From the NCBI GenBank assembly GCA_030063045.1, contig JAQSEB010000005.1, positions 1,067,001-1,131,000 of the forward strand: DNA of 64,000 bases, in the 5' to 3' direction. Made by a program: the position numbers and the translations under genes. Below, one piece after another: positions 1-64,000 of the stretch. Origin of the DNA: Pratylenchus scribneri (lineage: Eukaryota > Nematoda > Chromadorea > Rhabditida > Pratylenchidae). The first letter of the stretch is position 1; every line of letters begins with the position of its first letter. The notes under the pieces were generated by a model. That model saw only the letters and a list, made by a program, of their open reading frames with translations, was not told the origin of the DNA and ran no database searches.

Positions 1-897
1 ATAATTGGGTCCGCGGTCCCCCAATATAAAATCTTAAGGTCCCCGGTCCATTAATATTCAATAATTGGGTCCGCGGTCCCCCAATATACAATCCTAAGGT
101 ACCCGGTCCATTAATATTCAATCTTTGGGTCCGCGGTCCCCCAATATACAATCCTAAGGTCCCCGGTCCATTAATATTCAATCTTTGGGTCCGCGGTCCC
201 CCAATATACAATCCTAAGGTCCCCAGTCCATTAATATTCCAATCTTTAGGTCGGCGGTCTCCCAATATACAATCCTAAGGTACCCGGTCCATTAATATTC
301 AATAATTGGGTCCGCGGTCCCCCAATATACAATCCTAAGGTACCCGGTCCATTAATATTCAATCTTTGGGTCCGCGGTCCCCCAATATACAATCCTAAGG
401 TACCCGGTCCATTAATATTCAATCTTTGGGTCCGCGGTCCCCCAATATACAATCCTAAGGTCCCCAGTCCATTAATATTCCAATCTTTAGGTCGGCGGTC
501 TCCCAATATACAATCCTAAGGTACCCGGTCCATTAATATTCAATAATTGGGTCCGCGGTCCCCCAATATACAATCCTAAGGTACCCGGTCCATTAATATT
601 CAATCTTTGGGTCCGCGGTCCCCCAATATACAATCCTAAGGTACCCGGTCCATTAATATTCAATCTTTGGGTCCGCGGTCCCCCAATATACAATCCTAAG
701 GTACCCGGTCCATTAATATTCAATCTTTGGGTCCGCGGTCCCCCAATATACAATCCTAAGGTCCCCGGTCCATTAATATTCAATAATTGGGTCCGCGGTC
801 CCCCAATATACAATCCTAAGGTCCCCGGTCCATTAATATTCAATCTTTGGGTCCGCGGTCCCCCAATATACAATCCTAAGGTCCCCGGTCCACTGAT
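1..897. repeat. 60-bp minisatellite in an rps-5 intron
   Basis: About fifteen head-to-tail copies of a 60-bp unit built from GGGTCCGCGGTCCCCCAATA and a related second half around AAGGTCCCCGGTCCATTAAT. The two 30-bp halves resemble each other, so the unit probably arose by duplication of a 30-mer. Copies differ at a few sites, such as TCTTT versus TAATT and TACCC versus TCCCC. The array decays at its right end, around 890-960. It lies upstream of the last rps-5 exon, hence inside an intron that extends off the window. Because 60 is divisible by three, frames stay open through it on the minus strand; I see no reason to call that coding. Confidence 0.93.
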
Positions 898-1023
898 TCT
901 TAAGGTCCAAGGTCCCTTTTTAAGGTAGGTGGTCCGTGGTCCCCAAATAATAAACAATTAAGTCTTAAGGTTCCTAATTAAACTATGGAGGATAGCACTC
1001 CCAATAAAAATGTTTAAAAATAA

Positions 1024-1227
<204 letters not shown>

Positions 1228-1324
1228 ACAGCAGGAATGGATGGATGGAAAAGCGATTTATGTTTTCAACACAAATTGATGGATCAATTATTTGGAAATT
1301 GTTATCGGATAATTTGTTATTTGG

Positions 1325-1330
1325 AATAAA
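1325..1330 (+). terminator. Poly(A) signal of rps-5
   Basis: AATAAA lies 98 nt after the rps-5 stop codon and about 120 nt before the next start codon. It is the only good match between the two genes. Confidence 0.7.
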
Positions 1331-1448
1331 CACAGTTATTTGTCCTTTTTGATTTCTTTTTTTTTTGGTTTACAATTTTAATCCATCATTATTTATTTGT
1401 ACATTTTTCAATTCATAATTATAAAATATTGCGCAAATCCATAAGAAA

Positions 1449-3074
1449 ATGAGTGCAAAACGCAACTCATCCGCAATTTTTCCCAGTCCTGGCCCCTCAA
1501 CTTCAAGGGCTGCAGCAGCGACGACTACTCCGGTGGCCGAGAAGAGCGTCAAAATATTCAATTTTGAGAAGCAACGACGCCGGGAACGACCAATACGCCA
1601 TAAAGCACCAGAGAATTTGCTGAGGCGAGCCGGCGGATTGAAGCGGTGCACCGATTTGAGGTTACGATTTTGTGAATAAAACAATATTTTCGGGTGACTT
1701 AATAATTTAATTATAATAAATGTCAATGTCACCGAATAGACTCGAAAAATGGTTGAAGGAATGTTTCCGAATTGTAAATGTTTCCTTCTTAAAATATGTT
1801 GATTAAAATGAGTTTAGAAAAGAAAATCTTCGATACTTATTGATTATCGACTTTGTGTACCTTTCGGCTGAGAAGGGAAAAAGTGAAGGGTCTCCTCCCT
1901 CTGGGTCAACAGGGTTAGGGTCATTAGCGGTAACCTTATTGGATGATATCCTATACATGATTGACCCTTTCCCTAATCCGGATGATCAAATGGGGGGACC
2001 GATCACCATCAATTTTTGCAAGTTGAAGCAAAAAGGGTACCAAATTTGTTAACAAATGCTGGACAAAAACCATCATTAAAAATAAATAATTAATAAAATT
2101 ATTTAATAAACTCTTAATATTTTAGTCAAAGAATTTATTCATGTTTAATACCAATTTCATTTTCAGTTATGATCAATTTGTTCCTCTCTACCAACTCTGG
2201 AATTCCTATTACAAAAAGCTGTTGGAATTGATGCAAACCCCGGGTACGGATGATCGATTACTCAAGGCGGATTATCATGGAGCAATTTTCCGGGTCTCCG
2301 ACTCATCAAATCCATCCCAGGTTTAATTATACATTTTTAAAAACAATTTTATAATTTTAAATTTCGCTAGATTGGCCTACATGGAATTGTTTTGCATGAA
2401 TCCAAATCAACCTTTCAAATGATCACCAAAAGGAATCGAATTATTGGTGAGCAATTGGAAATTAAATAAATTTCTGTTAATAAAACGATTTAAAAAACAA
2501 TCATTTTAATAAAAGATGGGTTAGAAAAATATTAGTCCCCAATCGGGTTCGAACCTATGACCTAATTTCGAAGGAAAATTTTCGAACTTATCTCATTTGA
2601 TAGGAAAATTGGTGTAAATTTGATCAGAAAAATGTACGCCCAACTCAGATCCGAACCATTGACTTCACACTTCATTACAAAATTTTCTCATCAGAAAATA
2701 TTTTGTTTCACTTGGTTTTGGGTCCCAACTTTTGACTTAATTTTCATGAAATTGGAATAAATTTAAACAAAAAATATTCGGTTCCATACGGGTTCGAATC
2801 TATGCCCTAATTTCGCCAGAAAATTTCGAATCTATGCCCTAATTTCGCAAGAAAATTTAATTAGAAATTATTAATATTAATTTTTATTTAAAATTACCAT
2901 TTGAAATTTATTTAATTTAAATTTTTTTCAGTTATTCCCAAAGAAGGCTCCACATTCCAATTTGTGCTCGACAACAAAGTGTTCACCCTATTCGGCAATG
3001 CCCTTCGCCAGAGAAGTCATTTGAGAGGAAAGAAGGCGAAAGTGCCTACTCGAATTCCATATTTGTTGAATTAA
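1449..3074 (+). CDS. POP4: RNase P/MRP protein subunit Rpp29 (POP4), 4 exons
   Basis: The model joins 1449-1660, 2167-2320, 2371-2446 and 2932-3074: 585 nt, 194 residues plus stop. Phases agree at every junction and all introns are GT-AG. POP4/Rpp29 is a core protein of the RNase P and RNase MRP ribonucleoproteins, which mature tRNA 5' ends and process rRNA. The diagnostic part is the Sm-like barrel in exons 2-4: LLKADYHGAIFRVSDSSNPS, then GLHGIVLHESKSTFQMITKR, then VIPKEGSTFQFVLDNKVFTL. The leucine-rich QFVPLYQLWNSYYKKLL upstream also fits the family. Exon 1, with a low-complexity S/A/T start and a basic RRRERPIRHK stretch, is less sure because its donor GAG|GTTACG is weak; exons 2-4 are solid. 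The gene starts about 120 nt past the rps-5 poly(A) signal on the same strand, a nematode-operon-like spacing. Confidence 0.82.
2530..2870. repeat. Degenerate repeats with tRNA B-box-like motif in POP4 intron 3
   Basis: Intron 3 (2447-2931) carries several diverged copies of a block centred on CGGGTTCGAACCTATGACCT near 2540, 2650, 2725 and 2795, plus an immediate 30-bp duplication of TCGAATCTATGCCCTAATTT near 2805-2850. GGTTCGAAYC matches a polymerase III B box. No cloverleaf or A box is evident, so these may be eroded tRNA-derived fragments. Confidence 0.5.
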
Positions 3075-5525
3075 ATACATCCATTTTCCATTTTATTTAT
3101 TTTATTTTTCAAATTCATAAAAAAAATGCAATTATATTTTTTTTTTATTAAATCCATCCATTTTAATCCATCCCAAACCTTATCTTTATAGAAAATGATC
3201 CAACCCAGATTCAACAAAAATTAAAAATAGACTTTTCATGCAGTATTGCTCCCAAAGCATTTATTTTAAGATTTCTTAAAATAAAAAAAAAACGAATATA
3301 TGTATCGTATATCCACTTCTCTGATTAGCCTTGTTGAGCTAATATAGGCCAAGAACAAGAACCAACGAATGCAAATGCACTCAATCGGCGATAATTCCAC
3401 CATTGGCATCCTAGAAAGCCATAATATTCTGTTTTGTACAAATTTTCCTCAATTTAATTCATTCCATATCCATTTTAATCCATTCCCCCATCTTAAACTA
3501 TATTTTGAATAACCCAAAACCAATTTAATTGACCATTCGCACCGCCGATGGACTTTCGCCCATTCATTCCTACCGTTCCCCCCCCCCCCCCCCCCCAAAA
3601 CACCCTCGTCCACCATACACCAAATTTGGGGTTCGGCTCGGCGATTCCGCCTAATGAGAGGAGGTGAGGAAGGCCAAGGCCATCCGTTCAATCGTCGATC
3701 CAAATCCAATCCAATTCCTCGGTTTGCATTCATTCATTCCTTCTATAAAATTCCTTTTATTCTTCGATTTTATTCGTCCATTTGGTGGCGCGGATTATTA
3801 GGCTGCTGCTGCTGGACTCATATAAACATAGCGGCCACCGGCCATCATCAGCAGTAATATTCGCCTTGGGGGCTGTTTTGGGCGACATTCTATTCCCCTC
3901 GAGGGCAGCTTTTTCTCTTCCATTCCATTGAGGGTAGCTTTTTCTCTTCCATCGAGGGCAACGTTTTCTCTTCCCTTCGAGCGTTTTCTTTTCCCTCTAG
4001 AGCAGCTTTTTCTCTAGTGTTTAATCTTCCCATCTTTTGCTCTTCTTTTCTCTTCCCTCTAGGCGAATGCTACTTCCTCCTCTTCTTCTTCATCTCTTCT
4101 TCATCTCTTCCTCCATCATCCTCCATCATTCCTCATTGAACTATTTTTCTCCCTTTTCCCACTTTTTTCTCAATTTTCAACATTGGGATTTGGGAATATG
4201 CAAAGAAACGACGGCTTTTTCACTGGGCTTCTATTCTTCAATTCCCATTTTCCCACTTTTCCTCCTCAATGTTGTGAGTCAGTCCCAATCTCAAAACTCA
4301 ATGGATGTCAGCAACAGAAAATCAGAAGGGATGAGCTTGGCGAAAAGCTTAAGCCACCACCACTTTTTCGACCCATTAAAACCCTCCTCATTCATAAACT
4401 CTAAACATTTTGCGTACTGCTGCTGTTGAGGAGGGAGAAAAGCAGCTTATGGCCATATTTCCAGCAGAGAGAGGACACATATTTTTGGCCAACTTTGTCG
4501 CAAAGCAAAATTTGGGTCATTTCTTCTGCCGCCACCAGCCGCTTTTTGCCGAGAAAACGTTTTCCTCTCCATCTTTTGTCCATCCAAAATATTCTCTAAA
4601 AAGCCGAATTTATCCCCCATTTTGGGCCATTTTGACAAATGGGCAAACAAAATTCCCAAAAATGGAACTGAAAAAAATCGATGCCAAGACAAAACAATTT
4701 TCCTACGAAAATTCCAGCACAAATTGCCTCAAATGCCTCATTTGGCCAAAAGGAATTCTTTTTATCATTTTCATGTCCCGAATGAGGCCAAATGAATTCC
4801 ATAATAAATTCCTCTCATTTCCATTCTCGCCAAAACATAATTTTGCAGCTGGGTCCCAGCCCCATCCTTTTCCATTCAATTCCATCCAATTTTACATTCC
4901 CCGCGGGTGCCTCATGGGTTTCCATGAATATTTGAATATGTAAAAACTGGGCCATTTTGTTGCTTAAATTTCGAGGGAGGCATATTGGAGAATGCTTTGA
5001 TGGCCATGACCAAATATAGATCGGAGAGAATCTTTAGATTATTCATTAGAAATTGAAAATCTTAGATGAAAAATAATTAAAATTTATGAGAGGCCTAAAT
5101 TAGTGAATTTCTTGGATGGAGGAATTAGCACAGTCTAGCTTTTTAGATCCTTTTTTAGGCCTAATCCCCATCCTCAAATATCCCTTATAAATGTATTCCT
5201 TAATTGAAATTCTTTTCAATTTGGTTTCTGAATAATTTAACTATGCAAATTGTCCCCATTTTTCCAAATTTATTCATCAAAATTTAATGAAAAAGACACC
5301 AAATTGTTCACATTTCCCATTTCCTTTCAATCCCTCTCCCAATTTCATTAAAAAAAAAGTAATTTGGCTTATTCCAATGGCCAATTTTTCGATTTTGCCC
5401 GAATTTTCGCTCTCACAACCTTTTTGCAAATTTGCATAAATTTTTCGTCCCATTCAGCAGCTCATTGACAACATAGCGAAAAAAGAGATAATTTTAAACA
5501 TTTTAAAATAAATTGAATTGAAAAA
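3075..5525. other. Spacer between POP4 and spc-1; spc-1 5' flank
   Basis: No gene is recognised here. It holds a run of C at about 3581-3596, a pyrimidine-rich block at about 3870-4110 with four or five loose copies of a roughly 35-bp GAGGGCAGCTTTTTCTCTTCC unit, and A+T-rich DNA after 4950. Reading frames up to 177 codons at 4037-4943 lack family signatures, splice logic and the codon style of the neighbouring genes. The spc-1 promoter and 5' UTR should lie in the right half. Confidence 0.6.
5451..5525 (+). promoter_or_regulatory. Candidate 5' UTR acceptor (trans-splice or cis) for spc-1
   Basis: CATTCAG ending at 5457 follows a T-rich stretch and lies 68 nt upstream of the spc-1 ATG. It fits a spliced-leader acceptor or the 3' end of a 5' UTR intron. 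The leader between it and the ATG has no upstream ATG. Confidence 0.35.
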
Positions 5526-8500
5526 ATGGCCGAAAATGGCGGCGCTGCCACCGATTTAGGGCCTCCGCCCGATCCGGTGCTGGAAGTGCCACCGCCAAAG
5601 GAAATCAAAATTTTGGAATCCGCCGAAGACATTCAACATCGGCGGACGGAAGTTTTGGACCATTACGGCCAATTCAAGGATTATGCCAAAAATAAACGGG
5701 ATCGACTGGAGGAGGCCCGTCAATTCCAATATTTCAAAAGGGATGCGGACGAGTTGGAAATTTGGATCCTGGAAAAATTGCAGACAGCAGCGGTAATTCC
5801 TTCCATCACATCCACCACAGACAAAATTTGATTGTCCGATCTTCATTGTTGACGGTTTATTGAGGGAAATTCATTGTAAAATAAATTTGTTGGTTAGATT
5901 CTCAGAATTGAGAACGATTGACATGAGTACTGGTGTACTGTCGATTTAACCGGTGTTTGGCCCATATCTCATTCATAAGCAATTAACCAATTTGTGAAGG
6001 CAAATATGTAATTCTATTGGAAAAACCTAAGTGTTCTCTAAAAAGTGGCCATTATATATTAAAAAGTTAATATCTCTGAATGTAAATCCGATCTTTTTGA
6101 GCCGCTTATTTTACAAATCGTTTTTAACTTTTCAAAAAATGAATTAAGCCACTTTTTAGAGGACATTTTGGGCTTTCGATTGGCATATTACTTTCCCGAA
6201 TTCGTTGCTTCCTTGTGGAATTATGGCCAAAAGAATGGCCTAGGTATCTGATCGGCGGACAATTATCCTGTTTAGGGATTCTCGAATGAGATTAAATTTG
6301 AGATATTTCCTGGATAAACATTTTAGGCTTTCAAATGGTTTATTGCCTTCTTAGATTTGCCATTATTTCTTTATTGAGCTAATAAACAAAAAAGGGCCCA
6401 GAGGTAGTGAAAGGTCCTCTGCCAGTTTTACTTTCCCTATAAGCTCCGAATTTAATCCTAAAATAAAGTTTAATTAGGCATCTTAAAAAAATTTCTCCCT
6501 TGAAATTTTGGGTTGACATCATTTTCTCTCCACATTTTAAGGAGGAATCATTCCGTGACCCAACAAATTTGCAAGCCAAAATCCAAAAGCACGAGGCATT
6601 TGTGGCCGAAGTGCAGGCACATTCGAATGCCATCACAAAGTTGGACAAAACCGGCAATGACATGATCCAACATGGCCACTATGAGAAGGAAACCATAAGG
6701 AAGCGGTTGGACCGATTGCATGAATTGTGGGACCGGCTTTTTGCCATGTTGGACAATAAGGGCCTGAAATTGGCGCAAGCATTGAAATTACTCCAATTCA
6801 TTCGGAAATGCGATGAAATGTTGTATTGGATAAGAGACAAGGTACAGGGCATGGACGGGTTCTTAGGATTTTATTTCCGAAAAATCAAATCTCGAAATAA
6901 TCGGAAATTTTATTAATTGGTTCTCCATTTCCCGAACCAAATTCAGTACTTAACGGTTATCTGTTTTGGCATAAGAAATGAAGGATCTCCCAACTTAATT
7001 GTGATTAGGATTATGGAAGTTATGTGAAATTATAACCCAGCCCTGAATGACCTTAACCCCAGATGACCCATGGGGTTACTGTTACCATTCCCTTGAGACC
7101 AAAAAATCTGCACAGAGATAACTGATAAGTACCCCTAAATTTCTGGGAATAGAAAAAGCTGTTTTTTCTGGATGAAAATTTTTGGTGGAATAATCTGATG
7201 AGTGGATCCATTGACATTGTCATCAGAAACCGAAAAGTTGAAACAATTGTAACATTTTCCATTGTCCAAATTCGACATTTTGAGGGAAAACTTTAAAATT
7301 AAAAGACTAATAAGCTTACTATTAGGAAGCTGTGCTAAATCCAATGGCTTAAATTCTGAAAATTTGACCTAAGGCATAATGAAGATTGAATAATTATTAA
7401 AAGAAAACGTTTGTTCAATGGAAGAATTAAAAATTACATGAATTAAGCTTTTCCTTTTTAAATAATTTGTTCCATCTTATGGCTCAGGATATAAGTATGT
7501 AATGTAATTGCATTAGGCAAATTCATTCTGTTCTAATTCCATGACAGTTTCTATAGGTTTTTTCCGATTATTTTATTACAAAATATTCAATCTCTTTCCT
7601 ATTCAATAAATTAATATTAAGGAATTTAGTCAATTCATTCAATGGGAATATTTTTAGGCGAATTTAACTCTAAAATTCGGCTTTAATTTTATGCTAAATC
7701 TTGACAGATAACATTTGTGTCCTCCAGCGATTTGGGCACCGATTTGGAGCATGTTGAGGTGATGCAACGAAAATTCGACGAATTCCTCAAGGAGCTGGAT
7801 TCGCATCAATCCCGTGTGTTGGACATCAATCACGAGGCGAATGCCCTCATCGATGAAGGCCACCCGGAACAGCACCAAATCCACAATAAAAGGGAGGAGG
7901 TGAATGAGGCGTGGCATCGGTTGGGCACAATGACGGCAACAAGGTACGGTATGCAGAGAGGATTACCGTATTTTCTCTATTAGAAGCCCATGGGTTTATA
8001 TTTTTCAGAATCTCTCTAGGGTGGTCTAGGGCTATTATTAGAGAGAGGCTTTACTAGAGAGAGAGTGGGCTTTTAATACAAAAAATACGGTTTTTTTAAG
8101 AACCTCTATAGTCTTGGATTTTGGAGACAAGGATTAGCCTTTTTAGCGATTTAAGAATTGAAGCATTTTTATTGGATTTAATATCAAATGAAAGAGGTGG
8201 ATTAAACCTATGCGTAAATATAATAAGATTGGCTTAAAATTAAAAGAATTATAACACAAAAAGCGGAAAACAATGAATGTCAAAAATGGTATCTGTCAAA
8301 AATGGATTCACCCCTTATTTTAGAAAATCTAATTTTATGGGAATTGGAATTAAAATGCCCAAAACTTGGTTCTTCAAATTGAAAATAAATTAGTCGAAAG
8401 TATTTATGTTGTGGTCCCAAAATTGTACTAAACAAACTTGCCATTAAGCGCCATGAGGTATACCGAAGTACTTGGCTTTAGTTTTTGGCAAATAGTCATA

Positions 8501-11500
8501 GATTAACCAGGCAATATTGGAAGGCGATATATCATTCAAATGGCCAGAGTTTCCTCTGTAAATATAGCTAATAAATTAATTTATAATTCATTAAAAATGG
8601 AAGAAATTTTAAAGTTGAAAAATTCCAGCTATTTTGGGAAAATGCCCTTCCATGGTAAATGTAAAAATGTTGACATTGGCTTATAAAGATTATTGCATAA
8701 AATGGAGCAATATAGGGGAAAATTTGATTTATTTAATTCAAAATTTAGTCCAGTTTTAATATTTCCCCTTGAAGACGTGAAGCCCTGTTCGGCGCTCAAC
8801 AAATTCAACGCTTCTATCGAGACATTGACGAGACTTTAGCCTGGATTGGGGAAAAGGAACTGACATTGGCCACGGATGACTATGGCCGAGACTTGAACAA
8901 TGTCCAAGCATTGCAACGGAAACATGAGGGCACCGAGAGAGATTTAGCCGCGCTGGAATCAAAGGTGGGGGAAAATGAATGGGCAAGCGAATATTTTTGG
9001 AATTTGGGCCATTCTTTTGGCCATAATTCAACAAGGAAGTGACCAAAGGGAAAGGCGTTAGGCCATTGGAAAACTCTAAAAGTCCTCTAAAAATTGGCTA
9101 TATAAATTTAATAAAATTTAGGCCTACAAATTTTAATGTCTTTGATTGTAATAAATCGAACATTTTTCGAGGAAAAGTCGCTTATTTTACAAATTTTTCT
9201 TTAAATTTTCAAAAAATTATACAGCCACTTTTTAGAGGACATTTAGGCCTTTAAAATGGCATATTGCCTTCCTGAATTGGTTGCTTCCTTGTTGAGATAT
9301 GGCCAAAAGAATAAGAATGTCGTAGGTACTCAATTGGCAGTATTCAATCATCCTGCTTTGGTTTTTGACTCATAGCTCAACAAGGCTAAAACTAATTTAG
9401 GAAGGCAATATATCATTAAAAAGATCAGAGTGTCCTCTATAAATTGGCTTATTAACTTTTTTTTGAATTCTTAAATATTTTAATGAAAATATGCTTCTTC
9501 CCAAGAAGACCCTAGTTATTCCCATTTTCATTGTCCAACTTTAATTATTTATTTGGACTAATTTAAATAGCAAATTTAATAAAGCCATCTTTTAGAGGAA
9601 ATTTAGAGCTTTCTAATAGTTTATTGCCTTTCAAAATTGATTGTTTCCTTGTTGAATTATATCCAAAAGAATGCCATAGGTATTTAATTGGCAGTATTCA
9701 ATCATCCTGCTTTGGTTTTTGACTCATAGCTCAACAAGGCTAAAACTAATTTAGGAAGGCAATATATCATTAAAAAGATCAGAGTGTCCTCTATAAATTG
9801 GCTTATTAACTTTTTTTTGAATTCTTAAATATTTTAATGAAAATATGCTTCTTCCCAAGAAGACCCTAGTTATTCCCATTTTCATTGTCCAACTTTAATT
9901 ATTTATTTGGACTAATTTAAATAGCAAATTTAATAAAGCCATCTTTTAGAGGAAATTTAGAGCTTTCTAATAGTTTATTGCCTTTCAAAATTGATTGTTT
10001 CCTTGTTGAATTATATCCAAAAGAATGCCATAGGTATTTAATTGGCAGTATTCAATCGTACTACTTTGATTTTTGGCTCATAGCTCAACAAAGCTAAATC
10101 GAATTTAGGAAGGCATTATATCATTCAAAAGATCAGAGTGTCATCTATAAATTGGCTTATTAACTTTTTTTGAATTCTTAAAATTTTTCTCGAAAATATG
10201 CTTCTTCCCAAGAGAACCCGAGTTATTCCCATTCAAATTGTCCAACGTTAATATTTTCATTTGGGAATTAATTTAAAACAAATATAATTAAGCCACTTTA
10301 TAAAGGTGTTTTTGGGCTTTCTAGTGGCATATTGCCTTCCAAAATGGTTATTTCCTTGTTGAGTTAGGGCCAAAAGAATGGCCAAGGATATTGTAAAATC
10401 CTATTTCATACTTAATGAAATTTAAATAATTAATCAAAGGCTAAAAAAATAATATTAAAATTTCACAGATGGAAAAATTGGGCACCGAGGCCGATCGCTT
10501 GTGCCAATTATATCCGGAAATGTCCACCGAAATTAGCACCAAAACGGACGAGGCCAAAACGCGTTGGGACGCGTTGAAAGAGGCGGCAGAACAGAGAAAA
10601 CGCGCATTGGATCGTTCCTATAATCGACATCGATTCATGGCGGATTACCGGGAGCTAGGGGATTGGATCAATGGCATTCGACTGCTGATCCAATCGGCGG
10701 AGTTGGCCAAAGATGTGGCCGGTGCAGAGGCACTTTTGGAGCAACATCAGGTGGGTAAAAAACGTATAGATGCGACTTTATTAATTTCGTGCTGAAAAAA
10801 CATTGAAATTGCCGAGTAAAAAATACATTACTGAAATAATAGCTTAAGGGGGTTTATCCAATATATTCACAAACCATATACCATTCATATGATAGAGCTG
10901 GTCAAGACGCATTGAATAGTATATAATTTGTTATGGTTTGGTCAACAATTAAAAGGTATTAAACGGTTTAAACCCAATTTTGGTTTAATGGTTAAAAACT
11001 AAGATTAAGAATTGGTTAAACCCTAGTCAAAACATATCCTAATAATGCATCTTCTTGACAAGATATATTGATTGAATATAAGGTATTGAGGCCTAGGATA
11101 AACTTCAAAACCCATACAATCTTTTGGGCAATTTCAGTGTTTTCGACAATTAAATATCCCCGATTCATTTTAATTTATTCAGGAACATAAAGGCGAAATT
11201 GATGCACGTGCCGATTCATTTGCCCAAACGGCAGAAACTGGCCAAAAGCTGTTGGATGATGGAATTGAGCAAGCCGATGAAATTCGCCAATGCCTTCAGC
11301 ATTTGGCCACCGAACAGGCCAGCCTCAACAATCTTTGGGAGGAACGGCGAATTCTCTATGAGCAATGCATGGATTTGCAACTTTTCTATCGGTCCGTGTT
11401 ATTGTTGTTATTGGGAAATGGGGGAATGGAATTCGAATGGTGAATGGACCTTCGAATAAGGGATGGTCCATTGAAAAGGAATATGCATAACTCATCAAAG

Positions 11501-14500
11501 ACTGAATTAATTTTGATAATTTTGTTATCAAATTAAAGAGCAAACTTTTAGCTATATTAAATTTTACTTAAATTAATTCAGAAGTGATGGAATTATCTCC
11601 AAAAAACCACTGAAAATTTGACTAATCCATAGTAAAGGCATTTTGGTTTTTGGCTACAACTTTTTTTATTTCTAAACCAGTTTAAATAAAATTAATATAA
11701 TTGGATAGTCAAATGTCTGCTTTTTAATTATAACATAGTCATGAAAATCGGTTCAATTCTTGATGATGAGTTATAAGCTTTCACGACAATTTGGATTGCC
11801 CCGCTGGGGATGGGAATGGTTCATTCGAAGAGAATATTAGAATAGTTCAGTCTGTTTTGGTTTTAGAAAATCAATGAAATCAAAAACCCAAATTCGGAAT
11901 TTTTGCTCGGAATAAAAATATAGGAGAAACCAAAACTGAAAACCGACATTTTATCAGAAACCGAAAATCGGAATTTTGCAAAAATCACCGACTTTTAACT
12001 ACTCTAGAGAATATCATTAATTTCCTACAAATTTCAGTGATACGGAACAAGCCGAAACATGGATGACCAAACAGGAAGCATTCCTCCAAAATGACGATTT
12101 AGGCGATTCGTTGGATGCCGTTGAATCATTGCTTAAAAAGCACGAAGACTTCGAGAAATCGTTGGCCGCCCAAGAGGAGAAAATCCATGCATTGGATGAA
12201 TTTGCCACAAAATTAATTGAGGGTGGCCATTATGCGGCAGAGGATGTGGCCGCAAGGCGCGAAAAATTGTTGGCTCGAAGACGACATTTGATGGAGAGAA
12301 CGGCGGAGCGAAGGGAACGTCTGAAGGAATCATACAGGCGAGTGAAATTGGGATATTTTGCTATTCTTTTGGCCATAACTAGATAATGAAGTAATCTATT
12401 TAGGAAGGCGATATGTCATTTGAAAGCTTAAAGTTTCTTCTAAAAAGTGGCTTACATAATTTACTGAAATTTAGGCTTTAGATAAATTTACATGTCTTTG
12501 AATGTAATTAACCAGAATTTTAGAGGAAAAGCAGTCTATTTTATAAATTATTATAGATTTTCAAAAATTTAGAAGAATCATTTTTAGAGGGCTTTTAGTG
12601 CTTTAAAATGGCATAATACCCGAACATTTTTGAGGAAAAGTCGCTTATTTTACAAATTTTTTCAAATTTTCAAAAATTAGTTAAGCCACTTTTTAGAGGA
12701 TATATAGAGCTTTTAAATGGTATATCGCTTTCATGAATTGGTTGCTTCTTTGTTGAGTTACGGCCAAATGAATGGCCAGCTTAATTGATGATGTTGAGAA
12801 TCTTTCTATTCAAATTTTGCCTTGAGGCAAATTTTTATCCAATTAAAATTCTGGTGTGGCATGTCCAAAACTTATAAATTTGATATTTTTAAAATTCATA
12901 TTTTATCAAATAAAGGACATATTTAATTTGCAAAAACATCAAATTTTTGGAATTTTTTTTTGCTGGAAAATATTTCCCTTTTTTCAGGCCATATAACTTG
13001 GCCATAAAAAATACCAGGGCTTATTGGATTAGGTTTAGTCTTTAATGTTGGTTTAAAATCAAGGCCCAGCTTTCGGAACATGGGAATCTTAAATAAGCCT
13101 CAAAATATTTTTTCAAAAATTTCCTACAAAAAAATAGACTTTCCTATTGAACCATAAAAAAGCAATGAGTATCGAATTTGCCTTAATTTACTTCAATACA
13201 CCTTTAATTTTTCCAGACTGCACAGTTTTGATCGAGATTGCGATGAAATGTTGGGTTGGATGAATGAAAAGTTGAAAACTGCAAAGGACCAAAGCTATTT
13301 GGACCCAACAAATATTCGTGGGAAATTGCAAAAACATGCAAATTTTGAGCAAGAATTGCGGGCAAATCGAAATCGATTGGACGAAATCAAGGCTACCGGA
13401 CAAGAATTGGTTCTGGCCGGTCATTTTGCCAATGAACATGTTCAATCAAGGCTGGCCGAAGTGGAGGACCTCTGGGCCCAATTGGTGGAGGCCAGCGCGT
13501 TGAAGGGGGCAAAATTGCAAGAGGCCAATCAGGCAAGTCGCACTGTTTTTTAAATTTAAAGACAGAATAGGAAGATTCTACGCAATTTACTTAAGATTTG
13601 GATTCATACCTTTGAATTAATGGATATTAAAAAATGTTCTAAAATAATGAAATGACTAATTTCGTTAAATCGGAACTCTGAGACCAAAATTATGATTTTA
13701 GTCAAAATAAAATCGAAAATTGATTGAGGGAATTTTTTTTATGGAAGCCGAAATTCAAAATTTATTCTCCAGTTTTAAATTTGGAGCCATCCATTCTATA
13801 GAGGATTTGGGGAAAAAAAGTTAAAAAATACCATCATTGGTCCACCAATACCATAATCGTTTGCCCGCAGGCATCATCAAAATATTTCAGAGAAAAGAAA
13901 ACGCCCGAATTATAAAATAACTCATCAAAGACTATGGTACCAATTTTGATGATTTTGTTATAAAATTAAAGAGCAGATTATCGGCTAACTAATTATATTA
14001 ATTTTATTTAAATTAATTTAGAATTTATGATAATGTGGCAAAAAAAAATTTCAAATGACCTTTATATGGATTAGCCAAATTTTCATTGATTTTTTGAGCA
14101 TATCTTCATCATTTCTGAACCAATTTAAATAAAATAAAAGTAATTGAATAGCCAAAAGTTTACTCTTTAATTTGATAACAAAATTTACCAAAAATTATTT
14201 CATTTTTTTGATGAGTTATTATAGACGGCACTAAGTTGGGTACTTTTTGCTAATGGGGCCATCTTTTTATCAAAATTTCCATGGGAATCCGCCAATCATT
14301 ATCCCAAAAAATATAAATTCTTCAGGAACAACTGTTCAACCGAAACATCGAAGACGTTGAATTGTGGTTGAGCGAGTTGGAAGGCCAGTTGGCCAGCGAA
14401 GATTTCGGCAAAGATTTGATTTCGGTGCAAAATTTACAAAAAAAGCTGGGCCTTGTCGAAGCGGACTACAATGCACATCAAGAGCGAATTGACACAATTG

Positions 14501-17500
14501 GGCATCAGGCAAAGGAATTCCAGGATTCCGGCCATTTCAATGCCCCACAAATTGGCAAAAAGCAACAATTTCTGCAGCAAAGATTCCAGGCACTTCGTGA
14601 CCCCCTGCAAAGGCGCAAAAATAAGCTGGCCGAGTCGCTGTTGGGTCATCAGCTGTTCAGGTGAAAATCATTTACTTTCACCATTTTTCCAAAAAATCTT
14701 TGCTTCCAATGTCCTGAAAATAGAATTTTTTGAAATTTTTTTGTCAAAATCATAAATGACTGGAATCAAACCCAGTTCAATAAGCTTATCCTTCCTAATA
14801 TAGAGAAACATAACCTTTTTAAGCATGAGATCTTCATGACTAAATTTATAACACCGTAAAAATAAAAATATTTTATATGTTTTTTTTTAAATTTCAAAAT
14901 TCTCATTTTATTGGTCATTATGGAAAAATTTGTAAGAAAATTTTTGTTAACTATACGTTATACGATAATTGGGGATGAGCCTAATGACGATGGTGATAAA
15001 GCTGCTGGATAAGTTTATAATAGCATTTTATTGAGCCTAAAATTAACTAAAATATGATATCAAAAGTGGTGACCAATGTTTGATTTTTAACCAATTTATG
15101 ACTATTAAACTGTTGACTTAATAACAAATATTATTTCTAATTCTGATCATTTTATGGCCCCAATCAAGTAATATCAATTATATGTCAATACTTTTGATTT
15201 TACCATTTTTGGCTGTTTTACTCTATAAAATGCTATATATTAACAGTTTTAATCACTTTCGATACTAGATTTAAGACCATCCCCAAAATATCGTACACCT
15301 TTTTTGGTGAAAAATAACATTTATTATTCAGGGACATTGACGACGAGTTGGCATGGATTCGCGAGAAAGAGCAGGTGGCAGCATCCACCAATCGGGGCCG
15401 CGATTTGGTGGGCGTACAAAATTTGATAAAAAAGCAAAATGCGCTGATGGCCGAAATTAACAACCATGAACCACAAATTGAGCAAGTTGCGGCCGCAGCC
15501 GATCAAATGATCCAGCGAGGTCATTTCTTGGCACCGGATATTCGTGACAAATTGGCCCAACTGCGCGACAATTGGCGGGCGCTGAAAACGAAGGCGGAAA
15601 AGAGGAAACAGGTAGAGAAAAAGGGTACTAAAACAGAAGGAGGATTGGGGTGAAAAAATGCCTGAAACTTATAATAATTAAGCATTTTCAATTTTTTAAT
15701 TGGATTGAGTGCAAAATTTTCTATTAAATTTGGATAAAATTAATTTTATAAGGAAACTTAATAATAAATTTACATAAAAAAAACGGTAAAAACTTCAATC
15801 TATGAGCCAGGAAGAATCATAACTTAAAAATTTGTAGAAATTGAATTTTATCCATTTTTATAGAGAATTTTATTATCTATCCAATTTTAATTAAATTAAT
15901 TAAAAATAATTCCGAGAAATAATAGTTTTAAATATTATTATCCACTTTTGATAGAGAATTTTCAGCACCACCCAATTAAAAATTAAAAGCAATTCAGCTA
16001 ACATTAAATTATATGGCTTCATTTAAATATACACAACTATTAACTACAAAATAAATCGCAGTCGCAATCCAGAATCTCAAAACTAGGACAATTTCTTATT
16101 CAATTGACCTAGGCTGTATTTGGGATTTCGGATTTGTTAGCTTGACCCCAAAATTTAATTTCACACGATTTTCTATGAATAACAAAGGAAAAGAATTAGA
16201 AAATTTGTTTAACTGGTTAAAAATGCAGTAATATCCGGTATTTTTTGTCCTTATTTACCGGACAAAAGTCTGATAAACAAATGGAAAGTGCAAAAATGAT
16301 GTTCACTCAATTCAAATATAGGATTTGGCTGATTCCCATCAATCGCATCAATATTTGGCTGATGCAAACGAGGCGGAATCATGGATGCGTGACAAGGAGC
16401 CAATTGTTGGTAGCATGGATTACGGCAAAGACGAAGACAGTGCCGAATCATTGCTGAAAAAGCACCGTGCACTGATGAGCGATTTGGACGCATTCCGAAC
16501 CACAATTGAGGAATTGAGGAGGGAGGCCGCACAATGCAAATATCAGGAACAATTGGGTGGCCAATTGGGCAAAGAATGCGTGGTGGCATTATATGAATAT
16601 CAGGAGAAATCCCCACGGGAAGTGTCAATGAAGAAGGGCGACGTGTTGACACTGTTGAATTCGTCCAATAAGGATTGGTGAGTGTGGGGAAGCATATGAT
16701 ATTTGCAAAAAAAAAACATTAAAATTATTAAAAAAGAGTATATTAAGTCCAAATAATTATAACGGTTTAAGTAAGAGTTTATCCAGCATTCACAACCTAT
16801 AAATCCTATTGAATAGAATTTGTCAAGACGCATTGAATGGTATATAATTTGTGGATGGTTTGGTCAACAATTAAAGGGTATTAAATGGTTTAAACCAATT
16901 TTGGTTTAAATGGTTCAAAACTAATTTATAATTGGTTAAACCCAAACCAAAACATAATCAAATAATTCGTATTGATTAGATATATCGAATCAATATAATG
17001 TCTGGGGATCAGGGTTTACCACTAACTAAGCCATTACAAAAATGGTGGTTACAATAATTTTTTGCCAGCATTTTCATTGTTTTTTTTTTGGCCAAATTAA
17101 TTATTAGTCAATTCCAAGCCATATCCCTTTAGGCATGGTTTTCCCATGAAAGATATCTCGAATCCGATTCAATTAAGAGTATATTTTTAAATTGAATTTA
17201 ATTTGCCAGGTGGAAAGTAGAAGTACAAGATCGGCAAGGTTTTGTGCCGGCTGCTTACGTGAAACGAATTGAGCCTGGCACCCAACATCATCATCAGGCA
17301 ATGGCCGGCCAACCAATGAACACAATAAACTCGAAACAAAGCCAAATCGAAGATCAATACCAAAAATTGTTGATGCTCGGTGACCAACGACGCCGAAAGT
17401 TAGAAGAGGCCTGCAAGGCTTATCAATTATTGCGTGAGGCAAATGATTTGGCAGAATGGATTCGGACACGGGAAACGGTGGCATCGCAACAGGAAATTGG

Positions 17501-20500
17501 CCAAGATTTGGAACAAGTGGAAATATTGCAGACAAAATTCAACGATTTCAAGAGTGATTTGAAGGCAAATGAAGTTAGGCTGCAAGAAATGAATCAAATT
17601 GCCACAAGGTGAGGGTAGAGACATTTATTTCGCAAAACAATATTTTATTTTTTGTGTTTATTGAAAATCAGAATTTGTTTATTGTTTTTCTTAAATCTTA
17701 ATATGTGTCATTGTGTTTTTTTAGTAAATCAGAATTTATGTTGTATTTTTTTCGTAAATCAGAACGAAAATTAGTTTTCTCGCAAATCAGAATTTGTGTT
17801 TGCCAAAATCAGAATCTATGTTTTCGCAAATTAGCATTAGAATTTTATATTTTCTCAAATCAGAATTTGTGTCAATTGGAATGTGTGTTATCGCAATTCA
17901 GAATCAGAATTTGTGTTTTCTAAAATCAGAATTTGTGTTTTCGCAAATCAGAATTGTGTTTTTGCAAATCAGAATTTGTGTTTTTTTTTAAAATCAGAAT
18001 TTGTGTTTTTACAAATCAGAATTTGTGTTTTTGCAAATCAGAATTTGTGTTTTGCAAATCAGAATTTGTGTTTTTTTACAAATCAGAATTTGTGTTTTTA
18101 CAAATCAGAATTTGTGTTTTTGCAAATCAGAATTTGTGTTTTTTTACAAATCAGAATTTGTGTTTTTGCAAATCAGAATTTGTGTTTTTACAAATCAGAA
18201 TTTGTGTTTTCGCAAATCAGAATTGTGTTTTTGCAAATCAGAATTTGTGTTTTTACAAATCAGAATTTGTGTTTTTGCAAATCAGAATTTGTGTTTTGCA
18301 AATCAGAATTTGTGTTTTTTTACAAATCAGAATTTGTGTTTTTGCAAATCAGAATTTGTGTTTTTAGCAAATCAGAATTTGTGTTTTCATAAATCAAAAT
18401 TTGTGTTTTCGCAAATCAGAATTTGTGTTTTCATAAATCAGAATTTGTGTTTTCATAAATCAGAATTTGTGTTTTTGCAAATCAGAATTTGTGTTTTTTT
18501 TGCAAATAAGAATTTGTGTTTTTAACAAATCAGAATTTGTGTTTTCGCAAATCAGAATTTGTGTTTTCGCAAACCAGAATTTGTGTTTTCGCAAATCAGA
18601 ATTTATGTTTTCGCAAATCAGAATTTGTGTTTTCGCAAATCAGAATTTGTGTTTTCGCAAATCAGAATGTGTGTTTTCGCAAATCAGAATTTGTGTTTTC
18701 GCAAATCAGAATTTGTGTTTTCGCAAATCAGAATTTGTGTTTTTCAAAAATCAAAATTTTATTTGGCATAGGCTAATGAGGGTTATGTCCTATGTGAATT
18801 GTTCCATATTTTAATATCCCATCCATTATCATAGACTCAATCAAATGGGCCAAACGGAAACGGCTGTCCGCATTCAACAACAAATCGACGATTTGAATGC
18901 CCGCTGGAAGGCCTTAGAGCAAAAGGCAGAACAGCGAGGCCAACAACTGGAATCGGCGCATGAAGTGCAACGATTCCATAAGGACGTGGACGAGACAAAA
19001 GATTGGATCCAGGAGAAGAATGAGGCCCTGGATTCTGAAGATTTCGGACGTGATTTACGCTCCGTTCAGGCACTTCAACGGAAACATGAGGGCGTGGAAC
19101 GGGATTTGGCCGCATTGGGCGACAAAATTCGGGCACTGGATGAGAAAGTGGGTTTGGGGAATGGAATAGGGAATTTTGGAATTGGATTAGGACCAAATAA
19201 TATATTTTATTATTAAATAATTTTAAGGCCAATCGTCTTCGTCAAACTCATCCGGAGGCGGCCGAGCAAATTTACGATTTACAACGCCAACTCAACGAAC
19301 AATGGACAACGTTGACGCAAAAAGCCAACAGAAAGAAGGACAAATTGTTGGACAGCTATGGTGCGCGGATTTTATGGGATCGGAATTTGACATTTTCTCA
19401 TTTTTCACCTAGATTATCAACGTTTCATCAGCGATTATCAGGATTTGATGCAATGGGTAGATGGAATGGTGCAATTGGTGTCCAGCGAAGAGTTGGCCAA
19501 TGATGTGACCGGTGCCGAAGCATTGCTGGAACGGCATCAGGACTATCGGACGGAGATTGATGCAAGGGCAGCCACATTCCATGCATTCGAACAATTTGGT
19601 AATCAGCTGATTCGGAGTGGCCATTATGCGGCCGATGATGTGCGTCAGAAAATGGAGGATGTCAATGAGGTGTGTTTTTCATTATGGGTTTATCAGACAG
19701 ATCTCATTGAATTGCATCGGATTTTTTTGTTAAGTTTATGGGGTTATGGTTCTAACAAAAAAAATATACAAAGATGACATTTTTTAATAGAGCTCATCGA
19801 GGGGAGGCTCATTGATTGATATATTTTTTTATAAAGCTTATTTATTAGTATAAAAAAACGTTTAAACCAAAACACTTTTTATTTTTTTTTTAAAATCTAA
19901 CTGTTTTATTTATTTAAAACGTGTATAGAACTAAACAATTTTTATACCATTCGATAGAGCTCTCCAAAATGCATCGATCTCTCTTTTTTTTGACCAGGTT
20001 TAAAAACCATTAAAAATATGTTTTTAAATGAAATATTTTAAAATTATCCTTTTTAAATTATTATTAATTTATATTAAGCAAAAAAATACACCATTAAAAA
20101 GCAGTGATCGAGATATCTTTATGATGGTTCATTCTTAATAAAAGTTTTAAAACAATATAAATTAAAAATTTTTTAATTGAAAAAAAGACAATTCCCCGAT
20201 TGCTAAAGGCTCATTCAAATCAAAATGGTTTCAAACTAAAATTAGAAGATTATAATGGATAAATGGATATTAGATAAAATTCAATGTTTTGACTACAATT
20301 TAATAATTTGAATTCCAAGGCTCGTCGCCGTCTCGAGGATGCCTGGGTGCAACGGCGCAAAATCCTCGACCAATGCCTCGAATTGCAATTGTTCTATCGC
20401 GATTGTGAACAATGCGACACGTGGATGAGTGCCCGTGAGGCATTCCTCGCCCAAGAGGATCCAACCGGCGACAACGTTGAATCCCTAATCAAAAAGCATG

Positions 20501-23500
20501 AAGATTTTGACAAGGCAATTGCCTCACAACAAGAGAAGCTGACCAATTTGGATCAATTGGCCCGGCAATTGGTTGGTTTCCATTTTATTGGCTGAAGAAT
20601 TTTTTTGTGGATATATGAATGTTTGCGCACCCGAATTTTCAACATTGGTTAATTTGGCACTTAACTTTTGTTAAACTTTTTTATTACAAATTAAATACTT
20701 TCTTTAGAGTATTTTAAAATAATTGAACAATTCCAATTGGCCAAAATGCAGCTTTTTTTGGTCATAACTTTTTTAAATTTTCTATAAAACCTTAATTACT
20801 TCTTTAATCAATTCAACTAAATCAGAACTATAAAAAGTTACTAATAAATCTGCTAAGCTCTAAACTGAATATTCACTTGAAAAATTGAAACAAATGTCCA
20901 ATTTCGGCCTATTATTGCCACCTTTTTTGTCATACCTTTTTAGTTTTTACAATCCTATCAAATTTAATTCTATCTCTAATTAATTCAGCCCAATCAAGGC
21001 TAAATATTACCAAATTTGCATAATTTAAAACTAATATTCACTTGAAAAATTGATTTGAAGCGGAAAATTCGGGTGCACAAATTTCATTCCACAAAATTTG
21101 AATGCAAAAAATTTTTATTTAATAATTAAATCATTGTTCCCGCATCAAGGTTCAATCCGAACATTATGCAACTCCGGCAATCGACAACAAACGTGAACAA
21201 ATTTTCGACCGATGGGATCGCCTCAAGGAACGACTGATTGAGAAACGCTCAAAGCTGGGCGAATCTCAAACTTTGCAACAATTCTCGCGTGATGCGGACG
21301 AAGTGGAGAATTGGATTGCCGAAAAGTTCCAAATTGCGCAGGTAGAATCTAATTTTTGTTCAGAAGATTTCTGGCAAATTTTGGTATTTGGCATTTTTCA
21401 TTGAGTTGAACTATTTATATTGCTTATTATTAGGAAGCAGATTTTTAGGTCACGCTAAAATCATAAAATAGATTCTTGTAGATTTTTTATGAAATTATAA
21501 AAATAGGGTTTCGACTTTCGAGAATTTCAATTTTTTATTATTTTCGAAAAAGTACCAAAGTTGATTAATAGTGTCAAAAAATCACATCATAAATATGAAA
21601 TAAAAATAAATGCTCAAAAACATGCGCTTTTTTCATCAAATAACCTAAAAATCTGCTCACTAAATGTAAAATTTCCAATTATTATTTTTTGTTTATTTTA
21701 ATCGAGATATTTCCCTTTTATTCTTATTATTGAATCAGGGAGAGAGGCGAAGGATAAGCTGAAACATTTCTATTACTTAATTTATTTAGGCTAAAAATGA
21801 TAAATGCTTTTATCCTTTTTAAATGATTCTCCATAAAATTTAAGGGGTGATTTACACTTCCTAAATCATAGGGTAAAATGAAAAAAGTTGTCGCGGAACC
21901 ATTAGCTTAATGGTTTATTCTCTTGTCATAATTTATTGGAGGTGGCAAGTTCAATTCCATTCGAATGATGACTATTTATTTGCTACTCCTCATGGTCCAT
22001 GCCGAAAAATTTATACCACCAAAAATTTTGGAAACTGACGAATGGAATATTTTTTTAAATTTTTAAATCTCCAAATTCATGAATTCATTAAAAAAAATCC
22101 ATATTTTAAAGGAAGCCGACTACCGTGATCCAACCAACATTCAACAAAAACATCAAAAGCAACAGGCATTCGAGGCGGAATTATCCGCAAATGCTGACCG
22201 AATTGCAACGTTGATTTCGGCTGGCCAAAATTTGATCACCGCAGCAAAATGTGGAGGCGGTGAGGATGCAGTTTCGCATCGACTTCGCGCGCTGAATGAC
22301 CAATGGGATTTGTTGGTTCGAACGAGCACGGAGAAAAGCCATCGGTGAGTTTCTTGGGCGAATTTTTTTTGATCCTTTGCCACTTTTAAATATAAGTTCC
22401 ATATAGCAAATGGACATTTAAGTCTTCGATTTTTTAATATTATAAAAAATAAAGGAATATTTCCACTACTTAATCACGATTAGCTATTTTATAGTGCAAA
22501 AAATTTTGAACAAAAATAAAATTTCCAAAAATTATTCGAATTTGTCCAAAGGGTAGAAAAGCTTAGTGAAAAAAATCATAAATTTTCCTAGGGCCATTCA
22601 AAACATTTTATTAATAAATTCTGAATCATTTTACCTCATCCACAGATTGAAAGAGGCAAACAAGCAGAAAACATTTATGGCTGCTGTGAAAGATTTGGAA
22701 TTTTGGCTGGGCGAGGTGGAAACATTGTTAAGCAGCGAAGACACTGGACGCGATTTGGCTTCAATCGAGAATTTACTCAAAAAACATCAACTTTTGGAGG
22801 TGGGAAAATTGGGAAATATTTAATTGGGCAATGCCAAAATAATTATAGTGTGCTTAAGGGTTTAGTCATATACTTAATTAGATAGAGCTGGTCAAGAAAG
22901 ACGCATTGAATGGTTATAATTTGTGAATGGTTTGGTCAACGTATTAAACGGTTTAAACCCATTTTTGGTTTGGTCAACAATTAAAGGGTATTAAACGGTT
23001 TAAACCCGTTTTGGTTTGGTCAACAATTAAAGGGTATTAAACGGTTTAAACCCTTTTTTGGTTTGGTCAACAATTAAAGGGTATTAAACGATTTAAACCC
23101 ATTTTGGTTCAATGGTTTAAAACTATATTAGAATTGGTTAAACCCAAACCAAAATATAATCAAATGTTGCGTCTTGACGAGATCTATCAATTGATTAAAA
23201 AGTTTCGGAGTCTAGGATTAACTTCTGAACCGTTATATTGTATTTGGTATTTATTTAATTAAATTCAATCAAAATTCTTCCCCATGTGAAGGCCGATATC
23301 CATGCGCATGCTGACCGCGTGAATGATGTGAATGGTCAGGCTGAGGCACTGATGGAATCGGACCAATTCGATCGAAACCAATTGGATTCCCGTCGACGTG
23401 GCATCAATGAACGCTATAGTCGAGTGAAGGAATTGGCCCAACAGAGAAGGGACAAGTTGAACAAGGCAATTACGGTGCATCAATTCCTGCGCGACATTGA

Positions 23501-26500
23501 CGAGGAAGAATCATGGATTAAGGTGAGGATGAGGATTGAGGAATGGGCGGTGGAATGATTCACCTGCGTGGGGGGAGAGTGGGTGGGGAGGCGGCTTTTC
23601 TTTTGGCCATAACTCAACAGAGAAACAACTAATTCGGAAAAGCGCTATTCCACTGTAAAACCCTTTAAGTCCCCTAAAAAGTGATATTTCTAATTTTTGG
23701 AATAAGCGACTTTTCTTCAAAAAATTCGGGTTTATTGCACTCAAAGGCATGTAAGCTTTTGAAATGTCGGAATTCATAAAATTTAAATAAGCCAAATTAA
23801 GAGGGCACTGGGCATTCGAATTGTCTTCCAAAATTTTGGCTTTAAATTCGTTGAATATAAACAAATTTAATTGTATTATAATTCTAAATAACATACAATT
23901 AAAATAAATTTCTGGTAATTAATTATTTTTCAAAAAAGTAAAAAATGAGAATAATTGTTGGCCTCCCGAGCCCCAAGAGCCTCCCGAGTTCCAAGATGTT
24001 TGTTTTACTGCTTTTCAATTTTTAATATGTTAATATTAATACATATAATTGGAAAAATCGATCCAAAATCCAATGTAAAACAACAACTTTTTTGTTGCTC
24101 ATAATGATGCCAAATATTCCTTCCATTCATTTTCATCCAAAAAATCTTAAATGAATTTCGCTTCTGAAGTCTTGAGCCACAAAATAGATGAAAAAGCTTC
24201 AGGGAAAGGAAGATTAACCCTCTGGGAATTTTCACCCAATCGAAAATAATTAATCAAATTTTATCATACATTTTTAAGGAGAAAAAATTGTTGGTCAGCA
24301 GCGATGATTATGGACGAGATTTGACCGGGGTCCAAAATTTGAGACGAAAGCATCGCCGATTGGACACAGAATTGGCCAGCCATCAGCCTCAAGTTCAGCA
24401 GGTGCAGGCAAAGGCGGTGGAATTGTTGAAGGCCAGCGAAGTTGGGGCACCCGAAATTCAGAAACGCATTCAGGTGAGCATTGAATTGAGGGAGGATAAT
24501 CGATGGCGAAAATGTTAAATGGTTCAGAACGATGGATGGTAATTAATAGTTGAAAAGCGTATTTAAAATACCGAAAAAGAATACATAATGCCGAAATAAT
24601 TAATTTTGAGGGTTTGTACTCAATTCACAAACCATATACCCAATTGGATATAGCTGATCAAAACGCATTGAATGGTATATAATTTGTCATGGTTTGGTCA
24701 GCAATTAAAGGGTATTAAACGGTTTAAACTAATTTTGGTTTGGTCAACAATTAAAGGGTATTAAACGGTTTAAACTAATTTTGGTTTAATGGTTCAAAAC
24801 AATGTTAGAATTGATTAAACCAAAGCCAAAAATATAATCAAATGATGCATCTTGATAAGATTGAGCATAAAGTTTATGAGTTTGGGATAAAATATTAAAC
24901 ATTTGTAACTATTTCGACATTTTTTTTCCTTATTAATTGTAGAGTAGTTCAAAGTCGGTTTCGATTTGAGAAAATCGATGTCAAACCGAAATTAGGAAAT
25001 TTTACTCATCAAGATAACCGAAAATAGGCGAAACCGAAACGGAAAATCGACTTTTTTTTCAAAAACCGAATACTAGGTTTTGCCAAAATCCGGTTAATTA
25101 ACCGACTTTGAACTATTCTAATTAATTGAACATTGCTTATTTGTTTTAAATTTATTAGGAGAGTGCCAAATTATTAGCGACTTTAAACATTTCGACATCC
25201 GCCAAACTAATTTTGGATCAATTTTTTTAAATATATTGGAATTCGTTCACAGGCACTTGAGGAAAGTTGGCAACAAATTGTGGATTTAACCGAGAATCGC
25301 CATAAAAAACTGCAAGAATCTGAACAATTCCAAAATTTCATTAGCCGTTTGGAAGAGGAAGAAGCATGGATGAATGAGAAGCAACAGCTGCTTTCATCCC
25401 CTGCCCTTGGCGAGAATATGGCCGCCGTTCAAGGCCTGCTCAAAAAGCATGACACATTCCAAGTTGATTTGCAAGTACATGAGCAAAGAATTGCGGATTT
25501 GCAGAAACAGGGAGAGGATGTGAGTAAAGAAAACCAAAGAAATGGGAAATATTTTAATATATTCGATTCAATATAATATTGTTTTTGGCCTTTAGTTCAG
25601 CCAATTAGGAATATCGAATATTACCGTAAATATTCTATTAGTAACCCATGGGTTACTAATTTTCAGAGACCCTCTGAGGTGGGAATTTTTCTGAAATTTT
25701 TGAGACAAAAAAATGCTTATTTCGGCTTAATTTTACCTACTAATTGGTTATTTCTACTAATTGGTTATTTTTGACAAAAAAAATTTTTTGGGAGGAAGGG
25801 TGGGTTACTAATAGAGCGGGGGTTTCAAATAGAGACTGGGTTACTAATAGAATATTTACGGTATATACTTTTTAATGCCCTAAATTTCCTTTATATTATA
25901 AAATCAAATAAGAATAAAAATAGAATACAAAATTAGAATTTACAATTACAATTACAAATCAGAATTACAATTACAATTACAAATCAGAATTACAATTACA
26001 ATCGCAAATCAGAATTACAATTACAATTACAAATCAGAATTACAATTACAATCGCAAATCAGAATTACAATTACAATTACAAATCAGAATTACAATTACA
26101 ATTACAAATCAGAATTACAATTACAATTACAATTACAAATCAGAATTACAATTACAATTACAAATCAGAATTACAATTACAATTACAAATCAGAATTACA
26201 ATTACAATCGCAAATCAGAATTACAATTACAATTACAAATCAGAATTACAATTACAATCGCAAATCAGAATTACAATTACAATTACAAATCAGAATTACA
26301 ATTACAATTACAAATCAGAATTACAATTACAATTACAATTACAAATCAGAATTACAATTACAATTACAAATCAGAATTACAATTACAATTACAAATCAGA
26401 ATTACAATTACAATTACAAATCAGAATTACAATTACAATTACAAATCAGAATTACAATTACAATCGCAAATCAGAATTACAATTACAATTACAAATCAGA

Positions 26501-29500
26501 ATTACAATTACAATTACAAATCAGAATTACAATTACAATTACAAATCAGAATTACAATTACAATTACAATTACAAATCAGAATTACAATTACAATTACAA
26601 ATCAGAATTACAATTACAATTACAAATCAGAATTACAATTACAATTACAATTACAAATCAGAATTACAATTACAATTACAATTACAAATCAGAATTACAA
26701 TTACAATTACAAATCAGAATTACAATTACAATTACAATTACAATTACAAATCAGAATTACAATTACAATTACAAATCAGAATTACAATTACAATTACAAA
26801 TCAGAATTACAATTACAATTACAATTACAAATCAGAATTACAATTACAATTACAAATCAGAATTACAATTACAATTACAAATCAGAATTACAATTACAAT
26901 TACAAATCAGAATTACAATTACAATTACAAATCAGAATTACAATTACAATCGCAAATCAGAATTACAATTACAATCGCAAATCAGAATTACAATTACAAT
27001 TACAAATCAGAATTACAATTACAATTACAATTACAAATCAGAATTACAATTACAATTACAAATCAGAATTACAATTACAATTACAAATCAGAATTACAAT
27101 TACAATTACAAATCAGAATTACAATTACAATTACAATTACAAATCAGAATTACAATTACAATTACAAATCAGAATTACAATTACAATCGCAAATCAGAAT
27201 TACAATTACAATTACAAATCAGAATTACAATTACAATTACAAATCAGAATTATAATTACAATTACAAATCAGAATTACAATTACAATTACAAATCAGAAT
27301 TACAATTACAATTACAAATCAGAATTACAATTACAATCGCAAATCAGAATTACAATTACAAATCAGAATTACAATTACAATCGCAAATCAGAATTACAAT
27401 TACAACTTAGAAATTACAATCAGAATTACAATTTTACAATTACAAATTAAAATAAACTTACAATTGGGAAAATTGGAGGAATTACCCATTAGTCTTATTA
27501 ATTAATTTTTAATTTTAATTCGAATGATAATTTTCGACTGAAATCTGGGGCATAAATCTTATTATTGTAATTATTCTCCCTTCATTTATACAGTTAATCA
27601 ATGCCGGCAATCATCATGGCAAAAGCATTGCTGCTCGTCTCGATCAACTCCAAAAACATTTAACCCTAATCAAGGAGTTGGCCGTCCGGCGTCTTCAGAA
27701 ATTGCGCGACAACAATGCATTCATGCAATTCATGTGGAAATGCGATGTGGTGGAATCGTGGATTGGGGACAAGGAACACCATGTCCGGTCGAATGACTTT
27801 GGCCGTGACCTTTCCTCCGTCCAATTGTTACTGAACAAGCAGGACGCATTCGACGCTGGCTTGAATGCATTTGAGGTAAGGCGAAGGAGGTGTTTTTTCG
27901 AATGGGGAATGGTCCTTATAATTAGGGTTGACAAAATCGGTTCCGGTTCCAAAAAATCGATGCATTTCAGAACCGAAATTGAGAATTTTTGCTTTTTAGA
28001 ACCGAAAATAGGAGGAACCGGAACCGACATTTTTTCAAGAACCGAAAACCGAGTTTCAGAACTGAGACCGTCTAGGAACCGACTTTGTCCAACTCTACTC
28101 ATAATAGTCCTTTAAATAGAGTAGTCCAATCCAAAGTCGGTTTCAGTTTTCGAAAATCGAAGAAATTTAAAACCGAAATTTGAAATGATTTCTCTTTAAA
28201 ATAGGGTTGCGCCCCCGCAGTGCGGGGGCGGGTTGTGCGGGGGTCGGGGTTTGCGGGGTTGGCACTTGCGGGGACGGGTTCGGGGGTGACCCCTTGCGGG
28301 GGCCCCCGCGGGGATCCCCGCGGGGGCGGGGGTAGCGTAAATTTTTTAAAAAGCCACATTTTTCAAATAAAAAATTTTTTTGAAGAAAAATTTCATCCAA
28401 AAATGGCCGCGCAGCGAAAAATTTTACCTAAAAATAGCCTCGCAGAGAAAAATTTTAATAAAAAATTTTAATATCCTACAAAAATTTGGTCAACATTTCC
28501 CTATCGAACCCCATTTTCCTTGAAAAATCCAATAATATGGGGTGCATGTTCACCCCCGCGGGGGTGCGGGGGCGCGGGGGTGGCTCTTGCGGGGATGCGG
28601 GGGCGCGGGGGTGGCATATGCGGGGGTAGGGTCGGGGGTGAAACCCAAAAAGTGCGGGGATCCCCGTCGGGGGTGGCCCCCGCGGGTGCGGGGGCGCAAC
28701 CCTACTTTAAAACCGAAAATAGGCGAAATCGAAACCGAAGATCGAGATTTTTCATAAACCGAAAACCGAATAACCGACTTAGGAGCAGAGGTAATTTGAT
28801 ATTATAATAAAATAGTCGGAATTAAATTTGAGATTTCCTTCAGAGAAATGGTCTTTTTAATGATGGGAATGGCACTTTGAAGAAGGGAATGGCGGTCAAA
28901 AAGGAGGAAGACCCTTTCCAAATGAATGGTAATGTAGAGAAGTAGACCCTTTCAAATGCCATTAACTTCAAATACAAAAGGAAACGACACTTTTGGAAGA
29001 GAGAGGGGGGGGGGGGGGTGTAACGTGTAATTGAAATTAATCTTTACATTCATCAACCAAAATTCAACATATTTCCCCATTCCAACCCACAGCATGAAGG
29101 CATTCAACGTATCACGGAGCTGAAGGACCAATTGATTGCGGCGGAACATGAACAATCGGCGAACATTGAAAAACGCCATCAAGCTGTGATTGGCCGATGG
29201 CAACAACTGTTAATGAATTCCCTGGGTCGCCGCCAAAAGTTGATCGAGGCCCAAGCACATTTCAAGCGAATTGAGGATTTGTATTTGAATTTTGCCAAAA
29301 AGGCTTCCGCTTTCAATTCATGGTTCGAAAATGCGGAAGAGGATTTGACCGATCCAGTCAGGTGAGCTGATGAATTGGAAAAGGAATTTATTTTTTATGA
29401 AAAATATTTTTTTCCGAAAAAACTGAAATTGCCGAAAATATTGTAACGGTTCAGTTTGTTTATCCTAGAACACAAAACTTTATATTCTCAATCAATAAAT

Positions 29501-32500
29501 CTCATTAAGCATTTGATTTGGTTGGGTTTAACCAATTCTGACACAGTTTTGAACAAAAACCAAAAATTGGTTTAAACCGTTTAATACCCAATTAATTGTT
29601 GACCTAACATCACAAATTATATACCATTAAATGCAACTTGACTTGACCTGCTCTATCCAATTTTGGGTATATATGGTTTTTGATGAATTTAGGACAAATA
29701 ATTAATTAATTATTCTGGAGTGATATACCCCTTTTTCGGCAATTACATTAATCTTTTCGATATTTTCAAATGTTTTTTTTTCATAAATAAAATTTTCCGT
29801 TATTTTCATTTATTTAAATTAATGGATGTTAAAATAAAATCTATTTAGCAACAATCCAAAAAATTTAAAATCTCTTGAAAACACATTTTTAAGATGCAAT
29901 TCACTGGAAGAAATACGCGCTCTCCGTGAGGCACATGCCGAATTCCAAAAGTCGTTGGTCAGCGCGGAGGTGGATTTCCGCAATTTGCAAGAGCTGGACC
30001 GACAAATCAAAGCATTCGGGGTTGGCCCAAATCCGTACACCTGGTTCACAATGGATGCACTCGAAGAAACTTGGCGCAATTTACAAAAGGTGGGCGCCAA
30101 AAATATATTAAAAAGTGAAAAGGGGGAGAATTACAATGGGGGACAATACATTTATGAGTTTCTGGCCTATAATTCTATGAGGCATAAGAGGCAATTCAAG
30201 AAGACGACATTCCGTTTTAAAGCCCTAAAACTCCTATAAAATGTGGCCTATGTAAATTTTATGAAATCTATCTTAGATGTTGCATGTCTCTGAATGTAAA
30301 CTGAAAATTTTAAAGAAAAGCTGTTTATTTTACATTGTATTTTTACAAAATTAAGTTTTCAAAAAATTATAAAGGCCATTTTTTAGAAGACATTTAGAAC
30401 TTTCGAATAACATATCGTCTTCCTTTAATTGTTGTTCTTTTAGGGCTTCAAACCACTGAACAAACAACATTTACTAGTTCATTTTATTATCTAATTCTCA
30501 TTCTCATCCCCCTTCTCCGCCCCTAGAAAAAGAACAAGGGAAAATACCTGGGAAAAATTTCTCGGTAAATTCCCCAGGAATATTCCCCAAATTCAAAGGA
30601 GACTAAAAATTATTAAAATCCGAAAAATTTCCAATTGAAATCAGAAGAATTTCTTATATTTTTTCTCCCACATTTCCAGATTATCAAAGAGCGTGAATTG
30701 GAGCTTCAAAAGGAGCATCGTCGTCAGGAGGACAATGACAAGCTGCGCAGGGAATTCGCGCGGCAGGCCAACGATTTCCACCAATGGTTGGCGGATACCC
30801 GGGCCGAAATGATGGAGGCCAGTGGCTCATTGGAACAACAGTTGGATTGCATCCGACGAAAGGCCCAAGATATTCGGGCGCAACGAAGCAAACTGAAGAA
30901 AATTGAGGATTTGGGCGCACTTTTGGAGGAACATTTGATCTTGGACAACAGATACACCGGTGAGTACAATCATTGTTCAAATTTTAACATAAAATGAAAA
31001 CAATTCTCATGGTTCAGCAGCCATTGGCTTCGATGTCGAAACATTTTAGAATATTTATTTAGTACTTGGGTCATACTTTTTGCTAGAGATCGGCACGACG
31101 CTTCGGTCGGGTTCCGGTTTCCTAAAAAAAAATCTGAACCCGAAAAAACCCTAAAATTCTAAAAATTCTTCGGTTCGGGTTACCCGAATCAAACCCGAGT
31201 CGGGTTCCCGAAAAAACGAGCGGGAATCCGAACCGTCCGATCTCTACTTTTTGCTATAACTCAACAAAAAAAACAATAAGTTCAGAAAAGAAATATGCCA
31301 TATGAAAGCCATAAATGTCCTCTAAAAAGTGGCTATTAGATTTTATGAAAACTTAAAACATTTTTTAAAATAAGCAACTTTTATTCAAAAAATCTGGTTT
31401 ATTAGATTCAGAGCTACGCAGCATAAGTTTTATTTTAGAGAAATTAGAAAAGTCAAATTAATTATAATATAGCCGAGGACATTTTCAACTTTTCATTAGT
31501 ATATTTTCTTCATAAATTGTGCCTCGTTTAAATACTGGCAAAAACTTCATTCAGACCGTTGTACCCAATACCCAATAATCGGCCAATCATATTGGCTAAG
31601 AAGTATTAGCCATTCCATGAGAATAATTTGCATTTTTAACAACCTGAATCATCTCTATGAAATTGTTTAATAAAATTTTTTGAATTTTGAAAAAAATATT
31701 TGAGAAAATATTCCATATTTCAATTTACATTTAAATAAGAATTGGAGTTGTTCCAATTCTCAAATCTTAAACAAACATAATTTATTGCCGAATAAAAATT
31801 TATATGAGATAATTTTGCAGAGGATATTTTTGGCTTTCTATCTATTGCTAAATCGTCTCCTCAAATTGGCTTTATTCTCGTTGAGTTACAAACAAAAGAA
31901 TGGCACAGAAAAGAGCCCTAACCCCTAACCTATCTCCAAATTTAACATTCATCCATCAAATTTCTTTTATTTTATTTCCACTCATTTTCGCAGAACATTC
32001 CACGGTGGGATTGGCCCAAGCCTGGGACCAATTGGACCAGTTGGCCATGCGAATGCAGCACAATTTGGAGCAACAAATTCAGGCAAGGAATCAGTCGGGC
32101 GTCAACGAGGAGGCATTGCGCGAATTCTCCATGATGTTTCGGCACTTTGACAAGGAAAAGTTGGGCCGGCTTGACCATCAACAATTCAAAAGTTGCCTTC
32201 GGGCGTTGGGCTACGATCTTCCCATGGTGGACGAGGGCCAGCCCGAACCCGAATTTCAACGCATTTTGGATGTGGTCGATCCGAATCGGTGAGCTGAAAG
32301 CATCATTTTTTGGGTTTTAGGGGCCAATTTGAAGGAAAATCACTACCCTAACTTCTAATTTTCAAGGACCACCCAAAGGGGACTTATATTAGAGGGCTAG
32401 GATAGGGGTTTTTAATAGAGGAAATACGGTATTTATATTTTAAATTTTTATTTTATTTTCGGCTAAAGTTCCTTCAGCCATGGATCTTATTAAATTAAAT

Positions 32501-34075
32501 TAAATTTTCACAATAAAACATGAGCCGTTCTTTTGGCCATAGCTAAATAAATAAGCAGCCAATTTAGGAAGCGAATTTGCCATTTGAAAGCTCTAAATGT
32601 CCTCTAAATAGTGGCTTTTCTAATTTTTAAAAATTTAATAATTTGTAAAATAAGCGATCTTTCCTAAAAATGTTCGAGTTTATTATATTCAAAGACATAT
32701 AATAATTTTGAAATTTTATATTTCAATAAAATAGAAAAGGCAACTTTTTAGAGAATATTTAGGGTTTTTAAATGACAAATCGTCTTCCTGAATTTGTTCA
32801 TTTTTGAATGATGAGATTTAGCCAAAAACTTTGGGCGACTACCGCCGAATGAATAATTGTATCGGTTTTTGGCCGATAACTCAACAAGGAAGCAACCAAT
32901 TTAAAGAAGTATATATACCATTTGAAATCATAAACTGGCATCCAAAAAGTGGCTTTTTTACAATTTTAAGATATTAGTCCTTTAAAAATAATACATATCT
33001 TTGAATTTAAAAACCCAAATATTTTGAGGAAAATTCGTTTATTTTACAAATTGTTTTAAAAAATAAAATTGCCACTTTTTAGAGGACATTTAGGTCTTTC
33101 AAATGGCATATCGCCTTCCCAAATTGGTTGCTTCCTTATTGAGTTATGACAAAAAGAATGAATTTAAAATACTGAAATTCACTATTTTGCCCCATCTAAT
33201 CCATTTCATTTATAATTATAATTAATTTTCCCTCCAATTTAAAGTGATGGCTATGTGACTTTGCAAGAATTCATGGCATTCATGATCAACAAAGAGACGG
33301 AGAATGTTCGTTCGAGTGAGGAAATTGAGATGGCATTCCGGGCACTTTCCAAGGAATTGCGTCCATATGTCACTGCGGAGGAACTTTATGCGGTATGTCT
33401 CAAAAATTGGGAGGAATTAGCCTTATTTAAAGGAAAAACTTTCTGGAATAAACTACAAAATTTTCTGAAACAAAATTCACAAATGTTTACAGAAAAAACG
33501 AATATCTTTCCTCGGAATTAATACAAAATATTTCCGAAATACAAAGCAACTTAAAATCAAAATTACTTCGGAAATGAAATTAGAGAAATATGAAATTAAA
33601 AATCAGAAATAGAATTTGGAATGAAAAACAAAAATAACAAAAAAAAGAAATCAGAATCTTTTGGGAGGTAGAATTTTGCCTTTAACAAACATTCAATTTT
33701 TGAATATTCCCATCGGCAATAAAATATGTCAATTAAAAACAAAGATTTTTCATGAAGAAACAAACAAAAAATTTGGCACTTTTTCGATTTCACAAGAAAA
33801 TAAATATAAAATAGATAAATATAAAAACAAATTTATGGCTTAATACAATTTAAATTAAATTGAGAATATTTAGGCATATTTGCTGCTAAAAATAATCAAA
33901 AAATCTTAAATTAAAGAATATTAATTATTTATTCCCATTTTTTCAGAATTTGAGCCCGGAACAGGCCGAATATTGCATAAAGCGGATGAAACCCTACGTG
34001 GATGCGGTCTCATGCCGGACAATTGCCGGCGCACTGGATTTCGAACAATTCGTCCATTCGATGTTTCAAAGCTGA
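5526..34075 (+). CDS. spc-1: Alpha-spectrin, complete gene, 29 exons
   Basis: Alpha-spectrin pairs with beta-spectrin into the tetramer that cross-links actin under the plasma membrane. The 29 exons listed in the next three entries join without a stop into 7,296 nt, 2,431 residues plus stop, very close to the length I know for Caenorhabditis SPC-1 (about 2,427). Order: short acidic/proline N-terminus; the single tetramerisation helix ([20 protein letters not shown], residues about 28-47); then tandem three-helix spectrin repeats with the recurrent F-x-R-D-x-D/E-E-x-x-x-W core. An SH3 domain is inserted at about 990-1047 and the C-terminus has EF-hands. Start ATG 5526 is the only in-frame choice before ILESAEDIQ. 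Introns make up about three quarters of the span; the largest (intron 22, 2,074 nt) and intron 12 carry satellites. Two introns are GC-AG. No frameshift or stop is seen, so the gene looks functional. Confidence 0.97.
5930..6275. mobile_element. Palindromic MITE-like element, family A (intron 1)
   Basis: Inverted arms share CTCTAAAAAGTGGC / GCCACTTTTTAGAG and outer GGCCATAACTC-like / TATGGCCAAAAGAATGGCC ends around a short A+T-rich centre. No open reading frame. Ends are approximate. Other copies lie in introns 4, 7, 20, 25, 26 and 27. Confidence 0.7.
9010..9312. mobile_element. Palindromic family A element (intron 4)
   Basis: Left arm GGCCATTCTTTTGGCCATAA through CAACAAGGAAGTGACC, right arm TTGCTTCCTTGTTGAGATAT through GGCCAAAAGAATAAG. 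The TCCTCTAAAA / TTTTAGAGGA inner block is also inverted. Non-coding, no clear target-site duplication. Confidence 0.75.
9336..10390. repeat. Tandem triplication of about 352-356 bp in intron 4
   Basis: GGCAGTATTCAATC recurs at 9336, 9692 and 10044. The first two copies are practically identical over some 350 bp, implying a recent duplication. The third has diverged slightly (CATCCT to GTACTA, aagaAGACCC to gAGAACCC). The unit comprises arms of palindrome family A. Confidence 0.9.
10830..11110. mobile_element. Palindromic MITE-like element, family B (intron 5)
   Basis: Arms contain GCATTGAATAGTATATAATT and ATTAAACGGTTTAAACCCAA on one side and the inverted GGTTAAACCC...ATGCATCTTCTTGAC on the other. 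It is one of about eight copies in the window (16755, 22850, 24595, 29440, 35236, 35849, 39006). Non-coding; ends approximate. Confidence 0.7.
11485..11777. mobile_element. Palindromic element, family C (intron 6)
   Basis: Starts GCATAACTCATCAAAG and ends CTTGATGATGAGTTATAAGC, with inverted inner blocks around TCAAATTAAAGAGCAAACTT. A second copy with AATAACTCATCAAAG / TTTTGATGAGTTATT ends is at about 13916-14220 in intron 8. Confidence 0.7.
11838..12006. mobile_element. hAT-like MITE with exact 8-bp target duplication GAGAATAT
   Basis: A 169-bp element with ends TAGAATAGTTCAGTC and GACTTTTAACTACTCTA, flanked on both sides by GAGAATAT (11830-11837 and 12007-12014). An 8-bp duplication fits hAT transposition. 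The interior repeats AAACCGAAAAT-type stretches and has no coding capacity. It is related to 24940-25120. Confidence 0.85.
12338..13216 (+). other. spc-1 intron 7, non-canonical GC-AG
   Basis: Frame demands a phase-2 junction (SY, then AG|A, then [12 protein letters not shown]). The only base pair giving it is GC in ACAG|GCGAGT. Using the nearby GT four bases later puts the next exon in phase 0 and meets TGA after four codons. The intron also holds a degenerate copy of the GGCCATAACTCAACAAGGAA palindrome. Confidence 0.82.
12354..12777. mobile_element. Palindromic family A element, rearranged (intron 7)
   Basis: Begins GCTATTCTTTTGGCCATAAC and ends TTGTTGAGTTACGGCCAAAT. Its right arm block (GCCACTTTTTAGAGGATAT) appears twice in different states (about 12590 and 12684), suggesting an internal duplication. 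Confidence 0.6.
13533..14325 (+). other. spc-1 intron 8, non-canonical GC-AG
   Basis: [18 protein letters not shown] requires the junction at CAG|GCAAGT, a perfect match to the GC-donor consensus AG|GCAAGT. The next GT downstream gives a frameshift. The intron also carries a palindromic element at about 13916-14220. Confidence 0.87.
13916..14220. mobile_element. Palindromic element, family C (intron 8)
   Basis: Inverted ends AATAACTCATCAAAG and TTTTTTGATGAGTTATT enclose an A+T-rich palindrome similar to 11485-11777. Non-coding. Confidence 0.65.
16577..17276 (+). other. SH3 domain of alpha-spectrin, split by intron 11
   Basis: Residues about 990-1047 read [20 protein letters not shown], then [19 protein letters not shown] and [13 protein letters not shown]. 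The ALYDY-like start, the tandem WW at the ligand groove and the VPAAYVK end are the classic spectrin SH3 signature. Intron 11 (16678-17209) splits the first Trp codon of the pair, TG|G. Confidence 0.95.
16755..17010. mobile_element. Palindromic family B element (intron 11)
   Basis: Contains GACGCATTGAATGGTATATA, GGTTTGGTCAACAATTAAAG and the inverted GGTTAAACCCAAACC half, as in the copy at 10830-11110. Non-coding. Confidence 0.65.
17655..18750. repeat. 22-bp satellite in spc-1 intron 12
   Basis: About fifty copies of TCGCAAATCAGAATTTGTGT plus TT, with variable T-run length and CGC/TGC/ACA variants; the right third is most uniform. All three plus frames stay open over long distances, giving apparent proteins of QNLCF/KSEFVF/IRICVF type. 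These are artefacts of a simple repeat inside an intron. The CGCAAATCAGAATT core recurs in the intron 22 satellite. Confidence 0.95.
20622..21081. mobile_element. Palindromic element, family D (intron 16)
   Basis: Ends TTTGCGCACCCGAATTTTC and GAAAATTCGGGTGCACAAA are near-perfect inverted repeats. Inside, two arms repeat a GGCACTTAACTTTTGTT- and CATAACTTTTTTA-type pattern. About 460 bp, non-coding, no clear target duplication. Confidence 0.75.
21888..21965 (+). other. tRNA-like relic in spc-1 intron 17
   Basis: TAGCTTAATGG matches the polymerase III A box (tRNA positions 8-19). AGTTCAATTCC, about 45 nt later, matches a B box. The 7-bp ends do not pair as an acceptor stem and the T-stem is broken, so this is at most a tRNA pseudogene or SINE head. 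Confidence 0.35.
22850..23225. mobile_element. Palindromic family B element with internal 4x expansion (intron 19)
   Basis: Same arms as other family B copies, but GGTTTGGTCAACAATTAAAG and the following ATTAAACGGTTTAAACCC are repeated about four times in tandem (22925-23110, unit about 55 bp). This lengthens one arm only. Confidence 0.75.
23590..23830. mobile_element. Palindromic family A element, partial (intron 20)
   Basis: Starts TTTCTTTTGGCCATAACTCA and carries CCCCTAAAAAGTGATATTTC; the opposite arm is strongly eroded. Non-coding. Confidence 0.5.
24595..24895. mobile_element. Palindromic family B element with 2x internal repeat (intron 21)
   Basis: Contains AACGCATTGAATGGTATATA and two tandem copies of the GGTCAACAATTAAAGGGTAT unit, then the inverted half. 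Non-coding. Confidence 0.65.
24940..25120. mobile_element. hAT-like MITE with exact 8-bp target duplication ATTAATTG
   Basis: A 181-bp element with near-perfect inverted ends TAGAGTAGTTCAAAGTCGGT and ACCGACTTTGAACTATTCTA, flanked by ATTAATTG at 24932-24939 and 25121-25128. The interior is rich in AAACCGAAA motifs. Non-coding; same family as 11838-12006 and the disrupted copy around 28117-28785. Confidence 0.9.
25624..25861. mobile_element. MITE with long perfect inverted ends and TA duplication (intron 22)
   Basis: The ends are perfect inverted repeats over about 24 bp (CCGTAAATATTCTATTAGTA onward and its complement), flanked by TA on both sides (25622-25623, 25862-25863). This fits a Tc1/mariner-type non-autonomous element of 238 bp. 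Related partial copies with ACCGTATTTTCTCTATTAGA ends occur at about 7966-8092 and 32340-32431. Confidence 0.8.
25925..27460. repeat. 25-bp satellite in spc-1 intron 22
   Basis: About sixty copies of AATCAGAATTACAATTACAA plus TTACA. ATTACA sub-units are inserted or lost, and a CGCAAATCAGAATT variant is scattered through. It makes up most of the largest spc-1 intron. Confidence 0.95.
27923..28097. mobile_element. hAT-like MITE, target duplication CTTATAAT/CTCATAAT (intron 23)
   Basis: A 175-bp palindrome from TAGGGTTGACAAAATCGGTT to GAACCGACTTTGTCCAACTC plus TA. The flanking 8-mers CTTATAAT and CTCATAAT differ at one base. The interior consists of GAACCGAAA-type repeats. Confidence 0.75.
28202..28704. 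mobile_element. GC-rich hAT-like MITE with exact target duplication CTTTAAAA, nested (intron 23)
   Basis: A 503-bp element with inverted ends TAGGGTTGCGCCCCCGC and GCGGGGGCGCAACCCTA, flanked by CTTTAAAA at 28194-28201 and 28705-28712. Each arm is a dense GCGGGG/CCCCGC repeat and the centre is A+T-rich. It sits inside an older element whose halves (TAGAGTAGTCCAATCC at 28117, AACCGACTTAGGAGC near 28770) resemble 24940-25120. Frames through it are not coding. Confidence 0.92.
29440..29725. mobile_element. Palindromic family B element, opposite orientation (intron 24)
   Basis: Reads TTGGTTTAAACCGTTTAATA then TAATTGTTGACCTAACATCA and TATATACCATTAAATGCAAC, the complement of the family B left arm. 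Non-coding. Confidence 0.65.
30160..30450. mobile_element. Palindromic family A element, degenerate (intron 25)
   Basis: GGCCTATAATTCTATGAGGC to TAAAGCCCTAAAACTCCTAT, inverted against CCATTTTTTAGAAGACATTT and CATATCGTCTTCCTTTAATT. Non-coding. Confidence 0.5.
31084..31246. mobile_element. hAT-like MITE with exact target duplication CTTTTTGC (intron 26)
   Basis: A 163-bp palindrome from TAGAGATCGG to CCGATCTCTA, flanked by CTTTTTGC at 31076-31083 and 31247-31254. The interior carries CGGGTTCGGGTT/AACCCGAAC-type repeats. It has itself landed at the edge of a family A element that resumes at 31255. Confidence 0.9.
31255..31530. mobile_element. Palindromic family A element (intron 26)
   Basis: Starts TATAACTCAACAAAAAAAAC and contains CATAAATGTCCTCTAAAAAG plus the right arm around GGACATTTTCAACTTTTCAT. 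Degenerate and non-coding. Confidence 0.5.
31994..34075 (+). other. C-terminal EF-hand region of alpha-spectrin
   Basis: Exons 27-29 encode the calmodulin-like tail that helps the beta-spectrin/actin end of the dimer. The first loop, [12 protein letters not shown] (about residues 2294-2305), departs from the canonical calcium pattern, with Leu at position 5 and Gln at position 12. The second, [12 protein letters not shown] (about 2337-2348), has the canonical D-x-N-x-D-G-Y-x-T-x-x-E set and should bind calcium. A further helical pair without a good loop ends [13 protein letters not shown]. Confidence 0.92.
32527..33160. mobile_element. Two adjacent palindromic family A elements (intron 27)
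   Basis: The first spans about 32527-32850 (TTCTTTTGGCCATAGCTAAA to GATGAGATTTAGCCAAAAAC). The second spans about 32864-33160 (TTTTTGGCCGATAACTCAAC to TTATTGAGTTATGACAAAAA). Both keep the CTAAATAGTGGC / GCCACTTTTTAGAG inner blocks in inverted form. Confidence 0.65.
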
Positions 34076-34208
34076 AAACAAATCCAAATCATCGAATATT
34101 ATTTCAACTTGAAAATTTTATGCAAATTTTTTCTGCTGAACCCAAATCCCCCCACTGCCCATCCTTCATAAATTTTTTTTTTGCTAATTATTAAATCAGG
34201 CCAATAAT

Positions 34209-34214
34209 AATAAA
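34209..34214 (+). terminator. Poly(A) signal of spc-1
   Basis: AATAAA 133 nt after the spc-1 stop. A second AATAAA at 34375-34380 is an alternative. Confidence 0.6.
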
Positions 34215-34490
34215 TTATTTAATTCATTCGCCAAAAAGTGTCAACCATCAATATTTTGCATTGTATTTTCTTTGAATCAGCTGCAATCGCACATTTTCCA
34301 ATTTTTTTTAATTTTATGAATAATTATCCAATTTGCTTCTTTTCATTATATTTAAATTTATTGTTTAAAAATGGAATAAATGCTTCAAAAAATGTGCAAA
34401 ATATTATGGAAAAAATTGAAATTTTAGAATCCAATTGTCATAAAAAAATTCACAGGAATCATTGGCGCACACAGGTCTAGTACCTTATTA

Positions 34491-34823
34491 CGACACTTGC
34501 GGATAAAAACGGTCTGGCGCGACGATGGTGGTAAAGCTATTGTGGAATTGTTTATAACATATTATAAGGTATAAAATTAGCTACAAAATGGCATCAAATA
34601 GTTTGGTAAATTTTTAGTATTCACCGAGTTATGGCCAAAAAACCGTTGGTTTAATTAAAATTGTATTTTTGGCTGTTTTTTGGCCATAACTAGGTGAATA
34701 TTCAACATTGGCCAATGCTTTTGATGTCATTTTGTAGCTAATTTAATGCCTTATATTCCATAATCAATTCCACAATAGCTTTACCACCATCGGCGCACCC
34801 GATCATTTCGTCCGTAAGCGTCG
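34491..34823. mobile_element. Palindromic element, family E
   Basis: Inverted ends CGACACTTGCGGATAAAAAC and TTTCGTCCGTAAGCGTCG, then GGTAAAGCTATTGTGG / CCACAATAGCTTTACC, with GTTATGGCCAAAAAACCG at the centre. A second copy is at 39545-39876. It lies in the spacer between spc-1 and the LOTUS-like gene; the rest of that spacer (34215-35000) holds nothing I recognise. Confidence 0.75.
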
Positions 34824-34990
34824 AGTCCGGATTGAATAATTGTTGGGGCCCTAAAATTTCTTTTTTACCCACAATAATTTATTCAGCACATAAATTTTTG
34901 TGTGATCAATAAGCCATTTCTCCCATTTTTGCTTGCCAAATATTATTAAAATAAAATAAAAATCTAAATTTTATTTTGAAAACTTTAAAT

Positions 34991-35010
34991 ATTTTTGCAG
35001 AAAATTTCAG
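34991..35010 (+). promoter_or_regulatory. Candidate spliced-leader acceptor of the LOTUS-like gene
   Basis: ATTTTTGCAG ends at 35000 and AAATTTCAG at 35010, 25 and 15 nt before the ATG at 35026. A clean acceptor immediately before the first ATG with no credible upstream exon is typical of trans-spliced nematode mRNAs. Confidence 0.45.
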
Positions 35011-35025
35011 CTAGACATCAAATTG

Positions 35026-38000
35026 ATGGAAAACAACTCAATCAATTTTCAAGAATTCAAGGAACAAATTCAATTTGTTTTATGTACTCTTCATAATGGA
35101 TATAGTGATATGAACGAATTTAGAAAAGATTTTATGTAAATTTAATATTTTAATTTGTTAATTTATTTTCGGATGGTTTTTAATTTGGCGAAAAAAAATT
35201 GAAAATGGCCAAAAAAACATTGAAAATGGCGAAAAATTTATAACGGTTTAACGGTTTGTCCTAGGCCCCCCAAACCTTATACCAAATTGATAGATCTCTT
35301 CAAGATGCGTCGATTGGTATACATTTTGTGGTGGTTTGATAAAGAATTAAGGGTTTTAAACCACTTAAACCATTTTTATGGATTTTGGTTCAAAACCAAT
35401 TAAACCATGACAAATTATATACCAATCGACGCGTCTCGACGAGCTCTATTCAATTTTGGGTATATGGTTTATGGGACAAACTGTTAAACCGTTATAAACT
35501 TTTCGCCATTTTCAATACTCTTTTCGCCATTTTAAACATTTCCCTTTATTTTCTAGTGAGGATAATTTTTTCGACCCTGAAGTGAAGGCACGTGCATTTG
35601 GTTATCCATCCCTCCGTGAACTGCTTGAATCAGAGGAAATGGAGGAATTTGTCAAAATTGAAAAGGATATTACAAAACATGGGGTCAATAAATTATAAAT
35701 TATTTAAAAATTATATATTTTTAAGGATACACCAAATGTCATTTATAAAGGAAAACATATTGATGGATGTTCTTCAATTTTTGAAGCAATGAAAATATCG
35801 GCAGAGGAGAAACAAAAAAAGTAGTGAGGGAAAATTAGGTGCTAGGTCAATTCCACAATAGTGCAAATGTGAGGGTTTTCGTCTTATAATAAATCAGAAG
35901 CCAGTTTTAGACCCACCCAGAGGGTGGCGATTTTGCCATATTTATATGGCATTTGCCATATTTTTGACCATCTCGCCATATTTTTTCCATATTTTTGACT
36001 TTTGTGACGAGCACTTTTTGCTAAAATTTTTTTTGTTATCAGCCATTTTTGACAAAAAATTTTCGTTTCACAACCATATTTGGCTAAAATTTTTCGCTGC
36101 GCGGCAATATTTTTAAGAAATAATACAGAAAATATAAAAAATAAATGTTTTATAATCAAATTTATATAGAATTTTAAGCATTTTAAACATTGCCATATTT
36201 TTTGCCATATTTTTGAAAAATTTTGCCATATTTTTCCGGATTTTTGAAGGCAAATGCCATATTTTCGCTCAGACGAGATCGCCACCCTGGACCCACCTTA
36301 TACCATTTTGTAGATCTCATCGGAGACGCATCGAATGGCATATAATTTGTTATGGTTTGGCCCAAAAAACGGGAAAAATGGTTTAAGCGGTTTAATACCC
36401 TTTAATTTTGTTCCAAACCATGATAAATTATATACCACTCGATACGTCTTGATGAGATCTACAAATTGGTTTAAGGTTTGTGGGGTCTAAAAAACTGGTT
36501 TCTGATTTATTATAAGTCGAAAACGCTCACATTTGCCTATTTTTGAATTGACCCCGGACGGGAAAATTAAATATTTATTTTTATGTTATATTTTAAGAGA
36601 ACAACGGAAACAATATTGGCGAGAAAAAAATCGGTAAAGTTGGATTAAATCAATGAAAATATTTTTTTTCAAGATTGAACGAAATGTGCAAAGAAAGGAT
36701 GCCGCCGGAATCACCATCTGTCATCAGAATAAATCCGCGCCATCAGAATGAAACTGCATCACAAAATGCTTCCATCATCAATCAAAAATCATCGGCGGGA
36801 GCAAAAAAATTAGCCTCCTTAATTTCCCATATTCTTTCACAGAGATTTGCAAGCAATAATACCCGTTATTATTGGCAGGAAAATCAACAACAATCCCAGC
36901 AATCATCGTCTTCACTCTTTCATAGTAGATCAGCAGTTCTTTCGTTTAATAATGGTTTAAAAATTTTGATTTTATCAATTTCCATTTTAAACATTTACTA
37001 TTAGGTGGTGGCAATGGCAATAAAAATCGTAGGAATCATTTGGTAAGATTCGGCCATAATTTTGTTCTCGGCAGCAGCAATCATCGCAATCGATGTGCAT
37101 TATTCCCCAAAATTGAAGGAGATCCGTTGCCAGATTGGGAGAAAGTAGTAAGTGAAATGGAGGAATTTTTGATTTTTCCATAGATAGATAGGGACCGGAT
37201 TTGAAGGTATTAAAAATTGTGAAAAGGTACCTAAAAAAGGTACTAAAAATGGCTAATAAAAAGGTAAAAAAAAATTGAAAAAAGGTATAAAAAAGGTAAA
37301 TAAAAATTTACTTAAACCAAAAAATAATGAAAAAAAATTTTCAAAATTGATGAAATTCAATAAAATTCAAAATCAAGGCAATCAAAAATGCAAAATGATC
37401 ATTTTTTCGTTGATTTTGCAGATTAGGTAAATTACGAAATTTTTTTTGGGGGTAAAAAATTCGCAATTATATTTGGTAGCAATTCAGTCTCAAATTCTCA
37501 ATGTTCCCTTCATTCAAAATAATCATAATATATTGAAAAATTAATTTTTTTTTTTGAAAAAAAAATACTAAAATTTCATCAAATTCAAGATTTTTGTCCA
37601 AAATATTTTTCAATTTTTAGGCATTTTTCTCTGAAAATTACTAAAAAAAGTTAAAATAAGGTAACAAAAAGGTATGTAAAAAAGTGAAAAATAGGTATTA
37701 TAAAACCCTCAATTTTGCTATCGAACACCGAAATAAACATGTTTTTCGTGCATTACAAGCCACATTATGAGTTCGCAAAAAATGGTATATACCTTTAAAA
37801 TCCGGTCTCTATTCATAAATGATAAATCCACTATTTAATACCATTTAAGAAAATAATATTTTTTTGATTGCAGGACAAAAAAGCCGCCGCCGATGAAGAG
37901 GAATTCGACTACATGAAACTTATGGAGGATCAATATTCGCAATCATTTGCCGGGGGAATCAAGCCGCCAATGGCGGATCCAAACAGCAATGGTTGGGTGG

Positions 38001-38437
38001 CGGCATTTCCAACTGCTGCTAGAGCAACATTGACGCCCAATTATTTAATGCAAAATAGAGTGTCACTGGCTACGTACTAATTCCTTTTAAATTCGATCAT
38101 AGGATAAAAAATTTACAATTTTTGCAACTGTAATAATAAGCGGCAACAAATTTATTTATAATATTGCTCAAAAATGGCAAAATATTTTTATATTTAATAT
38201 TGCAGTTTATCACCTGCTGAGTGGTTGGTGACTGCTACTGGCTTCAATGCCCAGCCCCCAACGACGACATCGATGCAAGCAGACAATGCCGCACAATTCG
38301 CGCCGCCATCAATAACTCAACAACAAATACATGAAATTGACTCACATACCGCCGATCCAAATACCCATTTGAGTTTGCCCCCCGGCAGCAGAGTTCGTGT
38401 GACCATCTCCGCCGCTTCCATCCGCCGTTTCTGCTGA
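35026..38437 (+). CDS. LOTUS/OST-HTH-like domain protein, 8 exons
   Basis: The model joins 35026-35135, 35557-35683, 35726-35820, 36598-36633, 36674-36954, 37005-37147, 37874-38073 and 38206-38437: 1,224 nt, 407 residues plus stop, in phase throughout. Residues about 7-75 (FKEQIQFVLCTLHNGYSDMN, then AFGYPSLRELLESEEMEEFV and KIEKD) fit the LOTUS/OST-HTH winged-helix fold of TDRD5/TDRD7/MARF1-type proteins, notably the LGF-x-S-L-x-x-L-L core. The rest is low-complexity (S/Q/N-rich in exon 5), with an acidic DEEEFDYMKLMEDQ and a conserved-looking EGDPLPDWEKV. I see no Tudor or NYN domain. LOTUS proteins usually act in germline RNA granules; that role is inferred here. The exon 2 donor (GGG|GTCAAT) and the 36-nt exon are the least certain parts. 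Introns 1 and 3 contain palindromic elements. Confidence 0.7.
35236..35500. mobile_element. Palindromic family B element in intron 1 of the LOTUS-like gene
   Basis: TATAACGGTTTAACGGTTTG at one end and AAACTGTTAAACCGTTATAA at the other, with GCGTCGATTGGTATACATTT / AAATTATATACCAATCGACG inside. Close to a perfect palindrome. Confidence 0.8.
35849..36555. mobile_element. Family B element with longer arms, interrupted by a hAT-like MITE
   Basis: Outer arms GTCAATTCCACAATAGTGCA / ATTTTTGAATTGACC and TCTTATAATAAATCAGAAGC / TTTCTGATTTATTATAAG surround the family B core. An empty-site relative lies at 39006-39420. The insertion at 35918-36289 splits the left arm. Confidence 0.8.
35918..36289. mobile_element. 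hAT-like MITE with exact target duplication GACCCACC
   Basis: A 372-bp palindrome with ends CAGAGGGTGGCGA and TCGCCACCCTG and repeated GCCATATTTT motifs, flanked by GACCCACC at 35910-35917 and 36290-36297. It is nested in a family B element. CAGNG ends with 8-bp duplications are typical of hAT elements. Confidence 0.88.
36598..36633 (+). other. 36-nt micro-exon of the LOTUS-like gene
   Basis: ATATTTTAAG|A...TCG|GTAAAG frames a 36-nt exon reading KEQRKQYWREKN and leaving phase 2 unchanged, so the mRNA stays in frame with or without it. It continues the basic/acidic helix EEKQKK before it. The next intron is only 40 nt and ends TTTTTTTTCAAG. Confidence 0.55.
37189..37811. mobile_element. Palindromic element filling most of intron 6 of the LOTUS-like gene
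   Basis: Inverted ends TAGGGACCGGATTTGAAGGT and ATACCTTTAAAATCCGGTCT plus CTA. The interior has AAAAGGTA repeats in the left arm. No target duplication recognised. Non-coding. Confidence 0.65.
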
Positions 38438-39005
38438 ATTCTGCAACTCAAACAGCCACAAATATTATCATATCACCAAATACTACAAATAACAACGATG
38501 AAACACAACTGCTAGGCAAAATTTCAAATCATCAAATATATTATTTAAACTTGTCAAATTTTTTTTATATTTTTCAATTGATTTTTAATTTTTTTTAACA
38601 TATCAATACATTAAAAGTATCCTAGAGTATAAATCGATGGTTCATATTCAATTTGAAATGGTCGATTCCGGCGAGATTTATTCAATTTTAAAAATATTAG
38701 GCCAGTTTAAAAACCGGTTTAAAAGTCCAAAATTTGAGTTGACCACAAATTTTAACTCAAAATATTTAATTCGATTTGAAACTGAATCAGATTCCACCCA
38801 AAAAATATCAAATGAGCAATAGAGTAAAGCTTTAAGAATAAAATAGAACATGCCAAATTCAGAATTGATTGCAAATATAAATTTTCTACTCGCCAAGTCC
38901 CACTGCCCTATATAAATTTTTTTTTCAACTCCGCAATTTTTAATTTTATTTGCTAATGAATCACAAATGATGCTGTAGTGTAGTCGTTGTGCCATCTTCG
39001 TACGG

Positions 39006-39420
39006 GGTCAATTCCTCAATAGGCAAGGGGTAGTGCAAATGTGGGCGATTCCTCAATAGTGCAAATGTGGACGATTTCGACTTATAATAAATCAGAAACC
39101 GGTTTTAGAACCCACAAACCTTATACCATTTTGTAGATCTCCTCGAGATGCATCGAATGGTATATAAATTGTTATGTTTTAGTCAAAATTTGAGGCTATT
39201 AAACCGTTCAAACCATTTTTCCAGTTTTTGGTTTAAAACTCTTTAATTTTAGGCCAAACCATAACAATTTATATACCATTCGATGCGTCTAGATGAGATC
39301 TACAAAATGGTATAAGGTTTGTATGGTCTAAAACTGGTTTCTGATTTATTAGAAGTCGAAAACTTATATTTGCAGAATTTGTGGACATGCCCAATTTGTA
39401 ACATTTTGGAATCGACCTAG
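39006..39420. mobile_element. Family B element with long arms
   Basis: GTCAATTCCTCAATAG through ACTTATAATAAATCAGAAAC to CTGGTTTCTGATTTATTAGA and TTTTGGAATCGACCT. Contains TGCATCGAATGGTATATAAA / TTTATATACCATTCGATGCG. Confidence 0.75.
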
Positions 39421-39544
39421 CACCTGTCCCGTCCCTCTTCATATGAACATTTGGCATAATAATAATTATTTAAATGCATATATTTTATTTTTTTTTAATT
39501 AAAATAAATAATAAATATCATGACATATCCGGCTTTATCCTACT

Positions 39545-39876
39545 GCGACACTTGCGGACGAAATGATCTGCTGCCGAATGTGGTAAAGCTATTGTGGATT
39601 GGTTATATCTTATTATTAATCATAAAATTAGCTACAAAATGACATCAAAAGCTTTCACCAATATTGAATATTCACCGAGTTATGGCCAAAAAACCGACAA
39701 ATACAAAATTATTATTGAACCAACGTTTTTTTTGGCCATATCTCGGTGAATATTTAATATTGGTGAAAGCTTTTGATGTCAAATTTTAGCTAATTTTATG
39801 CTTAATAATATGCTATAAACAATGCACGAATAGCTTTACCACAATTGGCGCCAGACCATTTCGTCCGCAAGTGTCG
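39545..39876. mobile_element. Palindromic element, family E
   Basis: CGACACTTGCGGACGAAATG at the left and CATTTCGTCCGCAAGTGTCG at the right: 20-bp inverted ends, matching at 19 or 20 positions by eye. GGTAAAGCTATTGTGG and TTATGGCCAAAAAACCGACA lie inside. Related to 34491-34823. Confidence 0.82.
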
Positions 39877-40658
39877 GCCAACCACTTTATCAGATAGCAC
39901 CAATGCCTATAATAATTCGGGGCTTACAATTTGTCAAGATGATTTATAAAAGACATTAACATGAAGCTAAGTTTACACAAATGAATTCGAAAGTCAGAGT
40001 AAATATAAGTAGGATTTTTGAGTACATATAAAAAATTTTAAGTCGACCAAAATTAAAAATATTTATAAAAAAAGACAGAGGACACTTTTCTGTATATAGA
40101 ATGACAATATTAAAATTTTTTGACGATTAGAAAAAATTTTATAAATAATGACTCCGACGAATCAAATCCATTCGAATCATCGGAATCAGCGTCAGACTCA
40201 GTTTATAAAATTGTTTTATATTCGTCAGAAAATTTTCAAATTTATCTTATCCAATACAATAAAGTATGCTCTATCTATTTCTATAAAAATTTTTATTTTT
40301 GATCGGAAAATTTTTTTATACTCAAAAATCATACTCCTGTTTACTCCGACGCTTCGAATCCATTTATGTAAATGTAGTTTTGAGGTAAAAAATTTAAAAA
40401 TAAAATAAGATTTAATCGTAATGCATACCTATATTTTTCTCCTGCTTTTTTTTCAGGAAAACTAAAATGTTTGTTTACCAAAAATTTAGACCGAAAGTTT
40501 GAATTATTTAACATATAAAAATGTTTGTATAGTTTTTAAATAAAATTTGTATAAAAAAATGAATAAGAGCAAATGAAATTTCTGACTAATCAACGAAAAT
40601 CAACAAAATTCCCATTCATATAAAGACAATAAGGAGCGTTTGTTATAAAGACATTATT

Positions 40659-40880
40659 CGTAATAAGGCCACATTTATATTTTTACTAATGATTGGGATT
40701 ATTTATAAGGACATTTCTCATAAAATTAAGACGAATTTGAGCCCTGCTATAATATCTTTTTAATATAAATCGTAATAAGAACACATTTATATTTTTCTAA
40801 GGATTGGGGTCATTTATAAGGACATTTCTCATAAAATTAAGACGAATTCGAGCCCTACTATAATATCTTTTTTAATATAA
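40659..40880. repeat. Tandem duplication of about 112 bp
   Basis: CGTAATAAG...ACATTTATATTTTT...ATTTATAAGGACATTTCTCA...GACGAATT...GAGCCCT occurs at 40659 and again at 40771, with a handful of differences. Confidence 0.85.
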
Positions 40881-42233
40881 AATCGTCATATCAAATAATT
40901 CATATCGATAAATATTGTGCGCGATTTGAAGAAGATGATTGTAAAAACCGGAAATGCCAATCTGCAGCTTACAATTTGGGGCGATAGATGATTAATTGGT
41001 CAACATTAACAGTCGGTTATATATCAATATTCTTTTCAATGCTCCAACGATCAAATAAAGAAAAGCATGATTTAAAAGATTGGAAAATTAAGAAATAAAT
41101 CCAATTGAAATAAAATATATAATATCAAATATGTAAATTCATTAAGACTATCCAAGGAATTAATAATTGTGTTTTTTATGTTTCAAGAAATTATTGGATT
41201 ATTTTAATGGAACAAAGATGTTTTTAATGCAGCAAAATATTTTAGAAAGTTGCAGTCCATTTCATTAAAGTGCTTATCTCAAAAAGAAAAACAATTTAGG
41301 AAGATGATTTTTTATTAGAAAGTACAAAATTTTCTTTAAAAAAATCGATCTATAGAAAATTTAAAAATATTTTGCAGATTTTTTCCTTGATATTTTGAAG
41401 TTTATTAAACCCAAAGTTACGGGCAATATTTTTAAAATAAGAAGCTTAAATTCAAGGCTTTCCAATTTTGATCGTTGGCATTTGGCATTTACCGCAAGCC
41501 TCTTAAAGGCTAAAAGTTTGAGAAAAAATTTAATGAAATAACAAATAAGAAAATGCAAAAATCAGAATAAATTTTTTGCACTAAAATTGGCAATAAAAAA
41601 TGTAATAAATATTTTACTTTTAATATTTTTTTTTAAAATTTCATTTAATGAAAAAATTTTCCAAGTTGTTTTATTTTTATTTTTAAATTAAATATTGGTT
41701 TTTCTGTCTGGGGGTCACTCATCTTTTTTCAGACTTGGCTTGTGACAGTCCTTGGCCAGATTTACCCCCCCCCCCCCCAGACCCCAATTTTATATTTATT
41801 TGATTTATAATTAGTTTAAATTTTAATTTCTTTATTACTTTATTAATTTTAATTTTAAATTTCTTAATTTCATCATTAGTTTAATTTTTAATTTATTTAT
41901 TAATTTAATTTTTTATTTCTTAATTTATTCATTAGTTTAAAATTTAATTTCTAAATTTATTTATTAGTTTAAAATTTAATTTCTTGATTTCTTCATCAAT
42001 TTAAATTTTAATTTCTAAATTTATTCATTAGTTTAAAATTTTTATTTTCTTAATTTATTAATTTTAAATAGAATAATAATTTTCTTTCATATACATAAAA
42101 ATTTTATCATAATTAAATTTTATTTTAAAATTAATTTTAAATTAATTTTAGATTAATTTTTTTTGTTTTTATATTATTAATTAATTTAAATTTCATTCTT
42201 TTAAAATAGAAACTTTATAAAATTAAATATTAC

Positions 42234-42289
42234 GATGATTTCTCTTCGACTTGCTGCTTCAATTCACTTGGTTGCGCTCTTGAAGGCAT
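42234..42289 (-). pseudogene. Exon-like segment of the array, donor intact
   Basis: The minus strand reads MPSRAQPSELKQQVEEKSS without a stop, up to ATC|GTAATATTTAATTT. The upstream acceptor is not clear. No family recognised. Confidence 0.4.
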
Positions 42290-44026
42290 GTATTAATTAT
42301 TTATTAATTATACTTAAATTTACATTATAATATAATTTTAGAATGGATTAAAATTTTTTACAAATTTAATACATTATTATACATATTTTTATTCTTATCT
42401 TTTTAATCTCATTATACATTCTTCAAATGAAATTTATTAATTTTTAAATTAATTTACTATATATTATTCAATTTTTTTCTATTTTATCGATATATATATT
42501 TTTTAATTTAATTTCTTCTTTAATTTTTAGCGTTTATTTTATTTTCTATAATAAAATAGAAAATTTCTAAAATTAAATTACTCCATTTGCATCCTCATCC
42601 TCTCGATCGGTATCTCCATTACGGTTTCTTGAAATGTTCCATTATAATTAAAAATTTTTTATTATATTAAATAAATAAATATATGAAAATTTAAAAATAA
42701 ATTTTTTTTGTTTTTTAAATAAAATTAATTATTTATTCAGCTCGATTTGTGCCTGATCTTGCCAGAACAGTATTCTTTATCAATGTGAGATTTTATTAAT
42801 TAATTTTTTATTACAATTAAATAATTTATTTATTGTAAATTTCTAAATTATTCGTTAGTTAATCTTATTTTTATCGATATATATATTCAATAATGGATTT
42901 AAACTTTTACAATTTTAATCGATTATTATTTTTATTTTAATTCCATTATATCTTCTTTTCAACTATTAATTAAATAATATATACTCCAAAAATTTCAAAA
43001 TTTTTTAATTTTTAAGATTGATTTGATATTCAATTTTAATATTAGATTAAATAAATTCTTATATGAAAATTTATTTATAAATTATTTTATAAAATAATAT
43101 TTTCCTTCAAGTACTATTTCTTCAATTATTAATTTATCGATTTAATTGTAATTTAAATTTTTCAGCCTTATTATATGTAAATTTACAAAAAATCTCGAAT
43201 AATTTGAAATAAATAACCATGTCCAAGCATGGCATTCAATTGACAGTAATTGCACTTTTTGTCAGAGCTTGCGCTCAAATATCTCATTATCATTATATTT
43301 ATACTAATTAAATTACTACAATAAATAATTTAATTTTTTTGCTAATTTCTAATTTATAATAAATTAATCATATTCTGTATAATAGTAAGAATGAATTTAA
43401 AATTTTTACATTTTTTATATTTATTTTTATTCTTATTATTTTAAAATCAATGTATCTTCTTTTCAAATCTTAACTTGAAGATATATTCAATTTTTTAATT
43501 TAAATTATTAATTAGTTTTTAAGGTTAATAATTTTATTATTCTATTGATATGAAAATTTTTAAATAATTTAATTTTTAATTGAAAAAATATAAATTTTTA
43601 AAAAGTTATAATTTTTTTTCATTAATTTTTGGTTTTTTTAAAACTTTTTACATCAAATTCATAGTTATTAAATTTATATTTTAAAATTTCGTCGCTTTTT
43701 GCATTTGTCCATGGTAGGATAATGCAATTTTATATATTATTTTATTTATTTTCATTCTTTATTCTTATTATTTTAATGAATCTATTATGTCTTCTTTTTC
43801 AAATTTAAATTTTATCATTAAATAATTATCCGAATTTTTCAAATGTATTCAATTTTAAAAATTAATTTCCTACATAAATTATTCGATTATTCAATTTTAG
43901 CGATATATTAAATAAATTTTTATTGAAAACTTATTTATAAATTAATTATTTTTTTCGTTTTTTTACATTACAAATTAATTTTAATTTCATTTTTTCTTAA
44001 TTAAAAAATGTATTAAATCAAATTAC

Positions 44027-44088
44027 ACGAAGACGTGAGCCAGGATGCTGCTCTTGACATACACCACATTTGTTGAATCCGCGTGAGT
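44027..44088 (-). pseudogene. Exon-like segment of the array, paired with the one near 59350
   Basis: The minus strand contains ACGCGGATTCAACAAATG and ends CTTCGT|GTAATTTGATTT. The segment near 59340-59395 keeps ACGAGGATACAGCAAATG and GGCTCACGTCATCC, so the two derive from one ancestral exon despite indels between them. Confidence 0.45.
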
Positions 44089-46242
44089 AAAATATATTAT
44101 ATTAATTAATTTTTCACAGCAATAAAATAATTTAATTTTTTGTTAATTTTTAATTTAATTATTAATCTTTTTATTTATCTATATTTTTTAATAGTTAAAA
44201 ATGGATTTAAAATTTTTTTTACAATTTTAATCCATTATTACATTCATTTTTATTCTTTCTACTTATTATTTTAATCTCATTATCATTATGCCTTCTTTTC
44301 AAATCATAATTTTATTATAAATATTATTTATTCAATTTGACTTCAAATTATTTATTTTCATTTTTATTAATTATATAATGAAATTAGGCATTTTTTAAAT
44401 TTAAATTTTAACAAAAAATATCTTAAAAGTATTCAATTTTTTAAATTTATTTCCTCTATAAAATTCAATTTATCGATATGGATGATAATTTGAAGTTAAT
44501 TTTGGGCAACTTTCAGATGGCATTCCTTTTATCAGCCGATATGGTGAATCAATTACATATATTATATAAATAATAAAATTTATTTTTATATATAATTGTT
44601 CCAAATTTGAATTTTCATAGAAATAATATTTTATTAAAAAATTTAAAATTAGATATATCTTACTCAATTTTTTCAATTTATTAAATAAATTTATTTAAAA
44701 AAATTTATTTATAAATAATTATTTTGTTTTTTATATTATAAATTAATTTTAATTCCATCTTTTAAAAAATAGAAAATTTATTAAATTAAATTATGGTCCT
44801 GTTGTAGATTTTCCTCTAATTTCGTTCTTATGCCTTCGACACTCATATTATAAATTAATTATGATTAATTTTTCATTGCAATTAAAAAATTTTTAATGAA
44901 TTTAATTTTTTTTTTGGAATTTTTATCTATTATTTTATTTATTTTCATTTTTATTATTATAATGCGATTATGTCTTCTTTAAGATGTGAATTTTCTTTTA
45001 TATAATATATCTTACTATATTAATGTATCATTTTTATAATTAATTTCCTACTATTTATCCAATTTATCAAAGTTATATTTCAAAAAATATTTATTAATAT
45101 TTTTTTGCATTATAAATTAAATTTCATCTTTAAAATAGATTTATAAAATTTATAAATGATGCGATGTTGATGCTCCTATTCCTATCTACGACGCGAATCT
45201 TCTTCTTTTCGTTTGTCGGTTTAATATATATTAATTAATAAATAATTTTTAATGGATTTATTAGATTTTTTACAATTTTAATCCATTATCATATTTTTCA
45301 TTTTTTATTCTTATTATTTTAATTTCAATAAATTTTCTTTTCAAATCTTAATTAATTTATCCTAATATCATTAGTTTTCAAGGAATATCAATTATTTTAT
45401 TCTTTCATTTACATAAAATTTTATATATAATTAATTTTTATTTGATAATTTATTTAAAAATAGATTAATTTTTGTTCTTCGACTCTCTATTTCTTTCGAG
45501 CTATTCTTTGCTCTTGGCTTCTACAGAATTTTTATTAAGTATTTTCAATCAATTAAATAATTTAATTTTTATTAAATTCTACATCCATCTTTTTTCTTTA
45601 TCTTATAATAAGAATGGATCTTATTTTTTTTAAATTTTAATCCCAAATTATATTTATTTTCATTATTTTAATCATTTTAATTTCATTATAACTTCCTTTT
45701 AAAATATTTTAATTATTTAATATGACAAATCAAACAATTTTTTTAATTTATTGTTTAATAGATTTTAGGGGTTTTAATTATTTTATTTATTCTTTAATGA
45801 CGCGAATCGACAGTAGTGTTTTCTTTGCATTTTATTATGGCATCGCCATGACGGTTTTTATTTTATTTCATTTAATTTTACTAAATTTTTCTCAAATATA
45901 AATAAAATTATAATTAATTTTTTACTAGAATCATGGAATTTTAAAAAAGAATTAGAATTTTTTACAATTTTAAAACAATAATTTTTATATTTTTATTCTT
46001 TTTTCTCACTTTTAATTATAATGTCATTATGTCCTTTTTAAGATGTTATTTTTTATAAATAATATCATAATATAACTAAAAATATTAAAATAATAAAATT
46101 AATTTGTTATTCATCATTATCATTATGACTTGTTAAAATTTTCTTTTATTACCTATATTTATCTGAATATCTCACTCAAAAATATTCAAATTAATAATTT
46201 AATTTAATCTTTAAAATGAAAAATTTATAAAATTAAATTATC

Positions 46243-46325
46243 TCGTTTAGAGCTTCTCTTTTTCTCCATCTGGGACATTGCTCATGCTCACTTAGAGGAC
46301 TTTGCTCACTTCGAGCTCCAGCATT
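46243..46325 (-). pseudogene. Exon-like segment of the array, open over its length
   Basis: The minus strand reads RSEQSPLSEHEQCPRWRKRE and continues ALNE without a stop. The donor position has GATAATTTAATTT in place of GTAATTTAATTT, so the splice site looks lost. A diverged relative with two stops is at about 59945-59990. Confidence 0.45.
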
Positions 46326-47179
46326 AAATATTACTAAATAATTTTTCACTATAATTAAATAATTTTATTTTTAATTCAAATTTATAATAATTAATCATTT
46401 TATTTTTCTATATAAAGTGTTAAGAATGGATATAAAATTTTTAAATTTTTAATCTATCATTATATTTATTTTCTTTCATTTTTTTATTCTTATTATTTTA
46501 ATTCCAGCCTTCATTTCTAATATTGTTTTTTTTATCGCAATATCTCAGGAACCCTGAAATATTCAATTTTTTAAATTAATTTGATATATTATTCAATAAT
46601 TTAATTTTATCAATATATTAAATAATTTTGTTAGATGGTTTGTTCCAATGGGCCCTACCCGCATCCTTTATAGAAAATACCGCTCTTTGGCTTAGTTTTG
46701 AATTTTTATTATACATAAATTAATTTTCACAGCAACTAAATATTTCAATTTTTTAAATTCTAATTTATAATCATTAATCATAATGTTTTAATCTTTATAT
46801 AATATTTAATAATTGATTAAAAATATTTTACAATTTTATCCATTATTATATTTTTATTTTTTTTTATTTTGATTCCATTAGAGCTTCTTTTAAAAATTTA
46901 TTCTATATTATAAAAATATTTCAAAACTCAGAAGTATTCAATTTTTTTAATTAATTTACTATATCTTATTCAATTTTATCGATTATTATATAGATTTAGT
47001 TAAAATTCTTCATTTGTTGTTAGGGATTTTTAATTACATTTTCAGCGAATTCATAATAATCATATTTATATTTGAAAATTTATTCCTGAATAATTATTTA
47101 TTTATTTTTTAATTAAAAATTAATTTTTCTATTTAGATACTTTTATAAAATGATTCGCATTTCTCTCGTCTCTCATGAG

Positions 47180-47647
47180 CAGAGATGAGTTTCGGGCCGC
47201 CTTTTGCCGGCCCGGCCCGGCCCGGGCCGACCCTCGAACGGCCCGGCCCGGCCCGTACAGTAATAGGGCCCAAAATTTTCGGCCCGGCCCGGCCCGGGCC
47301 GGCCCGGGCTTTGGTTACAGTATTTTTTCCTCAAAATTTTAAAATTTTTTTTTAAAAATGAAAAATTTAAAAAAAATTTTCAAGTAAAAAAATTTTAAAT
47401 GAAGAAAAATAGTAAATATTATTCCCTACAAAAATATAAATTCATTTTTTTTACAAAAATTATAGTCAAATTTATTTATTTTTCTCAAAAATCATATGCT
47501 TCGGGCCCGTCGGGCCGGCCCGGGCCGACCGAGAATCGGCCCGGCCCGGCCCGTACAGTAACCGGGCCGAAAAATATCGGCCCGGCCCGGCCCAGGCCGG
47601 GCCGGGCCAGGGCCGGCCCGGGCCGGGCCGGGCCCAACTCATCTCTG
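47180..47647. mobile_element. GC-rich hAT-like MITE in the array, exact target duplication CTCATGAG
   Basis: A 468-bp element with ends CAGAGATGAGTT and AACTCATCTCTG, flanked by CTCATGAG at 47172-47179 and 47648-47655. The duplication fits the hAT preference nTnnnnAn. Two arms, each a dense GGCCCGGCCC repeat carrying CCCGTACAGTAA, are arranged as direct copies around an A+T-rich centre. It interrupts one GC-richer segment of the array. A 135-codon frame through it is not coding. Confidence 0.92.
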
Positions 47648-48192
47648 CTCATGAGCACGCATTCGTATTTTTTCGCATGCCTTATTTATTATTTTATATT
47701 ATTTAATTTCTCACCTCAATTATATTATTTAATTTTTTTATTAATTTCAAATTTCAAATCATTAATCATATTATTTTTCTCTACAAGTTGTTTAAAATGT
47801 ATTTGAAATTATTATTTTTTCTCAAATAAATCTTTCCTCGAAAGCAAAGAATTCGATGTTGACAATTTTATTACTTTTAATTCTTTATTCGAAAAAGAAT
47901 TAATTTAAATTTTTACAATTTTAATGCATATTATTTTTATTTTCATTTTTTATTCTTATTATTTTAATTTATTTATGCTTTCAAATCAAATTTTAAAATA
48001 TTTAATTATCATTATACTTCTAATCTGTTCAATTTTTAAAATTATTTTTATATTATTTAATTATTCAATTTTATCAATAAATCAAATAAATTTATATTTA
48101 AAAATTTATTTATAGATTATTATTTTCTTGCTTTTTTATTGTAGAAAATTAATTTCAATTTTATTTTTATAAAATAGAAATTTTACATAATT

Positions 48193-48290
48193 AAATTATT
48201 TAGCGTCTGCTTCTATGGCCTATTGCTGTCGTTCTCGTACTTCATGCCATCTTTCTCTTTCTGCATACTTTCGTTATTCTTCGGTGTTTT
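48193..48290 (-). pseudogene. Exon-like segment of the array with in-frame stops
   Basis: The minus strand reads TEE, a stop, then RKYAERERWHEVRERQQ, another stop, then AIEADA. The TEE-x-RK start aligns with SEENRR and SEESRR in other units. Both splice sites look mutated. Confidence 0.5.
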
Positions 48291-51200
48291 ATTAATATAT
48301 TAAATTTGTTTTTCGCTAAAATTAAATAATTTTATTTTTTGTTTAATTCTATTTTATAATCATATCAAATCAAATTTTTTATTTAAATCAAATAGTTAAA
48401 ATGGATTTAAATTTTTTTTACAATTTTAATCCAATATTATATTTATTTGCATTCTTTATTTTTATTATTTTGATTCCATAATGCCTTCTTAACAAATATT
48501 TATTTAATTATTTTCACAATATTTCAAAATCCTAATCCCATTAAAATATTCAATTTATAAAATTAAATTGCTCTATTATTTAATTTATCGACATATTAAA
48601 TAATTGAATCTTATTAAAATTCATTAAATTTTAAAATTTTTAAGTTAATAATTTTTATTTTTTCATTTATATATTCATAGATAATTAAATTTAAAATAAA
48701 TTTATTTTCATTATTTATTTTATAAATAAATAATTTATAAAATTAAATAATCCGCCACTTCTCCTAAGCTTATTGTTTCAATTCATTGGCTCATTAATTA
48801 ATTTTACATCAAAATTAAAAAAATTTTATATTGGAATTTAATTTTTTTACAATTTTATTCAAATATATATTAAATTTTATTCTTATCAATTAAATGCATT
48901 TATGCCTTCATGATTTTATTATTAAATAATTATCCTGATATTTATCAAAAATATTTAATTTTTAAATTAATTTGCTATATTATTCAATTATATAATTTTA
49001 ACAATATTTAAAAATAAATTTATAAATCTAAATTTATTTAGAAATAGATATTTTAATTTAAATTCTTTTCGGTAGTTACGGCTGAATATGTCAAGTTACA
49101 GCCAGTGGCGAACTGCGCTCACTAAATAAAAATATTTAGATTTATATTTATAAATTTTCAGTTGGTTCAATTTCTTTAAATTTAAAATAAATTTGTATAT
49201 TAATTAATTCATTTTTTACAATTTAATTCCTTTACAAATTAAATCCATTATATAATTATTTTCATTCTTTTTCCTTATTATTTTATTTCCATATATTTAT
49301 TTTTTCAAATTTAATTTTATTATTTAATTATCCTAATATTTCAAATTTATTCAATTTTTAAAATTAGTTTGTTTATTTTTCAATTATTCATTTTTATCAA
49401 TAAATATATACTTTGATAAAATAGAATATTTATAAAATTAAATGATCCTTTAAGCATCGGTCATATTTACATTAAAACAAATCGTCATGGCATTAATCTT
49501 TTATAAAATTAATTATTATTAATTTTTTAAAACAATTAAATAATTATAAAAAATTTGATTTAAAATTTTTAAAATTTTAATCCATTATAAAATTTATTTT
49601 TCTACTTTATTCATATTATTTAATAAGTAATTTTATTATTAATTAATTTTTCAATACAATTAAAAAATTTTGAATTATTTTTTTAAAATTTTAATCCATT
49701 ATTATATTTATTTTCATTCTTTTTTTTATCATTTTAATATCAATATACCTTCGTTTACAAAATTTAAAATTTTTACATTTTTATTTAATTATTAAATTTA
49801 TTTTCTTTTTTTATTCTTATTATTTTAACCATTTTTGCCTTTTCAATAGTTATTTACTTATAAAAAATAACCGAATACATCTTCAATTTTTTAAATTAAT
49901 TTATCAATATATTAATTCAATTTATATTTGAAAATATATTTAAAAATAAATTTTTTTTCTTTTCTTACTATAAAATTATTTTTCATTAATTTTTTTAAAT
50001 ATATAATTTATAAAATTAAATGATTCAGTATTTACATTTCCAAAAATAATGAAAAAAAAGAATGCTCAAAATGTAGCCCAATTATTTCGGCATAAAATTT
50101 ATTTACTTTTTTCTATTATTTTGGATCCATCAAATCTTCATTCCCACCTTCAAGGAAGACCATGCTGCCATTCAGCAGCAAAAGAAAAAAAATTAAACTA
50201 CACATAAACAGAAGTTATCGATTATTATTATTATATTTATGTATATATTTTATTCATTTTATATTACTTCAATTATGCGTTATGCCTTAATTTTCAAAAA
50301 TTATATCAATAGTATTCAAATTTTTAAATTAGTTATATTATATATTACAAATTTTTTTCGATTTTATATAAATTAAACTTTTACTTGAAAATTTTTTAGA
50401 TTTTTATTTTCATTTTTTATTTTTATTTTTTTATTCAATTATGCTTTCACTTCCAATTTTAATTTTTTTAATTATCCTAATAAGCCAAAGTTAATTCATT
50501 TTTTAAATTAATTTAATATATCTTATTATATTATTCAATTTTATCAATGTATTAAATGTTTTATGATATTCTAATGGATATTTTCATTTTTAACAATTCG
50601 CGATATATTTCAATTTCTTTTCAATATTATTTCTGTGTAATTGTTTAAATGAACATGAAATGATAATAAAATCTTTTATAAAAATAATTTTGTAATTATA
50701 TAAATAATTACATTTATATTCCAAGCATCAATTTTATTAAGTAAGTTTTCCTTAAAGTGTTACTCTAAAATAAGAAGAATGGATTCATAGTTGATTCATA
50801 TTACTATTATACAATATTTTTTGTTTTTTATTTACATCAATTTCTTCTATTGCGTTGATCGTAATATTCATTTCCTTCTTATTTATTCTTCTTTTTTCAA
50901 AAAGTAATTTTATTTTTTCTTTATTTTTAATTTATAATCAATATTTGACTTATTTTTATTGATATTTTGATATTAATTTTATTTTAAATATTTTTTTTTA
51001 ATTTTTTATACGGGTATTACGGATATAATTTTTAATTTTTAATAATTTCATTTATAGGAAATATCAAAAATTACTTTAATGGTAAATATTAGAATTTATA
51101 TTACAATTTTCTTTTTATAATTATGCATTTTTATTTTTATTTGGTAAATATATTTCCAATTCCTATGTTCTCATTCTTTAAATTTTGAATATTATATTAT

Positions 51201-53632
51201 CTATTTATCACATATACTCATAAATTTTTCTAGTTCGTGTACAAAATTTGAAATGAGTTCGCTGTGCCTTTTTTTCTTCAGCAGAGGAAAATAATTGGAT
51301 TTTATAATAAATTTAAATGAATGAGCGACTTTCAATTTTTAATTTTGAAATGTGATATAATATAAAATAATGAAATAATAAAATATTTTTATATAAATAA
51401 TATTGTTGCTCTCAAAATTTTATATAAAATTAAATATTTAATTTTATAATTTAACATCGATTTTGACGAAATTAAATTTATTTATTAAAATATGATACAT
51501 GAAAATTTAATTTCAATTAGGATAATCTTTTAATTTATTAATTTCAAAATATTTAATTTTATGTTGAAATTTTTTGAATTCTATTTATTATATAAAAAAT
51601 TAATGAATTTTTTCACCTGCTGAATTTATTTAGATAAACTAAATTATTATGTTTTGAGTATATGCATTTCTTGCAATGAAGATAATAGAAAATTCAATTA
51701 TTATATATATATTTTTCATATTATAATTATTCTCTTAATTGATTATATAATTTTTTTTTTCATAAAAAATTATTCTATTAATTTTTTATAATCAAAATGA
51801 TTATTAAAAAATTTTAATCCATTTTTTTCGATAGAGGAATTTTTTTATGGAATTGTAGGCTTTAATGAAATAAATTAATTATTTATACAATAAAAATATT
51901 TTTTTTATTTTCTAGTTTCTATTCATATTATTTATCAATATAAATAGTTTATAATGGATTTAAAATTTTGACAATTTTAATCCATAATTACACATATTTT
52001 TCAAAATTTATTCTTTTGCTTGTAATGTTATTAAATTTTTTCATTAGTTTTTTAGAGATAATATATATTTTATTTTTCATATATATAAAAATCCACAATT
52101 AATTTTATTTTTATATGTAAATATATATTTGATCTCTGCATTATGTCGAACCTTCGGCACTCTTATTTTATATCAATTATAATTAATTTTTAACGACAAT
52201 TAAGCAATATTAAATGTATTTTAAAATTTTTTACAATTTTATTCTATTATATCGAACCCAAATCCATGAAAATCACAGGTACCGCAGTCTAAATTTTCAT
52301 AAAAATTTCAAAGCTTATTAAGAGAATATATATACATTCTATATCTTTGGAATTGCAATCTAAAACAAAACAATTAAAATGCAATTTAACCTATTATTAT
52401 ATTTATTTATATCCTTTATTCTTATTATTTTAATTCCTTTATGCCTTAATTTTCAAAAGTTATATCAATTTTATTCAAATTTTTAAATTAAATATATAAA
52501 TATAACTCCATTTTTCAATTTAATTTTTCAAGAAATTAAATTTATATTTGAAAATTTTTAGATATTTATTTTCATATTATAATTAAGATTAAATTTAAAT
52601 TTTTTAAAATTTTAATCCATTATATTCTTTTTCATTCTTTTACCTTCTTTTTCAAAGGTTAATTTATTATAAATAATTATCTAATTTGACAAAGTTCTCA
52701 TTTTTTTTATTTATTTTTTAATAGTTGTTAGGTTTAATAATTTTTATTTTTTCTTTCACAAAAAAAAATATTTGAAAATTATTTTGATCAATTTAAATTT
52801 TTCAATTTATTAATTTATATTAACATTTATTCATAGAGCATAGTTTAAATTTAAATTTTTATATATAATATATAAAAATGATTTTTAATTATTTTTACAA
52901 TTTGGCGGATCGTACAATCATTTATCTTTTTGCATACCATGGCAAAAAAACCTAAAATTCGCGTTACTTATCCATGGATGTATATATTTCAATCTTTATT
53001 CTTATGTATGATTTTAATTGAATTATGCTTTCATTTCAATTTTTAATTTTATTATTTTTTCAGTTTCCAAAAAAAATTCTTATGCTTTTTTTTTGCTTCA
53101 ATTCGTTGATAATTTTCTTGATTCGGATATAATTCTTTTAATAATCTAAAGTTGTCTGCTCTAAATAATCTTCAGCTCTTTCAGTTTAAATTTTTATTCC
53201 TTAATTCCTTAATAATTTAAATTTCTTTATTTATTTTTTAGTTTAAATTTTAATTTTAAATTCTTAAATACATAATTAGTTACATTTTTTATTTTTTTTA
53301 TCATAATCTAATAGTTTAAATGTAAGTGCATAAATGCCATGTACCTAAAATGGCAATTTTCTTCTATAAATATAATTTTGTAATATTTATTTTTAAATTA
53401 TTTTAATATAAAAATTACATTTATATTCCAGACATTTAGTTATATCGATTAAATAAATTTAAATTAGTCTTAGATGTTTGGTGTTATTAATTAATTAATT
53501 TTTACATCTATATAAAAATTCATAGAAAATTAAATTTATTTTTGAAAATTTCCTTCAAATAAATTACTTTTTTTTTTTGTTTTTTACTATAAATTAATTT
53601 TAATTTCATTTTTTTATATTAAATTAAATTTC

Positions 53633-53682
53633 GTCCTCTTTCTCGTTTTTACTTCTTCTTTACGCCGACGGTTTTCCTCGGA
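53633..53682 (-). pseudogene. Exon-like segment of the array, SEENRRRKEE motif
   Basis: The minus strand reads SEENRRRKEEVKTRKR, directly after AATATATAATAAAAAT (AG lost) and before GAAATTTAATTT (GT lost). One of the clearest coding-like segments. Confidence 0.5.
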
Positions 53683-55512
53683 ATTTTTATTATATATTTA
53701 TTGTTTATTTAATCTTAAAATTTGAATTCCATTATGCTTTCTTTTCAATTGTTTATTTTATTCTAAATAATTATCCAATTATCTCAGAAGCATATAATTT
53801 TTGAAGTAATTCACTATATTCAATTTAATATTTTAAATAATTTTTATATGAAAATTTTTACAATTTTATTCCATTTTTATTTTCATTTTCAAACTTCATT
53901 CATACTTATTATAAAAATTTTCTTATGCATTCTTTTAAGATTTTAATTTTCTCACAAATATAACAGAATATATCAAAGTATTTTTCCGTAAAATTAATTA
54001 AATATATATTATTCACTTATTCAATATTATCAATCAATATTGTAAATAAATTTATATTTGAAAATTTATATATAAATTTATTAATTTTTTCATTTTACAA
54101 TAAAACTAAATTTCCATTTATTTTTAAATAAAATAGAAAATTTTATAAAATAAAATATTTTTTGCTACTTCAATTCTCTCAAGCACGTTGAATTTGTTTG
54201 ATTTTTGCATTTAGTACCGAACCCGATTGATAGGGCTACAGACGCTTTCGCCAGGTTTATTATTTAATAATTATAATTATTAAAATTAAACAAAATTATA
54301 ATGGGATTAAAATTATTTTTACAATTTCCATTATTATATTTATTTTTATTTTTCATTTAAATCTTAATTTTATCAAAAATTATCTAACTTACTCAAAAGT
54401 TTTCTATTTTTTAATTTATTATTCAATTTTTTCGATATATTATAAAAATTTTTATTTGAAAATTTATTTTGTTTTTTTAAATTATTATTTTAATTCCATT
54501 TAAAAAATAGAAAATTTTATTAAATTAAGTCACTTTGCGTCTGGCAAATTCTAAGTAAATTGTTAATCATATTATTTATCTATATATATATATATAAATA
54601 GTAAAGATTGGATTTAAAATTTTTAAAATTTTAATCCCTTATTATATTTATTTTCATTCTATATATTTATTATTTTTTTGATATATTAATGTTGCTTCGT
54701 CGATCACGTTTCTATTCCTAATTGACTGGATTATCGTTTAATTTATCGGCTTTTTTATTAATTATTAAATATTAATTATAATAAATTTTTCATTATATTT
54801 AAATAATTTTATAATTTATTAAAATTTTTTACAATTTTTATCTATTATTTTATTAATTTCATTTTTCATTCTTAACATTTTATGACATAACGGTTTCTTT
54901 TTAATATTATTCCATTTTATCAATATTATAAATAAATTTTTATTTAAAAATTTACTTAAAAATAATTATTTTATTGTTTTTTACAATAAAATTAATTTTT
55001 GCTGAATAAACTATCGAATTTCGCATATTATTAATTAAGTAAAACGTAAACGAACATATTATCCAAGGTCAAAATAATAGTATCGTCATTCTCATCACCA
55101 TCATTTGCACAAACATACTTTTTCATTTTATCTTTAATAAATAAGATAATTTATAAAATTAAAATATATGGCATCGACGATGAAATTTCTGTTCATATCT
55201 TGCTAGACGATTGTTCGATACTTTGACATTTTTATAAATTCTTATATATTAATTATAATTAATTTCTTTTTAATTAAATATTTTTTAATTAATTAAAATT
55301 TCTTATTATTCCATTATTATAAGTATTTTCATTCTTTCTTCTTGTTATATTAATCTCATTATACCTTCTTTTCTAATGTTAATTTTCTAATAAATAATTA
55401 TCCTTTTATCTGAAAATTTTTCAAGTTTTTAAATTTTATTTACTATTATATTAATTCATTTATTCAATTTATAGTAAATAAGTCTATATTTGAAAATTTA
55501 AAAAATTAAATT

Positions 55513-55580
55513 CTGTCGACATCTTAGCACGACGGCGTTGATTCTCTTCGTAAGTTTGACGATGTAACTCGCTATTCGTC
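55513..55580 (-). pseudogene. Exon-like segment of the array, YEENQRRR motif
   Basis: The minus strand is open over 22 codons: TNSELHRQTYEENQRRRAKM and STE. The flanks ATAATAAAC and GAATTTAATTTT show the expected positions of AG and GT, each with a substitution. Confidence 0.5.
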
Positions 55581-57949
55581 AGTTTATTATATATATTATT
55601 TATTCAATAGTATTAAATAATTTTATAATGAATTAAAATTTTTTTACATTTTTCATTTATTATTGTACATTTCTTTTTAGTAATTTAATGCAATTTAGCC
55701 ATTTATCGATAAAAAAATTAGTATTTTTTTGTTTTTTATAATAAAATTAATTTTATTTTCATATTTTATAAAATTGAAAATTTATTAAATTAATTCAATT
55801 TCGCCAACTTCTTTGGATCAATGATTAGCAAAAGTGAATTTATCTTAAATATTAATTAATTTCAATATAATTTAAATTTAATTTTTAATTTCAAATTTAT
55901 AATCTTGCACTTCCTTTATTGCAGTACGACCCATGGTGTATTTGACAAGATTTATTCACTCCATTTCCATTACAATCAAAATTTTTAATATTATATATTA
56001 CTCAATATTTTCAATTTTATCGATATTTTCATATAAATTAAATTTATATTTGAAATTTTTTTAGATTTAAATTTTTACTATTTATTCTTATTATTTTACA
56101 AAAATTATGCTTTCTTTCAAATTTTTATTTTAGTTTATTTAATCCAACTTTCACTAATTTCTTTTCTGGAATAACCTTGGCGCTTGGTCAAAGGTTTCTT
56201 TTAATTAATTTTCAGTACAATTAAATTATTTAATTCTTTAGATTTCTAATTTATTATAAATTAATCATTTTCTATATAAAAAGAATGGATTTAAAATATT
56301 TAAAATTTTAAATATTATTCAATTTTATCAATATATTAAATAGATATTTTTTAAATTTAAATTCTTCATTAGTTTTTTATTTATATTTTTATAATTTATT
56401 TTTTCATTTTAATAAAAATTCATAAAAAAAATATATCCTAAAATTTATTAATTATAGAAAATCTATTAAATTTAATTACCACTGCCACTGCCACATCAGA
56501 AGGCATTCCAAATCCAATTGGGCAAATTTATTTATAAATAAAATTTTTTTATTTTTATACTACAAATTTTTATTTTAATTTCATTTTCTATAACATAGAA
56601 AATTTTAAATTTTAGCACTATCGAGGTAAAGAATTAGTCCATTTGATTATTTTAGAGATGATAGGTTAGATTGGCTTTTAATTTAATTATTATTCCTTCT
56701 AAAAATAAATATAAAATTATATATAATGAATTTTTAAATTTATTTATTTATAATTTGATATGGATTAATTAATTTAGAGTTATAATTAACGATTTCATAA
56801 TATTTAAATAATTAAATAAAAAATTTTATCTACATTGACTTGTGTAAATAATTTGTCTAAATTTTTAAAAATAATTAATTATTATATTTAATGAATTTAT
56901 TTTAAAATTAAACATTTTTTTGTGTTAAATTTTTTTAATTATAAAATTTCAATATCTTATTGTTGTCGATCAAATTTATTTTCCAATATTGCCAAACGAT
57001 TGCAGACTTCTACATTTCCATTTCAATGATCTTCCTTTTGCCAAAAAGCTAAAATATTATTATTTATAATATTTAAATTTTTTTTACTATGTTTGTTAAA
57101 GTCTGCATCAAATAAATTGGTAGTTGACAGTTTGAAACTGTTAATAGTTGACTGTCTTGAAGAGGAAGAATTTATTTTTTTATTTGTTTATGAATTTCGA
57201 TTTCATATCATTGATAATTTTAATTTTCTGCTTATTTTTACTATATTCTATGAAATTATTTTATATATTAAAAATTATTATTTTATGGATTTTTTTCATA
57301 TTTTTAAGTCCATATTATTTTTTTAGTTATTTCGCGACATAACATAGATATTATTTTTTTCGAAGTATTATTTGAATTTATCTTTTGATTTTTATTATTT
57401 TATTTATCTTTTTGAAAATGATGATTTATTATTCAAAATTTTAACCAATGAAAAAATTTAGTTCAACAAAAGGCGATGATTATTTAATTGGAATTCATTT
57501 AAAATAATTATTTTAATTATTTTGAAAATTATGATGCTCTCACTTTCGAAATTTATTATAATATCGAAAAAATTTCTAATATTTTTTTAAATTTTTTTAA
57601 ATAAATTCAAAACTAAAAGTATTTAATATAATAATAGCTTTATGCTAGTTCTTAATTCAATTATTATATTTAATTACATTTCAAGAGACTTTGGGTTATT
57701 AAATCACACTTTACATTAATTTTTATTTCCTTTTAAAAAGTTTTATTTTTTAATACAAAATTTTAAGTAATTAATAATTATAGAACATTTGTTAAAATAA
57801 TCATTTAAATGGATTTCAAAAAAATTTATAAAATATTCCCTAGTTTTATAGAATTTATTTATTAATATTAAATTTTTTTGTTTTGTTTTATACAATAAAA
57901 TTAATTTTAATTTCATTTTTTTCAAATAGAAAATTTTAAATTAAATTAC

Positions 57950-58036
57950 GCAGTCGTTTAAAGGATCATCAAAGTAGCCTCGATATATGTCCAGGCTTTT
58001 CTACAGTTTCCTCCATTTCAAATAGCAATATACAGG
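57950..58036 (-). pseudogene. Exon-like segment of the array, sister of 58877-58964
   Basis: Ends GACTGC|GTAATTTAATTT. It shares a TTTGAAATGGAGGAAACTG start and the GACTGC end with 58877-58964, but carries a stop (LL then TGA) in the shared frame. Confidence 0.5.
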
Positions 58037-58876
58037 TTTTAAATTTTTAATATATTATTTAATTTTTCAATAAATTAAATAATTTTTTACTTGTTTATAG
58101 TAAATAATATTTTTCAATACAATTAAATAATTTAATTTTTTTGTTAATTTCTAATTTATTATTCATATTATTTATCTAATAATGATTAAGAATGGGTTTG
58201 AAATTTTTTAATCCATTATTATATTTATTTTCAATCTTTATACTTATTATTTTAATCTTATTATATATTCTTTTCAAATCGTAATTTAAATATTCAATTT
58301 TCTAAATTAATTTGCTTTATTATTCAATTTTGTTAATTATTAAATAGTTTAATTTAATTTAAACTTTTAGTAAATAATTATTTTATTCGTTCATTTATAT
58401 AAAAATTCATAGATAATTAAATTTTATTTGAAAATTTATTTATTAAATTAATTATTTTCACATACATAACTCATAATAGCGAATTAGAATGGCAATTGTC
58501 TCTGTTGTATTATTCATATTTTCCTTGAAAAATATTATAAAATTTAAATTAATTTTTCATTTAAATTAAATTATTTCATTTTTTCCTTATTTATAGTAGT
58601 TAAATAATGGATCTAAAATTTTTTAATCTATTATTAATTTTATTCATTTTCATTCTTTATCCGTATTATTTTAATCTCATTATGCCTTCTTTCTCGAATT
58701 TTAATTTTATTATTATCACATAGGGTTCCTAAAATTTAATACAATTTTGCTTTTTTTTATATTTAAATTTTATTAATAAAAATTTATTTAGAAATTTTTT
58801 TGTTTTTTTATAGTACAAATAAAATTAATTTTATTTTCATCTATTTTTTAAATAGAAAATTTTAAAATAAAATTAC

Positions 58877-58964
58877 GCAGTCGAATGGACCACCATATCA
58901 ACCTCGATAGCTCCATAGTTTTCTTCAGTTTCCTCCCTTTCAAAAAACAATATTAGAGTTTTGA
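58877..58964 (-). pseudogene. Exon-like segment of the array, TEENYGAIEVD motif
   Basis: The minus strand reads FEREETEENYGAIEVDMVVH without a stop up to GACTGC|GTAATTTTATTT. The donor GT is intact. Confidence 0.5.
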
Positions 58965-59629
58965 ATTTTTATTATATATTGATTAATTTTTCAAAACATT
59001 AAATAATTTTTTATTTATTTAGAATTCTTAAATAATGTTTTAAAATTTTTTACAATTTTAATCCATTATCATATTTATTTTCATTTTTTATTCTTATTAT
59101 TTTAATTTCATTAAATTTTCATTTCAAATATTAATTTTTTTTATTACATATCCTAAAATCTCAAAAGTATTTAATTTTTTAAAATTATTTTCATATATAT
59201 TATTCAATTTTATCAAAAAAATCATGTAAATTTATATTTTAAAATTTATTTATAAATTAATTTTTTTTGCTTTTTTAAATTAAAAGTTAATTTTAATTTC
59301 ATCTTTTTTCTAAAATAGAAAAATTATTATATCAATTTAAAGGATGACGTGAGCCGGTATATTCTACTGTCATCCGCATTTGCTGTATCCTCGTTTATAA
59401 AATTTATTATATTAATTAATTTACACAGCCATAAAATAATTTATTTTTTTGTTAATTTCTAATTTAATCATTAAACATATTATTTATCTAATAATAGTAA
59501 AGAATGGGTTTAAAATTTTTTACATTTTAATCCATTTTATTTTCATTCTTTATTCGTATTATTTTCTATAATAAAATTAATTTTAATCTCATCTTTTTCT
59601 TAAAATAGAAAATTTTTTAAATAAATTAC

Positions 59630-59694
59630 GCTCCTTTTCCAAATTACGATCTCGATCGTCGATTCGTTTTTCCGCCCGTCTGCTCTCTTCTGAT
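59630..59694 (-). pseudogene. Exon-like segment of the array with both splice sites intact
   Basis: ATAATAAAAAG|A then SEESRRAEKRIDDRDRNLEK and E, then C|GTAATTTATTT. At 65 nt it is the best single candidate for a working micro-exon. Confidence 0.55.
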
Positions 59695-60618
59695 CTTTTT
59701 ATTATATTTCAATTTTTCATAAAAATTAAATAATTTAATTTTTTTAAATTTCTTATTTATAATTATTAACATATTTTTATATATAATTAAGAATGGATTT
59801 TAAAATTTCTAAAATTTTAATTCATTATTAAATTTTTTTTCATTCTTTTTTTTTATTAATTTAATCTAATTATTTCTTCTTCTTCATGTATTAATTAAAT
59901 TAAATATTTAACACAAAAATGTCAATTTTATCAATTATTAAATGTTACTCCTTAGCAGCTACTGTGCTACTCACTTCAAGTTTCAGCATTATATATTAAA
60001 TAATTTTTAACTACAATTAAATAATTTTATAATGGATTGAAAATTTTTTACAATTTTAATCAATTTTTATATTCATTAACATTCTTTATTCTTACTTATT
60101 AGTATAGGGTCAATTTGCCTTCAATTTAGATTTTATTTCTTATTAATAATTTCCGAATAATAGCCACAATATTAATTTTTTAATAATTTGATATAATTTA
60201 ATCTTATTAATATTAAATAAATCTATATTTGATAATTTATATCAAAAATTATTATTTTTTTAAATTATATATTATTAATTTATTAATTAATTTTTCATTA
60301 CAATTAAATAATTCTATAATAGATTAAATTTTTTACAATTTTAGTCCATTACATATTAATTTCATTCTTAATTCTTATCAATTTAATTCAATTATGCTTT
60401 CATTCTAAATCTTAATTTTATTTTATTTAATTATCCTAATATTTCAAAAGAATTAAATTTTTAAATTAATTTTTTATATATTATTCAATTATTCAATATT
60501 ATCAATGTATTAAATAAATTTATATTTGAAAAATTATCTATAAATATATTTTTGAATTTTACAATATAATACATTTAAACTTCCATCATTTATCAAATAT
60601 AAAATTTTAAAAATTGCT

Positions 60619-60741
60619 TTATCGGCGCAGTTCCTCTGAATGACGTATGTCATCGGCACTCCGCTTACATCCGCGGTAAGTCCAACCGTTCTTCTGGTTT
60701 GACAAAGCATCTTCTATAAGTCCCTTTATAGCGACGCTTTT
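60619..60741 (-). pseudogene. Longest open segment of the array (40 codons)
   Basis: After the acceptor TATATAAG the minus strand runs open from KSVAIKGLIEDALSNQKN through RGCKRSADDIRHSEELRR to TAA. It contains SEELRR, matching the core of other units. CGGAT|GTAAGC inside it is a good splice donor, so it may be two segments. Confidence 0.5.
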
Positions 60742-62035
60742 CTTATATATTAATTATAATAATTTTACACTAAAATGAAATAATTTTATAATGTATTTAT
60801 TTTTTTACAATTTTTATCCATTTTTTTATTCTTTTTATTTCAACTCAATTTTATCCTTATATTTCAAGTGCTTCCAATTTTTAAATTAATTTGCTAAATA
60901 TTATTCCATTTTATCAATATATTTACTAAAATTAAATGTGAAAAATTATATACAATAAATTTCATTTTTTTACATAAAAAATTAATTTTAATTTAATCTT
61001 TTATAAAATATAAAATTTTATAAAATTAATTTTAACATAGTTCTAATATCTAATTCACTGCAATAATTAATTTTCAATATTTATTTTCATTTTATTCTTA
61101 TTAATGCAATTGCAATGCTTTTTATACTTTCTTTTCATATGTAAATTTTAATATAAATAAATAATCCAAATATGTCAAAAATATTCATATTTTTTTACAA
61201 TTTTAATTCATTATCATATTTTCATTTAATTATGCTAGAGGCCTCCTTTTCTAGATGATAATTTTATTAAAAATATTTCAAAAGTATTTAATTTTTTAAA
61301 TTATTTTTCCAAATATTATTCATTTATTCAAATTTATCAATGTATTTCTTAATTTTAATATTTTGTATTTTTTTAATGGGAAAAAATATAGGGCAAATTT
61401 ATTTTAATATATAAATTTTATAAATTAATTATGCTCTTTTCAAATATTAATTTTATTTTATTTAGTCCAACCATCCCCTACTTCCTCTTTAGATTAATCT
61501 TAGAGCTCGGATGAAGATTTCATTTTTATTTTATATTAATTAATTTTCAGTATAATTAAATAATTTAATCAGCAGCCTTTTTTGCCGCTACGCTACAAAA
61601 TCGGCATTCCACAGAATTTTTATTATAATGGATTTAAAATATTTTTACGATTTTAATCCATTATTTAATTTATTTTTATTTTTTATTCTTATTATTTTAT
61701 GGCAATTATGCTTTTTTTCAATTGATATTTTCTTATAAATAATATCCGAATATCTCTTCAATTTTTTAAAATTAATTTTATATATTATTTAATTATTTAA
61801 TTTTATCAATATATTAAATAAATTTAAATTTGAAAATTTATTTAGAAATAAATTTTTTTCGTTTTGATAATGCCTACACTCTTATTATATGGGATCATCC
61901 AGAATATGGCGCTTAAAAAGCCAATAGCTTCATCAAGAAATGGAATATAATGCATCGTATATTGTATTGTTATTTTCTTGTTTTTCATTATAAAAAATTT
62001 TTTTATAAAATAGTAAATTTATAAAATTTAATTAC

Positions 62036-62091
62036 AGGATGATGAGCGGCCTTCTTTCCTTATTAGGTTGACGCTGATGTTCATCGTCATT
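62036..62091 (-). pseudogene. Exon-like segment of the array with both splice sites intact
   Basis: TATATAATAAG|NDDEHQRQPNKERRPLII, then CCT|GTAATTAAATTT; 56 nt, no stop. Confidence 0.5.
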
Positions 62092-62996
62092 CTTATTATA
62101 TATTTATTAATTAATTTAATTAATTTTTCACTTAAATTAAATAAAATTATTTGAAAATTTATTTATTACTAAATTATTTTTTTACAATTAAAATTATTTT
62201 TAATTCCAACTTTTATAATCAATCATATTTTTATCAATATTTAATAGTTAAGAATGGATTTAAAATTTGTTAAAAATTTTAAATCAAATATTCTATTTTT
62301 TAATTTTCTTTCTTTATTTTTTTTTAAGATTTTAATGTCATATTGTTATCTTTTCAAACTTAATTCTATTATGAATAATTCTACAATATTTCCAAAGAAT
62401 TCAATTTATTAAATTAAATTGCTTTATTATTTAATTTTATCGATATATTAAATAATTAAATTTTATTTAAATTTTTCATTAGTTTTTAGGGTTAATAATT
62501 TTATTTTTCATTTACATACAAATTCATAGATATTTAAACATGCATTTAAAATTTTTTAATTTTCATTCTTTAATAAATAAAATTTTTAAAATTATTAAAT
62601 GATTCCTCCAGTTGTATATAAATCTTTCCACATATCACATTCCATTCCAACTCGACATAGCATTATGTCAAACAACTTAATTTATATATTTTCATATATT
62701 TATATTAATTACATTACTAAAATTAAATAATTTAATTTTTTGCTAATTTCTAATTTATAAATCATTAATCATTATTTATCTAAATTTCTTCATTTATTCA
62801 TTAGTTTAAATTTTAATTTCTTAATTTATTCTTCATTAATTTTTAAGGATAATAATTTTATTATCTCTTTTAAATCAACATTCATAGAAATTAAATTTAT
62901 ATTTGAAAATTTATTTCTAAATAATTGTTTATCTTTTTTTGAATTATAAATTAATTTCAATTTTTAATCTCAAAATAGAAATTTTATAAAATTAAC

Positions 62997-63051
62997 GATC
63001 ATTAATGTACATTGCGTCGATATTCCGCAGTCTGGTGACTTCTGCGGCGCT
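62997..63051 (-). pseudogene. Exon-like segment of the array with both splice sites intact
   Basis: ATATAATAAG|, then RRRSHQTAEYRRNVH followed by TAA in the charged frame; another frame reads SAAEVTRLRNIDAMYINDR through to GATC|GTTAATTTT. Confidence 0.4.
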
Positions 63052-63234
63052 CTTATTATATTTTAATTTATTATATTTATTTAATACTTTCTATTTATTA
63101 TTTTAATATTATTTTACCTTCTTTTCAATTGTAAATTTTATCATATATAACTATCCAAATAATACTTATTTTTAACTATTTTTATTAAAAAAAAAATATT
63201 TTAATTTCGCAATAAATTTAATATTTTATAATTT

Positions 63235-63570
63235 TTAGAATTTTATTTATATTTTTCATTAGGTTGCCAGGCCGCATTATTGCTATTTATACCATCTTTT
63301 AGGTTTTAAGGAGCCAAGGCAGTGGCTATTTTTTATTAATTTTAAATTTGTTTTATTTCTAAAATTTTTTATTATCTTCAAATAAAATTTAAATAATATT
63401 TATTTTTATCTATTTTTATTAAAAAATATTTTAATTTCACAATATATTTTATAATTTTTAGAATTTTATTTTATATTTTTCATTAGGTTGCCAGGCCGCA
63501 TGATTGCTATTTATACCACCTTTTAGATTTTAAGGAGCCATGGCAGTGGCTAATTTTGTATTTATTTATT
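63235..63570. repeat. Direct repeat of about 95 bp, 235 bp apart
   Basis: CATTAGGTTGCCAGGCCGCA at 63259 recurs at 63481. Each copy continues through TTGCTATTTATACCA and TTTTAAGGAGCCA to GGCAGTGGCTA. This is the least diverged pair in the array, so it is a recent duplication. Confidence 0.85.
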
Positions 63571-64000
63571 CAGAATTGAGTTGAGATAATTTTACTTGTT
63601 ATTATAAAATATATTTTTTTATTTTTATTTTTAAAAATTTTCATATTTCCATACTCAATTTTTTGGTTCACAAAATTCTTTTAACATCTGGCTTATAATT
63701 GTTTAAAATTTAATTTCTTAATTTATTTATTAGTTTAAAATTTGATTTCTTAATTTATTTATTAATTTAAATTATAATTTCTTAATTTATTCATAATAAA
63801 TAGAGTAATAATTTTCTTTCATATACACAAAAATTTATAATTATATTTTATTTTAAAATTAATTTAAAATTAATTTTTTCCTTTGTTTTTACATTATAAA
63901 TTAATTATAATTTCATTTTTAAAAAAATCATTATAAAATTAAATAACACGATATTCGAATCTTTATTTAATTTTCCAATATTATGTTCAATTTTTAAATT

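Follow-up and report, generated by a model that had tools for sequence, protein, structure and literature searches.

In animal genomes, most of the small self-cleaving ribozymes have links to retroelements, according to the part of PMC7761336 cited here. The twister class is described, in the cited part of PMC5408937, as folding with two pseudoknots and as cleaving without P1; the adenine that follows the cut is conserved, the base that precedes it less so. Genes built of many small pieces are known as well: in the cited parts of the sources, the micro-exon genes (MEGs) of schistosomes have many short coding segments between introns (PMC4350168), aphid bicycle/megacycle genes show internal tandem duplication, with more than 100 microexons in the megacycle gene (PMC9168663), and the HYP hyper-variable effectors of cyst nematodes have repetitive variable segments in a plant-parasitic nematode (PMC11228951). 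The locus described here is like the last three in these respects. We consider it probable, however, that it is one of a set of bounded, transcription-unit-like loci, each with a shared 5' module, a decaying array of exons and a constrained, twister-like 3' end.

The window, that is, the whole stretch of 64,000 nucleotides that was analysed, is C5:1067001-1131000 of Pratylenchus scribneri, and the genome searched comprised 227,248,964 bases in 276 contigs. The features on which the analysis rests are as follows (positions are those of the window unless a contig or locus is named).

41456..41705, minus strand, downstream flank common to other loci at about 70-75% identity (BLAST, alignment)
41706..41786, minus strand, twister-like ribozyme element at the 3' end of the array (Rfam RF03160 twister-P1, own model R1, 15 genomic matches)
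41706-41714 and ~41778-41786, minus strand, outer stem arms of the element, with the putative catalytic core between them
41803..42063, no strand assigned, 32-bp A+T-rich satellite between the ribozyme element and the first unit (Tandem Repeats Finder)
42069..64000 and on to ~C5:1136049 past the window, minus strand, array of A+T-rich backbone units with inserts (nhmmer profile, composition)
42233..42290, minus strand, insert with a sense frame rich in E, K and Q and a stop at the backbone border
53632..53681, minus strand, insert with an open sense frame rich in E, K and R
59629..59695, minus strand, insert with an open sense frame rich in E and R
63262..63326, minus strand, one of four near-identical 65-bp inserts
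63486..63550, minus strand, the second of these four
L009:3675-3739 and L009:3900-3964, the other two
63701-63791, second block of the 32-bp satellite (Tandem Repeats Finder)
C5:1356-1382 kb, C138:142-212 kb and C138:418-457 kb, other arrays (profile and k-mer searches)

The long A+T-rich array with GC-richer inserts, which the first-pass annotation had reported between 41.8 and 64 kb, is real. Two-state composition segmentation gave 56 GC-richer segments of 17-184 bp within 42001-64000, and the G+C content of the array is 13.1-19.2% per 1-kb window except in 47001-48000, which contains an inserted GC-rich element and stands at 33.6%. Its span, given earlier as 41800..64000, had to be adjusted: the units do fill 42069-64000, but the stretch before them is satellite and the array runs on beyond the window. 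To the left of the array, open reading frames on the plus strand carry spectrin repeats and have an EF-hand match.

Each unit consists of an A+T-rich backbone of about 400 bp and an insert of ordinary composition, mostly 40-100 bp in length, and is directional, on the minus strand. A backbone profile of 399 positions, made by iterated nhmmer, found 265 pieces in six arrays, all 265 on one strand, of which 65 belong to the window array and its extension. Since this profile was built from the same arrays that it searches, the controls matter: there were no matches in the reversed arrays and none in positions 1-41000 of the window. Genome-wide searches allowing up to 3 mismatches gave 96 matches for a backbone 31-mer and 1 for the reversed pattern, and 63 matches for a backbone 33-mer and 0 for its control. 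The backbone unit was not among the repeats reported by Tandem Repeats Finder. The insertion point, which had been described as fixed, is the joint between unit end and unit start, but in some units the insert follows model position ~115-140 instead. Inserts are common to homologous stretches of different arrays. With the one-strand pieces and the k-mer controls, this means that the inserts are neither placed at random in a generic satellite nor mutually unrelated, the two alternatives raised in the first-pass annotation. The arrays on C5 and C138 agree in order and orientation and have stretches in common that are 77-88% identical, and for this reason they look like two versions of one region.

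Just past the last unit and the short satellite lies a GC-rich element of 80 bp, which the first-pass annotation had missed. BLAST placed it at 15 sites in the genome. At 14 of these 15 loci array units lie no more than 1.5 kb upstream on the same strand, and at none of the 15 do they lie downstream or on the other strand; the exception without upstream units, on C166, has other DNA inserted there. The conservation of the element was measured on the 10 of the 15 loci that are uninterrupted and full-length. Comparing these ten loci in their 45 pairs gave 64 differences in 2070 sites of the 46-bp core, or, CpG apart, 16 in 1950 (0.8%), with only 3 of the 46 positions varying, whereas the flanks of the same loci differ by 28.2% and 24.9%. 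A set found by BLAST is biased to conserved copies; scans allowing mismatches would show copies with 1-3 internal changes, and none was found. A 23-mer of the element, with up to 3 mismatches, gave 15 places, of which 13 match exactly and the remaining two have 1 and 3 mismatches (control 0), none of the 15 with internal changes between, and a 20-mer scan gave 11 exact places, 3 with one mismatch and 6 with three. Counting against the proposed reading, inserted DNA interrupts the core in 4 of the 15 loci (L044-L047), as read by eye, and the outer stem arm is replaced in L043. The 3' element is, judged by these alignments, the part of the locus under strong constraint.

The element resembles the twister ribozyme, although it falls short of the curated family. 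The gathering cut-off of Rfam twister-P1 (RF03160) is 67.2 bits, and the matches given here were found with a permissive threshold. The copy on C166 scored 33.2 bits over model positions 1-68, with an E-value of 7.2e-6 in 181 bp, 0.0017 in 43 kb and 0.0021 genome-wide; the window copy (41712-41768, minus strand) scored 25.2 bits over the same model positions, with an E-value of 0.0019 in 251 bp; and the L033 copy scored 17.4 bits. In one run, 4 of 14 loci matched at E-values up to 10; since 10 of the 14 control genomes likewise gave weak matches near E 10, weight can be put on the low E-values alone. At the gathering cut-off Rfam gave no match in the window, L029, L030 and L035, and genome-wide, with 61 of 69240 candidates scored, neither a copy nor any other match reached it. 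The window copy is absent from this genome-wide list of 61 scored candidates. Elsewhere in the genome the stronger twister matches are on C33 (59.8 bits), C103 (55.1 bits) and C211 (53.0 bits), and weaker ones are on C25, C47 and C82, at places that matched the 20-mer with three mismatches; C44 and C137 have twister matches as well. Our own model R1, built from six copies with a hand-drawn structure, matched the window at 41711-41768 with 75.5 bits and found 11 distinct places at E-values below 1e-9 in 33 sources (274162 bases), none of them inside the arrays.

The two bases predicted to form the middle pair of pseudoknot T1 are complementary in 15/15 loci, as G-C in 9 and A-U in 6; both bases stand in CpG context, and the change may be a single event. 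In the hand-drawn structure, two of the three variable core positions are the partners of this pair and the third lies in the one-base bulge of P4. The P2 arms, AUCU and AGAU, are complementary in all 15 loci. A consensus fold of ten copies, among which there is little variation, has two-sided change in 1 of 17 pairs. Model alignments show the core nucleotides of L1 and L4 and the adenine after the predicted cut to be present, with AAATC in 15/15 loci, and one C of the model in the T1 loop is R here. The base before the predicted cut is G, not U, in 14 of the 15 copies and U in the window copy; either fits the less conserved pre-cut base in the cited part of PMC5408937. In the window copy, moreover, the loop that follows P2 is longer by one G, and there is a run of 14 G. 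These departures count against the twister reading. Among copies that vary so little, the pattern of change at the three variable core positions appears to fit the twister fold as modelled. On its scores, the element is filed as twister-like, not as a curated member of the family. A tRNA search gave no match. A viral source was rejected, with 0 matches in viral contigs.

At the other end of the loci stands a shared module, a 221-bp stretch taken from just upstream of a short array on C19, which has 22 matches. The modules and the 3' elements were paired by hand from two match tables. For 13 of the 15 elements a 5' module lies upstream on the same strand and contig, with outer spans of 1.6-44.9 kb; the window's own pair, C5:1138710-1138914 (5' module) and C5:1108685-1108793 (3' element), is 30 kb apart. 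The elements at C5:1382023 and C111:88265 have no 5' module upstream, and 9 of the 22 modules, some of which have long arrays (C36, C82 and C216), have no matched 3' element downstream, which tells against the bounded-locus reading. As far as their layout tells, the loci behave as transcription units, with one start module, one strand and one end.

About 20 dispersed loci with shared ends might also be expected of a mobile element family, for example a retrozyme-like or RTE-derived non-autonomous element that carried a twister and in which internal tandem repeats have built up. In the cited parts of the sources, RTE retrotransposons have conserved at their 5' end twisters that are truncated but still competent (PMC7761336), and metazoan retrozymes consist of tandem repeats, poor in GC and about 300 bp long, that contain hammerhead ribozymes (PMC7229834). 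We regard this explanation as rather unlikely. There is one ribozyme for each locus and not one for each unit, with no strong R1 match inside the arrays among the 33 sources; Pfam showed no reverse transcriptase in ten open reading frames chosen near the elements; and an identical core between flanks that differ by 25-40% is unlike neutral decay after transposition. Several loci moreover share longer flanks, as duplicated chromosome segments do.

The inserts of the bounded loci bear the marks of former coding sequence. On the minus strand they have a period-3 signal with a log-likelihood of 508, compared with 329-352 in 8 shuffled sets, and the sense strand is open in 189 of 248 inserts, compared with 173.8 +- 5.9 in dinucleotide shuffles (antisense, 210 of the 248 compared with 213.0). 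Codons for E, Q and R are in excess, and their synonyms move together. In insert pairs from paralogous stretches, changes at codon positions 1, 2 and 3 number 52/394, 30/397 and 48/397, the second being the lowest; in 10 of the 11 chosen stretches, where a frame was assigned to 18 of the 26 insert pairs, this unevenness was matched in 16 of 2000 neutral simulations, and some inserts may have been, or be, coding. The pN/pS ratio of paired insert copies is 0.58. The coding signal is weak, but on the basis of the period, the codon excess, the openness of the frame and the uneven codon positions, we concluded that the inserts were probably coding exons and that some constraint acted while the copies diverged. 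The tandem amplification of an exon-plus-intron unit on the minus strand, proposed in the first-pass annotation, survives in this form: what was amplified looks like a former exon with an A+T-rich spacer.

The choice of strand was weighed separately. A six-frame model put 208 of the 248 inserts in one orientation, with the favoured codon TTC, which is GAA on the sense strand of the array. Wobble coherence is 0.666 on the sense strand and 0.481 on the opposite strand, and permuted codes reached as high a value in 204 of 576 cases. Sense stops number 157 in the called register, where 185 are expected, and 137 and 260 in the other two. Stops are fewer when the opposite strand is read (84 in 3105 codons), which counts against the sense-strand call. 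Coding on the opposite strand was rejected on the favoured codon and the wobble coherence. Also rejected were mini-genes with a short open reading frame of their own, ATG near the start occurring 29 times in the coding frame and 36 and 25 times in the other two (128 inserts). DNA and protein searches for an intact parent gene with an open insert from C36 returned only contigs that hold arrays, a search with an insert from C5 returned only C5 and C138, and Pfam gave no family for either insert.

If the array were a working micro-exon gene family of the schistosome MEG or aphid bicycle type, the inserts would be spliced into long secreted or coiled-coil proteins. The period, the slight excess of open sense inserts, the less changeable second codon position and the pN/pS ratio speak for it, as does the AG kept before the insert in 13 of 16 cases at the short loci. 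The remaining splice signals and the frames argue against it. Of 95 anchored inserts, 33 have GT where the donor site should be, and those that look intact have it no more frequently; under another anchoring it is there in 7 of 70, and AG and GT together flank the insert in 3 of 70. Insert lengths modulo 3 are flat (26/25/19, n=70), the border phases of confidently framed inserts are 25/18/13 (n=56), and 76 of 128 confidently framed inserts have a stop before their end. In paired copies, 18 stops are private to a single copy and 10 are shared. Each of the four near-identical 65-bp inserts has the same internal stop in its best frame, and together they show a recent duplication that took no account of coding. 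The inserts are therefore mostly to be read as fossil exons and not as parts of a working micro-exon gene, as would be expected of units that drift nearly neutrally, and a micro-exon family kept or diversified as such, which had been suggested at first, is improbable.

The suggestion that exons diverged while introns kept their shape also finds no support in close copies. In 11 stretches, which we picked from 87 BLAST pairs, non-CpG differences amount to 196/1566 (12.5%) in the inserts and 1019/10644 (9.6%) in the backbone. Within the backbone consensus, positions with G or C are kept less well than those with A or T (mean 0.81), so a GC-richer insert is expected to differ somewhat more without any selection.

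Equally doubtful is a decayed gene family and nothing else, in which the 3' element would be no ribozyme but a terminal coding exon or DNA with a regulatory role. The missed Rfam cut-off agrees with it, and a short open frame, with a stop, can be made out in some copies, but the frames differ between subfamilies through 1-base indels, and a terminal coding exon was rejected for that reason. Synonymous sites are invariant, the few core positions that vary fall in the T1 pair and the P4 bulge, and the twister match covers the full model, none of which suits this explanation. Selection on the structure of a palindrome in the backbone was likewise rejected: it shows no covariation, with 79.5% of paired cells observed and 79.5% in shuffles. 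A plain A+T-rich satellite with chance GC islands, with which this palindrome and the A+T content agree, deserves hardly any credence in view of the one-strand profile pieces with empty controls, the 31-mer counts, the inserts shared between homologous stretches and the fixed 3' end.

Returning to the bounded loci, their history probably ran as follows. The interior of the array would once have been a multi-exon gene or part of one, in which an exon-intron unit was multiplied by tandem duplication, giving a variable number of tandem units, each an A+T-rich spacer with the remnant of a small E/Q/R-rich coding exon. The units now seem to drift nearly neutrally, with the coding sense mostly gone and the RNA end kept. 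The minus strand would be transcribed and the RNA cut at the 5' side of the twister-like element, which may give the array RNA a defined end without polyadenylation. The RNA so cut might serve some purpose, or the ribozyme might do no more than restrain expression. A more specific form of this, put forward only tentatively, is a new, ribozyme-bounded type of locus, in which transcription of long, strongly A+T-rich repeat RNAs starts at the 5' module and a twister-class ribozyme at the 3' end sets them free, and selection keeps the cut while the coding units multiply and decay freely. If this is true, the size of the array, about 1.6 to 45 kb from the 5' module to the ribozyme, could vary harmlessly, and the locus would yield a non-polyadenylated RNA of a kind not seen by standard RNA-seq.

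A ribozyme-like core that is nearly frozen, while sequence 35-60 bp away is a quarter different, makes it possible to test directly whether ribozyme function is under selection in an animal. The loci would also show how an exon-plus-intron unit can grow to a length of tens of kilobases while its coding sense is lost, and they are a warning to annotators of a crop parasite not to call arrays of this sort micro-exon genes. Among the literature matches listed, we found no account of these arrays or of twister ribozymes in Pratylenchus. The ribozyme class itself is known, and we rate the setting of the twister-like ribozymes as what is new.

Compared with twister type P1 (RF03160), the element is alike in matching the full-length model, in the core letters AA, GC, GUC-CAAGCC-G, AAA-G and GAG-GA, in the complementary P2 arms and T1 partners (15/15) and in keeping the adenine after the predicted cut; it is unlike in its scores (17.4-33.2 bits against 67.2), in a P3 hairpin of only a few bases, in the G before the predicted cut in 14/15 copies and in occurring as a single copy that closes a long A+T-rich array. 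As the cited parts of the sources describe them, metazoan non-LTR retrozymes have a hammerhead inside each monomer (PMC7229834), whereas here the array closes with a single twister-like element and its monomers contain remnants of exons. Schistosome MEGs have symmetrical exons and signal peptides (PMC4350168) and the internal exons of aphid bicycle genes almost all start in phase 2 (PMC9168663), whereas here the lengths modulo 3 are flat, the phases are mixed, the splice sites are lost and no signal-peptide exon was noticed; with symmetrical exons and a constant phase both absent, the inserts are unlike either. HYP effectors vary in frame within one exon at single-gene loci (PMC11228951), whereas here the variation is spread across many decayed units, in which backbone separates inserts that are mostly out of frame.

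Elsewhere in the genome, stronger matches to the twister-P1 covariance model (Rfam RF03160, gathering cut-off 67.2 bits) lie on three contigs:

C33:3554447-3554555, twister-P1 match, 59.8 bits
C103:273322-273431, twister-P1 match, 55.1 bits
C211:114508-114616, twister-P1 match, 53.0 bits

In the extracted loci L044, L045, L046 and L047, inspection by eye showed that the ribozyme core is split by inserted segments with inverted ends, and the interruptions apparently occupy two distinct positions in the core. As to the inserts of the short loci L044-L046, AG precedes the insert in 13 of the 16 anchored cases, and the other border is mostly AAC ahead of ATTAATTTT, not GT.

Within the array, at window 47152-47681, CCGGG-type repeats make up two segments that are rich in GC and have inverted ends (CATGAGCAGAGATGAG); these are probably a mobile element. 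Long near-identical inverted repeats (L036:1936-2060 and 2804-2909), from which weak matches to microRNA models were obtained, adjoin the twister-like element on contig C111; they likely represent a palindromic mobile element. About 1 kb downstream of the twister-like element on C111, a Lon protease C-terminal domain is encoded at L038:2490-2858 on the minus strand. Three minisatellites were also found in the window:

5-892, minisatellite, 60 bp
17769-18759, minisatellite, 22 bp
25930-27433, minisatellite, 25 bp

On the plus strand, spectrin-repeat ORFs (E values of 5.3e-19 and 1.3e-22) and an ORF whose EF-hand match is slightly below its cut-off were detected at window 6500-6913, 12063-12383 and 31900-32289. 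These ORFs probably belong to a single spectrin-type gene, located upstream of the array and on the opposite strand.
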